From: Clostridia bacterium
GTDB taxonomy: Bacteria; Bacillota; Clostridia; Lutisporales; Lutisporaceae
Reading direction: 5' to 3'
Length of the DNA: 64,000 nt
NCBI GenBank assembly: GCA_035628995.1
Contig: DASPIR010000026.1
Coordinates: 62,001 to 126,000, forward strand
Position numbers and translations under genes: made by a program. Every line of letters begins with the position of its first letter. Positions within the stretch are counted from its first letter, which is position 1. Below the pieces are notes generated by a model. The model was not told where the DNA came from and ran no database searches. It saw nothing but the letters and a program-made list of their open reading frames with translations. This document shows, one piece after another, positions 1 to 64,000 of this stretch.

Positions 1-903
1 GTAATTCTTGCAGCAACCAATAGACCTGACTCTCTTGACAAGGCTTTGCTCCGCCCCGGTAGATTTGACCGTCGTATTCCGGTAGAATTGCCGGATCTTG
101 CGGGTCGTGAGGCTATTCTAAAGGTACATTCAAAAATAATAAAGTTAGGCAATGATGTAGATTTTAATGGAATAGCAAGAGCAACCTCCGGCGCATCCGG
201 TGCTGAACTTGCCAATATAATAAATGAAGGAGCCTTGAGGGCGGTAAGATGCGGCCGCAAATATGTGGAGCAGATAGATTTGGAGGAAGCTGTGGAAGTT
301 ATAATTGCAGGATACCAGAGAAAAGGTGCTGTCATATCAGCAAAGGAAAAGAAAATTATTGCATATCATGAAATTGGACATGCAATTGTTGCGGCGAAAC
401 AGACTGAATCAGCACCTGTGCACAAGATAACAATAATACCTCGTACCTCAGGAGCACTAGGTTATACTATGCAGGTTTCAGAGGGCGAAAATGTGCTGAT
501 GACGCGAGAAGAGGCCTTGAATAAGGTTGCTACCTTTACTGGTGGCCGTGCCGCAGAGGAGCTGGTTTTTGAAACCTATACCTCAGGAGCATCCAATGAT
601 ATTGAGCAAGCTACAAAAATAGCAAGGGCAATGGTCACTCGCTTGGGCATGAGCAAGGCCTTTGATATGATGGCGTTGGAGACAGTGACCAATCAGTATC
701 TTGGAGGAGATTCTTCATTGGCATGCTCTTCAGATACAGCAGCTAAGATTGATGAAGAAGTATTGTCCATTATAAAAAATGCTCATGAGAAAGCAATCAA
801 TATTTTGAAAGATAATATGGACAAGCTTCACTTATTGTCCTCACACCTGCTTGAAAAGGAAACTATATCTGGTGATGAGTTTATGAAGATTTTGACTGCT
901 TAG
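1..903 (+). CDS. ftsH: FtsH-family ATP-dependent zinc metalloprotease, C-terminal part
   Basis: This is a membrane-anchored AAA+ protease that unfolds and degrades membrane and short-lived cytosolic proteins. The window opens inside the AAA domain: reading from base 1 gives VILAATNRPDSLDKALLRPG followed by RFDRR, the second region of homology with its arginine fingers. The zinc site HEIGH lies at 367-381 (canonical HEAGH). The region GASNDIEQATKIA, where the third zinc ligand (Asp) normally sits, follows near 590. The 5' part with the transmembrane segments and Walker motifs lies outside the window. The carboxyl end is short, without the long acidic tail of some homologues. The family is very likely; whether this is the main FtsH or a paralogue cannot be seen. 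Confidence 0.93.
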   Translation, partial: VILAATNRPDSLDKALLRPGRFDRRIPVELPDLAGREAILKVHSKIIKLGNDVDFNGIARATSGASGAELANIINEGALRAVRCGRKYVEQIDLEEAVEVIIAGYQRKGAVISAKEKKIIAYHEIGHAIVAAKQTESAPVHKITIIPRTSGALGYTMQVSEGENVLMTREEALNKVATFTGGRAAEELVFETYTSGASNDIEQATKIARAMVTRLGMSKAFDMMALETVTNQYLGGDSSLACSSDTAAKIDEEVLSIIKNAHEKAINILKDNMDKLHLLSSHLLEKETISGDEFMKILTA

Positions 904-925
904 TGCGTATTAACATAACAGAATT

Positions 926-968
926 CCAAAAGCAAGGTCGATGATTATGTTGGCTTTGCTTTTGCTTT
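926..968 (+). terminator. Possible terminator after ftsH
   Basis: AAAAGCAA at 928-935 can pair with TTTGCTTTT at 955-963, giving an 8-9 bp stem with a loop of about 19 nt and further T-rich sequence. The T tract is partly inside the stem, so this is weaker than the other terminators in the window. Confidence 0.35.
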
Positions 969-1078
969 TGTATCGACAAGTAAGGTTGTCAATGCTATCA
1001 TTTGGATATAGCGACGGATAAGGACAAATAAGTTTGCGTTATTCACAAATGCTAATTAGAAAGAAAGGGGTGAAAGCA

Positions 1079-2833
1079 ATGAAACAGATTTTTAATTTTC
1101 AAGATAGGCTCCGGGGATTGAACGATGCTATTGCGCGGTATCCGTTAACGACTGCATTTCTTTTGGCGGCTGCAGTCATTAATGCTTTTGATATCAGCAC
1201 ATCAAAGGACTATTCGAAATATCTTATAACCTTTGTGGTTGGTGCATTTCTGGGTGCAGTGGTGCAGGTAGCTTATGAGCGATTTTTTTGTAAATCTGTC
1301 AGCCGCGTGATTTTAATGGGTACGGCAGTCTTGCTAACTGCAGGTTATTATCTTATAATCATGACAGCGCCCAAGCTGGGTATGGAGATCGGCATCAGGA
1401 CGTCGGTTGCGCTGTTTGCCCTGCTTATTGCATTTATATGGGTGCCTGTGATAAAAAGCGAAATAAGCTTTAATGAAAGCTTTATGGCAACATTTAAAGC
1501 CTACTTTAATTCTCTGTTTTTCTCCGGTGTAATTCTGGGGGGTATATACATCATCATAGCAGCAGTTGACCAGCTTCTCTTCCCTGTGGATTATAAAGCC
1601 TATTCACATGCTGCCAATATTGTTTTCATTCTGTTTGCACCGATGTATTTTTTATCCCTTATACCTGTTTATCCTGGAACAGCAGATAAAGAAAAAATTG
1701 AAAGTGCAGCTCATTGTCCGAAGTTTTTGGAGATTCTCATCTCTTTTATTCTCATTCCTTTGATAGCGGTGTTTACAATAATTTTATTGATATATATAAT
1801 CCGAAATATCGGAGGAAAATTCTGGACGGATAATCTTCTGGAACCGATGCTTGTATCTTATTCAATCACTGTTATACTATTGTATATACTGGCTAGTCGG
1901 CTGGAAAACAAATTCGCCATATTCTTCAGAAGAATATTTCCCAAGGTGTTGGTTCCGATTGTACTCTTTCAAATTGTTTCCTCTGTGTTAAGCCTGGCGG
2001 GTACAGGGATAACACACACCCGCTATTATGTCATACTGTTTGGTATTTTTGCCGCTGCTGCGGGCGTTATATTGAGCATTGTTCCGGTACGAAAAAACGG
2101 TATTATTGCTGCAATGCTTATCGCTTTTGCCTTGGTTTCCATCCTTCCCCCGGTGGATGCATTCACGATAAGCCGGAGAAGCCAGACAGTTATGCTTAAG
2201 AATGTGCTTTTGAAAAACCATATGCTTGATAACAACATTATCAAACCAAATGCATCAATCCCTGAGGAGGACAAAAAGACAATTGTAAAAGCAATTAATT
2301 ATTTAAACATGATGGAGTATACCAATAGGATTGAATGGCTGCCGGGCGATTTCAGCAGATATGATGATTTTTACAAAACCTTTGGCTTTAATGAATATGA
2401 AGCGCCGGGGAACATCAACCAGCAAGTCTACCTTAGCATTGAGCAGGAAACCCCCATTGATATCACAGGGTATGACAGCTTTGTTCATTTCAATGTCAAT
2501 ATACCCGGTGACAATATTAACGACAACATCGGTAATATTGTGAAATCGGGTAAAAACTACACCCTGACAAAAGATACAACCAAGGATCAATGTGATATAT
2601 ATTTGATGGGAGAAAACAAAAAAGAGTTAATACGATTTTCAACCAGGGAGATTTTTGACAGGTTCAATAATTATAATACAAGCAAGGGGTCTATCCCGAC
2701 AGTTCAAGCCTCTTTCACAAAGGAGAATGGCTTAGCTAAAATTACATTTGTGGTACAAAGTTTGAATATGGATAAAACGCCAAATCAGGTGTATTATGGG
2801 GCTGATATTTATGCCTTTGTCAAGATTAAATAG
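1079..2833 (+). CDS. DUF4153-like multi-pass membrane protein
   Basis: A 584-residue integral membrane protein of unknown function. About twelve hydrophobic segments fill roughly residues 20-370, followed by a hydrophilic domain of about 200 residues. The N-terminal pattern (AIARYPLTTAFLLAAAVINA) resembles DUF4153 proteins, which are annotated only as membrane proteins. ATG 1079 is chosen because AAAGGGGTG stands about 6 nt upstream; an upstream TTG at 1034 has no ribosome site. The tail after about residue 370 lacks a recognised motif and contains charged and Asn-rich stretches, probably soluble. It stands alone between ftsH and a small zinc-ribbon membrane protein. Confidence 0.7.
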   Translation: MKQIFNFQDRLRGLNDAIARYPLTTAFLLAAAVINAFDISTSKDYSKYLITFVVGAFLGAVVQVAYERFFCKSVSRVILMGTAVLLTAGYYLIIMTAPKLGMEIGIRTSVALFALLIAFIWVPVIKSEISFNESFMATFKAYFNSLFFSGVILGGIYIIIAAVDQLLFPVDYKAYSHAANIVFILFAPMYFLSLIPVYPGTADKEKIESAAHCPKFLEILISFILIPLIAVFTIILLIYIIRNIGGKFWTDNLLEPMLVSYSITVILLYILASRLENKFAIFFRRIFPKVLVPIVLFQIVSSVLSLAGTGITHTRYYVILFGIFAAAAGVILSIVPVRKNGIIAAMLIAFALVSILPPVDAFTISRRSQTVMLKNVLLKNHMLDNNIIKPNASIPEEDKKTIVKAINYLNMMEYTNRIEWLPGDFSRYDDFYKTFGFNEYEAPGNINQQVYLSIEQETPIDITGYDSFVHFNVNIPGDNINDNIGNIVKSGKNYTLTKDTTKDQCDIYLMGENKKELIRFSTREIFDRFNNYNTSKGSIPTVQASFTKENGLAKITFVVQSLNMDKTPNQVYYGADIYAFVKIK

Positions 2834-2888
2834 ATTGAGTGTTCTTTGTTGAAATTAATAATCTTACTAAAAGTTAGGAGTAATATAA

Positions 2889-3281
2889 ATGAATATATTT
2901 AAAAAATTTATGGTGGGAAGGTATGGCAGTGACCAGCTCGCTGTAGCGCTGATCATATTTTCGCTTTTAATAACTTGGACAGCTGAGCTAATCAGACTGC
3001 CATTATTGACACTTGTGGGCTATGTTACCTTGGGGGTATGCATTTTCAGAATGTTATCAAAGAATCTGACTAAGCGCAGTATGGAAAACTATAAGTTTAA
3101 CATACTTATAAGCCCTGCATATTCATGGTTTAAGAAGAAACAGAAACATCTTATAGATTCAAAAACTCATAGGTATTTCGAATGCCCAAATTGCAAGACT
3201 AATTTACGTGTTCCAAAAGGTAAGGGGGATATTGTTATTACCTGTCCCAAATGTAAAACAGAATTAAAAAAGAGAACTTGA
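2889..3281 (+). CDS. Small membrane protein with C-terminal zinc ribbon
   Basis: A 130-residue protein with two adjacent hydrophobic segments (about residues 18-58) and a basic linker. The C-terminal ribbon has CPNC and CPKC pairs about 20 residues apart and probably binds one zinc ion. Ribbons of this kind sit at the cytosolic end of many small Firmicute membrane proteins without known function. A ribosome site AGTTAGGAG lies ahead of ATG 2889. It ends next to the convergent carboxypeptidase gene (stop codons about 2 nt apart). No specific family is recognised. Confidence 0.65.
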   Translation: MNIFKKFMVGRYGSDQLAVALIIFSLLITWTAELIRLPLLTLVGYVTLGVCIFRMLSKNLTKRSMENYKFNILISPAYSWFKKKQKHLIDSKTHRYFECPNCKTNLRVPKGKGDIVITCPKCKTELKKRT

Positions 3282-3282
3282 T

Positions 3283-4329
3283 TCATATTTTCCCAAGGAA
3301 CTCTTCAAGCGTAATATTTCTACTGGCTATTTCAAGTGAAGCATTTTTCCCTACATAGCGGATGTGCCAGGGTTCAGATTGATAACCGGTAATATGTTCT
3401 TTACCCTTAGTATAACGCACGATAAACCCATATTTCGGTGCATTATCCTTTAGCCACTTTCCTTCGCGGGTTTGTGCATAGGACTGGGTAAGGGTAAAAT
3501 TCACAGATGGACTGCTGACATCCATTGCCAGCCCGGTTTGATGTTCGCTTTGCCCTGGTCTTGCACTGAATTGATTGGCTGCAGTTGCAGAGCCATATTT
3601 GTTGATGTTGGATGCAAAAATCGAGCTTTGACGTTCATAAGAACGATAGCCTGAAATAGCAGTAAGCTTTATGTTCTCCTGCTTTGCCCTTGCAAAGAGG
3701 GCTTCAAGTGCTTCGGCAGCCTCCGGTGTCATCATTGTTTTGGATGTGTTCGCAGATGATACCTTGGGAGCCGCTAAGCTCTTTGGCACATAACCGGCGG
3801 GCAGGTTATGAGTTTTATTTACGAGTATCAGGTTGTTTGTCGTTACTGCCGGTGGCTTAGACACGCTGTTATCTTTTGGATCTTGGGTTTTAAGCTGTTG
3901 CCCAGGGTATATTGTATTATTTATTAAGCTGTTCAGTTTCTTTAATAGATCCACTGTTGTTCCTGTTTTTTTTGAAATACCATATAGGGTATCACCAGCC
4001 TTGACAATATACATAGTACTTGTCTGAACCTGTACCTTCCTTGCAGGAAGGGCTGAGGGTGAGTAAGCAGCAGCAACTGGGCTGTAGGCAATAGATGCGA
4101 TCAGTAAGGAACCAAGCATTATATTGACAGTATCTATTTTTGTATCTCGGTAGTTTTCGTTTATGTAGTTCCTGATATAATCCAGAGTGCCTTTTTGCAG
4201 TTCTTTTCTTTTGCTGTCAAGCATGCTGAAAAAGTCTTCTGCAAATTCGCTTGTTTGCTTATCAACATGCAATACCAGGGTATATCCATCATTAACTTTT
4301 ATTAATTCGTGGCGTGAAAATATATCCAT
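3283..4329 (-). CDS. LysM-containing D-alanyl-D-alanine carboxypeptidase, VanY family
   Basis: A cell-wall peptidase that removes terminal D-Ala from peptidoglycan stem peptides. From the N-terminus there is a cytosolic segment of about 75 residues, a single hydrophobic segment (LGSLLIASIAYSPVAAAYS), a LysM repeat starting MYIVKAGDTLYGISKKTG, a linker, and a VanY domain. Active-site features are visible: SGYRSYERQ, the zinc motif SEHQTGLAMDV, and EPWHIRYVG with the catalytic Glu and last zinc His. Starts at 4329, 4341 and 4353 are all possible; 4329 has AAAGATGG 8 nt upstream. Its promoter region overlaps that of the divergent acetyltransferase gene. The single N-terminal anchor suggests that the enzyme stays membrane-attached. 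Confidence 0.85.
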   Translation of the reverse strand: MDIFSRHELIKVNDGYTLVLHVDKQTSEFAEDFFSMLDSKRKELQKGTLDYIRNYINENYRDTKIDTVNIMLGSLLIASIAYSPVAAAYSPSALPARKVQVQTSTMYIVKAGDTLYGISKKTGTTVDLLKKLNSLINNTIYPGQQLKTQDPKDNSVSKPPAVTTNNLILVNKTHNLPAGYVPKSLAAPKVSSANTSKTMMTPEAAEALEALFARAKQENIKLTAISGYRSYERQSSIFASNINKYGSATAANQFSARPGQSEHQTGLAMDVSSPSVNFTLTQSYAQTREGKWLKDNAPKYGFIVRYTKGKEHITGYQSEPWHIRYVGKNASLEIASRNITLEEFLGKI

Positions 4330-4430
4330 TTTATATACCATCTTTCTATACATGCTAATTTCTATTTTTAGCGTTTTCCCGAAGCTTATACCTTGATTTG
4401 GAATGTGAGATGAAAGGGGATAAAAAAAGC

Positions 4431-5327
4431 ATGAGTATGATAAAAAACCCAAATATAAAATTAAAAGAAAAATTAGATAAAAAAGACTATGAAGATATCA
4501 GTAATCTTCAAAAGCTTTGCATAGAAGCAGATAAAACAACGCTAAAGCTGGAGATTGATTACAAATTGAGCGGTGCAGAAGAGAAAGGTGAAGGTTTAAA
4601 GAATATCAATGAATTTATGTTCTATGAGGGAAACAAGCTTATTGGCTATATTGGCATATGCCAATTTGGCGGAGCTGCTATAGAAGTAAATGGCATGGTG
4701 CATCCTGAGTATAGAAAGAAGGGTGTATTTAAAAGACTGTTTCCTTTAGTAAAAGACGAGTGGAGCAAAAGAGAGTCACAAAAAATGCTTTTGCTAAGTG
4801 ATCACAATTCTGTTTCAGGATTGGGGTTTATCAAGTACACGGGTGCTGACTATGATTGTTCAGAATATGAAATGTATTTAAGAGGCAATGTGAAGCAAGA
4901 CTCAATGTTGAGCAATGTGGTTTTAAGGAAAGCTACCAATAAAGATGCAAAATGGATTGCATTGCAAAGCTCCATAAATTTTGGCGGGGGGTACGAAGAA
5001 GAAGATGTTTTATTGCCGGAGGAAGAAGAAGAGCGTGGCATGTTTATATACATAGCAGAGGTTCATAATAGAACAATCGGGAAAATTCATTTAGAAGTAA
5101 GTGATAAACTTGGTGCAATTTATGGCTTTGTAGTGCTTCCAGAGTACCGTAGGAAAGGCTATGGAAGAGAGATTTTAACCAAGGCAATAGAAAAGCTAAA
5201 AGAATATAACTCGAAGGAAATAATGCTTCAAGTGGCTGTAAAGAATAAAAACGCTTTAGGCCTTTATATATCCTGTGGCTTCCAGGAGACTTCCACGATG
5301 GATTATTACAAGTTAGATAAGAAATAG
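4431..5327 (+). CDS. Tandem GNAT-family N-acetyltransferase
   Basis: A cytosolic acetyl-CoA-dependent transferase with two GNAT domains. The first spans roughly residues 10-155 with an acetyl-CoA loop-like VHPEYRKKGVFKRLF; the second starts near residue 170 and has VLPEYRRKGYGREIL, matching the Q/RxxGxG/A pyrophosphate loop, and NALGLYISCGF near its end. The acceptor is unknown. ATG 4431 is chosen because AAAGGGG lies about 11 nt upstream; an earlier TTG at 4398 and ATG at 4410 have no good site. It is divergent from the VanY gene and 22 nt ahead of the ROK regulator, so it may share a transcript with the latter. Confidence 0.8.
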   Translation: MSMIKNPNIKLKEKLDKKDYEDISNLQKLCIEADKTTLKLEIDYKLSGAEEKGEGLKNINEFMFYEGNKLIGYIGICQFGGAAIEVNGMVHPEYRKKGVFKRLFPLVKDEWSKRESQKMLLLSDHNSVSGLGFIKYTGADYDCSEYEMYLRGNVKQDSMLSNVVLRKATNKDAKWIALQSSINFGGGYEEEDVLLPEEEEERGMFIYIAEVHNRTIGKIHLEVSDKLGAIYGFVVLPEYRRKGYGREILTKAIEKLKEYNSKEIMLQVAVKNKNALGLYISCGFQETSTMDYYKLDKK

Positions 5328-5349
5328 AGGTACGATAAGGAGAAGTAGG

Positions 5350-6528
5350 ATGACTTCAGATATAGTAATTGGGAAACCTGAATTATTAAAAAGAATAAAT
5401 CGCAATATCATTATAAAATTGATTATCAAGCATGGTGTTATCAGCCGGTCTGAGCTTTCAAAGATTACTAAACTAGCTCTTCCGAGCGTTATGAGAATAG
5501 TTCAGGGCTTAATAAGTGAGAACCTTCTGAAAGAAGTGGGCAAGGGGGATTCCACCGGTGGACGCAAACCTAGCTTAATTACACTCAATCAGGAGGCGCT
5601 ATATATAATCGGCGTTGAAATTGCAATTAAAACTACCATGGTTCTTACCGATCTAGGCGGAAATGTAATTGACAGATGGGAATCGCCGCAAGAGACATAC
5701 GTGTCACCGGTTGAAATGCTTGAAAGGATTAATGTGAATATTGAAAGGCTGATAGCCAGTCATCAAATTGACCGTAAGAAAATTGCCGGAATTGGTATTG
5801 GTACACCGGGTTCTAATTTCAAGCATATTAAGGATGTCGAAAACTCTATCCTGAAAGGGTGGGAGAAAATAGATGTTAAAGCGTGGTTTGAGTCAAAAAC
5901 GGATTTGCCTATATTTATCGACAATGTAGCCAGAACAAGAACACTAAGTGAGCTTTGGTTCGGTATCGGCAAACGTATTAAGAGTTTTATTTATGTTTTT
6001 ATCGATAAAGGCGTAGGCTGCGGAATTGTAAACAACAATACAATACATGAAGGTTACAGCTCGGTAGCTGGAGAATTCGGGCATACAATTATAGAATATG
6101 ATGGAAGAGAGTGCTATTGCGGCAACCGGGGGTGCGTCGAAATGTATGTTTCGGCTGGTGCGATAACAAATGAAGTTATTAAAGCTCTGAGCATATCAGA
6201 GGAGGATTTTAAGTTCAAGAACGTGATAGAGCTGGAAAGTGAGCCAAAGGTTCAAAAGGTTTTATCCGATAGCGGCAAAATATTAGCTGCTGGTGTAGCA
6301 AACCTGATTAACATTTTCAATCCTCAGGCAGTAGTACTCGGGGGTATTGTCCCAAGTGAGAGCCGGTACTTTGCTGAGGCAGTCATGCAAGCTATTGATG
6401 CAAATGTATTTTCTAACAATGCTATGAAGACTCCGGTTTTTATAAGCGAAGTTGATCAAGAGAGGATTTGTATTGGAAGTGTTGCACTGGTAATAAATGA
6501 AGTGTTTAAATCTGTAGAGCTCAGTTAA
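5350..6528 (+). CDS. ROK-family transcriptional regulator (XylR/NagC-like)
   Basis: A sugar-responsive DNA-binding protein of 392 residues. An N-terminal winged helix (about residues 12-70, SRSELSKITKLALPSVMRIV) is followed by a ROK sugar-kinase-like fold. The zinc motif CYCGNRGC, with the preceding GEFGHTII, and the glycine-rich IGIGTPG are present. ROK repressors usually control a nearby sugar operon and bind a sugar or sugar phosphate. The D-lyxose isomerase, sugar kinase and ABC importer genes downstream are the obvious targets, but no operator could be matched to it. ATG 5350 follows AAGGAGAAG. Confidence 0.88.
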   Translation: MTSDIVIGKPELLKRINRNIIIKLIIKHGVISRSELSKITKLALPSVMRIVQGLISENLLKEVGKGDSTGGRKPSLITLNQEALYIIGVEIAIKTTMVLTDLGGNVIDRWESPQETYVSPVEMLERINVNIERLIASHQIDRKKIAGIGIGTPGSNFKHIKDVENSILKGWEKIDVKAWFESKTDLPIFIDNVARTRTLSELWFGIGKRIKSFIYVFIDKGVGCGIVNNNTIHEGYSSVAGEFGHTIIEYDGRECYCGNRGCVEMYVSAGAITNEVIKALSISEEDFKFKNVIELESEPKVQKVLSDSGKILAAGVANLINIFNPQAVVLGGIVPSESRYFAEAVMQAIDANVFSNNAMKTPVFISEVDQERICIGSVALVINEVFKSVELS

Positions 6529-6564
6529 TATAGCAACTACAAAGCATACAAAATATATTATTCA

Positions 6565-6671
6565 TGTCATCCTGAACAGAGTGAAGGATCTAGAACCTTA
6601 AGGAATACTTAAAAGTATTTGTCCGGGTCATACTTATAGGTATAAGATTCTTCGTAAACTCAGAATGACAT
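6565..6671. repeat. REP/MITE-like imperfect inverted repeat
   Basis: The left arm TGTCATCCTGAACAGAGTG (6565-6583) continues into AAGGATCT; the right arm AGATTCTTCGTAAACTCAG (6645-6663) continues into AATGACA. The arms are complementary with a few mismatches. The same kind of short palindrome, GTCATTCTGAGCGAAGCGAA-like, is dispersed in many bacterial genomes. No second copy was found in this window. It fills the gap between the ROK gene and the next gene, whose promoter lies further downstream. Confidence 0.7.
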
Positions 6672-6811
6672 GGGTGAAACTTTAAAGCAATTTTTCGGAA
6701 ATTAATTTTCAGGAAAATTGCTTTTCATTTTGACCTTTAAGTAAAAAAGTGGTAGAATTTAATCAGTTAGTAACATATAGTAACAAAGTATATTTATGAC
6801 AAGGAGGTCGT

Positions 6812-7351
6812 ATGAAGCTAGTTGTTAAACCAATTAAAGCGACAGAATCACTTATGGCATTTTTAGAGGAAAAGAAAGTGATTACTAGAATTTGTCCGGG
6901 CCATGATCAGCTAAATACACAAAAAGGTGAGTCCAGATGTGAGACGGTGTATTCAACAAACCCTCAATTTGGTCCGCATAAACTTATCTGCGTAACGATA
7001 AATACTACTGAACCAAGAAATTTCTTGTACCATAGCGATAAGGAGGACTTTATGCTTATTGATAAGCTTGGAACAGCAGAGCTGATTTTAACAGTAAGCT
7101 TGCTTCACAAGGATGAACTGCTTCATAAGATAGATGCTAATACTCTTTCAGCAGAGGACTTCGTTTCTGTCATTTGTGAAATGAACGATTCTTATCTGAG
7201 CTTTTTCACAATGAACCCATACTATCCCCATGTAGAGACCTGCAGAGTTACCTCGGAAAACCCGCCAAGTTTTTATGTCGGCGAACCAAGGGATTTGGAC
7301 GAAAACCTGATAGATTTTAAAAACTATCAGCTCACAATTGAGCAGTACTAA
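6812..7351 (+). CDS. Uncharacterised 179-residue protein of the sugar locus
   Basis: Not recognised. It is a soluble protein without signal peptide or membrane segment. The middle (LICVTINTTEPRNFLYHSDKE) and the His, Glu and Asp residues around it resemble the strand pattern of a double-stranded beta-helix (cupin) fold, but this is inference. It lies 57 nt upstream of D-lyxose isomerase and downstream of the ROK regulator, so a role in the same sugar pathway (for example a sugar-binding or isomerase-type cupin) is plausible. AAGGAGG stands directly before ATG 6812, which makes the start secure. Confidence 0.6.
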   Translation: MKLVVKPIKATESLMAFLEEKKVITRICPGHDQLNTQKGESRCETVYSTNPQFGPHKLICVTINTTEPRNFLYHSDKEDFMLIDKLGTAELILTVSLLHKDELLHKIDANTLSAEDFVSVICEMNDSYLSFFTMNPYYPHVETCRVTSENPPSFYVGEPRDLDENLIDFKNYQLTIEQY

Positions 7352-7408
7352 AAATAAGCTGTCCATAATATATTAGGATAAGCACAATTCGCTAATAGGA
7401 GGTTAAAT

Positions 7409-8095
7409 ATGAAGCGTTCACAAATAAATCAGGAAATTAAGTGGGCAAAGGAATTATTGGAGAAAAGCAATATTAAATTGCCCCCCTTCGGTTATTGGAC
7501 TTTAGAAGAATGGAAATCTGGCGAAAGAAACCTGGAGATCATTAAAGAAGTCATGCTGGGCTGGGATATAACAGACTTTGGGAAAGAAAGGTTTAATGAA
7601 TTTGGTGCTGTCTTGTTTACATTAAGGAACGGCTCTTTAAGGGATAGCCGAATTGGTACCCCATACGCGGAAAAGCTTATTCTTTTAAAAGAGGGGCAGA
7701 GACTCCCGCTTCACTATCATGCAAACAAGACTGAAGATATCATAAACAGAGCTGCCGGAGTTATGGCTATAAAGCTATATAATTCTCTGGAGAATGGCGA
7801 GGTGGATTATGAATCAAAGGTCAGCGTTGATTTAGACGGAGTAACATATATTTTTGCAGCTGGTGAAGAAATAGATATATACCCCGGCAACAGCATCACG
7901 CTGAGACCTTATGTATACCACGTGTTTTGGGCTAAGAAAGGCTGCGGGGATCTGGTATGCGGAGAGGTGTCCTCCATTAATGACGACAATACAGACAATT
8001 TTAATGCAGAAGATGTAAGCAGATTTTCTAAGGTGGAAGAGGATGAGCCTATTTTATATCCCCTTTGCAATGAATATACTACTGTATTATATTGA
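7409..8095 (+). CDS. D-lyxose ketol-isomerase
   Basis: A metal-dependent cupin enzyme that interconverts D-lyxose and D-xylulose and, in characterised members, also D-mannose and D-fructose. The 228-residue length and motif order fit the family: PPFGYWTLEEW near the N-terminus, PLHYHANKTEDI with the first metal ligands, a RPYVYHVFWAK strand with a later His, and GEVSSINDDNTDNF near the end. An Mn2+-type site would be formed by the two His of HYH, a Glu and the later His. AGGAGG precedes ATG 7409. With the PfkB kinase downstream it gives a sugar to ketose to ketose-phosphate route. Confidence 0.88.
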   Translation: MKRSQINQEIKWAKELLEKSNIKLPPFGYWTLEEWKSGERNLEIIKEVMLGWDITDFGKERFNEFGAVLFTLRNGSLRDSRIGTPYAEKLILLKEGQRLPLHYHANKTEDIINRAAGVMAIKLYNSLENGEVDYESKVSVDLDGVTYIFAAGEEIDIYPGNSITLRPYVYHVFWAKKGCGDLVCGEVSSINDDNTDNFNAEDVSRFSKVEEDEPILYPLCNEYTTVLY

Positions 8096-8135
8096 ACGCA
8101 CAAAAGTATTCCTATTGGGTATAGTGCGAATTCAA
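8090..8135. repeat. 46-bp direct repeat, copy 1
   Basis: This copy is identical to 8201-8246 and overlaps the last codons of the isomerase gene. It is itself an imperfect palindrome: TTGAACGCAC at its start pairs with GTGCGAATTCAA at its end. It is followed by ATCAAGGAA and then by a hairpin unit. Confidence 0.85.
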
Positions 8136-8150
8136 CAACAATCAAGGAAG

Positions 8151-8198
8151 CGTATTTGCATAATATGATTGAATAATATATGGATATTATGCAAAACG
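8151..8198. repeat. Inverted repeat between the two 46-bp repeats
   Basis: CGTATTTGCATAATAT (8151-8166) pairs with ATATTATGCAAAACG (8184-8198), a 15-16 bp near-perfect stem with a loop of about 17 nt. No T tract follows, so an operator or transposable hairpin is as likely as a terminator. Confidence 0.7.
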
Positions 8199-8200
8199 CT

Positions 8201-8246
8201 TATTGAACGCACAAAAGTATTCCTATTGGGTATAGTGCGAATTCAA
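8201..8246. repeat. 46-bp direct repeat, copy 2
   Basis: An identical copy of 8090-8135, spaced 111 bp from it. It is followed by ATTAAGGAA and a second, different inverted repeat, so the whole unit (repeat plus hairpin) appears twice ahead of the sugar kinase gene. Confidence 0.85.
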
Positions 8247-8260
8247 TGAAAATTAAGGAA

Positions 8261-8311
8261 ATATTTACGCGAAATTTGAATAAAGAATGTTAAATGATTT
8301 TCGCGAAATAT
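8261..8311. repeat. Inverted repeat upstream of the sugar kinase
   Basis: ATATTTACGCGAAAT (8261-8275) pairs imperfectly with TTTTCGCGAAATAT (8298-8311). It ends just before the kinase ribosome site AGGAGG, so it could be an operator or an RNA hairpin affecting translation. It occupies the same relative place after copy 2 that 8151-8198 has after copy 1. Confidence 0.55.
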
Positions 8312-8324
8312 ATAGGAGGATGAA

Positions 8325-9269
8325 ATGTTTGATATAATTGCTGTAGGGGAATTGCTGATTGACTTTACACCTATAAAAAATGAAGACGGTATATTCTTTA
8401 AAGAAAACCCGGGGGGAGCACCTTGCAATATGCTCACCATGGCTCAAAAGCTAGGTTCAAAAACGGCTTTTATCGGCAAGGTAGGCAATGATCAGTTTGG
8501 GATTCAGCTGGGGAAGGTTCTAAAGGCTCAGGGTATTGATATATCGGGGCTTGTATATTCTGAAGAATACAATACAACACTAGCCTTTGTCCATCTTGAT
8601 GAGGGTGGGGACCGCAGCTTTAGCTTTTATCGAAATGGCTGCGCAGATGTTATGCTTGAGAAATCTGAAGTGGATTATACATTGTTGGATAAGACAAGGG
8701 CATTGCATTTTGGTTCGCTTTCCTTTACCAATGAACCCAGCAGATCTACTGTTTTGGATATAGTCGAATATGCCAGAAAAAAAGACAAGCTGATTTCCTA
8801 TGACCCGAATTATCGGCCAGCATTATGGGCATCTGAGGCAGCAGCTGTTAAAGGCATGAGAATGGGGCTGGAATATGCGGATATTATTAAAGTCTCAGAG
8901 GAAGAAGCAGTGCTTTTAACTGGTGAGGATGATTTTTACAAAGCAGCGGAGAGATTGTATAAAGATGGAATAAAGCTTGTATGTGTGACACTTGGGGAAA
9001 AAGGTTCGTTTTATTATCATAAAAATGGACATGGAATTGTAAATGGATATAAGAGCACGGTAGTTGATACTACCGGGGCAGGGGATTCATTCTTTGGGGC
9101 AGCTGTGCATCAGATTTTACAAAGAAGCGGTTTGGATGAACTCACAGCGCAAGATTTAAATGAGATTTTTTCCTTTTCCAACGCTGCGGCTTCAATATGT
9201 ATAGAAAACTTTGGGGGAATCCCTTCCATTCCTTCAAAAGAGGATGTTTTGAAGAGATTAGTGGTGTAA
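8325..9269 (+). CDS. PfkB-family sugar kinase, fructokinase-like
   Basis: A cytosolic ATP-dependent kinase of the ribokinase fold. It starts FDIIAVGELLIDFTP and has the substrate-binding glycine motif NPGGAPCNML near residue 28. The catalytic anion-hole motif DTTGAGDSFFGA, with the catalytic Asp, is near residue 247. The length of 314 residues is normal for fructokinases. AGGAGG precedes ATG 8325. Because it follows D-lyxose isomerase and precedes the sugar sensor and importer genes, the substrate is probably the ketose made by the isomerase (D-fructose or D-xylulose); the sequence alone cannot decide between them. Confidence 0.87.
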   Translation: MFDIIAVGELLIDFTPIKNEDGIFFKENPGGAPCNMLTMAQKLGSKTAFIGKVGNDQFGIQLGKVLKAQGIDISGLVYSEEYNTTLAFVHLDEGGDRSFSFYRNGCADVMLEKSEVDYTLLDKTRALHFGSLSFTNEPSRSTVLDIVEYARKKDKLISYDPNYRPALWASEAAAVKGMRMGLEYADIIKVSEEEAVLLTGEDDFYKAAERLYKDGIKLVCVTLGEKGSFYYHKNGHGIVNGYKSTVVDTTGAGDSFFGAAVHQILQRSGLDELTAQDLNEIFSFSNAAASICIENFGGIPSIPSKEDVLKRLVV

Positions 9270-9307
9270 TTAGTTAATCTAAGCAATTGCAAATAGAGGG
9301 GGACCAT

Positions 9308-10909
9308 ATGTATAGAGTTATTATTGCTGACGATGAGCCTAAAGTATCTCAACTTATCAAAAACCTCATAGAGTGGGAGAACCTGAATCTTGAGCTTGCA
9401 GCAACAGCGACCGATGGAATAAATGCTCTGGAACTAATTAAAAAACATAGGCCGGACATTGTCATTACAGATATAAGAATGCCGGGCTATGATGGGATTG
9501 AATTGATTAAGTATGCAAAGGAAATCAATCCTAACATTGACTTTATCATTATCAGCGGATATCAACATTTTGATTATGCTCACAATGCAATTAAATACGG
9601 CGTCAAGGATTATTTGCTAAAACCCCTTAGCAAGAATGAAATCAATGCAACACTATCAAAAATGATTGATAAGTATTCTGAAAGATCACGACAAGAAATG
9701 CATCACCTGGAAGATATTAAAAGGCAGAAGAGTGAGTTCCTGCAGAATATTTATCTTGGTTCGAATACACTGGTGCTTAAAGAGACGAGTTTATTTCAAA
9801 TAAATGAGGATTACAATGTGAGCTTTATAGAAGGCTGTTATCAGGCACTTATTATTAAACCTGATTTTGAGTATCAACCCAATAATCAAGATACAATGAG
9901 AATGCTTCTTTGTAAAATTTCTAAAATTGTAGACCAGAGCCTTGTAGATATATGTTCAGAAATCCTTTGGCTTTTGTTAGAGGATCGGATATATATCATA
10001 GTTAATTATAAAACTGAGAATAAGAAGATGTTCAGAAAAGCATTAAACAATATTATTGATGAAAGTCATTTGTTTAGGGATATTGTAAAGAACCTTACGA
10101 TAACAATCAGCGTTGGCAATACTCAGACAACCCTTGTAGACATGGACCAATCAACTAATGAAGCAAAAGAAGCTCTTGCTGATAGAATCGTTATAGGGAG
10201 CGGGAGAATCATCCAATATAATACTGAACTACATATGAAGAGGTCAGTCGAATCCATTGTATCCTTTGAAAAAAGAAGGAAGCTTATAGATTTGATAGAG
10301 ATTTTTGATGCTATAGAAATTAAAAGATGGATTGAAGAGATAGAGGTGGAGATTTTAAGGCTCCCCAATATATCCGGACAATTTATCCTGGATACCATTA
10401 ATGAGATTATTGAAATCATTTTATTCGGCTTAAAGAACCATGCAAATATAAGTACAATTGATAAAAGTGTAATCAATGAATTTCATGAAGCTCTTCTTAT
10501 GCAGAACAATACTCGGGCAGTTTTTGAAGCAACTAATAAATATGTGGGTAAAATGCTTCAGCAAATCGCAGACGATCGGAAGAATGAAAGCAACCGCCCA
10601 ATTAAGGAAGCTCAAAAGTATATTAATGAGCACTATGCATCTGCTGTAAATCTCGAGGAAGTAAGTGCTGTTATTGGTTTTAATGCTACTTATTTTTCAA
10701 CACTGTTTAAAAAGGAAACTGGCATGAACTTTTTAGAATATGTGACAATTGTAAGAATTAAAGCAGCCAAGCAGCTGTTGTCTGATTCAAAGAAAAGTAT
10801 TTTGGATATATCTCACGAAGTGGGTTATAACGATTTCAAGCATTTTACAAAGCAATTCAAAAAAGTCACTAGCCTTACCCCATCAGAATATAGAAAACTA
10901 TATTATTAA
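9308..10909 (+). CDS. YesN-like response regulator with AraC output domain
   Basis: A two-component transcription activator of 533 residues. The receiver domain covers about residues 1-120, with DDE acidic residues near the N-terminus and the phospho-acceptor in DIVITDIRMPGYDG. A central domain of about 250 residues follows, then two AraC-type helix-turn-helix motifs (AVNLEEVSAVIGFNATYFST and ILDISHEVGYNDFKHFTKQF). ATG 9308 has AGAGGGGG just upstream; the earlier ATG at 9287 does not. The cognate sensor follows directly, and the likely target is the downstream importer operon. Confidence 0.9.
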   Translation: MYRVIIADDEPKVSQLIKNLIEWENLNLELAATATDGINALELIKKHRPDIVITDIRMPGYDGIELIKYAKEINPNIDFIIISGYQHFDYAHNAIKYGVKDYLLKPLSKNEINATLSKMIDKYSERSRQEMHHLEDIKRQKSEFLQNIYLGSNTLVLKETSLFQINEDYNVSFIEGCYQALIIKPDFEYQPNNQDTMRMLLCKISKIVDQSLVDICSEILWLLLEDRIYIIVNYKTENKKMFRKALNNIIDESHLFRDIVKNLTITISVGNTQTTLVDMDQSTNEAKEALADRIVIGSGRIIQYNTELHMKRSVESIVSFEKRRKLIDLIEIFDAIEIKRWIEEIEVEILRLPNISGQFILDTINEIIEIILFGLKNHANISTIDKSVINEFHEALLMQNNTRAVFEATNKYVGKMLQQIADDRKNESNRPIKEAQKYINEHYASAVNLEEVSAVIGFNATYFSTLFKKETGMNFLEYVTIVRIKAAKQLLSDSKKSILDISHEVGYNDFKHFTKQFKKVTSLTPSEYRKLYY

Positions 10910-10962
10910 GTGCTTATTAACATAACAGCTTTCTAATTCAATCAGAATGTTAATAACGCACT
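10909..10962. repeat. Inverted repeat between response regulator and sensor kinase genes
   Basis: AGTGCTTATTAACA (10909-10922) pairs with TGTTAATAACGCACT (10948-10962) with a single bulge and a 25-nt loop. The left arm plus TAACAG nearly repeats the sequence just after ftsH (903-922). No T tract follows. Confidence 0.7.
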
Positions 10963-11025
10963 ACCTTAATGTCGTGCTCTGCTGCTGGAGGCGAATTCTA
11001 TTACAGAGCACTTGAGAGGGATTAT

Positions 11026-12075
11026 ATGTTTAGATTAAGGATGCATAGCTCCAAAACTATGAAAACTTATTTGCACAGCACTGTAGTCAGAGCAATAAAG
11101 ACTTTGCTGATATTATATCTGCTAAGCTTAATTACGATGGTTTTTATATTCCTCACATCTAAAGTTCACTATTCACTCTATATCGCCTGCGCAGCGAGCT
11201 TCATAATATTTATCATCAGTCTTATATGGATGTATAAAAAGCTATATTTGCCATATAAGAATACAGAGAAAACTCTCCAAAGCTTCAATCTAGGGTATAA
11301 TTCAAATGCGCTGAATGAAATAGACACCTATTATACTGAAGAAATGGAAAAAGCATTTTCTAAGTTTTTTAGTCTCTTTGAAAGTATGAACGCTATTAAG
11401 CTGACCAATACCCATGCGGAATATAGAGCTCTCCAGAATCAAATAAACCCTCACTTTTTGTACAATACTTTAGAAGCCATTAGAAGTGATGCCATTTGTG
11501 AAGGTTCCGAGAATATTGCCAATATTACTGAGGCTCTTGCTACATTTTTCAGATATACGATTTCAAATGTAAACAGCATGGTAACCCTTGAAGCCGAGAT
11601 AAATAATTCTGAGAATTATTTTGCGATTCAAAATTTCCGCTTTGGAGATAAAATTAATCTAAAAATAAATTTAGACGATGAGGACATGTCGATATTAGAG
11701 TATGAAATTCCTAAATTGACACTCCAGCCAATTATAGAAAATGCAATCATACATGGTCTGGAGCGTAAAGTGGGTCGAGGTACAATTGAGATTGATATAA
11801 CATTAACAGAGGATAGACTTCTAATTAAAATCACGGATGATGGGGTTGGAATGGATGAAAATGTACTAAGCAGTATTAACAATCAATTGCATGAAATTTC
11901 CGGACAGGGACTTAAGCAAAATAACGCTCAAAAGGGCGGTATTGCCTTAATCAATGTCAATAATAGAATCAAGCTGCAGTTCGGTGAAAAATATGGTCTG
12001 AGGATATACAGCATAAAAGACTTTGGGACAAGAGTGGAAGTTACACTGCCTCAAATAAAAGAAAATGACGGGTGA
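11026..12075 (+). CDS. YesM-like sensor histidine kinase
   Basis: A membrane sensor kinase of 349 residues. Two hydrophobic segments (about residues 27-75) lie close together with only a few residues between them, so there is no large extracellular sensor domain such as YesM usually has. A coil (EEMEKAFSKFFSLFES) leads to the phospho-acceptor motif LQNQINPHFLYNTLEAI and an HATPase domain with ENAIIHGLE and DDGVGMD. Lacking its own ligand domain, it may read the state of a partner such as the importer or the degenerate ABC protein encoded next. ATG 11026 follows GAGAGGGA; an earlier in-frame ATG at 10969 has no ribosome site. Confidence 0.88.
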   Translation: MFRLRMHSSKTMKTYLHSTVVRAIKTLLILYLLSLITMVFIFLTSKVHYSLYIACAASFIIFIISLIWMYKKLYLPYKNTEKTLQSFNLGYNSNALNEIDTYYTEEMEKAFSKFFSLFESMNAIKLTNTHAEYRALQNQINPHFLYNTLEAIRSDAICEGSENIANITEALATFFRYTISNVNSMVTLEAEINNSENYFAIQNFRFGDKINLKINLDDEDMSILEYEIPKLTLQPIIENAIIHGLERKVGRGTIEIDITLTEDRLLIKITDDGVGMDENVLSSINNQLHEISGQGLKQNNAQKGGIALINVNNRIKLQFGEKYGLRIYSIKDFGTRVEVTLPQIKENDG

Positions 12076-12079
12076 TCCT

Positions 12080-13483
12080 ATGAAACGAGAAATATTGAGG
12101 ATTGAAAACATTACAATTAAAGAAAAAGGAATAAAAACACTTAATGACTTTTTTTTGAACTTATATCAAGGGGAGTTGTTAGGTGTTTTTGTTAATAATG
12201 CAATTGAGAAAAAGCATCTGATTGACTTGATTTATGGCAATGTGGAGGTTGAAAGGGGCAGGATATGCTACGAAAATTTACCAATCAGTTATGAAGATTA
12301 TGTTGGCATAAGAAAGAATAAAATTTCATTGATACAATCAACCAGTAAATTAATTGATGATCTCATTGTCGCAGATAACATTTTTGTTATTCGCGATAAA
12401 TTTGGACGTTATCTGATTGATACAAAAGTTATATGTGAGCAAACAAAGAACCTGCTAAAGGAGCTTGATTTGGAAATAGACCCCGGAAAACTTGTGCACC
12501 TGCTTTCCAGCTTTGAAAAAACAGCAGTGGAAATTGCCAAAGCTTATGGACTGGGAGCAAAGATTATTATTCTGAAGGACCTGTCCAGCTATCTGTCAGA
12601 CTTCGAGTTGAATCAGCTTATAGAAATCATTGACAAGCTAAAGAGTAACGGTATTTCTTTTATAATGATTGACAGCTTCACGGATATTTTAAAACAGTTC
12701 TCTGATCGGATGTTTGTTATGAAAAATGGACGGAATGTATGGACGCTGAAGGGTGAGCAAATCAATGATGACATTTTAGAAACATATTTTTATAGCCCCA
12801 AGCATGAAATATCAAGCAATGCTGCTGCAAGACATACTATAGCACTGAGGTTTGATCGTGTCTCAACTGATAAATTGGAACCCTTAAGCTTCGAAATCCA
12901 TTCAGGGGAAATGCTGAGTATACTTGATCACGATGGATCCTATATAGATGAAATAATTAAAGTACTAAACGGGGAAAACAATTCGTACAAAGGAGAGGTA
13001 TTCGTTGGGGATCGATTATTCAGCTCTCGAAAGCCATGGGAGGCAATAAGAAATGATTTGGCATTTGTTGTGGAGAACCCGATAGAATCGATGCTTTTTA
13101 AAGATATAACAGCAATAGATAATCTTTGTTTTGCTTCCAGCAATAAAGTAAACACATTTTGGATGAATTCAAAGTTCAGAAGAAGCTGTACCGATAATTA
13201 CGAAGGATTTTTTAAAGGAGCGTTGAATGCTCAAACTGAATCCCTGTCAGTATATGATCAACAGAAATTAGTATACCTGAAATGGCATCTGTACAACCCA
13301 AAGGTAGTTGTTTGTACAAGGCCTTTCAGTTCAATAGATGTTGAATTAAGGGAAATCACTTCTGAAATGATGGGGCTGCTATTGGAAAAAGGTATAGGAA
13401 TACTCGTGCTGGCATCCAATTATTCTGAAATAAACAACACCGGGACAAAAATTGTATTAAGACCCAAAGAATACCCCTTATAA
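12080..13483 (+). CDS. Degenerate RbsA-like tandem ABC ATPase (predicted pseudo-ATPase)
   Basis: A 467-residue protein with the two-domain layout of sugar-importer ATPases such as RbsA but without their catalytic residues. Domain 1 has FVNNAIEKKH (about residues 37-46) where the P-loop GENGAGKST should be, LLSSFEKTA for the signature, AKIIILKDL for Walker B, and MIDSF where the switch histidine should be. Domain 2 has ILDHDGSY, LSVYDQQK and VVVCTRPFSS at the same places. The rest of the fold is well kept, for example VEIAKA, so it is a folded paralogue and not a decaying gene; the frame is open throughout. It begins just after the sensor kinase gene and has GGGTGA before ATG 12080. A regulatory role linking sensor and importer is inference. 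Confidence 0.8.
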   Translation: MKREILRIENITIKEKGIKTLNDFFLNLYQGELLGVFVNNAIEKKHLIDLIYGNVEVERGRICYENLPISYEDYVGIRKNKISLIQSTSKLIDDLIVADNIFVIRDKFGRYLIDTKVICEQTKNLLKELDLEIDPGKLVHLLSSFEKTAVEIAKAYGLGAKIIILKDLSSYLSDFELNQLIEIIDKLKSNGISFIMIDSFTDILKQFSDRMFVMKNGRNVWTLKGEQINDDILETYFYSPKHEISSNAAARHTIALRFDRVSTDKLEPLSFEIHSGEMLSILDHDGSYIDEIIKVLNGENNSYKGEVFVGDRLFSSRKPWEAIRNDLAFVVENPIESMLFKDITAIDNLCFASSNKVNTFWMNSKFRRSCTDNYEGFFKGALNAQTESLSVYDQQKLVYLKWHLYNPKVVVCTRPFSSIDVELREITSEMMGLLLEKGIGILVLASNYSEINNTGTKIVLRPKEYPL

Positions 13484-13589
13484 TCATAAGAATGACCTTA
13501 GAAACGCAGGTTTAACTTTGATAAGATTATAAATAAGGATAATATTATTTACTGCAAATTAGACCTTGCTCATCTAAGGGGGAATGCAT

Positions 13590-15080
13590 GTGTCAGACTA
13601 TTTGATAGAATTAAAAGGAGTCAGCAAAGTATTTCCAGGTGTTAAAGCACTGGATAAAGTTTCTTTCTTATTAAAAGCTGGTGAGGTGCATGCTCTTGTA
13701 GGTGAAAATGGAGCAGGGAAATCAACTTTAATGAAGATTATAAGCGGGATTTATAATCGTGATGAAGGCGAATATTTGATTGATGGTGTTAATATAGGTG
13801 ACTTGACACCGAAGAAAGCACAAGAGCATGGAATCGCTATTATTCATCAGGAGTTAAATATGTGCCAGGATTTGACGGTTGCAGAAAATATGTTTTTGGG
13901 CAGGGAGAAGAGCAAGCTTGGCTGTGTTCAGCAAAATGAAATGAACAGAGCTGCTAAAGAGATTCTTGACAAGCTTAAAATCGATATAGAGCCGGACACA
14001 GTACTTAGAAAATTGCCGGTATCAAAGCAGCAAATGGTTGAGATTGCTAAAGCGTTATCAACTAATGCCAGAATTCTAATAATGGATGAACCAACTTCTG
14101 CACTATCAGATAGAGAGATAGTGGAACTGTTTGATATTATCAAGCATTTAAAAGGGAATGGATGCGCCATAGTATATATATCACACAGATTAGAAGAGCT
14201 TGAGCACATTACAGACCGTATTTCAATATTCAGGGATGGCAGGCATATAGTCACGAAGGATTATAAAGATACAAACCTGAATGAGATAATATCATATATG
14301 GTTGGCAGAGAGATAAAAGAGAAATTTCCAACAATAGAATGTAAAAGAGGACAAAAGCTTTTAGAAGTAAAAAACCTATGTTCAGGTATTGTCAATAATG
14401 TAAGTTTTGATTTGTCCCAGGGTGAAATCGTGGGGTTTGCAGGACTGATTGGGGCGGGAAGAACTGAATTAGTCAGAGCACTGTTTGGAGCGGAGGATAT
14501 AACAAGCGGCGAAATATACCTGAAGGGGAAAAAGCTGAATATAAAGACTCCTAAGGATGCCATCGTTGAGGGAATTGTACTTGGGCCGGAGGATCGAAAA
14601 AAGGAAGGCTTATGTACAAAACTATCAATTCGAGAGAATATAGGACTTGCAAACCTTGACCAGATTTGCAGCAAGGTTGGAATCGTCAATAGACGGAAGG
14701 AAAACAAATTAGCTGAGGAAGCTGTTGAAAAGCTTAAGATTAAAACACCATCTCCAGAGCAAGTTGTAAATAATCTATCAGGTGGGAATCAGCAAAAAAT
14801 TGTAGTAGGAAAATGGCTGGTAAGAAGTGCTGAAGTGGTGATATTTGATGAGCCCACTCGAGGTATTGATGTAGCGGCAAAAGTAGAGATATATAACATT
14901 ATGAATGAACTTAAGAGGCAGGGAATCGGAGTTATCTTTGTCTCGTCGGAAATGCCTGAAGTTATGTGTATGAGTGACAGAATTCTGGTAATGTGCAATG
15001 GAAGGATTACAGGAGATCTGGTTTCCAGAGAAACAACACAGGATGAAATCCTACGTTGCGCAACTAAATACAGTCATTAA
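13590..15080 (+). CDS. rbsA-like: Sugar ABC importer ATP-binding protein, RbsA/MglA type
   Basis: The ATPase subunit of a carbohydrate ABC importer, 496 residues, with two nucleotide-binding domains. Domain 1 has the P-loop GENGAGKST, signature-like VSKQQMVEIAKAL and Walker B LIMDEPTSALSD; domain 2 has GLIGAGRTE and LSGGNQQKIVVGKWL, the normal asymmetric pattern of the family. It energises uptake through the permease encoded next. The start is GTG 13590, placed 7 nt after AAGGGGG (13576-13582); the ATG at 13584 is too close to that site. It follows the degenerate paralogue by 106 nt. Confidence 0.92.
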   Translation: MSDYLIELKGVSKVFPGVKALDKVSFLLKAGEVHALVGENGAGKSTLMKIISGIYNRDEGEYLIDGVNIGDLTPKKAQEHGIAIIHQELNMCQDLTVAENMFLGREKSKLGCVQQNEMNRAAKEILDKLKIDIEPDTVLRKLPVSKQQMVEIAKALSTNARILIMDEPTSALSDREIVELFDIIKHLKGNGCAIVYISHRLEELEHITDRISIFRDGRHIVTKDYKDTNLNEIISYMVGREIKEKFPTIECKRGQKLLEVKNLCSGIVNNVSFDLSQGEIVGFAGLIGAGRTELVRALFGAEDITSGEIYLKGKKLNIKTPKDAIVEGIVLGPEDRKKEGLCTKLSIRENIGLANLDQICSKVGIVNRRKENKLAEEAVEKLKIKTPSPEQVVNNLSGGNQQKIVVGKWLVRSAEVVIFDEPTRGIDVAAKVEIYNIMNELKRQGIGVIFVSSEMPEVMCMSDRILVMCNGRITGDLVSRETTQDEILRCATKYSH

Positions 15081-15121
15081 TCAAAGAGCTTGTAAAGATT
15101 TAGAGATAAAGGAGAAGAGTC

Positions 15122-16162
15122 ATGCAGAATAAAGAACACAGCTTTAATGGCATGTGGAGACAAATAGTATCAATCAGAGGCATGGGGCAGGTAATTTCAG
15201 TATCAATCGCACTAATAATCATGACGATTGTATTTGGTATTATAAACCCCTTGTTTTTTTCGCCTGATAATACGACTAACCTTCTGCGCCAAGTTGTTCC
15301 AATTATGATAATTGGTATGGGGCAATCCTTTGTATTAATAACAGGTGGTATTGACCTATCCATTGGTTCGGTTGCAGGAATGTCATCCATGATATCTGCA
15401 ACATTAATGACTGCCGGTCACATGAACCCTTGGCTGGCAGCACTTATAACCATTTTGGCCTGCTGTGTTGTCGGGCTGTTTAATGGACTCCTCGTGTCCA
15501 AGGCAAAGCTTCCTGCATTTATAGCAACCTTGGGAACAATGATAATTGCAAGAGGTATTGCTCAATTGGTAAATGGCAACATGAATACTGATGGAATTCC
15601 GGAAAGTGCCAAAGTCTTTAAGGACCTGTTTTACTATGGTGATACCTTTGGACTGTACAATCCAATATGGATTGGGTTGATATTATTCATATTCTTCAAT
15701 TTTATCTTATCCAGAACCAGAACCGGGAGGCATACCTACGCTATCGGGAGCAACTATGAGGCAGCAAAGCTTTCGGGAGTCAATGTCATTCTGGCTGAAA
15801 GCAAGGTATACATTTTTAGTGCATTCCTTGCAGGAATTGTAGGATTGATGCTGACCGCACAAAGTGGCATGGGAACTATGAGTGCCGGAAACATGTATGA
15901 ACTGAATGCTGTGGCTGCATCTGTCATAGGTGGTGTAAGTACGATGGGAGGCCAAGGCTTACTGTTTGGAACAGTAATTGGTTCTTTCATCTGGGGAGTA
16001 TTAAACAACGGACTTCAATTTGCCGGGGCTCCATTGGCTCTTAGAAACCTGGTAATAGGAGTTGTAGTTATAATATCAGTCCTAATTGACAGGGTGGCTA
16101 GAAGTGGAAAATTTGATTTCAGAAAAGTGTTAAAAAGCAAAGGAGTTAATATTTCCAGCTAG
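15122..16162 (+). CDS. rbsC-like: Sugar ABC importer permease, RbsC type
   Basis: The membrane subunit of the importer: 346 residues with about ten hydrophobic segments. Family motifs are ITGGIDLSIGSVAGM, which places a conserved Asp and Gly motif near residue 80, and GSNYEAAKLSGVNV, the cytosolic loop that contacts the ATPase. One such protein forms a homodimer in characterised systems. AAAGGAGAAG precedes ATG 15122. It lies 41 nt after the rbsA-like gene and 72 nt ahead of the binding-protein gene. Confidence 0.92.
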   Translation: MQNKEHSFNGMWRQIVSIRGMGQVISVSIALIIMTIVFGIINPLFFSPDNTTNLLRQVVPIMIIGMGQSFVLITGGIDLSIGSVAGMSSMISATLMTAGHMNPWLAALITILACCVVGLFNGLLVSKAKLPAFIATLGTMIIARGIAQLVNGNMNTDGIPESAKVFKDLFYYGDTFGLYNPIWIGLILFIFFNFILSRTRTGRHTYAIGSNYEAAKLSGVNVILAESKVYIFSAFLAGIVGLMLTAQSGMGTMSAGNMYELNAVAASVIGGVSTMGGQGLLFGTVIGSFIWGVLNNGLQFAGAPLALRNLVIGVVVIISVLIDRVARSGKFDFRKVLKSKGVNISS

Positions 16163-16234
16163 TTTCAAATTGATTTTTATCATGGTGTAACGTGCGCCAT
16201 GAATAAATAATAATAAATATGAGGAGTGGAGAGA

Positions 16235-17185
16235 ATGAAAAAAATCTTAGTATTCCTACTGATTTTAACAATGGCATTTGCCTTTACAGCATGTGCGCCT
16301 AAAGTGGAAACACCAGTTGCAGCGGCAGCTCCTGAAGCTGCAGCCCCAGCCCCAACCCCAACTAAGACCGTTTACTTAATCACAATGGACAAAATGGACC
16401 AGCACTGGGTGAATGTTGATGCAGGCGCAAAGACCATGGCTGAAGCCTTGGGACTAAATTACAAATGGGATGCACCAGATGTAAAAGACAATGCTAAACA
16501 GATTGAAGCAGTTAATAATGCAGTTGCAGATAAAGCAGATTTAATCTTGCTTGCAGCAAATGATCCGAAAGCTATTTCAGAAGCAGTCAAAACTGCAAAA
16601 GCAAAAGGCGTAAAAATTATATATGTTGACTCAGCAGCAGACGAACCAGCTATTGCAACATTGTCAACAAACAATCGTCAAGCAGGAGTACTGGCAGGAC
16701 AGACAATGGTAGATGAGTTAAAAGCTGCTGGTAAAACAAGTGGCAAAATAGGTATCATAAGTGTTAATACTGCAACAAATTCAACAATGAATAGAGAAAA
16801 TGGCTTTAAAGAAGTTGTTGCGGCTGCTGGATATACTATTTTGACAACAGAATATAAAGATGGCGATGCTGCTGCTTCCCAAGAAGCTGCATATGGCTTT
16901 ATTGCCGGAAATGAAGATCTGGTTGGATTATATGGAACAAACGAAGGTTCAACTGTAGGCGTAGGAAATGCAATAAAAGCAGCGGGCAAGAGCATTATAG
17001 GCATTGGCTTTGATAAATCAGACGCAATTCTGGGACTGCTGAAAGACGGTAGTTTAAAGGCAGCAATGGCACAGAATCCATTTACAATGGGCTATTTGGG
17101 AGTTGCACAGGCTTATGCAGCGTTAAACGATAAAAGCACAGGTCCTGCAGTAATAGATACAGGCGTAGCAATTCTTAGAAAATAG
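16235..17185 (+). CDS. rbsB-like: Sugar ABC importer substrate-binding lipoprotein, RbsB type
   Basis: The extracytosolic binding protein of the importer, 316 residues. A signal peptide ends in a lipobox FTAC, so Cys22-23 is probably lipidated. An Ala/Pro-rich linker follows, then a two-lobe periplasmic-binding fold of the ribose/galactose class: TVYLITMDKMDQHWVNVDAG, then DLILLAANDPKAISEAVKTA and IGIISVNTATNSTMNRENGF. The sugar bound cannot be read from sequence; the pentose and hexose isomerase next door suggests D-lyxose, D-mannose or a related sugar. ATG 16235 follows GAGGAGTGGAGA. Confidence 0.9.
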   Translation: MKKILVFLLILTMAFAFTACAPKVETPVAAAAPEAAAPAPTPTKTVYLITMDKMDQHWVNVDAGAKTMAEALGLNYKWDAPDVKDNAKQIEAVNNAVADKADLILLAANDPKAISEAVKTAKAKGVKIIYVDSAADEPAIATLSTNNRQAGVLAGQTMVDELKAAGKTSGKIGIISVNTATNSTMNRENGFKEVVAAAGYTILTTEYKDGDAAASQEAAYGFIAGNEDLVGLYGTNEGSTVGVGNAIKAAGKSIIGIGFDKSDAILGLLKDGSLKAAMAQNPFTMGYLGVAQAYAALNDKSTGPAVIDTGVAILRK

Positions 17186-17196
17186 AATAATAGTCG

Positions 17197-17236
17197 AAAA
17201 CCTCTGGGGTGAATCTTCAACCCAGAGGTTTTTTTC
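17197..17236 (+). terminator. Terminator of the sugar importer operon
   Basis: AACCTCTGGG pairs with CCCAGAGGTT (17221-17230) and a run of T follows to 17235. This closes the operon that begins no later than the rbsA-like gene. Confidence 0.92.
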
Positions 17237-17316
17237 TGCTGCGATTATTATCTTTTAACATAATGGCTGCCTGAAGAATATTATGAAATTGAATAATATA
17301 TTTGGAGTGAGTTTTT

Positions 17317-18267
17317 ATGCTGCAGTTCCTGGAAGGAATAAATTTATACCTATGGATTCCAATTGTTCTGGCTTTTATCTTGGCAATCGCAGCGTTGTTT
17401 TATCTCATGACATACCGGCATTCTGCTGCCGGTAATAGATTAAAAAAGGGGGCGGATATTGATACTATGTATGAAGCAATAAAAAATGCTGGGTATTCCT
17501 ATGATCCAAATCAAGACATATTTTATTCCAATATGGATTCATGGCAGAGGAAAATGGGATATTGCCGCCTGTATGATGAAGCATTAGCACCGTTAAACAT
17601 GATTATAGATTGCGAACCGATTTACTTTGAGTATGGTGGTAAAAGGTGGCTGATTGAATTTTGGAAAGGGCAGTATGGTATGACCATCGGCGGCGAGATA
17701 GGGGTATATACGACAGAAGGACCTGATTTAAATATTCCTGGCTTTTTCGATGGTACCTTTTATAATTGTGCAAGCAATGCAGATCGATTGTATATATCTT
17801 ATTCTCTAGTAAAGGACGGTGAACTACTCTTTAGAAGAAAAGATAGACACTGGTGGCTTACAGGCTTTAAACTGGGTGAGTTTTCAGAGCCGTCAGATTT
17901 AAAGATGTATTTGACTATTACCTTAAAAGATGCAGCTATGCGTAAAGCATTAGTAAAAGGATTAATGGAAGCAGGATATTCAAAGAATGAAATTTTTATA
18001 GATGGGACTGCAGTAAGTCTGATATTTGATGAACCACATACACCACAACCGATTACACGAATAGCAGAAACAGATTGGCTAATACAAAGGAAAAATGAGC
18101 TGTTATGCGATAAGTATCAGGAAATCACCGGAGCATATGATAATTTACCGAATAAAATGAATGCAATCAGGGATCAGGCACCTGAAATCTATGATGCAAT
18201 TCTGAACATAGGCAAGAGTAAAGCATTATTTGAGATATATGAAAAAATCAAGGATTATTTGAATTAG
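17317..18267 (+). CDS. DUF4474-domain membrane-anchored protein
   Basis: A 316-residue protein with one N-terminal hydrophobic segment (about residues 8-32) and a soluble domain. The segment YDPNQDIFYSNMDSWQRKMG and FEYGGKRWLIEFWKGQYGMT match what I know as DUF4474, a family of unknown function common in Clostridia. The rest is variable, ending ALFEIYEKIKDYLN. It stands alone with its own terminator. A 17-codon relative of its last codons appears after nuoN, 10.3 kb downstream (28604-28654). Confidence 0.78.
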   Translation: MLQFLEGINLYLWIPIVLAFILAIAALFYLMTYRHSAAGNRLKKGADIDTMYEAIKNAGYSYDPNQDIFYSNMDSWQRKMGYCRLYDEALAPLNMIIDCEPIYFEYGGKRWLIEFWKGQYGMTIGGEIGVYTTEGPDLNIPGFFDGTFYNCASNADRLYISYSLVKDGELLFRRKDRHWWLTGFKLGEFSEPSDLKMYLTITLKDAAMRKALVKGLMEAGYSKNEIFIDGTAVSLIFDEPHTPQPITRIAETDWLIQRKNELLCDKYQEITGAYDNLPNKMNAIRDQAPEIYDAILNIGKSKALFEIYEKIKDYLN

Positions 18268-18273
18268 TATAAT

Positions 18274-18305
18274 AAAAATCCCGCAAGAAATTGTGGGATT
18301 TTTGC
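18274..18305 (+). terminator. Terminator after the DUF4474 gene
   Basis: AAAAATCCCGCA pairs with TGTGGGATTTTT across a short loop, with the T run included. Confidence 0.85.
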
Positions 18306-18823
18306 TATAGCGATAGCATTCTAACTTCAAAACACCTGGCGATGTAAGAAATTTACTTTTTTAGACTTTGTTAAAAAATAGATTATGAAACAATTGTCAG
18401 AGTGTTCTTCGGACATTAATATGCGGTTCCTTGTATGGTAAGACAAAAGGATTGGGAGATAAAGCTAAGTAGTGCCTAAACAGAGATACTTCAATACAAA
18501 CAAGGTAATTTGTCATAATTTGATGTTTTTTATATATTTGCGAGCATTTAGCAGAGTTGCATTATTAATTTTAAGTGCTATATTTACATATGTAGCAATA
18601 TGAGCACAGCTTTTATCTTTAGCATCTGCAATAGTTTAAGCTATTTAGATATTGGGTTTATCGATGGATACAATTACTAACCCAGCTACTTTTTTTGATC
18701 AAATGATGGGATTGGTGTTTCTATATTCCATAATTGGCATCGTCTAAAAAGGTGCAATTATTATCATTTGTGTATACAATATGCAAAGCAAACATATAAT
18801 GTTTACAGAAAGGAGAAAGGGAA
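18306..18823. other. 518-bp AT-rich intergenic region before nuo; possible gene remnant
   Basis: No intact gene was found. On the minus strand, 18758 to 18513 can be read in one frame (PSFDQKKVAGLVIVSIDKPN, then two stops, then AHIATYVNIALKINNATLLN). The first part recalls the end of penicillin-binding proteins, but the match is weak and unconfirmed. TATAAT at 18795-18800 is a candidate -10 for nuoA, with no convincing -35 at normal spacing. AGAAAGGAG precedes nuoA. Confidence 0.4.
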
Positions 18824-19180
18824 ATGGATCAGAATTTTGGAACGCTAGGTATATTCTTATTAGGGGGAATTGCTTTTGGGTTCATTGTAATAATCACCAA
18901 TTGGTTCGTCAGACCAAAGCGGCCTAACTATGAAAAAGAGAAGACCTATGAATGCGGATTGGACACTGTAGGACCTACATGGGTACAATTCAGGATCAGC
19001 TATTTTTTATATGCACTTATATTTGTAATATTTGATGTGGAAACAGTATTTCTTTATCCATGGGCTGTAGCATTTAAAGCTGTTGGAATTTTTGGATTTG
19101 TAGAAATGTGTATATTCGTTGGAATGCTTTCAGCGGGATTATTGTATGCATGGAAGAAAGGAGCATTAGAATGGAAGTAA
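18824..19180 (+). CDS. nuoA: Complex I subunit NuoA
   Basis: A membrane subunit of NADH:quinone-oxidoreductase-type complex I, 118 residues with three transmembrane segments. The conserved loop [20 protein letters not shown], between the first and second segments, carries the Cys that lies near the quinone channel in known structures. It is the first gene of the eleven-gene nuo operon and overlaps nuoB by 10 nt. Confidence 0.95.
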
Positions 19181-19758
19181 ATAATAATGATAAAGAGCAA
19201 AATATAGAAAAAGTATTTGATGAAGAGCTGTTCCAAAAAGAAATGGAATTAAATGAGATAGATAATAACAGCTTGAGAGATTTTTTGACAAACCACGTGG
19301 TTTTTACTACATTGGAAAAGGGTATAGATTTCTGTCGTTCCAATTCTTTATGGCCCCTTTCCTTTGGGCCTGCATGCTGTGCAATAGAGATGATGGCGTC
19401 TGGTGGTGCGAGATACGATATATCACGTTTTGGCTATGAGGTTTTCCGTCCATCACCACGTCACGCGGATGTTATGATAGTTGCAGGAACAGTAACCAAT
19501 AAAATGGTTCCTGTTGTAAAGAGACTATATGATCAGATGGCGGAACCCAGATATGTTATAGCCATGGGCAGCTGTTCAATTACAGGAGGGCCTTTTGCAG
19601 ATTCCTATTCAGTGCTGAGAGGAGTGGACCGGATTCTCCCTGTGGATGTAATAATTCCGGGATGTCCACCGAGACCTGAAGCATTAATAGAAGGCTTTTT
19701 GAAACTCAAAGCCAAATTAAATAAACCGGAGATTGCGAAGGTGAATAGAAATGATTGA
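19171..19758 (+). CDS. nuoB: Complex I subunit NuoB (N2 iron-sulfur cluster)
   Basis: The 195-residue subunit that carries the terminal 4Fe-4S cluster N2, which passes electrons to quinone. The ligands are visible in [10 protein letters not shown] (two adjacent Cys), GSCSITGG and [10 protein letters not shown]. The N-terminal extension of about 35 charged residues is longer than usual. ATG 19171 overlaps the nuoA stop and has AAGGAG 8 nt upstream; the frame stays open further 5' but without a ribosome site. It overlaps nuoC by 8 nt. Confidence 0.95.
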
Positions 19759-20194
19759 TATTGTAAGCCTTGTAGAAAAGCTAAGTGTCACTTTTAAAGA
19801 TCGGTTGGAGCTTTCTGAAACTGGACAGGCAATATATGTTAAACGGCAAAGTATTATAGATGTTCTCAAAGCCTTGAAGGATGAGTTTAATTTTATAAGG
19901 CTCATGGATGTTACATCAGCTGATTATGAGGACAGGTTTGAGGTAGTGTATCATTTGATGAATGATGAGGTAAAGCTGCTTGCTGTGAAAGTGAAGCTTG
20001 AAAAAAGTGACAGTATAATACCTTCCATTGTTTCTGTCTGGAGATATGCTGAATCAATGGAAAGAGAAGTCTACGACCTGATGGGTGTAGTATTTGAAGG
20101 TCATGAAAACCTTAAGAGAATCTTGAATCCCGAGGATTTTGTAGGCCATCCCCTTCAAAAAAGCTTTAAATTAGATGTAGTCAGCAGATTTTAG
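19751..20194 (+). CDS. nuoC: Complex I subunit NuoC
   Basis: A 30-kDa-type subunit of the peripheral arm, 147 residues. The family motif is [20 protein letters not shown] followed by [14 protein letters not shown]. This is a stand-alone NuoC, not the NuoCD fusion of enterobacteria. It docks with NuoD and NuoB near the quinone site. Confidence 0.93.
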
Positions 20195-20254
20195 GGTAAA
20201 TTGTTTAGAGAGTTTACCCCAAATTAATATCTAAGCGAGGAGGAAGAGTTTGAG

Positions 20255-21370
20255 ATGGCATTGATGGAAGAAAATTTTGAGACCCAGGAATATAAAATTA
20301 ACTTAGGGCCTGCACATCCAAGTACCCATGGGGTATTTAGAGCGGTTCTCACACTTAACGGAGAGGAAATTATAAAATCCGAGAATCATATAGGATACCT
20401 TCATAGAGGGATAGAGAAGCTTGCTGAAAGCCGTACCTATGCTCAATTTGCTGCATTGACCCCAAGGATCGATTACTTGGCAGGAGCTTTAAATAACTGG
20501 GGATATGTAGTTACGGTTGAAAAATTAATGGAAATTGAGGTTCCTGAAAGGGCAGAATATCTTCGAGTTATAATAGGTGAACTTCAGAGAATAGCAAGTC
20601 ATCTTATTTTAATATCGAGTACATGTATAGACTTAAATGCGACTACTGCATGGATGTACGGCTTTTCTGCCAGGGAAGGAATATTGGACCTGCTTGAAAT
20701 GGTCACAGGCTCAAGAATGATGCCGGCCTATTATACCATAGGGGGAGTAATGGACGACTTGCCTCTGGAATTCATCCCTGCAGCAAAGAAAGTAATAGCA
20801 GATTTAAATGACAGGCTCAATGATGTAGATGGAATGATTTCAGGAAATGAAATATTTCTGTCCAGGACAAAGGGGGTAGGTGTCATAACTCCCGAGAAAG
20901 CCATTGAGTTCGGCATTACAGGACCGAATTTAAGAGCTGCAGGAAATGCATATGACCTTAGAAAAATAGCTCCATACAGCGTTTACGACAAGTTTGATTT
21001 TGATGTACCGGTACTTAAGGATGGAGACTGCTTTGCCAGATTTAGTATGCGTATATTGGAAATCAGACAGAGCATAAGGATAATTGAACAGGCAATCGCT
21101 TCATTACCTGAAGGACCTATAACTGCAAAGGTCCCAAAAATAATAAAGCCTCCAATTGGAGAGGTCTATAACCAGATTGAAAGCGCAAAGGGAATACTGG
21201 GCTACTATATAGTAAGTGATGGAAGTACAAAGCCATATAGACTGCATGTACACTCACCTTCATTTGTGAATATAGGGATTTTCCCGGAGATTGCAGTAGG
21301 GATGTATGTGCAGGACTTTATTGCAACACTTGCTTCCTTTGATATTTGCCTGGGTGAAATTGACCGATAA
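20255..21370 (+). CDS. nuoD: Complex I subunit NuoD (49-kDa type)
   Basis: A 371-residue subunit that forms the quinone-binding pocket with NuoB. Residues equivalent to the quinone-contacting His and Tyr of known structures are present: AHPSTHGVFR and SRTYAQFAAL. The nickel-binding CxxC pairs of related [NiFe] hydrogenase large subunits are absent, and the protein ends CLGEIDR, so this is a quinone-type complex and not an Ech/Mbh-type hydrogenase. AGGAGGAAGAG lies upstream of ATG 20255. Confidence 0.95.
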   Translation: MALMEENFETQEYKINLGPAHPSTHGVFRAVLTLNGEEIIKSENHIGYLHRGIEKLAESRTYAQFAALTPRIDYLAGALNNWGYVVTVEKLMEIEVPERAEYLRVIIGELQRIASHLILISSTCIDLNATTAWMYGFSAREGILDLLEMVTGSRMMPAYYTIGGVMDDLPLEFIPAAKKVIADLNDRLNDVDGMISGNEIFLSRTKGVGVITPEKAIEFGITGPNLRAAGNAYDLRKIAPYSVYDKFDFDVPVLKDGDCFARFSMRILEIRQSIRIIEQAIASLPEGPITAKVPKIIKPPIGEVYNQIESAKGILGYYIVSDGSTKPYRLHVHSPSFVNIGIFPEIAVGMYVQDFIATLASFDICLGEIDR

Positions 21371-21427
21371 AGTCTCCGGCGAATGCATACGATTTTGAAA
21401 ATACGGCTTTTGAGAAGGAGAATCTAA

Positions 21428-22468
21428 ATGGAATTGATAAATAATATTTTTATTAGCGGCGCTAACTTAATAAGAAATATTTTGCATTGGATTGGTTTTG
21501 GCGACGTATTTACCAATCTGATTATGTCAGTGGTATATTTTGTTGCAATTGCAGCAGTAGTAACTTTTAACATAATAATAATCCTATGGATAGACCGCCG
21601 TGTTTCCAGCTTTTTTCAGGAAAGACTGGGACCAAACAGAGTTGGGCCATTTGGACTTTTACAGTCAATGGTTGATGCAGCAAAGCTGATTGGTAAAGAG
21701 TCAATAATTCCTGATGCGGTGGACAAGGTTGTTTATAAAGCGGCACCAATTTTTATATTTACTGTAACTATGATGCTTTATGCATTGCTTCCTTATGGAC
21801 AGGGAATGTCTGCAGTTAACATAAATGTAGGAATATTATGTTTTGCAGCTATATCCTCAACTTCCACAATAGCAATTCTTATGGCAGGATGGGGTTCAAA
21901 CAACAAGTATTCACTAATAGGAGGCATGAGAACCGTTGCACAGGTTATAAGCTATGAAATACCTCTTTGTTTTTCAATGCTTGGTGTTGTTATGATTGCA
22001 GGAACATTAAATTTAAATGAAATTGTACTTTCTCAGGGTAAGGTATGGTATGTGTTTCTCCAGCCTGTTGCATTTGTAATATTTATAATTTCTGCACTGG
22101 CTGAATTAAACAAATCTCCCTTTGATATGATGGAAGCCGAACAAGAGATTGTAGCAGGTTATCATACTGAATATACAGGAATGCGTTTTGCATTATTCTT
22201 CATGGCGGAATATGCCAACCTGTTTGTTTTGGCTGGACTTGGAGTAACACTGTTCTTTGGTGGATGGGATGGACCATTCCTGCCATCATGGATGTGGTTT
22301 ATGATTAAAACCTACTTAATGATTCTCTTCCTAGAGTGGGTTAGATGGACTCTGCCAAGAGCGAGAGTTGATAAAATGATGCAGTTTAATTGGAAGGTTC
22401 TTATTCCAATATCCATAGCAAATATATTCGTTACTGGAATTATAATAAAGTTGTTTCACATTATTTAA
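21428..22468 (+). CDS. nuoH: Complex I subunit NuoH
   Basis: A 346-residue membrane subunit that joins the peripheral and membrane arms and forms the quinone tunnel entrance. Motifs are FFQERLGPNRVGPFGLLQSM and LAELNKSPFDMMEAEQEIVA. About eight transmembrane segments are visible. AGAAGGAG precedes the start. Confidence 0.95.
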   Translation: MELINNIFISGANLIRNILHWIGFGDVFTNLIMSVVYFVAIAAVVTFNIIIILWIDRRVSSFFQERLGPNRVGPFGLLQSMVDAAKLIGKESIIPDAVDKVVYKAAPIFIFTVTMMLYALLPYGQGMSAVNINVGILCFAAISSTSTIAILMAGWGSNNKYSLIGGMRTVAQVISYEIPLCFSMLGVVMIAGTLNLNEIVLSQGKVWYVFLQPVAFVIFIISALAELNKSPFDMMEAEQEIVAGYHTEYTGMRFALFFMAEYANLFVLAGLGVTLFFGGWDGPFLPSWMWFMIKTYLMILFLEWVRWTLPRARVDKMMQFNWKVLIPISIANIFVTGIIIKLFHII

Positions 22469-22486
22469 TAGTTTGGAGGTGCTCAC

Positions 22487-22948
22487 ATGTACGGTTTCGG
22501 TATATTAAAAGGAATGGGCATAACAATGAAAAGATTCTTTATGAAGAAGGTTACACAGCAGTATCCGGAAGTAAAGCCCAATTTACCTCCACGCTCCCAT
22601 GGCTCCTTTGGTTTTGACTTTGATAAATGCATATCCTGCAATCTGTGCGTAAATGCATGCCCTAACGGAGTAATAAGGGTTGATTCTGAAAAGGATGAAA
22701 ATGGTAAAAAGGCTCTTCAACAATATAACATGAGTCTTGGATATTGCTTGTATTGTGGATTTTGTACAAAGGCATGTCCCACAAAAGCGATTTATTTCAA
22801 AACTGATTTTGATACTATATGCTACAACAAGACTGACGTAATTCGTCAGTGGAAAAAGAGTGAAAAGGTAAAGGAAGACTATTTTGCTGAAGTAGCAGCA
22901 ACAACCTCGGAAGAGCCTAAAATAGAGCAGAAAGAGCGGGGGGTATAA
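22487..22948 (+). CDS. nuoI: Complex I subunit NuoI (two 4Fe-4S clusters)
   Basis: A 153-residue ferredoxin-like subunit with two complete cluster motifs, CISCNLCVNACP and CLYCGFCTKACP. These pass electrons to NuoB. Since no NuoE, F or G gene is present, NuoI may be the entry point for a soluble electron donor such as ferredoxin. The C-terminal tail (about residues 125-153) is charged and Lys/Glu-rich. GGAGGTG precedes ATG 22487. Confidence 0.95.
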   Translation: MYGFGILKGMGITMKRFFMKKVTQQYPEVKPNLPPRSHGSFGFDFDKCISCNLCVNACPNGVIRVDSEKDENGKKALQQYNMSLGYCLYCGFCTKACPTKAIYFKTDFDTICYNKTDVIRQWKKSEKVKEDYFAEVAATTSEEPKIEQKERGV

Positions 22949-22951
22949 TTA

Positions 22952-23452
22952 ATGGTTACATCTATAGTATTTTATGCAGTAGCTGCTCTCATTATATTTG
23001 CAGCCCTCAAAATGGTACTGTCAACAAACCTTGTACACAGCGCACTTTTTATGGCGATTGCCTTTGCATGTATCGCTATAATATATTTACTGCTTAATGC
23101 AGACTATCTGGCTGTGGTTCAAGTAATGGTGTATGTAGGTGCTATAACCATACTGTTTGTTTTCGGAGTCATGCTCACTAAGAGAGAATATATAGAGAAA
23201 AGCAGTCAGTTCAATAGGTACAAAGTATATGGAGCGATTGTGGCAGCAGCACTTTTTATAGTTTTCGCATTAAACATATTTAATGCAAAATTTACTTTAT
23301 CTACAGCTGTTCCGCCTGATTCCACAATAAACGCTATATCATCACTTCTACTTAACGATTACTCAATTGCATTCCAGGTGGTGGGTGTGCTGCTTCTGGT
23401 TGCAACCATAGGAGCAATTGTAATCGGGAAAGGGGTGAAGAGTACAAGATGA
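22952..23452 (+). CDS. nuoJ: Complex I subunit NuoJ
   Basis: A 166-residue membrane subunit with five hydrophobic segments. The third, VVQVMVYVGAITILFVFGVM, contains the conserved Tyr and Gly involved in the pi-bulge of the coupling helix. It overlaps nuoK by 4 nt. Confidence 0.93.
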   Translation: MVTSIVFYAVAALIIFAALKMVLSTNLVHSALFMAIAFACIAIIYLLLNADYLAVVQVMVYVGAITILFVFGVMLTKREYIEKSSQFNRYKVYGAIVAAALFIVFALNIFNAKFTLSTAVPPDSTINAISSLLLNDYSIAFQVVGVLLLVATIGAIVIGKGVKSTR

Positions 23453-23757
23453 TTACTCTACAGCATTATTTAATTTTAGCAGCAATTCTCTTTTGCATAG
23501 GACTGTATGGTGCAGTTTCGAAAAAAAATGCCATATCGGTTTTTATGTGTATCGAGCTTATGCTTAATTCGGTAAATATTAATCTTGTAGCTTTTAATCG
23601 CTTTCTAAATCCTGATGTGCTGGCAGGGCATACATTTGCAATTTTTGTAATTGCTGTTGCTGCCTGCGAAGTGGCTGTGGGACTTGCGATAATTATATTA
23701 CTGTACCGCCACAGAACATCCACTACCATAGACGACATAGACCTTTTAAAATGGTAG
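23449..23757 (+). CDS. nuoK: Complex I subunit NuoK
   Basis: A 102-residue, three-helix membrane subunit of the MrpC type. The two Glu residues of the proton path are seen in FMCIELMLNSVNINLVAF and CEVAVGLAIIILLYRHR. Confidence 0.94.
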   Translation: MITLQHYLILAAILFCIGLYGAVSKKNAISVFMCIELMLNSVNINLVAFNRFLNPDVLAGHTFAIFVIAVAACEVAVGLAIIILLYRHRTSTTIDDIDLLKW

Positions 23758-23784
23758 ATTATACAATAAGGCAGGTGAATATTA

Positions 23785-25674
23785 ATGGCTGAAAATGCGT
23801 TGTTTATTATATTATTACCACTATTATCTTTCATATTAATTGTGTTTCTGACCAAGAAGGCTAAGATGCTAAGTGCAATGATAGCTTTGGCTGCAGTTTT
23901 AAGCTCTGCTGTTCTTTCAATAAAAATATTTATTGAAATGCTGTCAGGAGCAGAGGCACAAGAGGTGGCTGTAAACTGGCTCAATATCCCGTCAGTGGGC
24001 TCCTTCAGGGGCCTTGAGATACAGATGGGGATATTGATAGATCCCCTATCATCATTAATGCTAGTGATAGTAACCTTCGTTGCAACCCTGGTAATATTGT
24101 ATTCTTTAGGATACATGAAGGGTGATGAAGGATTCTCAAGATACTTTGCATATATATCCTTGTTTACCTTCTCTATGCTTGGTCTTGTAGTAGCTAATAA
24201 CTACTTCCAGATGTTTGCATTCTGGGAGCTGGTGGGGCTTTGTTCATATCTTTTAATAGGCTTTTGGTTCCACAAACCAGCTGCTGCCGATGCGAGCAAA
24301 AAGGCATTCATTACTAACAGATGGGCAGACTTTGGATTTATGACTGGCATTATTCTATTATTTGTAAAGTTTGGTACCTTTAATTTCGGAGAGCTTTCAG
24401 GTTTAATATCTGGTGCAAGTGGAGCCGGCTTTTTAGCACTTATAGCTGCTCTGATATTTGTTGGACCGATAGGTAAATCCGCTCAATTTCCACTTCATGT
24501 CTGGCTTCCGGATGCCATGGAGGGTCCGACCCCGGTAAGTGCTCTTATACATGCGGCAACAATGGTTGCAGCGGGTGTTTATTTAATAGCAAGAGGTTTT
24601 ATACTTTTCGAAAGTGTACCGGAAGTTCTTACTACAATGGCTTATATTGGTGGATTTACTGCAATTTTTGCAGCTTCAATAGCCCTTGTGCAGGATGATA
24701 TAAAAAGAATTCTTGCTTTTTCAACATTAAGCCAGCTTGGATACATGGTTATGGCTATGGGACTTGGAAGCTTGACATCAGGGATGTTCCATTTGACAAC
24801 CCATGCATTCTTCAAGGCTCTGCTGTTCCTCGGTGCAGGAAGCGTTATTCATGCAGTTGAAGAACAGAACATATTCAAGATGGGCGGTCTTAAATCCAAA
24901 ATGCCAATAACAACATGGACCTTTGTAATAGGTTCCCTTGCATTAGCCGGTATATTCCCACTGGCAGGCTTCTGGAGTAAGGATGAAATATTAAGTACTG
25001 CACTATCAAGCGGGCATATAGGACTTTATATTTTAGGAACTGTAGTAGCATTTATGACAGCCTTCTATATGTTCAGATTGATTTTTACAGCTTTCTTTGG
25101 AAAGAAGCTTTCAGACTATCATGCCCATGAATCAGGCTGGGTTATGACATTACCGCTGATACTATTAGCAATTATGTCAGTACTCACTGGTTTTGTAAAT
25201 TCACCATGGTTTTATAATACATTTGGAAAAAGCTTCGGTACCTTCATATTCTTTGGGGAAGCTGAGGCTCCACATATTAATATGGCAGTAGCAGGCGTAT
25301 CAACAATGGTAGCCCTGGCAGGAATATTTACTGCATGGCTGCTTTATTCTAAAAAGATTGTTAACACTGCAGCCCTTGCTAAGAAATGGAATGGACTGTA
25401 TATGCTTTTATACAACAAATTTTATATTGATAATTTGTACAACTGGGCCTTTGATAGTATAATGCTTGTTTCAGGAAGAGCATTCGATTGGATAGACCAT
25501 AAGGTTATTGATGGTATGTTTGATGGATTTGCAAGGCTTCTCGGGATTGCAGGCAGGAAAGCCCGTGTTACTCAGACAGGCTATCTGCAAAGCTATGCTT
25601 TAGTAATATTCACTGCAGTGGTTATAATTGTTATAGTTATGTCCACTCCTTTGATGGGAGGTGCTCTGAAGTAA
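23785..25674 (+). CDS. nuoL: Complex I subunit NuoL (antiporter-like)
   Basis: The distal proton-pumping subunit, 629 residues with about 16 transmembrane segments and a long C-terminal lateral-helix region. The proton-path Glu in FWELVGLCSYLLIGFWF and the Lys in GKSAQFPLHVWLPDAMEGPT are present, as is the Lys in GFWSKDEIL. The stop codon overlaps the nuoM start by 1 nt. Confidence 0.95.
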   Translation: MAENALFIILLPLLSFILIVFLTKKAKMLSAMIALAAVLSSAVLSIKIFIEMLSGAEAQEVAVNWLNIPSVGSFRGLEIQMGILIDPLSSLMLVIVTFVATLVILYSLGYMKGDEGFSRYFAYISLFTFSMLGLVVANNYFQMFAFWELVGLCSYLLIGFWFHKPAAADASKKAFITNRWADFGFMTGIILLFVKFGTFNFGELSGLISGASGAGFLALIAALIFVGPIGKSAQFPLHVWLPDAMEGPTPVSALIHAATMVAAGVYLIARGFILFESVPEVLTTMAYIGGFTAIFAASIALVQDDIKRILAFSTLSQLGYMVMAMGLGSLTSGMFHLTTHAFFKALLFLGAGSVIHAVEEQNIFKMGGLKSKMPITTWTFVIGSLALAGIFPLAGFWSKDEILSTALSSGHIGLYILGTVVAFMTAFYMFRLIFTAFFGKKLSDYHAHESGWVMTLPLILLAIMSVLTGFVNSPWFYNTFGKSFGTFIFFGEAEAPHINMAVAGVSTMVALAGIFTAWLLYSKKIVNTAALAKKWNGLYMLLYNKFYIDNLYNWAFDSIMLVSGRAFDWIDHKVIDGMFDGFARLLGIAGRKARVTQTGYLQSYALVIFTAVVIIVIVMSTPLMGGALK

Positions 25675-27170
25675 TGGGATTTCATATACTTTTTATAATA
25701 ATGTTAGCTCCAATCATAGGAGCAATATCACTTTTATTTGTGCCTGAAAAGCAGGACAAGGTAATTAAGACTATAGCCGCTCTGGCAGCTGGAATAGCTT
25801 TAGCGCTTTCCTTTGTTGCTTATTTGAATTACAGCAGCCAGGCTGGTGGAATGCAGTTTACTGAACAGTACACCTGGGTCAAGGGCTTTGGAATAGACTT
25901 TAGTCTGGGAGTAGACGGATTAAGCATGCCTATGGTTTTATTGACCTCAATAATACTTTTCAGTGGAGTATTTGTTTCCTGGAAGCTTGAAAACAGAGTT
26001 AAGGAATTCTTCTTCTACATGCTTGTACTTGTAGGTGGAGTATTCGGAGTGTTCATGTCAAGAGATCTTTTATTAATGTTCCTGTTTATAGAGATGGCGG
26101 TTATTCCTAAGTTTATACTGATCAATGTTTGGGGAAGTAAAAACAAGGAATATGCTGCAATGAAATATACCCTCTATTTACTTGGAGGAAGTGCAGTTGC
26201 ACTTATTGGCATTATAGCAGTTTATGTTTATGCGGGAAATGCATCAGGAGTATACACTCTTGATATAGCAAAGCTTGCAGTTATTAACTATGATGTTGAT
26301 TTTCAAAGGTTCGCATTCCTGCTTATGATGGTTGGCTTTGGAGTATTGGTTCCGATATTCCCTCTTCACAGATGGACACCGGACGGTCACTCCGCAGCTC
26401 CAACAGCAATAAGTATGCTTCTCGCAGGAGTAATAATGAAGCTTGGAGGATATGCACTTATCCGTGTAGGAATAAACTTTTTCCCACAGGGTGCAGCATT
26501 CTGGGGACCAATGATTGCAGTTCTTGCAACAGTTAATGCAGTTTACATTGCCTTTGTTGCAATGGTTCAAAAGGATATTAAATATGTTGTAGCAAATTCT
26601 TCTGTAAGCCATATGGGATATGTTCTAATAGGTATTGCATCCTTTAATGCAGCATCTATAAGTGGTGCAGCAGCTCAGATGTTTGCACACGGTATAATGG
26701 CGGCACTGTTCTTTGCGCTTGTTGGTTTAATCTATGACAAGACTCATACAAGAATGATTTCAGACTTTGGAGGGCTTGCCCACCAGATGCCGAGAATTGC
26801 TGCAGCATTTATGATTGCAGGGTTGGCATCCCTTGGGCTTCCCGGATTATTTAACTTCATTGCTGAATTTTCAGTATTCATTGGTTCAATACAGGTATAT
26901 CCGGTGCTTGCTGTGATTTCAATATTTGCGGTAGTAATAACTGCCATATATATATTAAGGGTTGTACAGCAGGTATTCTTCGGTCCCCGTAATGCTAAAT
27001 GGGATCACATAAAGGATGCAAAGGGTGTTGAAATGATTCCAATAGTATTACTCAGCGCTGTATTATTTATCTTTGGAATTTTCCCGGGGCTGATAATGCA
27101 TATGATTAACAGCGGAATTGTTCCTATAGCTCAGAAGTTTATTACTTTAAGTATAGGGGGGCTTTTCTAA
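25674..27170 (+). CDS. nuoM: Complex I subunit NuoM (antiporter-like)
   Basis: A proton-pumping subunit of 498 residues with about 14 segments. Glu140 (FLFIEMAVIPKF) and Lys256 (AGVIMKLGGY), both in proton-path positions, are kept. The central Lys expected in FxVKxPxxPLHxWLPDAH is Leu225 here, in FGVLVPIFPLHRWTPDGHS. The gene is otherwise intact, and the codon is TTG at 26346-26348. It overlaps nuoN by 1 nt. Confidence 0.95.
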   Translation: MGFHILFIIMLAPIIGAISLLFVPEKQDKVIKTIAALAAGIALALSFVAYLNYSSQAGGMQFTEQYTWVKGFGIDFSLGVDGLSMPMVLLTSIILFSGVFVSWKLENRVKEFFFYMLVLVGGVFGVFMSRDLLLMFLFIEMAVIPKFILINVWGSKNKEYAAMKYTLYLLGGSAVALIGIIAVYVYAGNASGVYTLDIAKLAVINYDVDFQRFAFLLMMVGFGVLVPIFPLHRWTPDGHSAAPTAISMLLAGVIMKLGGYALIRVGINFFPQGAAFWGPMIAVLATVNAVYIAFVAMVQKDIKYVVANSSVSHMGYVLIGIASFNAASISGAAAQMFAHGIMAALFFALVGLIYDKTHTRMISDFGGLAHQMPRIAAAFMIAGLASLGLPGLFNFIAEFSVFIGSIQVYPVLAVISIFAVVITAIYILRVVQQVFFGPRNAKWDHIKDAKGVEMIPIVLLSAVLFIFGIFPGLIMHMINSGIVPIAQKFITLSIGGLF

Positions 27171-28597
27171 TGAATCTTAATTCTGTTCTAGTAGAAATAC
27201 TTGTTGCTGCACTTGGGGTATTAGTTCTGGCAATGAGTTTGGTGCTGCCTCGTGCTAAAAAGTCTCTCATAGGATATTTTTCAGCTTTTGCACTGCTAGG
27301 CATACTGGTTTTTACCTTTGTTTACAGCAGTGGGGACAGCATAAGCTTTTTCAAGGGCTTGTATGTAAGCGACAGTATATCAACCTATTTCAAGCAGCTT
27401 TTCATAATATCTGCTGCTATGGCTTCCTTAATGTCTATAAGTTATGTTAAAAAGCTTACTGACAGCAGAAGTGAATTCTTTATAATAATGATTTTTGCAA
27501 CTCTGGGTATGATGGTAATGGCATCAGCCAATGATTTAATTACACTGTATATTGGACTTGAGCTTATGTCCATATCCTTCATAATACTCACTGCCTACGA
27601 CAAGAAGAGCATTAAGTCAACTGAAGCAGGCACAAAGTATGTACTCTTAAATGCAATGTCCACAGCAGTATTATTGTATGGAATGAGCTTGTTATATGGA
27701 CTCAGCGGTTCAGTTAATTTCCCTGATATTATCAGTTATTTAAGTTCAGGAAGCAACCATTCCATGGTTGTATTAGCAAGCGTACTTGTTATTGCGGGTT
27801 TTGGATTTAAAATATCCGCAGCTCCATTTCATATGTGGTCACCGGATATATATGAAGGGGCTCCAACACCTGTAACAGCATTTTTGGCAGGAGGATCTAA
27901 GGTTGCAGGCTTTGCAGTTTTAATAAAGATGCTCATGCAGGTTATGCAGTCAAACCAGAGTAGTGTTGTAGTGCTGATAATTGCACTTTCTATATTATCC
28001 ATGATGATAGGTAACATTATAGCAATTCCTCAGACCAACTTAAAAAGGATGCTTGCCTATTCAGGTGTTGCACATGCAGGGTATATACTTATCGGTATAG
28101 TATCCTATACTACAGCCGGAATAAGTGCAATGCTATATTATCTGCTGCTTTATATATTCGCAAACATTGGGGCCTTTGCTTCAATCACTGCTTTTTCAAA
28201 TCAGACCGGTAAGGATGACATACAGGATTTCAGTGGAATGTGGAAGCGTTCTCCCTTGCTTACAGCAGTGCTCTTAATCAGCCTCTTAAGCCTTGCCGGA
28301 ATTCCACCTGCTGCAGGCTTTATCGGAAAGTTCTATCTCTTTACGGCAGCAGCACAGCAGGGATACCTGTGGATGGCATTTGTAGCAATGGGAATGAGCG
28401 TGGTTTCAATATACTACTATATAGTAGTCATAAGAGTAATGCTCATGGGTGAAGCTTCAGATACCACCAAAATTAAAATCCCGGCTTCTTTAAAGCTTGT
28501 AATGATAGTTTCAGCTATAATGATTTTGGTAATGGGATTGTACCCGGGACCAATAACAAACTGGACAACATTGGTTGGAAGCACATTTATGAAATAA
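27170..28597 (+). CDS. nuoN: Complex I subunit NuoN (antiporter-like)
   Basis: The third antiporter-like subunit, 475 residues. Its proton-path residues are intact: Glu in LYIGLELMSISF and Lys in FGFKISAAPFHMWSPDIYEG. It is the last nuo gene; no nuoE, nuoF or nuoG gene is found on either side within the window. Confidence 0.95.
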   Translation: MNLNSVLVEILVAALGVLVLAMSLVLPRAKKSLIGYFSAFALLGILVFTFVYSSGDSISFFKGLYVSDSISTYFKQLFIISAAMASLMSISYVKKLTDSRSEFFIIMIFATLGMMVMASANDLITLYIGLELMSISFIILTAYDKKSIKSTEAGTKYVLLNAMSTAVLLYGMSLLYGLSGSVNFPDIISYLSSGSNHSMVVLASVLVIAGFGFKISAAPFHMWSPDIYEGAPTPVTAFLAGGSKVAGFAVLIKMLMQVMQSNQSSVVVLIIALSILSMMIGNIIAIPQTNLKRMLAYSGVAHAGYILIGIVSYTTAGISAMLYYLLLYIFANIGAFASITAFSNQTGKDDIQDFSGMWKRSPLLTAVLLISLLSLAGIPPAAGFIGKFYLFTAAAQQGYLWMAFVAMGMSVVSIYYYIVVIRVMLMGEASDTTKIKIPASLKLVMIVSAIMILVMGLYPGPITNWTTLVGSTFMK

Positions 28598-28603
28598 AAC
28601 AAG

Positions 28604-28654
28604 AATAAACCATTACTTGAGATGTATGAAAAATTCAAAAATTATTTAGTTTAA
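28604..28654 (+). pseudogene. Remnant of the 3' end of a DUF4474 gene
   Basis: Seventeen in-frame codons plus stop, NKPLLEMYEKFKNYLV, match the end of the intact DUF4474 protein (SKALFEIYEKIKDYLN), and the DNA is similar too. It lies between nuoN and the terminator. It has no start or body, so it is a leftover fragment. Confidence 0.55.
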
Positions 28655-28663
28655 GATTACTTC

Positions 28664-28691
28664 GGCAGGAATTAAATTCCTGCCTTTTTTT
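28664..28691 (+). terminator. Terminator after nuoN
   Basis: GGCAGGAATT pairs with AATTCCTGCC almost without a loop, followed by T7. It closes the nuo operon, or originally the DUF4474 fragment. Confidence 0.9.
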
Positions 28692-28767
28692 ATGAGTCTC
28701 GAATCGTGCTTTAACCGAATATATTATATATAAAAGGGGTCAGTGCCTTAGTGAGGTGAGGTTAAAG

Positions 28768-29703
28768 GTGGATGCATTAAAGCATGTATCTCAAGTTTTT
28801 GAAGCAGCGGAACAAATTCCTTTCGATGATTCCTCAAGGATTGTTCTAATGAGTGATTGCCATAGGGGTGATGGAAGCTGGGCAGATGAATTTTCCAGAA
28901 ACCAAAATCTTTATTTTGCTGCCTTAACTCATTACTACAAAGAAAAATTCACTTATATTGAGATTGGTGATGGAGACGAGCTTTGGGAGAATAGCCGGTT
29001 TACAGACATTAAGCAGGTTCATAGTGATGTTTTTTGGCTTCTGTCCAGATTTTACAATGAAGACAGGCTATATTTAATATTTGGAAATCATGATATGGTG
29101 AAGAAAGACAATAGGTTTGTAAAGAATAATCTATATCAATATTTTGATGAGTCTGGAAAGAGACATGTTTCTTTATTCAAAAATATAAAGTTTCATGAAG
29201 GGTTGGTTTTAAATCATAGGGGCACAGGTGATAAAGTTTTTCTTGTACATGGGCATCAAGTGGATTTCTTAAACTATAGACTGTGGAAGCCAGCCAGATT
29301 TTTGGTCAGATACTTATGGAGGCCCCTTACCATATTTGGGGTAAATGACCCTACAAGAGCAGCTAAAAACTATAAAAAGAAAGATGCAGTAGAAAAGAGA
29401 CTTACTGAATGGGTAATAGAGGAAAAGCATATTCTTATTGCCGGACACACCCATAGACCTATGTTTCCTGAGGTAGGTGAGCCCCCGTATTTCAATGATG
29501 GCAGCTGCGTCCATCCTCGTTGCATTACGGCAATTGAAATAGCAGATGGGTGTATAGTACTTGTCAAATGGAATGTTAAGACAAAGGATGACGGCACATT
29601 GTTCATAGGCAGGGAAGTACTTGCAGGACCTAGAAGATTAAGGGATTACTTCGGCAGAACGGGAGAGCAGCTCCATAGTAACTATATAAGTATATTTGTA
29701 TAG
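28768..29703 (+). CDS. Calcineurin-like metallophosphoesterase
   Basis: A 311-residue cytosolic hydrolase with the two-metal phosphoesterase motifs in order: SDCHRGDG, a GDGDELW variant of GDxxD, GNHDMV, and GHQVDF and GHTHRP for the late His ligands. The substrate is unknown; related proteins act on UDP-diacylglucosamine-like or nucleotide substrates. GTG 28768 is chosen because GAGGTGAGG ends 6 nt upstream; GTG 28756 lacks a site. Confidence 0.85.
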   Translation: MDALKHVSQVFEAAEQIPFDDSSRIVLMSDCHRGDGSWADEFSRNQNLYFAALTHYYKEKFTYIEIGDGDELWENSRFTDIKQVHSDVFWLLSRFYNEDRLYLIFGNHDMVKKDNRFVKNNLYQYFDESGKRHVSLFKNIKFHEGLVLNHRGTGDKVFLVHGHQVDFLNYRLWKPARFLVRYLWRPLTIFGVNDPTRAAKNYKKKDAVEKRLTEWVIEEKHILIAGHTHRPMFPEVGEPPYFNDGSCVHPRCITAIEIADGCIVLVKWNVKTKDDGTLFIGREVLAGPRRLRDYFGRTGEQLHSNYISIFV

Positions 29704-29884
29704 GAAAGTGGGTGCATTGTCCCTTTTGTTTATTATTGTTTTTATTCCCTTTATAGAATATAATGTAATGGCTACTCAGATATATGGGATTGGATGTCTT
29801 TTTCTTATGGATGCGGTATATACTGGGTTGGACAAACAAAAATAGAAGCGGCAGGCTAAACTAAGAAAGCAAGTGGGTGTAAAA

Positions 29885-30430
29885 ATGTATAACGATACTC
29901 TTTTCCCTGATATAGAAACAAAAAATCTATTATTAAGAAGAATGAGCTATAATGATATTAATGATTTATTTGAAATGAGAAATGACCCAAAGATGAATGA
30001 GTATATTGATACGATACCAGATGCAACCACTTATGAAACAAAAGCATATATTGAGAAGATGAATAAAGGCATAGATGATGATAAGTGGATTAACTGGGCG
30101 ATTGAATACAAGCAGTCAAATAAGTTAATTGGAACCATTAGCATATGGAATATCAATAAAGAGCAGGAAAGTGGCGAATTAGGGTATGGGATTAGCCCTG
30201 CTTATCAAGGCAAAGGCTTAATGAAAGAAGCATTATTTAGTGTAATTGAATATGGCTTTGAGGTGATGAAACTAAGGGCTTTAGAGGCATACACAGAAGA
30301 ACAGAACATCAATTCAATAAACCTTTTAAAAAGATGTAATTTTATTGAGGTTAATAGAGTCGATGATGAGGGATACTTTAGTAATCGAGTTTATCATATG
30401 GTAGAATACAGAATAGAGAAAGTAATTTGA
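29885..30430 (+). CDS. GNAT-family acetyltransferase, RimJ/RimL-like
   Basis: A 181-residue cytosolic acetyltransferase. It begins ETKNLLLRRMSYNDINDLFE, typical of the RimJ/RimL group, and has the acetyl-CoA loop GISPAYQGKGLMKEAL and the ending INLLKRCNFIEV. Its substrate (ribosomal protein N-terminus, antibiotic or metabolite) cannot be told. ATG 29885 is preceded by GTGGGTG; the GTG at 29873 is less likely. Confidence 0.8.
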   Translation: MYNDTLFPDIETKNLLLRRMSYNDINDLFEMRNDPKMNEYIDTIPDATTYETKAYIEKMNKGIDDDKWINWAIEYKQSNKLIGTISIWNINKEQESGELGYGISPAYQGKGLMKEALFSVIEYGFEVMKLRALEAYTEEQNINSINLLKRCNFIEVNRVDDEGYFSNRVYHMVEYRIEKVI

Positions 30431-30455
30431 ATACATAAAGAGGTGCAATGTAAAA

Positions 30456-30869
30456 ATGTATAAGTTTGTTTATAACAATAAGGAGTACGAGCTTGGTGAG
30501 GAGAATTGCAGCTATATAATCAATGATAAAGAGCATCCTGTTGAAGGAATCAAAGAATCTGACATAATAGAGCTGCTAGGGCAGCAAGAGGCAGTTGATT
30601 TTGGAATAGAATACTATGATCATCCATGTCAAAATTGCCTTGCGGGTAAAAAAGAGAAGGATAAGTTTTTTAAATTCCTGGAGTATCACTTTTTTATATT
30701 CACAAAGAAAGGCAGATATGTAATAAGCAGCATTTCAAAAGAATATAAAGACTCATCATTTACGAAGCTGTTAAAGCAAGGCGCTGTGGATAACAGTTAT
30801 ATAGTAAGCATAATGGTATGTTTTGAGTGTGGAGATTACGCTATAGAAATTGAACAGTGTGATGTGTAG
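30456..30869 (+). CDS. Uncharacterised protein with CxxC motifs, possibly DUF3785
   Basis: A 137-residue soluble protein. It has CQNC near residue 58 and CFEC near residue 125, which could bind one zinc ion. The N-terminal YKFVYNNKEYELGEENCSYI recalls DUF3785 proteins of Clostridia, function unknown; I am not certain of this assignment. AGAGGTGCAATG lies upstream of the start, 26 nt after the acetyltransferase gene, so the two may be cotranscribed. Confidence 0.6.
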   Translation: MYKFVYNNKEYELGEENCSYIINDKEHPVEGIKESDIIELLGQQEAVDFGIEYYDHPCQNCLAGKKEKDKFFKFLEYHFFIFTKKGRYVISSISKEYKDSSFTKLLKQGAVDNSYIVSIMVCFECGDYAIEIEQCDV

Positions 30870-30905
30870 ACTCGCTTTTTAAAAAATCATAAGTCATATA
30901 GAATA

Positions 30906-30960
30906 ATATTAAGGGATGGTTAATAAACATTTATTGATTACTAACCATCCCTTAATATAT
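30906..30960. terminator. Bidirectional-looking hairpin
   Basis: ATATTAAGGGATGGTTA pairs perfectly with TAACCATCCCTTAATAT over a 17-bp stem. The flanks are A/T-rich but have no long T run. The rest of the 320-bp gap up to lemA holds only an unsupported short reading frame (30966-31166). Confidence 0.65.
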
Positions 30961-31190
30961 ATTATTTGGCGTTTTATGAGCAAAAGCGAGATACAAAGAC
31001 CTGCAGCTATGCTCAAAAAGATAGGATAACAGGTTTAAGCAATTTAAACCAAATGAAATTAAATCAACTAGTATCAGTGCAGTATAAGACTTTCAAAGTT
31101 ACCGGTCATATGATATATTTTATATTAATGAATTTGCATGGTACCGTTTTAGATTCAGAAAAATAAAAGAAATAAAAGTGAGGTAAAAAA

Positions 31191-31751
31191 ATGAAAAATA
31201 AGACTCTGGTAATTGTTATAGGTATTGCTGTAATATTGGCTGTTTATTTCGTGGGTGTACAGAGAGGCCTTGTGAATTTAAGCGAGGATGTAAGCGCTTC
31301 ATGGGGTGATGTTGAAGTACAATATCAAAGAAGAGCTGATCTGATACCCAACCTTGTAGAAACAGTAAAAGCTCAAGCTATAAAAGAACAAGAGATTTTC
31401 ACTCAGCTTGCAGAAGCACGGGCAAAATTGTCAGGTGCAGCAACTTTAGAGGATAAAATCAATGCAAACGAAGGAGTTTCTTCGGTATTGGGAAGACTTT
31501 TGGCTATAACTGAGAACTACCCTGAATTGAAGCAGAATCAGGGCTTCCAAGATTTAAGGATAGAGCTTGAAGGCACCGAAAATAGAATTGCAGTGGCTAG
31601 AAAATACTATAATGATAATGTAAAGGTATACAACAAGAGGATTAAGGTATTCCCGACAAACATTGCAGCAAACATATTGGGATTTAATGATGAGTTCCCG
31701 TATATTAAGGCAGAAGCTGGCGCTGAGAAGGCATATGAAGTGAAATTTTAA
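31191..31751 (+). CDS. lemA: LemA family protein
   Basis: A 186-residue protein with one N-terminal transmembrane segment and a soluble helical bundle, as in LemA proteins. The family stretch QYQRRADLIPNLVETVKAQA is clear, followed by FPTNIAANILGF near the end. LemA function is unknown; it is very often next to a TPM-domain gene, as here. GTGAGG precedes ATG 31191. Confidence 0.92.
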   Translation: MKNKTLVIVIGIAVILAVYFVGVQRGLVNLSEDVSASWGDVEVQYQRRADLIPNLVETVKAQAIKEQEIFTQLAEARAKLSGAATLEDKINANEGVSSVLGRLLAITENYPELKQNQGFQDLRIELEGTENRIAVARKYYNDNVKVYNKRIKVFPTNIAANILGFNDEFPYIKAEAGAEKAYEVKF

Positions 31752-31769
31752 AAAATTGGAGGCATGTGA

Positions 31770-32540
31770 GTGAAACTACTAAGGCTGCCAGCAGCGTTTC
31801 TTATAATATTGCTTTTAGTTACAATGGGCTTGGGAATAGTCGATGTACAAGCAGCAGAGCCTAAAATACCAAATCCTACAGCAGAGTTTTACTTCAATGA
31901 CTTTGCTAAGATGCTGGATTCAAGCACAGGCCAAGATATCGTAAGGCTTGGCGAAAGCACCTTTAAATCCACTGAAGGTGGCCAGGTGGTGTTTGTTAGT
32001 GTCGACACATTAAACGGCAGCACTATCGAAGAATATTCCAATGCCGTTTTTAATAAGTGGAAAATAGGCACTAAGGATAAGGGGATTCTCTTTATACTAA
32101 GCAAGCAGGAGCGAGAATCCAGAATCGAAGTAGGATATGGCTATGAAGGGGTCTTAACTGACCTGGAAAGTAATAAGCTCCTTACAAAGTTTTCTGAGCT
32201 AAATAAAGAAAAGGGTATGGATGAGGCTGTAAAGGCAATATATTTGGATATTTGCAGTATAGTCAATGGCGATGGAGATAGCGTTCAATACCCGAATAGC
32301 AGCGAAACAAGACGACAAACAAACATAGAGAACAGCTTTGTCGAAGAGCATCCAATATTGGCAGCTATCGCAGGGATTATAATATTGATACTGATAATTT
32401 TGGATTTTATATTAACCGGAGGACGAGTTACGTTCTTCATTTTAAGGATGGCAGCAGCTTCTGCGAGAAGAGGCGGAGGCGGAAGGAACTCAGGTGGCGG
32501 TGGCCGCTCTGGAGGCGGAGGCTCATCATCGAGGTTTTAA
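31770..32540 (+). CDS. TPM-domain membrane protein, YgcG-like
   Basis: A 256-residue exported protein. A signal peptide ending near VQAAEP is followed by the TPM domain (FAKMLDSSTGQDIVRL, IGTKDKGILFILSKQERESR, GYGYEGVLTD), a transmembrane segment, and a Gly/Ser/Arg-rich tail ending in SSSRF. The family is associated with membrane or photosystem quality control, but its role in Clostridia is unknown. It forms an operon with lemA, 18 nt apart. The start is GTG 31770, after TTGGAGGC. Confidence 0.9.
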   Translation: MKLLRLPAAFLIILLLVTMGLGIVDVQAAEPKIPNPTAEFYFNDFAKMLDSSTGQDIVRLGESTFKSTEGGQVVFVSVDTLNGSTIEEYSNAVFNKWKIGTKDKGILFILSKQERESRIEVGYGYEGVLTDLESNKLLTKFSELNKEKGMDEAVKAIYLDICSIVNGDGDSVQYPNSSETRRQTNIENSFVEEHPILAAIAGIIILILIILDFILTGGRVTFFILRMAAASARRGGGGRNSGGGGRSGGGGSSSRF

Positions 32541-32550
32541 TAGCAATCAG

Positions 32551-32586
32551 AGAGACAAGGACTGTATCTTGTCTCTTTTTATTTTT
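32551..32586 (+). terminator. Terminator of the lemA operon
   Basis: AGAGACAAGG pairs with CTTGTCTCT, followed by T5 and more T-rich sequence. Confidence 0.9.
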
Positions 32587-32731
32587 AATGTTTCAATAAA
32601 ATAAATAATAGGAGTTCCGTCTTGCCGGCAGACAAGAATTTACAAATTGTTATGGTAGACTTGATGTGTTATATTGTTAGTTAATAATAATTTTCTAAGC
32701 TTATTTAATATAACACAGAAAGGAATTTGCG

Positions 32732-33646
32732 ATGAAGGGTAAATCATACATCTTTGTCATTATCGCAGCAGCATTATGGGGCACAATCGGGATTTACAGC
32801 AAACAATTAAGCACATTTGGATTTAGTATTCTGCAAATAGTTTCAATTAGAGCAATTTTTTCAACTCTAGCCATATTGACGTTTATACTGTTTAAAGATA
32901 AACGGCTCCTTAAGATAGAAATTCGGGATTTTACTTACTTTGTAGGTACCGGAATAATAAGTTTTGTTTTTTTTAACTGGTGCTATTTTATTGCTATAAA
33001 CAAAACATCCTTATCTGCTGCAGCAATATTATTGTACACTGCACCTGTTTTTGTCATGGTTTTTTCCTCGATACTATTTAAGGAAAAAATGACAAAAAGA
33101 AAAATAGCAGCCTTAATTCTTACCTTCATTGGATGTGTATTTGTTACTGCTTCTGCTAAAGGTACAGCTCAGAATATCTCTGCATTGGGGATATTGGCAG
33201 GATTGGGTTCTGGATTAGGATATGCGCTGTACAGTATATTTGGCAGGTATGCACTAAAGAAATATGATTCTATAACTGTTACTTTTTATACTTTTGTATT
33301 TGCAAGCGTGGGTTTAATTCCAATAAGTAATATCAAGGGGTTTATAAGCTTATTTTCGAATATTAATGCTGTATATTATGCAATTTTATTAGGTCTGCTT
33401 GCTACGGTATTGCCCTTCATGCTATATACTAAAGGCCTCTCACACCTCGAGACAAGCAAAGCTTCAATAATAGCAACATTGGAGCCGGTTGTTGCAACAG
33501 TAGTCGGAATTGCCTTGTTTAGAGAACCTATTACCATATTTAAAATAATCGGTATACTGGTAGTTGTACTTGCTGTATCTATGTTAGTAGAAAAATATGA
33601 AGATAACTTTGAAGAAAAATATGAAGATAACTTTGAAGAAAAATAG
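32732..33646 (+). CDS. DMT/EamA-family transporter
   Basis: A 304-residue drug/metabolite transporter with about ten membrane segments in two EamA repeats, beginning IFVIIAAALWGTIGIYSK. It probably exports a small metabolite. The C-terminus is odd: a 24-bp perfect tandem duplication repeats the residues KYEDNFEE, giving an acidic tail. AGAAAGGAA precedes ATG 32732. It is monocistronic, with its own terminator. Confidence 0.87.
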   Translation: MKGKSYIFVIIAAALWGTIGIYSKQLSTFGFSILQIVSIRAIFSTLAILTFILFKDKRLLKIEIRDFTYFVGTGIISFVFFNWCYFIAINKTSLSAAAILLYTAPVFVMVFSSILFKEKMTKRKIAALILTFIGCVFVTASAKGTAQNISALGILAGLGSGLGYALYSIFGRYALKKYDSITVTFYTFVFASVGLIPISNIKGFISLFSNINAVYYAILLGLLATVLPFMLYTKGLSHLETSKASIIATLEPVVATVVGIALFREPITIFKIIGILVVVLAVSMLVEKYEDNFEEKYEDNFEEK

Positions 33647-33676
33647 CAGTGTAAAAAAGTTAAATGAAGATAAAAA

Positions 33677-33715
33677 AACAAAAACCCGCAATTGTCTGAG
33701 GGTTTTTGTTTTTTT
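33677..33715 (+). terminator. Terminator after the DMT transporter
   Basis: AACAAAAACCC pairs perfectly with GGGTTTTTGTT over 11 bp, followed by T5. Confidence 0.9.
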
Positions 33716-33791
33716 AAAGGCTCTGTTAAAGACATGTGTTGAGTTATAAGTTAAAAATAGGAAGTGCTTTTACACCTCCCATTTTTATTTG

Positions 33792-34238
33792 CTACCTTCG
33801 TAGTTCTTTGAGCAATTTATTGAGTTCTTGCTGTTTTGCAACATATCCTTTATTTATTTTAGGTATACAAAGGATGATGTAATCATTATCTTTTTCTAAA
33901 ATATACAAAAACTCTGTATGTGGAGTAAATTTGGGAAAAATTTGTATATCACTAGGTACAGGTCGACCGTTGCTATTCTTAGGAATTTCAATTTCACTAT
34001 CATATTCTTCTATACTGTTAAGCCAACCAATTATTTGAGTTATTTCTTGTTCTGTAGCCTCTCTATTATTACTATGCTTTCCTTCTTGGCTATATCCATA
34101 TAATCCAATATATGAGATATTATCTACAGAAATTGGCAAATATGGTATCTCCCCATTTTTATTTTTATCTTTTTCACATCCGCATAAAGGAATAGCCATT
34201 AATATCGTTAAAAGTACAAAAGATATAAACCTTTTCAC
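33792..34238 (-). CDS. Hypothetical lipoprotein
   Basis: A 148-residue exported lipoprotein with a signal peptide and lipobox LCGC, then a soluble domain rich in Ile, Asp and Lys. No known family is recognised. A weak imperfect hairpin at 33755-33790 lies after its stop codon. Confidence 0.65.
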   Translation of the reverse strand: MKRFISFVLLTILMAIPLCGCEKDKNKNGEIPYLPISVDNISYIGLYGYSQEGKHSNNREATEQEITQIIGWLNSIEEYDSEIEIPKNSNGRPVPSDIQIFPKFTPHTEFLYILEKDNDYIILCIPKINKGYVAKQQELNKLLKELRR

Positions 34239-34272
34239 AACAATACACTCCTATAAATAAATCTTTACCCCA

Positions 34273-34403
34273 CTATACAGTAAACTTAGACAGTCTTAAA
34301 CTATTATAAGTTTCCTTAATTTGGAATTGACAAGCAATAACCAGCATATCTTTTAAGTTTTTCTTTGTAATTTCATTAGTGATGCAAAATCATTAGTATC
34401 CAT
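34273..34403 (-). pseudogene. Possible frameshifted small gene
   Basis: ATG 34403 has GAGGAG 7 nt upstream. The first 15 codons (MDTNDFASLMKLQRK) run into a stop at a poly-A stretch. If one base is shifted there, reading continues NLKDMLVIACQFQIKETYNS to a stop near 34273, for about 43 residues. It is either a short peptide gene or a decayed one. Confidence 0.35.
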
Positions 34404-34509
34404 GATATAACTCCTCTAAATATCTTTATATGGATATTTTACTATATTAGGAAGATTATATGCAATTATCAACATTTATCTTTAACAGAGCCTTTTTAAA
34501 AAATACCCA

Positions 34510-34568
34510 TTGACACTTAACAGTAAATGGATTATATTTAACATTGTTAATAAAATTAACAGTGTTAA
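34510..34568 (+). promoter_or_regulatory. Sigma-A-type promoter overlapped by a palindromic operator
   Basis: TTGACA (34510-34515), a 17-bp spacer and TATATT (34533-34538) form a near-consensus promoter. TTAACATTGTTAAT (34538-34551) and ATTAACAGTGTTAA (34555-34568) form a palindrome (13 of 14 bp) over the -10 and start point. A TetR-family repressor is encoded two genes downstream and is the likely binder. Confidence 0.8.
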
Positions 34569-34602
34569 CAAAATGTATTATTTTAATGAATAGGAGATTA
34601 TC

Positions 34603-35094
34603 ATGAAAATAGGTATTATAGTTCATTCCAAAACCGGAAACACTCTTTCTGTTGCTCAGGAGCTCAAGGAGAAGCTTCTGAAGGATGGACATTCAGTAAA
34701 TTTGGAGAAGTTAACAGCAGTCAATGATGATCAAACAGAAGCAGGAAAAATACAGCTTAAGAGTATCCCTGACATAACTGAATACGATGCGCTGATATTT
34801 GGTGCCCCAGTGAGGGGATTTTCCCTCTCGCCGGTTATGACAGCTTATTTAATACAGCTTTCATCCCTCTCCAATAAAAAGGCTGCATGTTTTTTAACTC
34901 AATTCTTCCCTTTCCCATCAATGGGTGGAAACCACGCAATGGAACAGATGAAAGGACTCTGCAATTACAAAGATATCAGAGTTTGTGAAACAGGCATTGT
35001 AAACTGGTCAAACATACACCGCAGAAAAAAAATCAGCGATGTGATAGAAAGCTTCAGTAAAGTCATCATTGGGAACGACTTCATTAAATTATAA
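34603..35094 (+). CDS. Flavodoxin-fold protein
   Basis: A 163-residue FMN-binding protein. The phosphate loop is VHSKTGNTLSVAQ, and FGAPVRGFSLSPVM and FLTQFFPFPSMGG are the other flavin-contacting loops. It probably carries electrons or acts as a quinone reductase-like flavoprotein. First gene of a three-gene operon behind the 34510-34568 promoter; TAGGAG precedes ATG 34603. Confidence 0.83.
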   Translation: MKIGIIVHSKTGNTLSVAQELKEKLLKDGHSVNLEKLTAVNDDQTEAGKIQLKSIPDITEYDALIFGAPVRGFSLSPVMTAYLIQLSSLSNKKAACFLTQFFPFPSMGGNHAMEQMKGLCNYKDIRVCETGIVNWSNIHRRKKISDVIESFSKVIIGNDFIKL

Positions 35095-35111
35095 TTCGGG
35101 GAGGGAAATAT

Positions 35112-35513
35112 ATGAAAAGAAAGAAAATAATAATCCTATCTATACTTATAGTACTTATAGGATTTATTATTGCTATAATAGGGACTAAGGCATATATAGA
35201 AGCGAAGCTGGAAAGGTTGGCGGACCAGAGTATATCGAATGTGGATTTGTCAAATGCGAAGGATGGGATTTATATTGGCAGCTACAAAGCATTTCCGGTT
35301 GCTGCAGAAGTTGAAGTAACAATTAATAATCATAGGATAAAAGAAATTGGGCTGAAAAAGCACAATAATGGTCAAGGCTCAGCTGCTGAGATAATACCAG
35401 GGAAAGTTGTTGAAGCACAAACTTTAGAGGTGGATATAGTAGCAGGAGCGACATATAGCAGCAAAGTGATTTTGAAAGCAATAGAAGACGCACTAAATCA
35501 AGCAAGCAGATAA
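35112..35513 (+). CDS. Membrane-anchored FMN-binding domain protein
   Basis: A 133-residue protein with one N-terminal transmembrane segment and an extracytosolic FMN_bind domain. VDIVAGATYSSKVILKAIED matches the flavinylation motif region (T in GAT), where FMN is attached covalently in related proteins. It likely forms an extracellular electron-transfer step with the preceding flavodoxin-type protein, which is inference. GGGGAGGG precedes ATG 35112. Confidence 0.82.
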   Translation: MKRKKIIILSILIVLIGFIIAIIGTKAYIEAKLERLADQSISNVDLSNAKDGIYIGSYKAFPVAAEVEVTINNHRIKEIGLKKHNNGQGSAAEIIPGKVVEAQTLEVDIVAGATYSSKVILKAIEDALNQASR

Positions 35514-35548
35514 TAGGAAAAGCTAATTGGCAGTGAAAAGAGGGCATT

Positions 35549-36151
35549 ATGGAGAACGAGAAAACAATGGATGATAAAAAGAGTCTTAAAAGAGAGAGAG
35601 TAAAAATGTACTTTTTAGAAGCAGCTAAAGAAATCATTATTAACGAAGGTCATGAGAAGGTTTCTGTAAGAAAAGTGGCTGATATGGCAGGTTATTCATA
35701 TGCAACTATATATAACTATTTTGAGAATCTCAATGAATTGCTGTGGGAAGTTAAAGGGGTTATGGTAGAAGATCTTTTTAAAGCATTGCAGAAAAAAATG
35801 CATCGGGTAACATATGATATTGCAGAAGTAAAAGAAGGCTTTAAAATATACATTGAGTATTATTTTGAGAATCCCAATGTTTTTAAATTCTTTTATTTCT
35901 ATCCACTGAGAAAACCAAGCAAAAAAACTGTAGATACAGAGGCCGGACCCGATTTCAATGCAATGTGGAAGGAAACATTCAAGGGGCTGATACTTGAGGG
36001 AAGACTGCTGGAGAAGGACATTGAAGCAGTAGCTAAAACATTCATATATGCAATACATGGCTTGATAATGCTATGTCTTTTTAATAACGGAGATTTGACT
36101 GAAGAAAATGCGTATAAGGAACTAGATAAAATTGTTGATTATATATTGTAA
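35549..36151 (+). CDS. TetR-family transcriptional regulator
   Basis: A 200-residue repressor. The N-terminal helix-turn-helix is near residues 18-65 (VSVRKVADMAGYSYATIYNY). The C-terminal ligand domain is helical and aromatic-rich (FKFFYFYPLRKP). It is cotranscribed with the two flavoprotein genes and probably represses its own promoter at 34510-34568. Confidence 0.88.
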   Translation: MENEKTMDDKKSLKRERVKMYFLEAAKEIIINEGHEKVSVRKVADMAGYSYATIYNYFENLNELLWEVKGVMVEDLFKALQKKMHRVTYDIAEVKEGFKIYIEYYFENPNVFKFFYFYPLRKPSKKTVDTEAGPDFNAMWKETFKGLILEGRLLEKDIEAVAKTFIYAIHGLIMLCLFNNGDLTEENAYKELDKIVDYIL

Positions 36152-36161
36152 AAAGCATATG

Positions 36162-36200
36162 AAAGACCAGGGGTATAAGATATAACCCCTGGTCTTTTCT
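36162..36200. terminator. Terminator shared by the tetR and cstA genes
   Basis: AAAGACCAGGGGT pairs with ACCCCTGGTCTTT, with T-rich sequence on both sides. A second small hairpin CAGGCT-TATG-AGCCTG lies at 36206-36221 next to the cstA stop. Confidence 0.88.
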
Positions 36201-36238
36201 TCATTCAGGCTTATGAGCCTGCTATTCTTGAATATGAA

Positions 36239-37990
36239 TCAGGCTTCGGCGGGCAGTGAACTATCAGGATGCTTGGCATTCCGACTGATCACTGGTGCAC
36301 ACTCTATGGCAACCCATATTGCAAGGAAGATATAAATCAGACACAGAACCGGGACAATAATATTCGTTCCAACTGGCATCACGAATGCACCTTCTTTGAA
36401 TGTGTAGGATTTGAAGGTGTTGATCAAAGCCCAGGTGCTCATGATGAACATGAATATAGCAGGAATCAACGTTGCCAGCCAAGCTTTTCGGTTTTTAGCG
36501 GTTCTTTGCAGCCATACTGTGATCCCTATGAGTGCCAGAGCAGCCAGCAACTGGTTGGATGAACCGAAGGTCTTCCAGAACAGACTCCAGATTGCGATCG
36601 GTTTTCCAGCCGGATCTGTCAGGTTGATTGACATCAGGATCAGCGGAACTCCGCCAATCAAGAAGGCTGAAATAATACGTCCACCCCAGCCTTTCCAGCC
36701 TGTGAGTTCCTGAACGATGAAACGGCCCAGTCTTGTGCAGACGTCCAGTGTGTCATATACGAAAGTCGTGAAAGCCATTAATCCGAAGGAAATACCAAAT
36801 GCTTTGCCGAGTCCGATTAATTCCATGAAAGAACCAAGACCATTAGCATAGATGAAGTTTGGTGATTTGGCCAGTATTGGATCGCCCTTTGGAAGAATCA
36901 TAACTGTTGACAAAGCAATCAGAGCAACAACTGCTTCAGCCAGCATCATGCCATAACCGATAGGTTTGGCGTCACTTTCTTTAGCCAACTGTTTGGAGGT
37001 TGTTCCGGAACCGACCAAGCTGTGGAAACCGGAGCAAGCACCGCATGCGACGGTAATGAAGAGCATTGGGAACATTGGTGACCAGAAGTTTGAATCACCG
37101 AACGCATGAGTCCAAGCTGGGTATTGTGTGGGGAAACCACCGAATATGATTCCGATGAACGATACAACTAGTGTTGCGTACAAGAAGTAACCACCCAAGT
37201 GGCCACGTGGCTGCAGGAGAGCCCATACAGGCACAATTCCTGCGATGAAACAGTATGCTATAACGACAAAGTTCCATATCTTCTGAGCGTCCTTAGGAGA
37301 AGCTAGTCCTAGAACATCTTGCAGACTGAACGGGATGTATCGACCGATCCAAATCGAAATCGCAACCAACGGCAAGAAGATGATCGTTGCCACACTGAGC
37401 TTCATTTTCGTGTATTTCAGTATAAAGCCCATGATCACAGGCAGAATCAGGTACAAAATGGAAGATGTAGCGGTTGCGCCGCCACCTACGACTGCACCGT
37501 CAGCCAATTCGATAGTGTTGACGAAGGACGAAGTTGTAATATCCGTGAAAGCAACAATGATCATTACCAGTGTAAAGAAGATGAAAACATTGAATAGAAT
37601 CCAGACTCGATTGGAAACATAATTTTTCATCGTGTCTGCGATACCAGCCGCTTTATGGCGAATAGAAGCGACTAAAGAGCCCATGTCATGAATACCACCA
37701 ATAAAAATAGTACCAAAAATAATCCAAAGAAAAGTTGGAAACCAACCAAAGGTCATACCTGCAATGACCGGACCTGTTACCGGGCCTGCAGCTGCGATGG
37801 CGGAGAAGTGCTGACCTGCCAAGTATTTTGCATCCGCCGGGACATAGTCCACACCGTCTTCCATTTCAACGGCTGGGACCACTCTCGAATCGTCAAGTTC
37901 GAACACCTTCTTGGAGACGAACTTTCCATAGGTGAAGTACGCTAAAACAAGAATCAGCGTTCCAATACCAACAAGAACAAGAATATTCAT
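36239..37990 (-). CDS. cstA: CstA-family transporter (pyruvate or peptide)
   Basis: A 583-residue membrane protein with about 15 segments of the CstA/BtsT family. Family signs are FGIPLAYGTLVASI-like features in the N-terminal part (HFSAIAAAGPVTGPVIAG, GGIHDMGSLVASIRHKA) and GSGTTSKQLAKESDAKPIGY in the middle. E. coli BtsT takes up pyruvate with a proton, and CstA is linked to peptide and pyruvate uptake. The LytS/LytTR genes directly upstream parallel BtsSR, so a pyruvate or carbon-starvation role is likely. Codon use looks richer in G/C than in neighbouring genes. The start follows GAGGAGG. Confidence 0.93.
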   Translation of the reverse strand: MNILVLVGIGTLILVLAYFTYGKFVSKKVFELDDSRVVPAVEMEDGVDYVPADAKYLAGQHFSAIAAAGPVTGPVIAGMTFGWFPTFLWIIFGTIFIGGIHDMGSLVASIRHKAAGIADTMKNYVSNRVWILFNVFIFFTLVMIIVAFTDITTSSFVNTIELADGAVVGGGATATSSILYLILPVIMGFILKYTKMKLSVATIIFLPLVAISIWIGRYIPFSLQDVLGLASPKDAQKIWNFVVIAYCFIAGIVPVWALLQPRGHLGGYFLYATLVVSFIGIIFGGFPTQYPAWTHAFGDSNFWSPMFPMLFITVACGACSGFHSLVGSGTTSKQLAKESDAKPIGYGMMLAEAVVALIALSTVMILPKGDPILAKSPNFIYANGLGSFMELIGLGKAFGISFGLMAFTTFVYDTLDVCTRLGRFIVQELTGWKGWGGRIISAFLIGGVPLILMSINLTDPAGKPIAIWSLFWKTFGSSNQLLAALALIGITVWLQRTAKNRKAWLATLIPAIFMFIMSTWALINTFKSYTFKEGAFVMPVGTNIIVPVLCLIYIFLAIWVAIECAPVISRNAKHPDSSLPAEA

Positions 37991-38005
37991 ACCTTACCTC
38001 CTCGC

Positions 38006-38019
38006 GCGCATTTCTGCGC
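38006..38019 (-). promoter_or_regulatory. Tetraloop hairpin just ahead of the cstA ribosome site
   Basis: On the minus strand GCGCA-GAAA-TGCGC is a 5-bp GC-rich stem with a GAAA tetraloop, directly before GAGGAGG. It could stabilise the mRNA 5' end or modulate translation. It is small, so a chance origin is possible. Confidence 0.5.
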
Positions 38020-38120
38020 AATTATTTTGTAGCGTATTAATATTAATATAGATTATTACTTTACCGCTATAATTATATAGGAAATGTACAAGCTAACATT
38101 TAATATTGCACTAAATAACA

Positions 38121-38155
38121 AAATGGGCACATAAAATGCATTTATATGCCCATTA
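38121..38155 (-). terminator. Terminator after the LytTR regulator gene
   Basis: AATGGGCATATAAA pairs imperfectly with TTTATGTGCCCATT; the stem includes the stop codon and TTTTG follows. It separates the regulators from cstA, which would then use its own promoter in the 38000-38120 region. Confidence 0.7.
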
Positions 38156-38843
38156 GTTGTTTGAATGATAATATGTTTTGCCTGCTTACTGGAATCTCTG
38201 AATCCAATCCTTGCAGCTTAAGCATATATGTATTATTGAACCAAGGGATTATCTCAGTAATTTTATCGGTATTTACGATATATGACCGGTGGCATCTAAA
38301 AAAAGTATCTTGGGGGAGTTTCTTATAAAAGTCAGAAATGCTTGTGGAAACTATGAATTGATCATTCTTTGTATATATATGCACCTCATGCTCATGAACT
38401 TCACAATAATATATATCATTCATATTTAATACGAACAGCTTATTGTTTTTCCACAAAGTAATTTTGCTGCTGCTGCACTTGGCAGATGTATAACTTTCAA
38501 GTCTCTTCAGCGTGCCTATTATTCTGCTTTCCGAGTAAGGCTTTAAAATATAATCAAAAGCAGCAACCTCGAAGGCTTCAAGAGCATGCTCACTATAAGC
38601 ACTGATAAATACGAGAATGGGTTTAGCTGCTAACGTGTTTATCACTCTGCTGAAGGTTAACCCGTCTAATTTGGGCATGTTTATATCCAGAAAAATCACA
38701 TCTATAGGGTGTTTCTGCACATATTCAAGAGCTTTTATGCTGTCATCAAAGGTTTCCAGTATTTTAATTGAACTGAAATTAGTAATAAAATAACTTAACT
38801 CCTCGATTGATGGGCATTCGTCATCAACAATAATACAATACAT
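38142..38843 (-). CDS. LytTR-family response regulator
   Basis: A 233-residue regulator. The receiver domain includes DDE near the N-terminus and the phospho-acceptor in IFLDINMPKLDG. A C-terminal LytTR DNA-binding domain (about residues 130-230) has CHRSYIVNTDKI and LQGLDSEIPVSRQN. It pairs with the LytS-type kinase gene 41 nt upstream and very probably controls cstA. The ATG at 38843 has AGAGGTGAA upstream. Confidence 0.92.
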   Translation of the reverse strand: MYCIIVDDECPSIEELSYFITNFSSIKILETFDDSIKALEYVQKHPIDVIFLDINMPKLDGLTFSRVINTLAAKPILVFISAYSEHALEAFEVAAFDYILKPYSESRIIGTLKRLESYTSAKCSSSKITLWKNNKLFVLNMNDIYYCEVHEHEVHIYTKNDQFIVSTSISDFYKKLPQDTFFRCHRSYIVNTDKITEIIPWFNNTYMLKLQGLDSEIPVSRQNILSFKQLMGI

Positions 38844-38884
38844 AGGTTCACCTCTATTTCAATATAAATAGGGTATATGGCGTA

Positions 38885-40558
38885 TCAATCATCATACTCA
38901 TTAAGGATAAAACTAATTCTTGTTCCTTCGGCAAGACGCTCTATCACAAGTCCTGCACCGTATAAATGCCGCAGTCTCATATCTACATTGGACATGCCGA
39001 TTTTATTCTCACTGACATTTCCGGCACATATGCTGTCAATAATGGCTTGAGGGATGCCCATACCATCATCCTCTATTGTTATTTTAGCGCCTTCTAAGTT
39101 ATGTTTTTTTACTTCAATCTTAACATTCCCAGAACCGCGGCCTTCTAAAATTCCATGTTTTATTGAGTTTTCCACTATAGGCTGTATTATTAGCGAGGGT
39201 ATTTTAATGTGTATACTTTCATCTATTTCATAGATTACATTAAGCTTATCTCCGAACCTCGCCTTTTCTATCTCCACATAGGATTTAACCTGCTGCAGCT
39301 CCTTGCTGATATCTACGAAAGTGCTTGTCTCTTCTATGTTGTATCTTAAATAAGTCGAAAGGTTGACGATGAGCTCTCTGGCACTGTCCGAGTTAATCCT
39401 CAAAAGAGCTATTATTGTGTTTAATGCATTGAAGAGAAAATGCGGGTTTATTTGTGCCTGAAGTGCCTTGATTTCTGCTTTTGCAGCCAATTCCTTCAGC
39501 TTACCTACCTTGCTTATTTCCATCTGGGTTGATATCAGCTGTGATAAGCCGATAGCCAGCTTTTCGTCTGTATAGGATGCACCATTTTCTTTAGCATAAT
39601 ATAATTTCAGGGTTCCATTAACTTCCTCACCCTCTTTAAGAGGCAATAAAAGCGCAGATTTTAGCTGGCAGTTTTCTGAAGAGCATTCTATCTCCTCTGG
39701 GGAATTTAAAATACGCATTTGTCCATCTTTAATTACTTGCACTGTAGCGGTGGTCTGGATCGGCTCACCGCTGATATGATGGTCCGAGCACAGGCCTACA
39801 TGTGCCAATATTGTAGTCTTATCAGTGATCGCAACTGCGGCAGCTCCTGTGGAGTCCTTTATTATTGAGCATATCTTTTTTAATGAGTCATTGTTTATAT
39901 CTCTAAAATAGGGGAGTGTTTTATTTGCAATTTCCAGAGCAAGCTGGGCCTGTTTTGCGGCTATTTGCTCTTTTTCCTTAAAAGCTGACTGTATCAGCAG
40001 TATCAGTATGCATATACCCAGAGCGTTTGTTAGGCTCATGGGAAAATAGATGCTTTTTACTATAAAAAGAGCACTGGAGTAGGGTTTTGAAATAAGCAAA
40101 ATGAGAAGCATCTCGATACTTTCTACAACAACGCCCCCGATAAGCCCATATAGCCATTTTTCGTGCCTGATGCCTTTCTTATATATAAGGGCTGAGACAA
40201 AACCTGCAATAATAGTAGCTATTGCACAAGGGACGGAGGTTATGCCGCCAATATCATAAATAAATCTATGAACACCTGCAATAATACCGGATACAATACC
40301 TACAAAAGGTCCGCATAGAATACCGCCGGCCATTACTCCAATGATCCTTGTATTAGCTATAGCACCGTTCACATCTGTGCCGCTGTATGTACCTATGATG
40401 CCAAATACGGCAAAGGTTATGGACAGTACAACAAGGTCAAATCTTCTGAATTCATCCTTCTGTATTATCTTTTTAAATACGTGCAAATTGGAAATAATGA
40501 AAGCGACTATGACTACGTAGCTTAGATTGTTTAAAAGGTTTTTAAATAAGTCTATCAT
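38885..40558 (-). CDS. LytS-type sensor histidine kinase
   Basis: A 557-residue membrane sensor. Six or so N-terminal segments form a 5TM-LYT sensor (GPFVGIVSGIIAGVHRFIYD). A GAF-like domain follows (about residues 210-345), then the phospho-acceptor LQAQINPHFLFNALNTIIAL and an HATPase domain (ENSIKHGI, EDDGMGIP). BtsS, of the same architecture, senses extracellular pyruvate; here the ligand is unproven. ATG 40558 is chosen, while TTG 40567 has a closer AAGGGG and may be the true start. Confidence 0.92.
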   Translation of the reverse strand: MIDLFKNLLNNLSYVVIVAFIISNLHVFKKIIQKDEFRRFDLVVLSITFAVFGIIGTYSGTDVNGAIANTRIIGVMAGGILCGPFVGIVSGIIAGVHRFIYDIGGITSVPCAIATIIAGFVSALIYKKGIRHEKWLYGLIGGVVVESIEMLLILLISKPYSSALFIVKSIYFPMSLTNALGICILILLIQSAFKEKEQIAAKQAQLALEIANKTLPYFRDINNDSLKKICSIIKDSTGAAAVAITDKTTILAHVGLCSDHHISGEPIQTTATVQVIKDGQMRILNSPEEIECSSENCQLKSALLLPLKEGEEVNGTLKLYYAKENGASYTDEKLAIGLSQLISTQMEISKVGKLKELAAKAEIKALQAQINPHFLFNALNTIIALLRINSDSARELIVNLSTYLRYNIEETSTFVDISKELQQVKSYVEIEKARFGDKLNVIYEIDESIHIKIPSLIIQPIVENSIKHGILEGRGSGNVKIEVKKHNLEGAKITIEDDGMGIPQAIIDSICAGNVSENKIGMSNVDMRLRHLYGAGLVIERLAEGTRISFILNEYDD

Positions 40559-40658
40559 ATATACCAATTATCCCCTTGTTCTTTCACTTAGGATATCTAT
40601 TCTATTCTATACTATTTTAACTTTTCTTTTTCATATCTGCAAGTTAAAGTATGGAATA

Positions 40659-40697
40659 GAAAAATCCCTGCTACGAAGTTCATAGCAGAGATTTTCG
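40659..40697 (-). terminator. Terminator after the lipoprotein gene
   Basis: On the minus strand GAAAATCTCTGCTATGAA pairs with TTCGTAGCAGGGATTTTTC with two mismatches and a T run follows. Confidence 0.88.
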
Positions 40698-40714
40698 TCT
40701 AATTTTGGGGAAGA

Positions 40715-41317
40715 CTACTTCCTTACTTCCTGTTTTCCGGTCACTTTGCTTTTGTCATCCATTTTGAATCCGGACTTAGCGTCAGCGCTAACAAAATATA
40801 TGTTTCCGTCGACAGTAGCATCCACTAAAGAAAAGTCCTTAGTTGTAACATAGACATCACCTTTGAAGGTTCCATGCTGAATACTGGCTTTTGGACTATT
40901 AACGGTCAGCTTTGGTGCTGTTAATGTGAATCTGGCCGTTACATTACGTTTATCGTCCTGAGTGTATAGAGCGATTTTGCGCTGTATAACATCTTTGCCA
41001 GCATCATCTTTCTTACCATTCTTAAATTCGCCATCCACTACCAGATCTTTTGTAAAGGTTAAATCCTTTAATGTAGCAATGATCCATGTACCAGTGTTGC
41101 TTATGGCTTTCTCAAAAGCAGCTTCATTATCTACTATTGAAGCTGTTGTTACAACATCCGGCGTTGTTTCAGGCGGTGTTGTCTGTGGTGGTGTCGGTGA
41201 AGGTGTTGTTTGCGTTGGTGTCGGCGTTGGTGTTGGTGTCGCTGGTGGAGCGGGTTGTGCGCACCCTACCAATGCAACTATCAATGCTAATGCTAGTATT
41301 ATGACTTTAGCCTTCAT
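40715..41317 (-). CDS. Hypothetical lipoprotein with Thr/Pro linker
   Basis: A 200-residue exported lipoprotein with lipobox LVGC. A Thr/Pro-rich linker (residues 25-55, a repeat of TPTP and TTPP) spaces a C-terminal domain from the membrane. The C-terminal domain has repeated short hydrophobic strands with K, D and G turns (ARFTLTAPKLTVNSPKASIQ), suggesting a right-handed beta-helix or similar; no known family. ATG 41317 has AAGGAGG just upstream. Confidence 0.75.
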   Translation of the reverse strand: MKAKVIILALALIVALVGCAQPAPPATPTPTPTPTQTTPSPTPPQTTPPETTPDVVTTASIVDNEAAFEKAISNTGTWIIATLKDLTFTKDLVVDGEFKNGKKDDAGKDVIQRKIALYTQDDKRNVTARFTLTAPKLTVNSPKASIQHGTFKGDVYVTTKDFSLVDATVDGNIYFVSADAKSGFKMDDKSKVTGKQEVRK

Positions 41318-41338
41318 AAGAAATCCTCCTTGGTACAA

Positions 41339-41647
41339 TTTTGGTATTTTTATTGGTTATATTTCATACTTAATTTTTTATCACCTAAATACATTATTAC
41401 CTAAATGAAAAGAATTAATGTACAATCAAATATCTATAATGAAAAATATTAATTTTTTTTTGTTATATTTATGTAAAAAAAATGATAATAAGATATTTAC
41501 AATAGTGTGTGTCGTACAGTATAATAAAAATAGAGTTCTGCAAGAGTATTCGTTTGAGGCAGCAGGGCATTACATTAAGGATGTGTGTTATTAATATTTT
41601 GAATGAATTGAAATATGGTATGTTAATAAGCACTTGGAGGTGATAGT
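41339..41647. other. AT-rich divergent intergenic region with inverted repeat
   Basis: The region separates the lipoprotein (minus) and PadR (plus) genes. GTGTGTTATTAATA (41583-41596) and TATGTTAATAAGCAC (41619-41633) form an imperfect inverted repeat. The right arm repeats, in reverse orientation, the sequence motif seen after ftsH and the YesN-like gene. It ends against the PadR ribosome site, so PadR itself could bind there. Nothing else was recognised. Confidence 0.5.
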
Positions 41648-42001
41648 GTGAGTGTTGATAAACAGGATGCACTTTTCGAGGGTTTGGTATTAGAGCTGAG
41701 AAGAGGTACTATAGCGCTTAGTGTCATGAGCCAGCTGAAGTCACCGCAGTACGGATACTCCCTTGTCGTACAGCTTGAGAAGAAAGGAATAACGGTTGAT
41801 GCAGGTACCTTATATCCGCTTCTTCGAAGGCTTGAGGGGCAGGGCCTCTTGGAGAGCAGCTGGGATGTAGAAAGTGCTAAGCCGAGGAAATACTATAAGC
41901 TTAGTGAGTATGGCGGAATAATATTTGAGAGGCTGTGCGCCCATTGGTTTGATATAGTGGAAAATATGAATAGTATAATCAATTGTGAGGATGTGAAATA
42001 A
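41648..42001 (+). CDS. PadR-family transcriptional regulator
   Basis: A 117-residue DNA-binding protein with the PadR winged helix: ALSVMSQLKSPQYGYSLVVQ, DAGTLYPLLRRLEGQGLLES and PRKYYKLSEYG. The start is GTG 41648 after GGAGGTGA. The stop is immediately followed by the HAAS-membrane gene, a pairing common in Firmicutes in which the membrane partner is thought to act with PadR. Confidence 0.92.
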   Translation: MSVDKQDALFEGLVLELRRGTIALSVMSQLKSPQYGYSLVVQLEKKGITVDAGTLYPLLRRLEGQGLLESSWDVESAKPRKYYKLSEYGGIIFERLCAHWFDIVENMNSIINCEDVK

Positions 42002-42997
42002 ATGGATATAATCGGCAGGTATATATATGCTGTTACAAAAGAATTGCCTGGTAAACAGCGGGAGGACATAGAGAAGGAGCTAAGGACTCTTATAGAAGAT
42101 ATACTGGAACAATACGAAGAAAATGAGCCCTATGAGGCTAAAGTGGAAAAAGCTCTGTTGAGCTTGGGTGACCCGAAGATACTTGCAGAAAACTATCGTG
42201 GCTCCAAGCAATATTTAATAGGCCCACAGAATTATGAAAACTATATAAATTTGCTGAAGATTGTTTTAGGGGCTGTATTCTTAGGAGTTTCAGTGGCTGT
42301 AGGAATAGGCAGTATTTTTGCTGGACAGCAAAGTGCAGCAGCTATCTTTACTGATTATCTTGCAACATTATTCTCAGGACTTCTTCAGGGGTCCGCCTGG
42401 GTAACAATAATATTTGCTATTGCAGAACGCAAGGGTGTGAATGTAATGGACGGTAAATCAGTAAAGGCCGATTGGAGCATAGCAGAGCTGCCTGTTGTAC
42501 CGGAGAAAAAGGCAGTAATATCACCAGCAGAATCAATAGCTGCTATACTGTTTTCCACGATATTTATAACTATTATTTACTTTGCACCACAGATTTTTGC
42601 AGTGTATATCCCTGGTAATACTGTGGGTCCGACTGTGATACCCATATTTGACATAACTGTGATAAGTGGATACAGGTGGCTGTTTGCAGCTGTATTTATT
42701 CTGAGTATCTGTAAGGAAGTTTTAAAGCTTGTTTCGGGCAGGTGGACACTTAAGGTTTCCTTATTGTATTCGGCTCTGAGCGTTGTGGCAACGGTGCTAG
42801 TATTGATAGTATTTTCAAATCCAAGCATATGGAATCCGAATTTCTCAGCCGAGCTATTAAAACACCTGGATTTCAGTTTTGGTTTCATTAACATACTGGG
42901 TCAAACAAATACGGGGATGATACTGATCATATTAGCTGCCAGTATCTTAGACATTTCAACCGTCTTATATAAAGGCATAAGATATAATATTAAATAA
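42002..42997 (+). CDS. HAAS-domain membrane protein
   Basis: A 331-residue protein. The cytosolic N-terminus (residues 1-75, YIYAVTKELPGKQREDIEKE and LGDPKILAENYRG) is the HAAS/DUF1700-like domain typical of PadR partners. It is followed by about six membrane segments. The start codon touches the PadR stop codon, so translation is likely coupled. Function is unknown; it is probably a signal-responsive partner of PadR. Confidence 0.82.
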   Translation: MDIIGRYIYAVTKELPGKQREDIEKELRTLIEDILEQYEENEPYEAKVEKALLSLGDPKILAENYRGSKQYLIGPQNYENYINLLKIVLGAVFLGVSVAVGIGSIFAGQQSAAAIFTDYLATLFSGLLQGSAWVTIIFAIAERKGVNVMDGKSVKADWSIAELPVVPEKKAVISPAESIAAILFSTIFITIIYFAPQIFAVYIPGNTVGPTVIPIFDITVISGYRWLFAAVFILSICKEVLKLVSGRWTLKVSLLYSALSVVATVLVLIVFSNPSIWNPNFSAELLKHLDFSFGFINILGQTNTGMILIILAASILDISTVLYKGIRYNIK

Positions 42998-43129
42998 GAG
43001 GAGCTTGAAGAGAGAGCTGTTGTATTGAGAGCGTTAATGAAAGTTCCCGGGAAATACAAACGCAGGTCGCAGGAAAACAAAAACTTCTGATAAACTTGAT
43101 AATGTTCCGATTGAATGATTTATATATAT

Positions 43130-43180
43130 AGCAGTGGGTACGGTTCCTTTTGGGGAATTGTCCCCGCTGCTTTTGCATCT
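43130..43180 (+). terminator. Hairpin in the gap after the HAAS gene
   Basis: GCAGTGGGTAC and GTCCCCGCTGC (43164-43174) form an imperfect stem followed by TTTTG. It lies in a 290-bp gap with no gene. Confidence 0.45.
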
Positions 43181-43286
43181 ATTGGATTACTTTTGCAAAG
43201 AGGAACATTGGAATTGGGTGTCGAATATTAGTGCGTTAGGTCTATATTTAAGAATCTACAATCAGGTATCTTAGGAGTGTGTTATT

Positions 43287-45215
43287 TTGAAACGAGTAAT
43301 AATAGGAATAGAAGCTATATGCAGCAATACTTCAGCATTATATTTTATATTTTTTGCTGTACTGCTGATACATATTATCATTATTATTACGCTGATTAAA
43401 GCAAACGCCAGACATAAAGAGGTAATGCATGAACTAGAGAAAAGTGAAAACAAGTATCGAATGATGTTTCAATGTATGCAGGAGGGCTTTGCTTTATTTG
43501 AGATTATTACCAATCAAAAGGGAGAGCCAAAAGATTATTATTTAATTGATACAAATCCCGCATTCGAATATATCACAGGAGTAAGCAGAGAAGAAGCTAC
43601 GTATCAAGCATTTTCAGGATTGTTGCCTCAAACAGAAATAGATAAACTTGAAAAGTTTAACAAAGTGGCTTTGACAGGAGAGCCTGTTAAGTATGAAAAT
43701 TATTTGGAGGATTTAGGAAAGCACTTATTGGTTAATGTATATAAACCGGAACAGGATAAACTTGCCCTTATATTTTCAGATATTACGCAGAAGAAGGCAG
43801 CAGAAGAGCTGGTGCAGCGACAGAATCTGAGCTTTGAGGCTTTATTCAAGAATTCCTCTGATGCCATTGTTCTCTTCAATCAGTATCATGAAGTTATTGC
43901 AATTAATGAGAAATTCACAACCTTATTTGGATATTCCATTGATGAAATCCGTGGTAAGGAAGTAGATAGTATAGTAGCACCAGGAGAAAAGTTGGATGAG
44001 GCAAATCAATTGACAAGTAATTTGTTTGACGGGCATGAGGTCAGTCTGGAATCCGTTCGTTTCGGTGCAGACGGGCAGCCCCGAAATGTTAGCGTAAAAG
44101 GGGTTCCTATTATCTTGAACAATAAAATTATTAGTGGTTATGGGATATATGCAGATATCTCCGAGAGGAAAAAAGCAGAGAAGGAAATACTATATATGAA
44201 CTACCATGACCAACTTACAGGTCTTTATAACCGGAGGCTTTTTGAAGCAGAATTGAAGCGGCTCAATATCGAAAGGAACCTCCCAATTTCTGTTGTTATG
44301 GCAGATGTTAATGGGTTAAAGCTTATCAATGATGCATTTGGGCATGCTGCGGGGGACAGACTGTTAATAACAACTGCGAAGATAATCAAAAAGGAATGCA
44401 GGGCAGATGAGATTATAGCCAGACTAGGTGGAGATGAATTTGTTATTTTACTGCCTAAAACGAATTCAGAGGAAGCGGAGAAAGTTATAAAGCGAATAAA
44501 AGCAGCAAGTTCAAGCATACGTCTGCAATCTATGGAATTGTCAATTTCCTTCGGGTGGGATACAAAGAATAGCGCCGCTCAAGATATCAATGAAATACTT
44601 AAAAACGCAGAAGACAATATGTATAGGGATAAATTATTCGAAAGTCCCAGTGTCAGAGGAAAAACAATACAGGCCATTATTAAGTCCCTTCATGAAAAAA
44701 ATAAAAGGGAGGAACAACATTCCCAGAGAGTAAGCTATTTATGCGAAACTATCGGCATCGCAATGGGATGCAGCGAAAGTGAAGTGAACGAACTTAAGAC
44801 TGTAGGACTGCTTCATGACATTGGTAAAATTGCCATTGATGAGAAAATACTAAATAAGCCGGGTCAGCTTACAGTCGAAGAATGGAACGAAATAAAGCGA
44901 CATCCGGAGATTGGGTATAGAATATTGAGTTCAGTGAATGATATGGCAGAATTAGCAGAATTTGTACTTGCACATCATGAGAGATGGGATGGAAAGGGTT
45001 ACCCCAAGGGATTAAAAGGAGAAGAGATACCGTTGCAAGCAAGAATTATGACGGTCGCAGATGCTTATGATGCAATGACAAGTGAAAGAACCTATCGTAA
45101 ACCCTTAGCTGAAGAGGGAGTTATAGAGGAGCTAAGAAAAAATGCAGGCAAACAATTTGATCCTGAAATTGCAAGGGTTTTTATTGAAAAGGTGATGCAT
45201 AAAAAAATTGTATAA
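43287..45215 (+). CDS. PAS-PAS-GGDEF-HD-GYP c-di-GMP enzyme
   Basis: A 642-residue membrane-attached protein with both c-di-GMP synthase and phosphodiesterase domains. One N-terminal membrane segment is followed by two PAS domains (about residues 55-165 and 175-290), a GGDEF domain with an intact GGDEF active site (RLGGDEFVILLP), and an HD-GYP domain with LLHDIGKIA and HHERWDGKGYP. No RxxD inhibitory site is seen five residues before GGDEF. The start is TTG 43287 after TAGGAGTG. Confidence 0.92.
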   Translation: MKRVIIGIEAICSNTSALYFIFFAVLLIHIIIIITLIKANARHKEVMHELEKSENKYRMMFQCMQEGFALFEIITNQKGEPKDYYLIDTNPAFEYITGVSREEATYQAFSGLLPQTEIDKLEKFNKVALTGEPVKYENYLEDLGKHLLVNVYKPEQDKLALIFSDITQKKAAEELVQRQNLSFEALFKNSSDAIVLFNQYHEVIAINEKFTTLFGYSIDEIRGKEVDSIVAPGEKLDEANQLTSNLFDGHEVSLESVRFGADGQPRNVSVKGVPIILNNKIISGYGIYADISERKKAEKEILYMNYHDQLTGLYNRRLFEAELKRLNIERNLPISVVMADVNGLKLINDAFGHAAGDRLLITTAKIIKKECRADEIIARLGGDEFVILLPKTNSEEAEKVIKRIKAASSSIRLQSMELSISFGWDTKNSAAQDINEILKNAEDNMYRDKLFESPSVRGKTIQAIIKSLHEKNKREEQHSQRVSYLCETIGIAMGCSESEVNELKTVGLLHDIGKIAIDEKILNKPGQLTVEEWNEIKRHPEIGYRILSSVNDMAELAEFVLAHHERWDGKGYPKGLKGEEIPLQARIMTVADAYDAMTSERTYRKPLAEEGVIEELRKNAGKQFDPEIARVFIEKVMHKKIV

Positions 45216-45223
45216 AACTTCTG

Positions 45224-45254
45224 TTGACATTGACGTTACGTAAAGGTGTATAGT
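45224..45254 (+). promoter_or_regulatory. MerR-type promoter with 19-bp spacer
   Basis: TTGACA (45224-45229) and TATAGT (45249-45254) are separated by 19 bp, the long spacing typical of MerR-activated promoters. The spacer contains the dyad ACGTTACGTAA. The TipA-like MerR gene downstream probably activates its own transcription here. Confidence 0.82.
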
Positions 45255-45422
45255 TATTTTACCGAATAGAAAACGATAGTTGACTATTCGGTGGGGGATG
45301 CAAGGGGGAGAATCCCCATGCCGTCCAAGGAGGGTGCTCAGGATGGTACATCCGTCGAAGGGAACCATAGGGTTCCCTAGCGAAAAAATCGCGTTAGTCG
45401 ATTTTTGTCAGGAGGTGAAAGC
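45255..45422 (+). promoter_or_regulatory. Structured leader of the TipA-like gene, with possible leader peptide and attenuator
   Basis: Hairpins can form from ACCGAATAG/CTATTCGGT, GGATG/CATCC and AGGGAACC/GGGTTCCCT. A 20-codon frame (45318-45380, MPSKEGAQDGTSVEGNHRVP) has AAGGGGGAG exactly 7 nt before its ATG. Just after it, AAAAATCG (45384-45391) pairs with CGATTTTT (45399-45406), a possible small terminator before the merR ribosome site AGGAGG. Confidence 0.6.
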
Positions 45423-46187
45423 ATGGAATATACAGTGCAAAAGCTAGGAAAGATGGCAGGTGTCAGCACAAGAACACTTAGATACTATGATGAAATTGGA
45501 ATTCTTAAGCCGGCTAGAATCAACTCATCAGGGTATCGTATTTATGGTCAGGCAGAGGTTGACAGACTGCAGCAGATTTTGTTTTATCGAGAGTTGGGTG
45601 TTAGCCTGGAAAACATTAAGGATATGGTGACAGCACCTTCCTTTGATGGAGCTAAAGCACTGCATGAACATCGCGAGAAGCTTCTTGAAAAAAGAAAGCA
45701 ATTGGATTTGCTGATAACTAACGTGGACAAAACGATAGCGTTAACAGAAGGGAGAATAAAAATGAGTGATAAAGAAAAGTTTGAAGGCTTTAAGCAAAAG
45801 ATGATTGATGATAATGAGAAAAAGTATGGTAAGGAAGTCCGTGAAAAGTACGGCAGCGACACTGTTGAAAAATCAAATAACAAGTTGAAGAATATGACTC
45901 AGGAAGAATATGATGCAGTTACAAAACTGGCGGAGGAGCAGATGGCGACCTTGGCAGAAGCTTTTAAGACTGGCGACCCCGCAGGTGAGTTGGCACAGAA
46001 GGCTGCAGATTTGCACAAGAAATGGCTTACCTTCTATTGGGACAGCTATTCTAAAGAAGCCCATGCGGGACTAGCTCAGATGTATGTGGATGATGAAAGA
46101 TTCACTGCCCACTATGATAAAGAGCAGCCGGGCACCGCAGCATTCCTGAGGGATGCGATTCTCATATACACTGGAATGAAAAAGTAA
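45423..46187 (+). CDS. MerR-family regulator with TipAS antibiotic-binding domain (Mta/TipA-like)
   Basis: A 254-residue regulator. The MerR helix-turn-helix and wing lie at residues 1-70 (YTVQKLGKMAGVSTRTLRYY), then a coiled coil dimerisation helix, then the TipAS domain (about residues 114-254, AGLAQMYVDDERFTAHYDKE and FLRDAI). TipAS binds thiopeptide antibiotics, and Mta regulates multidrug transport. ATG 45423 follows AGGAGGTG. An internal ATG 45762 (residue 114) is preceded by AAGGGAG at normal distance; it would yield a 141-residue TipAS-only protein, very close to the 144-residue TipAS of Streptomyces, which is made from an internal start. Confidence 0.9.
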   Translation: MEYTVQKLGKMAGVSTRTLRYYDEIGILKPARINSSGYRIYGQAEVDRLQQILFYRELGVSLENIKDMVTAPSFDGAKALHEHREKLLEKRKQLDLLITNVDKTIALTEGRIKMSDKEKFEGFKQKMIDDNEKKYGKEVREKYGSDTVEKSNNKLKNMTQEEYDAVTKLAEEQMATLAEAFKTGDPAGELAQKAADLHKKWLTFYWDSYSKEAHAGLAQMYVDDERFTAHYDKEQPGTAAFLRDAILIYTGMKK

Positions 46188-46200
46188 AAAAAGTTTTCTG

Positions 46201-46241
46201 AGCATGGCATCTAATTCAATGGATGTCATGCTATTTTTTTT
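46201..46241 (+). terminator. Terminator after the MerR gene
   Basis: AGCATGGCATC pairs with GATGTCATGCT, followed by T8. Confidence 0.9.
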
Positions 46242-46346
46242 CGATATGATTCTAAACAATTCCATAATGCATAATTATTTGATAGAATTAGATTATATCT
46301 GGAAAACAATAAGCCAGGGGTCAGGGTAGACAAAGGGGTGGAATGC

Positions 46347-47468
46347 TTGTTTAAGTATCATAAAATTAAATCGTTAATTATATTCTGCATTGCAATTACA
46401 TTAGCCTTAGTGATTCTTTCTGCAAGTGCAGCAGCAGGGCAGGCTGATCCCTTTTCGGAAATCAAGGAAAAATTGTCCGGAATTTCTGATAAGGAAAAGG
46501 AAATATTACAAAAGTTATTTACTCTCGCTCAAGAGACAGAATTAATGGAGACGGAGGAAAAGGGGCTGGCTTTAGAGATAAATGCAATGGACGGAGAAAT
46601 TAAAAGTCTTGAAACTGCAATTGCAGCGGGAGAGCTTGCCTATGAAAAAAAACGCAGCAGTCTTGAGCAGGCTCTTAAGAGCTATCAGAGGATGGGGCCG
46701 GGATCTTATGTGGAAATAATCTTGGATTCGGACGATCTCAATACGTTTCTTCAAAGGGTAAATATACTTCAAGATCTTACGCGCAACACGGGAGAGCTCC
46801 TGGATCAGTTGGAGGCAAGCAGAGATAAGCTGTCAAAGGAGAAAGCCGTACTGTCTGAAAGGCTTGTGCGGATAAAAGAGAAGAAGGAACAGTTAAGAAA
46901 GGCCTTAGCTAAAAAAGTGAAGCTTAAGCATGAAGCAGAAGAATATCTGGCATCACTTAAGGGAGAAAAGGAGCATTATCAGGAGCAGTTGAACGGCATA
47001 CAGATAATGTGGGGCGAGCTTAAGCCTTTATTTGCTGATGCTGCAAAGGAATTTTCCCGTATAATAGGGGAAGGCAGCTTACCAACAGATGCATTGAGGA
47101 TAACCTTCTCCCTCTTTGATATAAAGGGAGCTATTGATGACAAGGTTATTAATGAGGTAGTTGCAAAGCAAAGCAAGCTTCCTAAGATGATTTTTGCTTT
47201 CCATCCGGGAAAGGTTGAAATAAGCTTGCCTGATAAACAACTAGTCTTGTCGGGGACATTTATTATTGTGGAAGGACACATTCTCAAATTTCAAGCGCAG
47301 GAAGGCAGTTTTTTCGGGATGCCGCTTGAGTCAGGGTCCATAGAAGAACTGTTTCATAAGGGTGACCTGGTGCTGAACCTTGAGCCGCTTCTGGCAGGAA
47401 ACGTTATACATTCCATAGAAATTAAAGAAGGATATTTGGAATTAATTAATAAGCTTGATTTATTTTAA
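46347..47468 (+). CDS. Secreted coiled-coil protein encoded with FtsEX
   Basis: A 373-residue exported protein. A signal peptide (cleavage near ASAAAGQADP) is followed by a long coiled coil (about residues 30-215) with PcsB/CwlO-like features, such as GPGSYVEIILDSDDLNTFLQ followed by RVNILQDL. The remaining 150 residues form an unrecognised beta-rich domain; there is no CHAP, NlpC/P60 or other hydrolase domain. In streptococci and Bacillus, FtsEX activates a coiled-coil hydrolase outside the cell, so this protein is a candidate FtsEX partner, perhaps an adaptor. TTG 46347 is chosen because AAAGGGGTGG is just upstream. Confidence 0.75.
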   Translation: MFKYHKIKSLIIFCIAITLALVILSASAAAGQADPFSEIKEKLSGISDKEKEILQKLFTLAQETELMETEEKGLALEINAMDGEIKSLETAIAAGELAYEKKRSSLEQALKSYQRMGPGSYVEIILDSDDLNTFLQRVNILQDLTRNTGELLDQLEASRDKLSKEKAVLSERLVRIKEKKEQLRKALAKKVKLKHEAEEYLASLKGEKEHYQEQLNGIQIMWGELKPLFADAAKEFSRIIGEGSLPTDALRITFSLFDIKGAIDDKVINEVVAKQSKLPKMIFAFHPGKVEISLPDKQLVLSGTFIIVEGHILKFQAQEGSFFGMPLESGSIEELFHKGDLVLNLEPLLAGNVIHSIEIKEGYLELINKLDLF

Positions 47469-47491
47469 GTCAATAGGGGGTCGGGGAAATA

Positions 47492-48160
47492 ATGATTGAG
47501 GCTAAAGGAGTTTGCTTGAAGTACCCTGAAGGTACAATGGCTCTTCAGAATATAGACCTGCAGATAGAACCTGGGGAGTTGGTGTATATAACTGGTCCCA
47601 GCGGCTCGGGAAAGACCAGCTTGTTAAAGCTCTTGATGGGGGTTGAATATCCTACGTCAGGCGCATTAACTGTGCTGGGACAGGCTGTGGCCAAAGGTCA
47701 GGCAGCGGGTATCAGACAGCTTAGAAGGTCAATCGGTCCGGTTTTTCAGGAATTCAGGTTGATAAAAGGGAGAACCGCAGTGGAAAATGTTATGCTGGGC
47801 ATGCGGTTCTTGGATGTCCCACAAAGGCGCATAAAGGAAGACGCAAATAATGCACTGATAAAGGTGGGTTTAGGGCAAAAGAAACTTTCGCTGGTTGAAC
47901 ATCTTTCCTGGGGTGAGTGCCAGAGGGTGGCCATTGCCCGGGCAGTAGCAAGGAAACCGGCATTAATAATTGCGGATGAGCCCACAGGCAATTTGGACAA
48001 GGATAACGCTTTACACATACTGGAGCTTTTGAAAGCTTTCAAGGATAGCAAGACAACAGTAATCATTACTACTCATGCAACCCACTTGATTGAAAGTGAA
48101 AAAGAGGCCAGGCATTTACGGATGGATAACGGGAATATGAACTGGGAAAGGCTGGTATAA
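47492..48160 (+). CDS. ftsE: FtsE-like ABC ATPase
   Basis: A 222-residue cytosolic ATPase of the FtsE/LolD group. Walker A is GPSGSGKTS, Walker B LIIADEPTGNLD, and the switch His is in TTHATH. The signature reads LSWGECQRV in place of the usual LSGGEQQRV, an unusual change next to the catalytic serine. It lies between the coiled-coil protein and FtsX genes and starts 6 nt after AGGGGGTCGGGG. Confidence 0.88.
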   Translation: MIEAKGVCLKYPEGTMALQNIDLQIEPGELVYITGPSGSGKTSLLKLLMGVEYPTSGALTVLGQAVAKGQAAGIRQLRRSIGPVFQEFRLIKGRTAVENVMLGMRFLDVPQRRIKEDANNALIKVGLGQKKLSLVEHLSWGECQRVAIARAVARKPALIIADEPTGNLDKDNALHILELLKAFKDSKTTVIITTHATHLIESEKEARHLRMDNGNMNWERLV

Positions 48161-48165
48161 GCTTT

Positions 48166-49053
48166 ATGAAGAATATTATATATAATGTTGGCTATTTTCT
48201 AAGGGAAGTAAAGACTATAATCCAACTTAATCTATTGTCTAATGTGTTTTCCTTCTTAAGTACAGGACTCATTTTCTTTATACTTGCCATGGTGATTTCC
48301 GGCTGGTGGATAAGCAACCAGGTTGTTGAAGCAATACAAGGTGAAGCTGAAATAAGCGTATATTTTAATGAAGATATTGACAAAACTGGGGCAATCAAGC
48401 TGGTTGAAAATATCAAGAGCATTGAAGGTGTAAGAGAGGCAAGATTGGTAGATGAGGCTGAGGCCTATGGCAGGATGGAGGAAATTCTTGGGAAGGAAGC
48501 ACGTGTCTTGGCTTATTTCGATGGGAATCCATTCAGTCCGTTCATAGAGGTAAAAATCCATATAGAAGAAATCGACCCAATTCTGAAAGGGTTGGAGCTC
48601 ATCTCGGGAATTGAGCATGTAAGGGATAACCGAGAGGTGCTGGAGCGATTGAGCAGCATCGCAGGAGCACTGAAAGTGTTAGGTTATCTAGTTGTAACCG
48701 CCGTAGGCATATCAACTATGGTCATAATATCTCATATAATAAGGATGGGAATCTACGACAATAGGGAACAGATAAACACGCTGAGGCTTATGGGAGCACC
48801 TGAGCCATTCATTGCATTCCCGTTTTTACTGGAGGGGCTGGTGCTGACCCTTGGGGGAGGTGCCCTTGCATCCGCTCTGGCGGTATTCTCACTAAAATAT
48901 TTATATGCCCAAATGGCTGGACCGCTTCCTTTCATTCCGCTTCCACCGCTTGGAACCTTAGTGTCGCACCTTGTCATTTTGGTAATGTCCTTAAGCGCAG
49001 CGATGGGAGTTGCCGGCAGCTTTTTTGGATTGTCTTCGGCAAAAAGCAGTTAA
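48166..49053 (+). CDS. ftsX: FtsX-like permease
   Basis: A 295-residue membrane protein. The first segment is near residues 25-50, then an extracellular loop of about 110 residues (ISVYFNEDIDKTGAIKLVEN), then three more segments, the FtsX topology. It would relay ATP hydrolysis by FtsE to an extracellular partner. It starts 6 nt after ftsE. Confidence 0.92.
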   Translation: MKNIIYNVGYFLREVKTIIQLNLLSNVFSFLSTGLIFFILAMVISGWWISNQVVEAIQGEAEISVYFNEDIDKTGAIKLVENIKSIEGVREARLVDEAEAYGRMEEILGKEARVLAYFDGNPFSPFIEVKIHIEEIDPILKGLELISGIEHVRDNREVLERLSSIAGALKVLGYLVVTAVGISTMVIISHIIRMGIYDNREQINTLRLMGAPEPFIAFPFLLEGLVLTLGGGALASALAVFSLKYLYAQMAGPLPFIPLPPLGTLVSHLVILVMSLSAAMGVAGSFFGLSSAKSS

Positions 49054-49179
49054 TAGGGGTGGTACACTATTGTTACTTGCTGGTGGTTAATGTAGAATTA
49101 GAATGTAAGTTAATATTTGATTATCCCAAGAGCAATACTATAAATATGAGAAATATTATAATAAGGAAAGTGGTGTGGA

Positions 49180-49503
49180 ATGATGATAGTAACTACAACA
49201 CCTTCGGTAGAAGGAAGAAGAATTACTGAATATAAGGGTATAGTTTTTGGTGAAGTAATATCCGGAGTAGACTTTATTAAGGACTTTGCCGCAGGACTTA
49301 CCAACTTTTTTGGTGGAAGGTCAGGGTCATATGAGGGTGAACTGATTCAAGCCAGGGAAAAGGCAATTTCTGAAATGGTAAGCCGGGCTGAGAGTATTGG
49401 AGCCAGTGCTATCGTTGGCGTAGATATTGATTATGAGGTTCTCGGGCAGGCAAATAATATGCTTATGGTCACAGCCTCAGGTACTGCAGTAGTTGTGGAG
49501 TAG
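49180..49503 (+). CDS. YbjQ/UPF0145-family protein
   Basis: A 107-residue protein with the family pattern [20 protein letters not shown] and [16 protein letters not shown]. Structures show a compact homopentamer with unknown role, sometimes called heavy-metal-binding by annotation. ATG 49180 or the next ATG (49183) may be used. Confidence 0.9.
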
Positions 49504-49540
49504 GCAAACTTAAGAGAGTTACAAAGGAGGTATATATAAT

Positions 49541-50728
49541 ATGAGCTTTAAAATGACTGACAAGGTAACATGGGTAGGTAAAATTGATTGGGAGTTAAGG
49601 AAATTTCATGGGGATGAATATTCGACCCATAGAGGTTCTTCCTACAATTCCTATCTGATAAAGGATAAGAAAAATGTTCTTATTGATACAGTTTGGGCAC
49701 CATTTGCAAAGGAATTTGTAGAAAACCTGAAAAAGGAAATTGACCTTTCAAAAATTGATTATATAATAGTAAACCATTGTGAAGTAGACCACAGTGGAGC
49801 ACTACCGCTGCTTTTGAAGGAAATACCGAATACGCCTGTTTACTGTACAGCTAATGGAGCGAAGATGTTGAAGGCCCACTATCATGAGGATTGGAATTTT
49901 GTGGTGGTTAAGACGGGGGATACCTTGGATATCGGGGGGAGCAAGCTTACATTTGTAGAAGCCAGGATGCTTCACTGGCCGGATACTATGTTCACTTACA
50001 TGGCGGGGGAAAATATTCTGTTCAGCAACGATGCTTTTGGACAGCATTACGCCTCGGAGATGATGTATAACGATTTGGTAGATCAGGCTGAGCTTTATCA
50101 GGAAGCTATAAAATACTATGCCAATATATTGACACCTTTTAGTATTTTTGTAGCAAAGAAAATAGAAGAAGTATTGAGCTTTAACCTGACCGTTGATATG
50201 ATAGCTCCAAGCCATGGTATAATTTGGAGGGATAACCCCACCCAGATAGTAGAGAAATACATGGACTGGGCTAAGGACTATCAGGAAAACCAGATCACTA
50301 TAGTATATGATACCATGTGGAATGCTACAAGAAAGATGGCAGAAGCTATAGCAGAAGGAATTAGATCCACGGATAATACAGTAGTAATTAAGCTGTATAA
50401 TGCTGCTCATGAGGACAAGAACGATATAATAACAGAAATATTCAAGTCTAAGGCAGTATTGTTTGGGTGCTCCACTGTAAACAAAAGCATAATGTTTGCA
50501 GTAGGAGGATTATTGGATATGATAAAGGGTATGGGCTTTAAGAATATGAAAGCAGCAGCCTTTGGCTCTTATGGCTGGAGCGGGGAAGCTGTTGCTATAC
50601 TAAATGAAAGACTTAAGGATGCAAAGCTTGAAATGGTAAGCGACGGGTTAAAAGAGTTGTGGAATCCGGACAAAGAAGCATTGGAAAGATGTAAGCAGTT
50701 CGGAACAGATTTTGCAGGAAAACTTTAA
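49541..50728 (+). CDS. fprA: Flavodiiron protein (FprA)
   Basis: A 395-residue cytosolic oxygen or nitric-oxide reductase that protects anaerobes. The di-iron ligands are seen in NHCEVDHSGALP, in LHWPDTM, in FSNDAFGQH and in PSHGIIWR. A C-terminal flavodoxin domain starts near residue 250 (VYDTMWNATRKMAEAI) and binds FMN. AAAGGAGG precedes ATG 49541. Confidence 0.95.
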   Translation: MSFKMTDKVTWVGKIDWELRKFHGDEYSTHRGSSYNSYLIKDKKNVLIDTVWAPFAKEFVENLKKEIDLSKIDYIIVNHCEVDHSGALPLLLKEIPNTPVYCTANGAKMLKAHYHEDWNFVVVKTGDTLDIGGSKLTFVEARMLHWPDTMFTYMAGENILFSNDAFGQHYASEMMYNDLVDQAELYQEAIKYYANILTPFSIFVAKKIEEVLSFNLTVDMIAPSHGIIWRDNPTQIVEKYMDWAKDYQENQITIVYDTMWNATRKMAEAIAEGIRSTDNTVVIKLYNAAHEDKNDIITEIFKSKAVLFGCSTVNKSIMFAVGGLLDMIKGMGFKNMKAAAFGSYGWSGEAVAILNERLKDAKLEMVSDGLKELWNPDKEALERCKQFGTDFAGKL

Positions 50729-50744
50729 TAAATATTGAATGAGT

Positions 50745-50795
50745 ATGGTGCCGGAAACTAAGGTAAGATTTTAGTTTCCGGCACCATTTGTTTTC
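50745..50795 (+). terminator. Terminator after fprA
   Basis: ATGGTGCCGGAAACTAA pairs with TTAGTTTCCGGCACCAT over 17 bp, followed by TTGTTTTC. Confidence 0.95.
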
Positions 50796-50929
50796 TCAAA
50801 CCTAATAATAACATTTATCACTTGGAACTTTTCGTGGAATTTTGCGTCTGATATTATGTAATAATGCAGAAGCATATCAAATTTATAATATGCGGTGTTT
50901 TTTCAAAATCACCTGCTAAGGGAGTTGCA

Positions 50930-51895
50930 ATGATTAGAATGTTTAACAAGAAGACGGTAATCAGATTCATTTCACTGGGTATGTCCACGGTAGTGCTTGT
51001 TGGTGTCGGACTGCTTGCAGGCTGTACAACTATGACAGGCAGCGGTACCGCAGAAAAGGATAAGCCTGAAGATAAGAACCCGCCTGTTGTGCAGGAAAAT
51101 AAACAGGATAAGATAATGCCTGAGTTTATGGCACTTGTTGAGGGAAATGCCAAGCCTGATGCAATCATAGGATTCATAGGCAATTACATTGCAAGTGTTT
51201 CTAGGGATAATGCAGCAATAATGCTTGGAGAACTGGAAAAAGTCCAGAAGAACTACTTAGTAAATATGGAAAAAAAATATTACGATGGGGATACTATACA
51301 GAACAGCTTGAACAAAGTATATAAGCCCGGATTCGATTTGAATAAAATTGATGATATACAGGATGCAGAGTTGAAAAACCTTTTGATAGAAACCAGAGAC
51401 ATGGGCTATAAGGTTGAAACATCAGAGGGAATGTATTACCCAATAATGAATTATGAATACCTTAAAAAGTATAGCATATATGCTCTCGAAGATATTATGG
51501 AATACATTGATATTATGGCAGTAGAGACCAACAAGGTTCCTGCAAAGGATGCAGCCCTTGTGATTGGCTGGGATGAAGTCATCGAGAGGGCATTGGCCCA
51601 AGAAAGCTTCATAAAGAAATATGGAAGCTCGGCAAAAATAGAAAGTATGAAAGAATTGCAGAAAAGATATGTTACTTTTATGTTGTATGGTCTAAACAAT
51701 ACTCCGCTTTTCAGCTATGATACAAATACGATGGAGCCAGAAGCAAAGGAAACATATGCAAAAGCTGTTAAGGACAATGGAAACAGTGAGTTGATGCAGA
51801 TGCTGGGCAAATATATGGAGCTATTGGAGAAATCGAAATATAAATTTTCAGAGGAAATAGATACATTCAGAAAAAATGCGGTTGGAAGCAACTAA
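50930..51895 (+). CDS. Hypothetical lipoprotein
   Basis: A 321-residue exported lipoprotein with lipobox LLAGC. After a charged linker (Asp/Glu/Lys/Pro), the body is mostly helical and contains no recognised domain. ATG 50930 has AAGGGAG upstream; an earlier ATG (50864) has none and would break the signal peptide pattern. Confidence 0.7.
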   Translation: MIRMFNKKTVIRFISLGMSTVVLVGVGLLAGCTTMTGSGTAEKDKPEDKNPPVVQENKQDKIMPEFMALVEGNAKPDAIIGFIGNYIASVSRDNAAIMLGELEKVQKNYLVNMEKKYYDGDTIQNSLNKVYKPGFDLNKIDDIQDAELKNLLIETRDMGYKVETSEGMYYPIMNYEYLKKYSIYALEDIMEYIDIMAVETNKVPAKDAALVIGWDEVIERALAQESFIKKYGSSAKIESMKELQKRYVTFMLYGLNNTPLFSYDTNTMEPEAKETYAKAVKDNGNSELMQMLGKYMELLEKSKYKFSEEIDTFRKNAVGSN

Positions 51896-52007
51896 ACTAG
51901 AGTAAATCAAGTGCAGGTAAATGAAGGGTGTTGCGGTTAATAGGTAAAATCCTTATAATAAATTGTGGACTAAATATATTATAGTTATTAGTATAAGGAG
52001 GATTTCT

Positions 52008-52442
52008 ATGTGGAAAGAGTTTAAGACGTTTGCGATGAAGGGAAATGTCATCGATTTAGCGGTTGGTGTTATCATTGGTGCAGCCTTTGGGAAAATCGTC
52101 TCGTCACTGGTTAACGATATCATTATGCCTTTAATTGGTTTAGTACTTGGCGAGTTGGATTTTACGAATCTTTTCATCGCCTTGGGCGATGGAAGCTTTA
52201 AGACCTTGGAAGAGGCCCAAAAAGCCGGTGTTGCAACTTTGAATTACGGATTGTTTATCAATAATATTGTCGACTTCTTAATCATAGCTTTTGCAATATT
52301 TATTGTAGTAAAGCAAATAAACAGAATACCAAGGAAAAAGGCGGAAGAAGTTGTTAAGACCAAAGCATGCAAGTACTGCTATAGCGAGATACATATTGAT
52401 GCAAGCAAGTGTCCTCATTGCACTTCAGAATTAAGTGATTAA
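52008..52442 (+). CDS. mscL: Large-conductance mechanosensitive channel MscL with zinc ribbon
   Basis: A 144-residue channel that opens on osmotic downshock. The first segment has [20 protein letters not shown], the second [17 protein letters not shown]. After the normal C-terminal helix it has an extra ribbon with CKYC and CPHC. The ATG 52008 follows AAGGAGG; upstream in-frame ATG codons are not supported. Confidence 0.93.
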
Positions 52443-52467
52443 TGAATAGTGCAGCAATATGCAACGC

Positions 52468-52496
52468 TTGAAAAGATGAATAATCCGTGTTAGAAT
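52468..52496 (+). promoter_or_regulatory. Promoter of the thiamine operon
   Basis: TTGAAA (52468-52473) and TAGAAT (52491-52496) are spaced by 17 bp. Transcription would start near 52503, about 20 nt before the riboswitch. Confidence 0.75.
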
Positions 52497-52522
52497 AATA
52501 TAGAAATAAATAGCTTTTGTAC

Positions 52523-52613
52523 TAGGGGGGCTGGATAGGCCAGCTGAGATAGAGAACCGATAAAGTCTCTGACCCTTCTACCTGATCTGGATAATACCAG
52601 CGTAGGGAAGTAG
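52523..52613 (+). ncRNA. TPP riboswitch (THI element)
   Basis: The conserved core is clear: CTGAGATAGAG (near 52544), then ACCCTTCTACCTGATCTGGA and ATAATACCAGCGTAGGGAAG (52591-52610). It binds thiamine pyrophosphate and controls the operon below. The flanking stem and GGGGGG start near 52524. Confidence 0.95.
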
Positions 52614-52632
52614 AGTGTTTATACAGATATAT

Positions 52633-52668
52633 AAGCATAAATCCTTATTAGTGGATTTATGCTTTTTC
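52633..52668 (+). terminator. Riboswitch-controlled terminator
   Basis: AAGCATAAATCC pairs perfectly with GGATTTATGCTT over 12 bp, followed by T-rich sequence. It lies between the riboswitch and thiW and is the likely expression platform, used when thiamine pyrophosphate is bound. Confidence 0.9.
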
Positions 52669-52710
52669 TTTTGGCTCCCTCTAGTGCAAAAACAATTGGA
52701 GGGATTTTTT

Positions 52711-53202
52711 ATGCAAACCAAAAAACTTACATTTTCAGCATTACTTGTAGCAATAGGTGCAATGGCAGGCAATATAATTTATATACCTGTCGGAGCAGCA
52801 AAATGTTTTCCGGTGCAGCATACAATCAATGTCATATCAGGGGTGGTGTTGGGTCCATGGTATGCTGCAGCAAATGCTTTTCTTATTTCCTTGCTAAGAA
52901 ACATGCTGGGTACAGGTTCACCTTTAGCTTTTCCGGGGAGCATGATAGGAGCTTTTTTAGCAGGGATCCTATATTTGAAATTCGGTAAAAAATCATTTGC
53001 AGTGCTGGGCGAGATATTTGGGACAGGTATATTGGGCGGCCTATTGGCGTTCCCAATAGCGAAATTCATGTTAGGGAAGGATGTTGCAGCTTTCTACTTT
53101 ATAATACCTTTCCTGATCAGCACTATAGGGGGTAGTATCTTAGGATACTCCATTCTAAAGGTTATGGAAAAAAGTAATGTATTAAAGAAATTTGATGCAT
53201 AG
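52711..53202 (+). CDS. thiW: ThiW, substrate-binding subunit of thiazole ECF transporter
   Basis: A 163-residue membrane S-component with about five segments. Family motif IPVGAAKCFPVQHTINVISG. It is thought to import the thiazole precursor of thiamine together with a shared ECF energising module, which is not in this window. ATG 52711 follows GGAGGGA. First gene of the riboswitch operon. Confidence 0.92.
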   Translation: MQTKKLTFSALLVAIGAMAGNIIYIPVGAAKCFPVQHTINVISGVVLGPWYAAANAFLISLLRNMLGTGSPLAFPGSMIGAFLAGILYLKFGKKSFAVLGEIFGTGILGGLLAFPIAKFMLGKDVAAFYFIIPFLISTIGGSILGYSILKVMEKSNVLKKFDA

Positions 53203-53215
53203 AGGGGATGAGATT

Positions 53216-54022
53216 ATGAAAAACGTTTTAACTATAGCAGGCTCGGACAGCAGTGGTGGCGCAGGAATACAGGCGGATTTAAAAACATTTTCTGCTCATG
53301 GGGTTTATGGAATGAGTGTTATAACTGCAGTCACTGCCCAAAATACACAAGGTGTTCTTGCAGTGCAGGATATTTCAGTTGAATTGATTAGCAAACAGAT
53401 AGAAGCAATATTTGAGGACATAAGGGTAGATGGTTTGAAAATAGGTATGGCATCCCAAATAAGTACCATAAATACAATCGGTGAAGGCCTTCGCTTCTAT
53501 AAGCCTTCAAATATTGTTTTAGATCCGGTTATGGTATCCAAAAGCGGATATCATCTCTTACAGCCAGAAGCAATGAAAGCGTTAGTTGACATATTGCTGC
53601 CTTTAGCAACAGTAGTTACCCCAAACATTCCTGAGGCTGAAGTGATTACAGGCATAAAGATCAATAGCATTGCAGAAATGGAAAAAGCTGCAAGGGCGAT
53701 TCACAAAATGGGGTCCAGGAATGTATTGGTTAAGGGCGGCCACCTGGAGAATGAAGCAACAGATATATTGTTCGATGGTATCAATTTCACTTATTTGAAA
53801 AACAGGAGAATCGATACAAAAAATACACATGGAACAGGGTGCACTCTGTCAGCTGCAATTGCCTCCAACCTGGCAATAGGTTATTCAATTGAAGAAGCTA
53901 TAACGAAAGCAAAGGAATATATTACAGTTGCGATAGAAAATTCTTTGTCCATAGGCAAAGGGGTGGGGCCTACAAATCATTTCTACACATTGTATAAGAA
54001 GGCAGGTATTTCATATGAGTAA
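53216..54022 (+). CDS. thiD: Hydroxymethylpyrimidine (phosphate) kinase ThiD
   Basis: A 268-residue cytosolic kinase that phosphorylates HMP and HMP phosphate. Motifs are TIAGSDSSGGAGIQADLKTF, near the substrate site, and NTHGTGCTLSAAIA, with the ATP-binding and catalytic residues. The ATG at 53216 has AGAGGGGATGAG upstream. It overlaps cytX by 8 nt. Confidence 0.95.
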   Translation: MKNVLTIAGSDSSGGAGIQADLKTFSAHGVYGMSVITAVTAQNTQGVLAVQDISVELISKQIEAIFEDIRVDGLKIGMASQISTINTIGEGLRFYKPSNIVLDPVMVSKSGYHLLQPEAMKALVDILLPLATVVTPNIPEAEVITGIKINSIAEMEKAARAIHKMGSRNVLVKGGHLENEATDILFDGINFTYLKNRRIDTKNTHGTGCTLSAAIASNLAIGYSIEEAITKAKEYITVAIENSLSIGKGVGPTNHFYTLYKKAGISYE

Positions 54023-55241
54023 AGATAACAATAATATTTCAATGCTTAGTTTTTTTACACTATGGTTTGGGGCAGCAATTTCAATAGCTGAGATACTCAC
54101 AGGGGGGCTGCTTGCACCCCTTGGCTTCAGGCTGGGCTTAACCGCAATAATAATCGGGCATCTTATCGGAACAACAATTTTAGTGCTCGGAGGGATAATA
54201 GGTACGGAAGAAAGACTTCCTTCAATAATGTCAACCGGAATATCCTTTGGAACATACGGAGCATACCTGTTTTCGGTACTGAATGTACTCCAACTGATTG
54301 GCTGGACTGCAGTTATGATAATATCCGGTGCAAGGTCAGTGAATGAAATATCGAAAGCACTATGGTCCTATGACGGTATAAATTTATGGAGCCTTATAAT
54401 AGGGGGACTTATATGCTTATGGATTTTGTTCGGCAAAACAGGATGGAAGAAACTGAATCTGGCTGCTGTAACCCTTCTCTTCCTGCTTACAATCCTGCTG
54501 AGTGCTGTTGTTTTCAAGAACAGCGAGTTGTTTACTAAAGCTTCAGAGGGTGCGATATCTTTCGGTGCGGCTATAGAGCTTAATGTAATAATGCCTCTCT
54601 CATGGCTGCCGCTAATAGCTGACTATACGAGGTTTGCAAAAAGAAAAAGAGATGGCGTTATAGGCAGCTTCCTGGGATATTTTATAGGCAGCTCATGGAT
54701 GTATATGATCGGACTAGGTACGGCAATTGTTGCAGGTAATGCTGATCCGGGTGCAATGATGCTGGCTGCTAATTTAGGGCTCACTGCTCTGGGAATAGTT
54801 ATTCTATCTACTGTAACGACAACATTTCTTGATGCATACTCAGCAGGGGTGTCAGTTTTGAATCTATTTCCGAGGTTGAACGAGAGGAAAGCCGCAGTAG
54901 CAATGGGAATAATAGGAACGCTAATTGCGATAGCTGCACCAATAGAGCAATATCAAAACTTCTTATATGCAATCGGTTCGGTTTTTGCACCTCTTTTTGC
55001 AATACTGCTTACTGATTATTTCGTAATCAGAAAAAATAGAAAGCTCCAGGCAGGACTGCTTGTGAACTGGGGTGCTGTTCTTGTCTGGGTTTTTGGGGTT
55101 GTTATATATTATCAATTCATAAAGATTGACTTTGTACTAGGTGCAACGGTTCCTGTAATGGCAATAACAGGTACGATTTATACTCTTACTTGGAGGTTGA
55201 CTGAAAAATGGAAGCTATTCAAAAAGCATCAGAACTCTTAA
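54015..55241 (+). CDS. cytX: CytX, putative hydroxymethylpyrimidine transporter
   Basis: A 408-residue permease of the nucleobase-cation-symport (NCS1) family with about twelve segments. Characteristic early part SFFTLWFGAAISIAEILTGG. In thiamine operons CytX is linked to HMP uptake. It overlaps thiD at its start and thiM at its end. Confidence 0.92.
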   Translation: MSKDNNNISMLSFFTLWFGAAISIAEILTGGLLAPLGFRLGLTAIIIGHLIGTTILVLGGIIGTEERLPSIMSTGISFGTYGAYLFSVLNVLQLIGWTAVMIISGARSVNEISKALWSYDGINLWSLIIGGLICLWILFGKTGWKKLNLAAVTLLFLLTILLSAVVFKNSELFTKASEGAISFGAAIELNVIMPLSWLPLIADYTRFAKRKRDGVIGSFLGYFIGSSWMYMIGLGTAIVAGNADPGAMMLAANLGLTALGIVILSTVTTTFLDAYSAGVSVLNLFPRLNERKAAVAMGIIGTLIAIAAPIEQYQNFLYAIGSVFAPLFAILLTDYFVIRKNRKLQAGLLVNWGAVLVWVFGVVIYYQFIKIDFVLGATVPVMAITGTIYTLTWRLTEKWKLFKKHQNS

Positions 55242-56020
55242 AGACAATAAAAGAAAGCAGACCTATAATACATCATATAACTAATTATGTTACTATGAAT
55301 GATTGTGCAAATATTGTGCTGGCTATTGGAGGATCGCCGATAATGGCCAATGACGCCGCTGAGGTTTCCGAAGTTGTAGCAATATCAAAAGCATTAGTGC
55401 TCAATATAGGGACACCTAACCATAATAATTTCCGGTCAATGCTTCTGGCGGGAGAAAAAGCCAACGAGCTGGGTATTCCAATAGTATTTGATCCGGTTGG
55501 TGCAGGTGCTACGAACTTTCGAAAGGAAATATGCAGCAAACTGCTGGCAGATATCAAGCCGGCTGTTATTAAAGGAAACCTCTCTGAAATTGTGCACCTG
55601 GCTAGCTTTGATGGCTGTAATTATGGAATAGACTCTTATTTGGATGTTGATAATGGGAAAGAGATTGTTCAAGAGCTTGCCGGGAGATTGAATTGTATTG
55701 TTGCTGCCACAGGTCGGATGGATATAGTGTCTGATGGGAAAATCACCTATACCATAAATAATGGTCATGAAATGCTATCAAGAATCACAGGCACAGGGTG
55801 CATGATATCATCACTGGTTGGTGTGTTCTGCAGTGTGACACAGGATTATCTGATAGGTACTGCTGGTGGTATCATGGCAATGGGGATTTCAGGCCGGCTC
55901 GCATTTGACAGCTTGCTGCCAAATGAAGGGGTAGGAATGTTTAAAACAAGGCTTTTCGATAATATCTATAACCTGGATGAAAGCACATTTTTAAGGGAAG
56001 GTGAGATTAATGCTGTATAA
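55208..56020 (+). CDS. thiM: Hydroxyethylthiazole kinase ThiM
   Basis: A 270-residue cytosolic kinase that phosphorylates the thiazole moiety for thiamine salvage. Visible motifs are HHITNYVTMNDCANIVLAIG and RITGTGCMISS. It overlaps cytX by 34 nt, so translation is probably coupled. Confidence 0.95.
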   Translation: MEAIQKASELLKTIKESRPIIHHITNYVTMNDCANIVLAIGGSPIMANDAAEVSEVVAISKALVLNIGTPNHNNFRSMLLAGEKANELGIPIVFDPVGAGATNFRKEICSKLLADIKPAVIKGNLSEIVHLASFDGCNYGIDSYLDVDNGKEIVQELAGRLNCIVAATGRMDIVSDGKITYTINNGHEMLSRITGTGCMISSLVGVFCSVTQDYLIGTAGGIMAMGISGRLAFDSLLPNEGVGMFKTRLFDNIYNLDESTFLREGEINAV

Positions 56021-56627
56021 AGAACTTGTGGATTATTCCTTATACCTGATAACTGATAGAAAAGCATTGGGTGGGAAGGAGCTGCTTGTTAGCATCGAGG
56101 CTGCGATACAGGGTGGAGTAACTTTAGTCCAACTGAGAGAAAAAGATATAACAGGGTATGATTATTATAATCTGGCTATAAGAGTAAAGGAGTTAGTAGG
56201 GAAATATAATATACCTCTTATTATTAATGATAGAGTTGATATCGCTTTGGCTGTCAATGCTGATGGGGTGCATCTCGGACCGGAGGATTTACCCGTACCA
56301 ATTGCAAGAAAATTAATGGGTCCTGATAAAATTATAGGTGCTTCTGCTAATTGTGTTGAAGAGGCCCTTGCTTACCAAAAGCAAGGAGCTGACTATCTGG
56401 GAATAGGGGCCCTTTTTCCGACGATTACAAAAGGAAACACCGAGCATGTAAACCTTGAACAATTGAAGATTATTAAAGAAGCTGTTTGCATACCAGTGGT
56501 AGGAATTGGCGGGGTAAATGTCAAAAATGCTTCTGCGGTCAGAGCTGCAGGAGTTGACGGTATAGCAGCTGCTTCGGCTATTCTGGGAAGTGAGAATGTC
56601 TCAAAAGCTGCAAATAGTTTAAGGTAA
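56010..56627 (+). CDS. thiE: Thiamine phosphate synthase ThiE
   Basis: A 205-residue TIM-barrel enzyme that joins HMP pyrophosphate and thiazole phosphate. Motifs are LITDRKALGGKELLVSIEAA, TLVQLREKD, and VGIGGVNVKNASAVRAAGVD. ATG 56010 has GGTGAGATT upstream; the GTG at 56001 is too close to AAGGGAAG. It overlaps thiM by 11 nt and completes the salvage set; no thiC or thiG gene is here. Confidence 0.95.
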   Translation: MLYKELVDYSLYLITDRKALGGKELLVSIEAAIQGGVTLVQLREKDITGYDYYNLAIRVKELVGKYNIPLIINDRVDIALAVNADGVHLGPEDLPVPIARKLMGPDKIIGASANCVEEALAYQKQGADYLGIGALFPTITKGNTEHVNLEQLKIIKEAVCIPVVGIGGVNVKNASAVRAAGVDGIAAASAILGSENVSKAANSLR

Positions 56628-56714
56628 AACTTACTATAATCATGCTGAATATTGATCGAAGCATATCAGTTATAAGTTAATTATCCAGCACAATATTCTA
56701 AAGGGTGCTATATT

Positions 56715-56744
56715 AAGTGGAATTGTAAAAATTCCACTTTTTTT
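56715..56744 (+). terminator. Terminator of the thiamine operon
   Basis: AAGTGGAATT pairs with AATTCCACTT, followed by T7. The rest of the gap holds the next promoter. Confidence 0.9.
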
Positions 56745-56784
56745 GCTATATATATGCAAAATAATGCTCTTTATATGCTGAAAA

Positions 56785-56816
56785 TTGACAAGCACTTTTC
56801 GTAATAATAGTATATT
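56785..56816 (+). promoter_or_regulatory. Promoter of the AbrB-like gene
   Basis: TTGACA (56785-56790) with TAGTAT at 17 bp or TATATT at 20 bp. Moderate support. Confidence 0.5.
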
Positions 56817-56894
56817 TACATAGGTAAAATAATTAGCTGCTTATAGAAAAGAATATGTTTATTTCTTAAATTTACCTGTGGGGGGGACGCTATC

Positions 56895-57137
56895 ATGAAA
56901 TCCTTCGGAATAATAAGCGAATTGGATAATGCTGGTGGAGTAAAACTACCCGATATGTTGTTAGGACTATATGATTTGGGAGCAGGGGATGCCATGGAGA
57001 TGCACTTGGAGGGAAATAAAATAATAATGAGGAAATACCCACCTGCTTGTGTATTCTGTGGATCTACGAAGGACTTAAGGGAGTACAGGGACAAGAGTTT
57101 CTGCTGTTGCTGTGCCGACGAGTTGAAGAATTATTAA
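56895..57137 (+). CDS. AbrB/SpoVT-like regulator with C-terminal zinc ribbon
   Basis: An 80-residue protein. The N-terminal half (MKSFGIISELDNAGGVKLPD) is a swapped-hairpin AbrB DNA-binding domain, similar to the N-terminal part of AbrB and SpoVT. The C-terminal half has CVFC followed 19 residues later by CCCC, an unusual zinc ribbon. It is probably a transition-state or sporulation regulator. GGGGGGAC precedes ATG 56895. Confidence 0.75.
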   Translation: MKSFGIISELDNAGGVKLPDMLLGLYDLGAGDAMEMHLEGNKIIMRKYPPACVFCGSTKDLREYRDKSFCCCCADELKNY

Positions 57138-57149
57138 AAAAGATAAGAA

Positions 57150-57183
57150 TAAAGGCAGCTTTTCAAGCTGCCTTTATTTTTAT
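57150..57183 (+). terminator. Terminator after the AbrB-like gene
   Basis: AAAGGCAGCTT pairs with AAGCTGCCTTT (loop TTC), followed by TATTTTT. Confidence 0.93.
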
Positions 57184-57239
57184 AACGAATAGGAAAGTAT
57201 AAATTTCCTTAGTGTACCACTTTCCGTAAATGAGTTTCA

Positions 57240-57287
57240 TAAAAGGCTTCCTTAATTATTAAAGTGCTTTATTAGAAGCCTTTTTTA
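57240..57287. terminator. Terminator for the spore glycosidase gene (usable both ways)
   Basis: AAAAGGCTTCC (57241-57251) pairs with GAAGCCTTTTTT (57276-57287); T-rich sequence lies on the plus side, and on the minus strand the hairpin directly follows the glycosidase stop codon. Confidence 0.75.
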
Positions 57288-58697
57288 CCTTTTTTTGATA
57301 GTAAAATTATCCTCGAGCAGAGCCCAGTTTTGTGGGAATGGATAGCCCAGAGCCCAATAGCTCACACCTCTCAGCTTATAACTTTTTACTACATTGAATT
57401 TTGCCTGTGCGCTTCGTGCATCTTCAAACCACACTTCATGCATCCTTCCCTGCTCATCTGTATAGCGGAAGTATGGAGATTCTGTTGTGGTATCATACTG
57501 GATGGTAGCGTAATACCGCCTTGCCCTTGCCATAGCTTCCTCCATGCTGAAGGTTTCAGCCTCCTGCCCCTTAACATGGGGAAGGAGCCAATCTCTTGCA
57601 TATATTTGGAATCCGAAGAATATCTTATCTCTTGGCATAACAGAAACTGCATAGTCAAGGACACGCTTTATCTGATTTAGTGGCGAGATAGCTTGAGGCG
57701 GTCCGAAGCGCCAGCCCCATTCATAGGTCATCAATACAACAAAATCAGCAATTCTGCCATGAGCAGGATAATCATGAGCAGTATACAGCAAGCCATGCTG
57801 TTCTGCACTCAGCTTGGGTGCCAGAGCACTTGAAATTAAATATCCGGCAGTATGCATACTGTCAGATGCGCGCTGCATGAATTGGTTATAAAGCTCGCGG
57901 TCTTCAGGAAGTACGTTTTCGAAATCAACGTTTAGGGCTTTATAACCCTTATTCCTCATTATATTAATTACGTTTTGTAACAGTAGATTTTGTATATCAA
58001 CGCTTGACAGAATAATATGTGCAAGGTTCTCACCCAATTCAGTACTGGTGAAATTTGTAATACACATTATTGGAGTGACATTTTCTGCAATTGCTGTATT
58101 CACTGCTTCTGTATCCTTTATCGCCTGAAGATTGCCATCTTCTCGGATTCTGTAAGCGAAAGGACTTAAATAGGTGAGGTGCTCCGCATCCTCTGCTACA
58201 ATAGGAATTGCGGCTTCAGACAGTATATAAATGTATCCATTTACTTCAATCACCGGCCTCCGTTTCCTTGGTATAACCAGTACGGCACCTGGATATACGA
58301 GGTTGGGATTATCTATGTTGTTCACTTTCAATATGTCTTGTACGGTAGTGCCATATATTTGGGCAATCCTCCACAATGCCTCTCCTCGCTTAACAATATG
58401 GCGAAGTGCCGGTATATAAATTGTAAGACCAGGATAAATACTTGCCGGGTTGGCTATCTGGTTGGCCTGTACAATCGCCTGTATTGACGTACCGTAGGTT
58501 TGTGCGATTTTCCATAGGGTTTCACCTGATTTCACAGTGTGGAATGTATCTTCTGTTGGAATGACCAATGCCTCACCAATTAACAAGAGATTCGCATTTG
58601 GCAGCTCATTAATATCTATTATCTTAGAGGCAGGGACTCGGTAGAAGGAAGAAATCTGCCAAAGTGCTTCCCCTGGTTTAACCACATGAATAAGCAT
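57285..58697 (-). CDS. Spore cortex glycosidase with three LysM repeats and GH18 domain (YaaH/SleL-like)
   Basis: A 470-residue protein. Three LysM repeats (residues 1-46, 51-95, 98-142; for example HTVKSGETLWKIAQTYGT) bind peptidoglycan. The C-terminal glycosyl hydrolase 18 domain includes the catalytic-type motif KALNVDFENV with its Glu. YaaH and SleL cleave N-acetylglucosaminidic bonds of cortex fragments during germination. There is no signal peptide, as for spore-coat-located members. GGGAGGTC precedes ATG 58697. Confidence 0.92.
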   Translation of the reverse strand: MLIHVVKPGEALWQISSFYRVPASKIIDINELPNANLLLIGEALVIPTEDTFHTVKSGETLWKIAQTYGTSIQAIVQANQIANPASIYPGLTIYIPALRHIVKRGEALWRIAQIYGTTVQDILKVNNIDNPNLVYPGAVLVIPRKRRPVIEVNGYIYILSEAAIPIVAEDAEHLTYLSPFAYRIREDGNLQAIKDTEAVNTAIAENVTPIMCITNFTSTELGENLAHIILSSVDIQNLLLQNVINIMRNKGYKALNVDFENVLPEDRELYNQFMQRASDSMHTAGYLISSALAPKLSAEQHGLLYTAHDYPAHGRIADFVVLMTYEWGWRFGPPQAISPLNQIKRVLDYAVSVMPRDKIFFGFQIYARDWLLPHVKGQEAETFSMEEAMARARRYYATIQYDTTTESPYFRYTDEQGRMHEVWFEDARSAQAKFNVVKSYKLRGVSYWALGYPFPQNWALLEDNFTIKKR

Positions 58698-58858
58698 GAA
58701 ATGACCTCCCTATTTCTTTATTAATATAATCTATGCAAAACATGGTTTCCTCAGAATAACAAGCGACGCTCCAATAAGTTGTATATATATGCTGCTGTAA
58801 CAATTGCCTCTTCCTATGAATAATATGATATATGCGATTAAATTTACGGGGTGGTAGT

Positions 58859-60130
58859 TTGGAAACATTGACGTTAGGCTCCCGAGGTCCGAATGTGAAG
58901 CTCATTCAAAGCCTTTTAGCAAGGATTGGTTATAATCCCGGAGTTGTAGACGGGGTTTTTGGACAGCAAACAAGGGAAGCCGTAAGGGAATTCCAGCTGG
59001 ATAATGGACTTTTGACTGATGGGATTGTTGGGCCATCGACTTGGAGCAGGCTTGAGAAGTTTCTGTTAGGGTATGCCACATATACCGTCAAACCGGGCGA
59101 TACTTTTTACAATATATCCAGAAAGTTTTACACCACACTTAATGCTGTATTAACAGCAAATCCGGGAATCGACCCGAAAATGCTTAGGGTGGGGCAGATA
59201 ATCACCGTACCCTATGGCATTGATGTGGTTTTTACCGATATTGACTATACTTATGAAATGATGGAGAGGAATATAAGAGGGCTTAAGGCAAGGTATCCCT
59301 TTATAGAGGTGGGCATTGCAGGGAAAAGCGTGCTAGGGAAAAACCTATATTATATAAAACTGGGTAATGGGCCTGTCGAGGTATTTTACAACGGTTCACA
59401 CCACGCTCTTGAGTGGATAACGACTCCGCTTCTTATGAAGTTCATAGAAAATTTCGCCCGAGGATATTCAAATAACTCTCCAATTAGGGGCTACAATACT
59501 CGAGATATTTGGAGCAGAAGCAGTATATACATCATGCCTATGGTTAATCCTGATGGAGTTGACCTGGTACTGGAGGGACTAAAAAGGAACAATCCATATT
59601 ATAATCAGCTGCTTGTCTGGAATGATACAGGATTGCCCTTCTCTCAAGTATGGAAGGCCAATATAAGAGGCGTCGATTTGAATCGTAATTATCCGGCATC
59701 ATGGGAAGAGGCTAAAGCACAAGAACCAGCCCTTGGAATAGATGGACCGGGGCCTACCAGATACGGTGGACCAAGACCACTTTCAGAGCCTGAGACCCAG
59801 GCGGTTGTTAATTTCACACGGCAGCATAATTTCAAGCTGGTTATTGCCTACCACACTCAAGGAAGGGTGATATACTGGCTATATAGAGATATAAGACCGC
59901 CCCGGGCTTTGGAGATAGCAAGACTTTTTTCCAGTATAAGCGGATATGCTATATCTGATGTACCTTATGCGGCAGCTTATGCCGGTTACAAGGATTGGTT
60001 TGTGGAGCAGTATAGGAGACCTGGATATACCTTTGAGGTAGGAATTGGACGGAATCCGGTGCCTATTACTCAATTCAACGATATATATCGGGAGAATGAG
60101 GGAGTAATGCTGCTGGCACCAATAGTATAG
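58859..60130 (+). CDS. M14 peptidoglycan endopeptidase with PG-binding and LysM domains
   Basis: A 423-residue zinc carboxypeptidase-fold enzyme like gamma-D-glutamyl-L-diamino-acid endopeptidase I. The N-terminal peptidoglycan-binding domain 1 has TLTLGSRGPNVKLIQSLLAR, then one LysM repeat (YTVKPGDTFYNISRKF), then the M14 domain with zinc ligands in SHHALEWIT and AYHTQG, and the catalytic Glu in YTFEVGIGR. The start is TTG 58859 after CGGGGTGG; ATG 58832 has no site. It is divergent from the spore glycosidase gene, which suggests a shared role in spore peptidoglycan. Confidence 0.9.
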   Translation: METLTLGSRGPNVKLIQSLLARIGYNPGVVDGVFGQQTREAVREFQLDNGLLTDGIVGPSTWSRLEKFLLGYATYTVKPGDTFYNISRKFYTTLNAVLTANPGIDPKMLRVGQIITVPYGIDVVFTDIDYTYEMMERNIRGLKARYPFIEVGIAGKSVLGKNLYYIKLGNGPVEVFYNGSHHALEWITTPLLMKFIENFARGYSNNSPIRGYNTRDIWSRSSIYIMPMVNPDGVDLVLEGLKRNNPYYNQLLVWNDTGLPFSQVWKANIRGVDLNRNYPASWEEAKAQEPALGIDGPGPTRYGGPRPLSEPETQAVVNFTRQHNFKLVIAYHTQGRVIYWLYRDIRPPRALEIARLFSSISGYAISDVPYAAAYAGYKDWFVEQYRRPGYTFEVGIGRNPVPITQFNDIYRENEGVMLLAPIV

Positions 60131-60149
60131 TTTATAATGAATAATGAGA

Positions 60150-60184
60150 CAAAACGCCTGTCAAACCTTTGACAGGCGTTTTTA
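60150..60184 (+). terminator. Terminator after the M14 peptidase gene
   Basis: AAAACGCCTGTCAAA pairs with TTTGACAGGCGTTTT, ending in TTTT. Confidence 0.93.
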
Positions 60185-60271
60185 CAGCCGTTGCTTCATT
60201 GACTAACCTTACTGAATTCCTGTATAATGTTAACGTAATATTATTAAGGAACACCTAATGGGAGGACTTAA

Positions 60272-60562
60272 GTGAGGATATTTCTATATATAGCTATAAT
60301 TTTTATTGGCGCATGGCTGGGTGCGGGAGGGAAGCTTTCGGAAAGCTTTACGGTCAATCTGTCCAAGCTTCAGTTTATCAGCTTGCTGCTTTTGCTTTTC
60401 ATAATGGGAGTCAATATCGGTGTCAATGATGATGTGATAAATGGGTTCTACAAGCTAGGTTTCCAGGCAGTTGTACTTGCTGTTTTCGCAATAGCCTTCA
60501 GTGTGTTTTTTGTTAAGCTGGTATCGGGTTTTGTACAGCGAGGACGAAAGGATAGTGAATGA
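60272..60562 (+). CDS. lysO-like: LysO-type lysine exporter, N-terminal half (DUF340)
   Basis: A 96-residue membrane protein with three segments, equivalent to the first part of LysO (YbjE), a lysine exporter of about 300 residues in E. coli. Features are IGAWLGAGGKLSES and FIMGVNIGVNDDVIN. The second half is encoded by the next gene. GGGAGGAC precedes GTG 60272. Confidence 0.8.
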   Translation: MRIFLYIAIIFIGAWLGAGGKLSESFTVNLSKLQFISLLLLLFIMGVNIGVNDDVINGFYKLGFQAVVLAVFAIAFSVFFVKLVSGFVQRGRKDSE

Positions 60563-60563
60563 T

Positions 60564-61157
60564 ATGAATGCAGGGATAATTGCAGCTGTTGCATCGGGTA
60601 TCATTGCCGGACTATTTTTGTTTCCTCCTCAGCTTGTTCAATACATAGGCATAACAATTGACTTTGGACTCTGTGCGTTACTGTTTTTTGTCGGAATAGA
60701 CATTGGCCGGAATAAGGATATTATAAATCAAATCAAAGCGTGCGGTCTCAGAATACTGCTTATTCCCATAATGATAGCTCTGGGCAGCATAATAGGGAGT
60801 GCTGCAGGAGGCTTCATCATAGGACTTCCTTTCAATGAGGCGGGGGCAATAGGAGCAGGTTTTGGTTGGTATAGTCTCTCAGCAATAATACTGTCTGACT
60901 ACAGCCCGGAAATAGGAGCATTGGCGTTTGTGACTAATGTCTGCAGAGAGATTTTTGCATTGATGGCAATACCTTTTATAGCCAAGTACATAGGAAAGCT
61001 TGAGAGCATTGCACCTGCCGGAGCTACAGCAATGGATACCTCTCTTGCCGTTGTATCCAGGGCTACTGATAGCAGAACTGCGGTGGTTTCCTTTATCGCG
61101 GGGGTTGTTCTGTCACTGTTGGTGCCTATACTGGTACCGCTTTTGATATCTTTGTAG
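60564..61157 (+). CDS. lysO-like: LysO-type lysine exporter, C-terminal half
   Basis: A 197-residue membrane protein with about six segments. Motifs are ALLFFVGIDIGRNKDIINQI and GAGFGWYSLSAIILSD. It starts one base after the stop codon of the first half. AAAGGA lies about 10 nt upstream of ATG 60564. The two products together match the length of one LysO. Confidence 0.83.
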   Translation: MNAGIIAAVASGIIAGLFLFPPQLVQYIGITIDFGLCALLFFVGIDIGRNKDIINQIKACGLRILLIPIMIALGSIIGSAAGGFIIGLPFNEAGAIGAGFGWYSLSAIILSDYSPEIGALAFVTNVCREIFALMAIPFIAKYIGKLESIAPAGATAMDTSLAVVSRATDSRTAVVSFIAGVVLSLLVPILVPLLISL

Positions 61158-61173
61158 GGTGTGTGATGAGTGC

Positions 61174-61917
61174 ATGAACAGTAAAAAGAAAAAGGACTTC
61201 CGTGAGGAGGATCTATACAAACCAATATATGAATACCTAAGCGGCTTGGGGTATAAAGTCCGCAGCGAGGTCAGCCACTGCGACATAGCTGCAGTAAAAG
61301 GTGAAGAGCTTCTTGTAGTTGAGATGAAAAAAAGCCTGAATCTCGATGTGATCCTGCAGGCTACTTTAAGGCAAAAGCTCGCGGACATGGTGTATGTGGC
61401 TGTGCCAAAACCGGGCAGGGAGCTTTTCTCTAAAAGATGGAATAACCTCAGCTATTTGCTTAAGAGGCTGCAGCTTGGTCTCATGGTTGTGTCCCTCAAA
61501 GAAGATTATTCCTGTGTCGAGGTTGTGTTTGAGCCTGCGGTATTTGATGTGATCAAGAACAAGAAGCAGAGCAAGAAGAAAAGGCAGAATCTCATAAAGG
61601 AATTTGATGCCAGGTATGGGGATTTCAACACCGGAGGCAGTACGGGAAAAAAGCTTATGACCGCTTATAAGGAAATGGCTATACATACAGCCTGCTGTCT
61701 GATGAAATACGGCCCCTTAAGTCCAAAGACCTTGAGGAAGCTTGGCACTGATGAAAAGAAGACCACAGCTATTCTTAGAGATAATCATTATGGATGGTTT
61801 GAACATAAAGCCAGAGGTCTGTATGACATTAATGAAAACGGATGTCTGACAGTCGAGGGATATACAGAATTATATAAATATTATATGGGTTTGATAGAAG
61901 AGAAAAAGCCGGAGTGA
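61174..61917 (+). CDS. DUF2161-family PD-(D/E)XK-type protein
   Basis: A 247-residue cytosolic protein. The N-terminal half has a nuclease-like core HCDIAAVKGEELLVVEMKKS, where Asp and ExK match PD-(D/E)XK; the C-terminal half is helical with a possible winged helix. The function is unknown, annotated as putative phosphodiesterase. GTG 61159 and ATG 61174 are both possible; the choice is uncertain. It follows lysO by 16 nt. Confidence 0.72.
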   Translation: MNSKKKKDFREEDLYKPIYEYLSGLGYKVRSEVSHCDIAAVKGEELLVVEMKKSLNLDVILQATLRQKLADMVYVAVPKPGRELFSKRWNNLSYLLKRLQLGLMVVSLKEDYSCVEVVFEPAVFDVIKNKKQSKKKRQNLIKEFDARYGDFNTGGSTGKKLMTAYKEMAIHTACCLMKYGPLSPKTLRKLGTDEKKTTAILRDNHYGWFEHKARGLYDINENGCLTVEGYTELYKYYMGLIEEKKPE

Positions 61918-61962
61918 GGAGTTGAGAACATAGATCTCATAACCTCTTCCGGTTTTCGTTTT
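61907..61962 (+). terminator. Terminator after the DUF2161 gene
   Basis: AGCCGGA near 61908 pairs with TCCGGTT at 61948, and GAGTTGAGA with TCTCATAAC inside it. TTTTCGTTTT follows. The stem includes the stop codon. Confidence 0.82.
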
Positions 61963-62045
61963 ATTACTATTTACTTGAGTGAAAAAGTAATGTATACTAT
62001 ATATTAGTACCAGGTAATAATACCAGAATATAAGGAGGAGATTTT

Positions 62046-62570
62046 ATGGATTTACAACAACTCTTTAAAATACAGGAGATAATGGAAAACAATATAAGGG
62101 AGAATTCAAAGATAGATGAGGACGTGCTCGGAAAAGAGAATATTTTTGATCTGAGGTTCCTCGCATTACAGGTAAAGTTGGGAGAAATCGCAAACCTGAC
62201 AAAATGCTATAAATATACAAAAGCTAAAGAGGATATCCCTAAGGAAAGGCTCATGTTCAGGTTTATAGAAGCATTGAAATATCTGCTCTCTATAGGCAAT
62301 ATGCATGACTTCAATATTATAAATCTTGAAACAGTGAACTCCACATCCCATGAAGAGAGCCTGATAAAATTATTCAGCTTCATTTATGACGAGATAGCTG
62401 ATCTTAAGGACGCAGTGCGCAGGGACAACTATGTGGATTCTGTAAACAGCTACATAAGATTGTTTGCAAGATTCATGAATCTGGGCAGGCTGCTTGGACT
62501 CACCTTTGAAGAGGTGTATGACTTTTATATGAAGCTGGGACCGGTGAATTTGCTTACTAAAGTCGAATAG
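62046..62570 (+). CDS. dUTPase-like protein of the MazG superfamily, possibly inactive
   Basis: A 174-residue cytosolic protein with the fold and motif order of dimeric dUTPases (DLQQLFKIQEIMENNIREN, FLALQVKLGEIANLTKCYKY, EALKYLLSIGN). In active members two helices carry ExxE and ExxD ligands. Here these positions read K44-x-x-E47 and R72-x-x-E75, so half of the magnesium ligands are lost. It may be a house-cleaning or sensing paralogue. ATG 62046 follows AAGGAGGAG. Confidence 0.7.
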   Translation: MDLQQLFKIQEIMENNIRENSKIDEDVLGKENIFDLRFLALQVKLGEIANLTKCYKYTKAKEDIPKERLMFRFIEALKYLLSIGNMHDFNIINLETVNSTSHEESLIKLFSFIYDEIADLKDAVRRDNYVDSVNSYIRLFARFMNLGRLLGLTFEEVYDFYMKLGPVNLLTKVE

Positions 62571-62580
62571 CAAAACCTTT

Positions 62581-62615
62581 AAAAACATCAATAAGAAATT
62601 ATTGGTGTTTTTTTT
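62581..62615 (+). terminator. Terminator after the dUTPase-like gene
   Basis: AAACACCAATAA-type stem: AACATCAATAA pairs with TTATTGGTGTT with one mismatch, followed by T8. Confidence 0.88.
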
Positions 62616-62676
62616 GCCATCATGGTAAATTATGGCTTGAAGTGTACTGGAGTTAATGTTATTATAAATATAAAAA

Positions 62677-62689
62677 TTGGTATATACAA
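62677..62689 (+). promoter_or_regulatory. Possible GntR/NagR operator
   Basis: TTGGTATATACAA is a 13-bp near-palindrome upstream of the GntR gene. NagR/YvoA-type operators are built around TGGTNTANACCA, which it resembles. Binding is inferred, not shown. Confidence 0.5.
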
Positions 62690-62741
62690 CATGACAACAT
62701 ATTGATATAGTACATGGGCAAAAAAATGTTCAGGAGGAATT

Positions 62742-63473
62742 ATGAAAAAAGTAAATAAGAATTCACCGCTGCCGCTTTATTACCAGCTAAAGGACATAAT
62801 TTGTGATCTGATTGAAAATGAAGAACTCAAGCCTAATGATCCCATACCCCCGGAGAGAGAGCTTTGTGAGTATCATGGGGTAAGCAGGATGACTGTTAAT
62901 AAGGCTATTACCAACCTTGTCAATGAGGGCTTGCTGTACAGAGAGCAGGGAAAGGGAACCTTTGTAGCAAAACCAAAAGAGGGTTACCAGCTCTCAAAAT
63001 TATTGAGCTTTACTGAAGATATGAAAGCAAAGGGTCTTCAGGTTGATACACGGATAATCTCCTTTCATAAAAAATCAGCTACAAAGAAAATACAAAAGGT
63101 ACTGAATCTACTGGAAAAAGAAGAAGTATTTGAGATAAAAAGACTGAGACTGATCGCCGGTGAACCCTACGCAATTGAAACTGCGTACCTACCTGTCAGC
63201 CTTTGTGAAGATTTAACTATGGAAAAGCTAGACAAAAAATCCCTTTATGATATTTTACTCAGCGAATACGGGCTCAAGATGGATTATGCGCATCAAACCA
63301 TAGAAGCGGTAATCCTCGATGAATATGAAAGTGAGATTCTGCAGGTACAGGAAAAATCTATTGCACTGATGTTTTCGAGGAAGACTTATCTGGAGGGCGA
63401 TAGACCGATGGAGCTTACAAAAGCAGTATATAGAGGAGACAAGTATAAGTTCGAGGTTGTACTAAGGCGCTAA
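62742..63473 (+). CDS. GntR/HutC-family regulator, NagR-like
   Basis: A 243-residue regulator. The GntR winged helix is at residues 5-75 (PLYYQLKDIICDLIENEELK and YHGVSRMTVNKAITNLVNEG). The UTRA ligand domain follows (about 95-240). NagR/YvoA members repress N-acetylglucosamine genes and respond to glucosamine-6-phosphate. The neighbouring NagE-type permease supports that role. CAGGAGG precedes ATG 62742. Confidence 0.9.
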   Translation: MKKVNKNSPLPLYYQLKDIICDLIENEELKPNDPIPPERELCEYHGVSRMTVNKAITNLVNEGLLYREQGKGTFVAKPKEGYQLSKLLSFTEDMKAKGLQVDTRIISFHKKSATKKIQKVLNLLEKEEVFEIKRLRLIAGEPYAIETAYLPVSLCEDLTMEKLDKKSLYDILLSEYGLKMDYAHQTIEAVILDEYESEILQVQEKSIALMFSRKTYLEGDRPMELTKAVYRGDKYKFEVVLRR

Positions 63474-63500
63474 CAGTTGTGTATAAAACACAATTGTTAA
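63471..63500. repeat. Inverted repeat between gntR and the PTS gene
   Basis: TAACAGTTGTGT (63471-63482) pairs with ACACAATTGTTA (63488-63499) at 11 of 12 positions. It overlaps the gntR stop codon. It may be an operator or hairpin of the PTS gene. Confidence 0.65.
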
Positions 63501-63523
63501 GATAAAAAGGGGGTTAGCTTTAT

Positions 63524-64000
63524 ATGAAAATCAAGTTCAGTCAATTACAAAAGCTGGGAAAAGCCATGATGCTTCCTGTAGCAGTGTTGCCAGCAGCAGC
63601 GCTATTGCTGAGGTTTGGACAGCCGGATCTATTAAACATTCCATTCATGGCGAAGGCTGGCGGGGCTATCTTTGACAACCTGGCACTGATCTTTGCAATA
63701 GGTATTGCAGTTGGTTTCTCCCATGATAACGCCGGAGCAGCGGGCTTGTCAGGTGCAGTGGGATATCTTGTGCTTACCAATGGATTAAAGGCTATTAATC
63801 CGGATTTGAACATGAGTGTTCTGGCAGGTATTATCTCAGGTCTGGTTGCAGGTGGACTTTATAATAAATACTATAATATCAAGCTGCCGGAGTTTCTCGG
63901 TTTCTTTGGAGGAAGAAGGTTTGTGCCCATAGTTACTTCCGCTGCTATGATGGTTTTAGCAGGCATTTTCGGACTAATATGGGCACCGATACAGAATGGT
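63524..64000 (+). CDS. nagE: PTS permease EIIC, N-acetylglucosamine type (NagE), 5' part
   Basis: The first 159 codons of a phosphotransferase-system sugar permease; it runs off the window end. The reading is open from ATG 63524 after AAAAGGGGG. MKIKFSQLQKLGKAMMLPVA then VLPAAALLLRFG is the start of the glucose/GlcNAc EIIC family, followed by FAIGIAVGFSHDNAGAAGLS. A GlcNAc substrate is preferred over glucose because a NagR-like regulator stands directly upstream. The EIIB and EIIA domains are outside the window. Confidence 0.9.
   Translation, partial: MKIKFSQLQKLGKAMMLPVAVLPAAALLLRFGQPDLLNIPFMAKAGGAIFDNLALIFAIGIAVGFSHDNAGAAGLSGAVGYLVLTNGLKAINPDLNMSVLAGIISGLVAGGLYNKYYNIKLPEFLGFFGGRRFVPIVTSAAMMVLAGIFGLIWAPIQNG

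What the first reader, a model, noticed from the sequence alone, without database searches (positions are those of the whole stretch)
12080..13483. Pseudo-ABC ATPase between a sugar sensor kinase and the real importer ATPase
Seen in the sequence: an intact 467-codon RbsA-like gene has lost the P-loop lysine and glycines, signature, Walker B acid and switch histidine in both halves, while the general fold and open frame persist. It sits between a YesM-like kinase that has almost no extracellular sensor domain and a complete, normal RbsA/RbsC/RbsB set. Known family logic: transporters can signal through sensor kinases that lack their own ligand domain, as in BceS-type systems. Inference: the dead ATPase may dock to the permease or kinase and report transport state, an undescribed type of sugar-flux sensing. 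I am not aware of a described function for such a protein.
Basis: partly seen in the sequence, partly recalled or inferred. Interest (0 to 1): 0.72.

Follow-up and report, generated by a model that had tools for sequence, protein, structure and literature searches.

The report
Dead transporter ATPase serving sensorless kinase
Many gut and soil Clostridia keep a transporter motor protein that can no longer burn ATP, encoded next to a sensor kinase that has no sensor of its own, which suggests the dead motor lets the kinase read the state of the sugar importer.

Summary
In detail: window 12080-13483 encodes a 467-aa RbsA-like double-NBD protein without usable catalytic motifs. It is not a decaying pseudogene. 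Relatives occur in at least 100 genomes across Clostridia plus one Bacillus. They form one clade separate from working RbsA. All 82 full-length members lack the P-loop consensus, the NBD2 LSGG signature, the NBD2 Walker B acids and the switch histidine. They share a new invariant PF (mostly QPF) motif where NBD2 Walker B was. dN/dS is 0.04-0.19. In 75 of 80 named loci a YesM kinase made of a bare two-helix hairpin lies directly upstream, and 72 of 80 loci also carry rbs genes. In 391 class genomes the kinase and the dead ATPase occur in exactly the same 13 genomes, even where unlinked (G346). The segments that dock on the permease are more conserved than in working RbsA, while the catalytic ones are lost. 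Best explanation: the dead ATPase is the third component of a YesN/YesM system. It probably docks on RbsC in place of RbsA and passes sugar or transport state to the kinase. The signalling role is well supported; the docking step is inferred. I found no published description.

The parts
12080..13483 (+). Degenerate RbsA-like protein (proposed co-sensor), 467 aa; double NBD fold, catalytic motifs lost
   Evidence: ORF; Pfam ABC_tran on NBD1; motif loss; AlphaFold2 mean pLDDT 85.1 with a full double-NBD fold; Foldseek best hits include fused double-NBD importer ATPases such as DppD and OppD
12070..12079 (+). Shine-Dalgarno-like GGGTGA plus spacer, overlapping the YesM stop codon; suggests translational coupling
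   Evidence: sequence
10969..12075 (+). YesM-like histidine kinase with a two-helix membrane hairpin and no extracellular domain. Relatives suggest the true start may be ATG 11059.
   Evidence: Pfam His_kinase and HATPase_c; 45% identical to the partner kinase of G057; hydropathy; a relative's model has helices 13-40 and 44-80 with a 3-residue turn
9287..10909 (+). YesN-like response regulator (receiver plus AraC-type HTH)
   Evidence: Pfam Response_reg and HTH_18; conserved partner
13584..15080 (+). Working RbsA (all motifs intact). It belongs to an RbsA clade whose sampled members all come from these loci.
15122..16162 (+). RbsC permease (BPD_transp_2); proposed docking partner
   Evidence: neighbourhoods
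16226..17185 (+). RbsB sugar-binding protein (Peripla_BP_4)
7409..8095 (+). D-lyxose/D-mannose isomerase; points to the substrate of the operon
   Evidence: Pfam Lyx_isomer; NCBIfam best hit below its cut-off; also present at 13 of 80 related loci
8325..9269 (+). PfkB-family sugar kinase, fructokinase-like
5350..6528 (+). ROK-family regulator upstream of the sugar genes
   Evidence: NCBIfam NagC/Mlc-like, below cut-off

Best explanation
The protein is a pseudo-ATPase that acts as the third, sensing component of a YesN/YesM two-component system. An RbsA paralogue was recruited to the two-component system, lost ATP hydrolysis, and kept its double-NBD body and its permease-docking grooves. Proposed mechanism: it docks on the RbsC dimer in place of RbsA, forming a non-transporting RbsB-RbsC2-dead-ATPase receptor. 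When sugar-loaded RbsB binds, or the permease changes state, the movement passes through the dead ATPase to the sensorless YesM hairpin kinase, which then phosphorylates YesN, which controls the operon. Shown: loss of catalytic motifs, retained fold (predicted), purifying selection, obligate pairing with the sensorless kinase, usual linkage to one RbsABC lineage, preferential conservation of the docking segments. Inferred: physical contact with RbsC and with YesM, the direction of the signal, and control of the operon. My confidence is about 0.85 for 'conserved signalling partner of the sensorless kinase' and about 0.5 for the full RbsC-docking mechanism; the number given here is for the full mechanism.
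For: (1) Conservation: relatives in 13 of 391 class genomes; 104 confirmed stretches in named genomes, 80 kept; 3 more genomes in other parts of the phylum. (2) One clade apart from working RbsA, SH-aLRT 100; in both the kinase tree and the dead-ATPase tree the window's copy is sister to the rest. (3) Purifying selection: dN/dS 0.04-0.19 in close pairs, similar to or somewhat above the kinase and YesN of the same loci. (4) Pairing: YesM directly upstream in 75 of 80 loci; the trio YesN-YesM-dead ATPase is kept whether it lies upstream (41 loci) or downstream (28 loci) of rbs genes, so the trio is the unit. (5) Co-occurrence: the 13 genomes with the dead ATPase are exactly the 13 with the closest kinases (E <= 1e-87; next best 1e-67). 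In G346 the two genes lie on different contigs and both persist. (6) No sensor: partner kinases are two-helix hairpins. (7) Docking surface kept, catalysis lost: conservation relative to working RbsA is 1.32 and 1.35 for the two post-Q-loop segments, against 0.63 for Walker A1, 0.63 for signature 2 and 0.75 for Walker B1. (8) Generality: four more distant sensorless YesM kinases each sit beside another RbsA-like paralogue, from near-intact to decayed. (9) Fold predicted intact.
Against: No physical interaction is shown. A read-through fusion of kinase and dead ATPase modelled from 10 sequences gave pTM 0.33 and no defined arrangement, which is uninformative rather than negative. Mirror-tree partial correlations were weak for YesM (0.18) and RbsC (0.13) and highest for YesN (0.51), possibly only a shared rate. 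The post-Q-loop segments could be conserved for binding something other than RbsC. Eight of 80 loci show no rbs gene on the stretch held (some at contig ends). The window's own copy is only 25-33% identical to the sampled family members, and no close relative was found to measure its own dN/dS.
Confidence: 0.5

Rival explanations
1. The dead ATPase binds only the kinase and is itself the input domain. It senses a cytoplasmic ligand (a nucleotide, sugar phosphate or other metabolite) or acts as a scaffold, without touching the permease.
For: Pairing with the kinase is as tight as or tighter than with the transporter: YesM directly upstream at 75 of 80 loci, any rbs gene at 72 of 80. N and the last G of the P-loop column remain in most members and K in 24 of 82, so some pocket may survive. 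New conserved motifs (QPF, HHEE, LVN-Y) replace the catalytic ones.
Against: Among the motif regions inherited from RbsA, the permease-docking ones gained conservation while the catalytic ones lost it. Most loci do carry rbsABC, and the sampled partner RbsA proteins form one clade, which a free-standing metabolite sensor would not need.
Confidence: 0.25
2. The dead ATPase is a regulator of transport rather than of the kinase: it competes with RbsA for RbsC and throttles import, and is merely co-transcribed with the two-component system.
For: Retained docking segments; shared operon with rbsABC.
Against: The gene moves with YesN-YesM, not with rbsABC, when the operon is rearranged. Kinase and dead ATPase occur in identical genome sets. 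The kinase would be left without any input.
Confidence: 0.13
3. A duplicated RbsA decaying as a pseudogene, with the open frame kept by chance.
For: Catalytic motifs are lost; the window's copy is divergent, 25-33% identical to the sampled family members.
Against: dN/dS 0.04-0.19, one ancient clade, invariant new motif PF in 82 of 82, conserved synteny, confident fold.
Confidence: 0.02
4. It still binds and slowly hydrolyses ATP through unusual residues and works as an energy-state sensor or as a transporter subunit.
For: K44 is present in the window's P-loop column; more distant TCS-linked relatives (L158, L157, L179) keep partial or full motifs.
Against: No member has a P-loop consensus, a switch His, an NBD2 LSGG or NBD2 Walker B acids, and only 2 of 82 keep both NBD1 Walker B acids.
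Confidence: 0.05

Closest known systems
CuaDSR and XylFII-LytS/YesN three-component sugar systems of Clostridia (PMC10384115)
   Same: A transporter-derived third protein gives sugar input to a kinase and a YesN/AraC-type regulator that controls an ABC sugar importer.
   Different: There the third protein is an extracellular solute-binding protein and the kinase has an extracellular domain that binds it. Here the third protein is a (predicted cytoplasmic) pseudo-ATPase and the kinase has no extracellular domain.
BceAB-BceRS (intramembrane-sensing kinase plus ABC transporter; PMC7828314)
   Same: The kinase lacks an extracellular sensing domain and depends on an ABC transporter for input.
   Different: BceA is a working ATPase and BceB has a large extracellular loop. 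Here the importer is of the sugar CUT2 type and the extra ATPase is dead. The kinase is of the His_kinase PF06580 (YesM/LytS) type.
RbsA / CUT2 ABC ATPases (AraG, XylG, MglA, YtfR)
   Same: Evolutionary origin, length and double-NBD fold.
   Different: All catalytic motifs are lost; a normal RbsA sits beside it; its score reaches no NCBIfam family cut-off (158.9 against 850 bits for the best hit).
UhpC-UhpB and PstSCAB-PhoU-PhoR (from general knowledge, not tested here)
   Same: A transporter or transporter-like protein acts as receptor for a kinase.
   Different: Those receptors are a permease homologue or a working transporter with an adaptor, not an inactivated ATPase subunit.

Membership tests
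RbsA / CUT2 sugar-importer ATPase | Two fused NBDs of the ABC fold | tested here: met
   AlphaFold2 mean pLDDT 85.1, pTM 0.73; Foldseek hits to fused double-NBD importer ATPases with TM about 0.7
RbsA / CUT2 sugar-importer ATPase | P-loop GxxGxGK[ST] in NBD1 | tested here: not met
   0 of 82 members against 76 of 76 working RbsA
RbsA / CUT2 sugar-importer ATPase | Walker B acids and LSGG signature in NBD2 | tested here: not met
   0 of 82 for each, against 73 of 76 and 76 of 76
RbsA / CUT2 sugar-importer ATPase | Switch histidine in NBD1 | tested here: not met
   0 of 82 against 76 of 76
RbsA / CUT2 sugar-importer ATPase | Hydrolyses ATP to drive import | not testable with these tools
   needs biochemistry
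SBP-type three-component sugar sensing (XylFII-LytS, CuaDSR) | Third gene next to a YesN-type regulator and a kinase | tested here: met
SBP-type three-component sugar sensing (XylFII-LytS, CuaDSR) | Third protein is a solute-binding protein | tested here: not met
   It is an ABC ATPase homologue
SBP-type three-component sugar sensing (XylFII-LytS, CuaDSR) | Kinase has an extracellular domain | tested here: not met
   two-helix hairpin
BceS-type transporter-coupled kinase | Kinase with two membrane helices and almost no extracellular loop | tested here: met
BceS-type transporter-coupled kinase | Partner is a BceAB transporter with a large extracellular loop | tested here: not met
   The partner is RbsABC (PF02653 permease and PF13407 binding protein)
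BceS-type transporter-coupled kinase | Physical complex of kinase and transporter | tested here: inconclusive
   read-through fusion model at pTM 0.33 is uninformative

The most novel reading that the evidence does not exclude
A general, undescribed way of building sugar sensors in Clostridia: RbsA paralogues attach to YesN/YesM systems, the kinase loses its own sensor, and the ATPase then decays catalytically into a dedicated receptor subunit that reads the permease. This would be a signalling ABC complex run by a pseudo-ATPase, caught at several stages of decay (intact L158, part-decayed L157 and L179, decayed L161/L156/L155 and the main family).
Probability: 0.45. Interest if true: 0.85.

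Novelty: new variant of a known kind. Interest (0 to 1): 0.72.

Why it matters
Transporter-coupled signalling is known through binding proteins, permeases and working ATPases. An inactivated ABC ATPase as the dedicated partner of a sensorless kinase would be a new class of receptor part and a bacterial pseudo-enzyme example comparable to pseudokinases. The proteins score as ordinary sugar ABC ATPase relatives, so annotation likely hides them (inference). The family occurs in gut genera such as Blautia and Enterocloster, in cellulose degraders (Ruminiclostridium) and in Caproiciproducens, and may control uptake of several sugars. The order of decay, with a sensorless kinase beside a near-intact ATPase in L179, makes the evolutionary path testable.

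Tried and rejected
- Apparent YesM-dead-ATPase fusions of 922-923 aa in L111 and L113: rejected. The N-terminal half is an out-of-frame translation and the real YesM lies in another frame.
- First named-genome scan with the window's protein alone found nothing, because the window's copy is too divergent; the profile scan succeeded.
- Kinase-dead-ATPase interface by AlphaFold2 on an artificial read-through fusion of L079 with 9 in-frame relatives (stops read as Gly): mean pLDDT 64.8, pTM 0.33, uninformative. It did show a 3-residue turn between the two membrane helices.
- Mirror-tree correlations: weak and confounded.
- Solved CUT2 ATPase close to the window's RbsA: none at E <= 1e-60.
- Literature searches for a pseudo-ATPase co-sensor: nothing relevant. 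The library lacks most subscription papers, so a description elsewhere is possible.
- Searching the window's own order (22 genomes) for closer relatives: none.

Full report
**What was checked.** The frame 12080-13483 is open for 467 codons. Its start is supported by GGGTGA overlapping the YesM stop and by the shared MK-EILR N-terminus of relatives. It is an RbsA-like double NBD. Pfam finds ABC_tran only on the first half, and NCBIfam finds only CUT2 and other ABC ATPases far below their cut-offs. The next RbsA in the same operon is fully intact. Aligned to it, the protein has lost the P-loop glycines, Walker B acids, signatures and NBD1 switch His. K44 still sits in the NBD1 P-loop column. Working RbsA proteins never have the P-loop Lys or the switch His in NBD2 (0 of 76).

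**Conservation.** In 391 genomes of the class, 13 (the window's own included) carry a clear homologue. A profile scan of named genomes confirmed 104 stretches, of which 80 were kept. Of these 80, 77 are assigned to Bacillota, 69 to Clostridia and 1 to Bacilli. A phylum-wide sample added three more genomes, all again with YesN-YesM upstream and RbsA downstream. The family is one side of a starred branch from working RbsA. The window's member is sister to all other sampled members; its kinase has the same position in the kinase tree. No other genome of its own order has the gene. Pairwise dN/dS is 0.04-0.19, near the YesN and YesM values of the same loci and a little above RbsA. This is a constrained protein, not a relic.

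**Genomic anatomy.** tblastn-based neighbourhoods show YesM directly upstream at 75 of 80 named loci. The exceptions are a contig end (L080), one genome with the genes on different contigs (L074) and three loci where a chemoreceptor gene (recognised by eye) lies between (L085-L087). Two layouts occur: YesN-YesM-dead-RbsA-RbsC-RbsB (41 loci with RbsA just downstream) and RbsA-RbsC-RbsB-YesN-YesM-dead (28 loci). The trio thus moves as a block. The RbsA proteins at the sampled loci form their own clade. Metabolic neighbours differ: D-lyxose/mannose isomerase at 13 loci, ROK proteins, and inositol genes beside L042 by eye. The module therefore seems to serve more than one sugar.

**Link to the kinase.** Nearly all partner kinases score as a hydrophobic hairpin, and none has room for an extracellular domain ahead of the DHp motif. 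A model of a relative shows helices 13-40 and 44-80 with a three-residue turn. Searching the same 391 genomes with the kinase gives the same 13 genomes at E <= 1e-87, with the next hit at 1e-67. Those 13 genomes span six families. In G346 the kinase locus has no dead gene, but an intact copy persists on another contig. The genome is a MAG (L074), so mis-binning is possible.

**A wider pattern.** More distant sensorless YesM kinases (L155, L156, L161, L179) each sit beside yet another RbsA-like gene. These range from near-intact motifs (L179) to decayed (L155, L156, L161). Two sensor-bearing YesM kinases (L157, L158) also have an RbsA-like gene directly before YesN, with partial or full motifs. 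In the tree the ones included fall between the dead family and working RbsA, but their branches are long and the order is unsure.

**What is kept and what is lost.** Relative to working RbsA, conservation in the dead family is 0.63 in Walker A1, 0.75 in Walker B1 and 0.63 in signature 2. It is 1.32 and 1.35 in the two post-Q-loop segments. From established ABC transporter structures these segments form the groove for the permease coupling helix. The former NBD2 Walker B region is also highly conserved (1.20) but with a new sequence. New invariant positions appear there instead of catalytic ones, notably PF (82 of 82; QPF in 69). The predicted structure is a complete double NBD; its PDB matches include fused importer ATPases such as DppD.

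**Interpretation.** A kinase with no sensor and an ATPase with no catalysis have been kept together across Clostridia, usually with one sugar importer lineage. The simplest account is that the dead ATPase supplies the kinase's input. Because its permease-docking surface is the part of RbsA it kept best, I propose that it occupies RbsC in place of RbsA and reports the state of the permease or its binding protein to YesM. Contact with RbsC, contact with YesM and the direction of the signal are inferred. The attempt to model contact with the kinase was uninformative.

**Comparison with what is known.** It works like XylFII-LytS and CuaDSR and like BceAB-BceS, in that a transporter part informs a kinase. 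It is a member of neither: the third component is not a binding protein, and the transporter is not BceAB. It descends from RbsA but fails RbsA's catalytic defining features. Searches of 5.39 million open papers gave no description.

Noticed in passing
L050:3565-5361; also L091, L094, L099, L105, L122, L131: The RbsB next to many of these modules is a single 600-650 aa open frame; in L050, the one read in full, it is two nearly identical sugar-binding domains in tandem. This is unusual for the RbsB type.
   Followed up: partly
L158:9684-11210 and L157:3450-4943: RbsA-like genes with intact or partly intact motifs lie directly before YesN and a sensor-bearing YesM; possible evolutionary forerunners of the dead ATPase.
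   Followed up: partly
L179:5800-7470: RbsA-like protein with a near-intact NBD1 P-loop (GINAAGKST) and a Lys in the NBD2 P-loop, next to a sensorless YesM; suggests the kinase lost its sensor before the ATPase lost its motifs.
   Followed up: partly
L154:13078-15285 and L085:9853-11889: Large chemoreceptor-like (MCP) genes in the same sugar operons, recognised by eye; chemotaxis toward the same sugar may share the transporter.
   Followed up: no
window 18824-28597: What looks by eye like a long NADH dehydrogenase (nuo) gene cluster directly after the sugar operon; not tested.
   Followed up: no
window 12080-13483: None of the 21 other genomes held from the same order carries this gene, so the host probably acquired the module from another Clostridia lineage or its relatives lost it.
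   Followed up: partly
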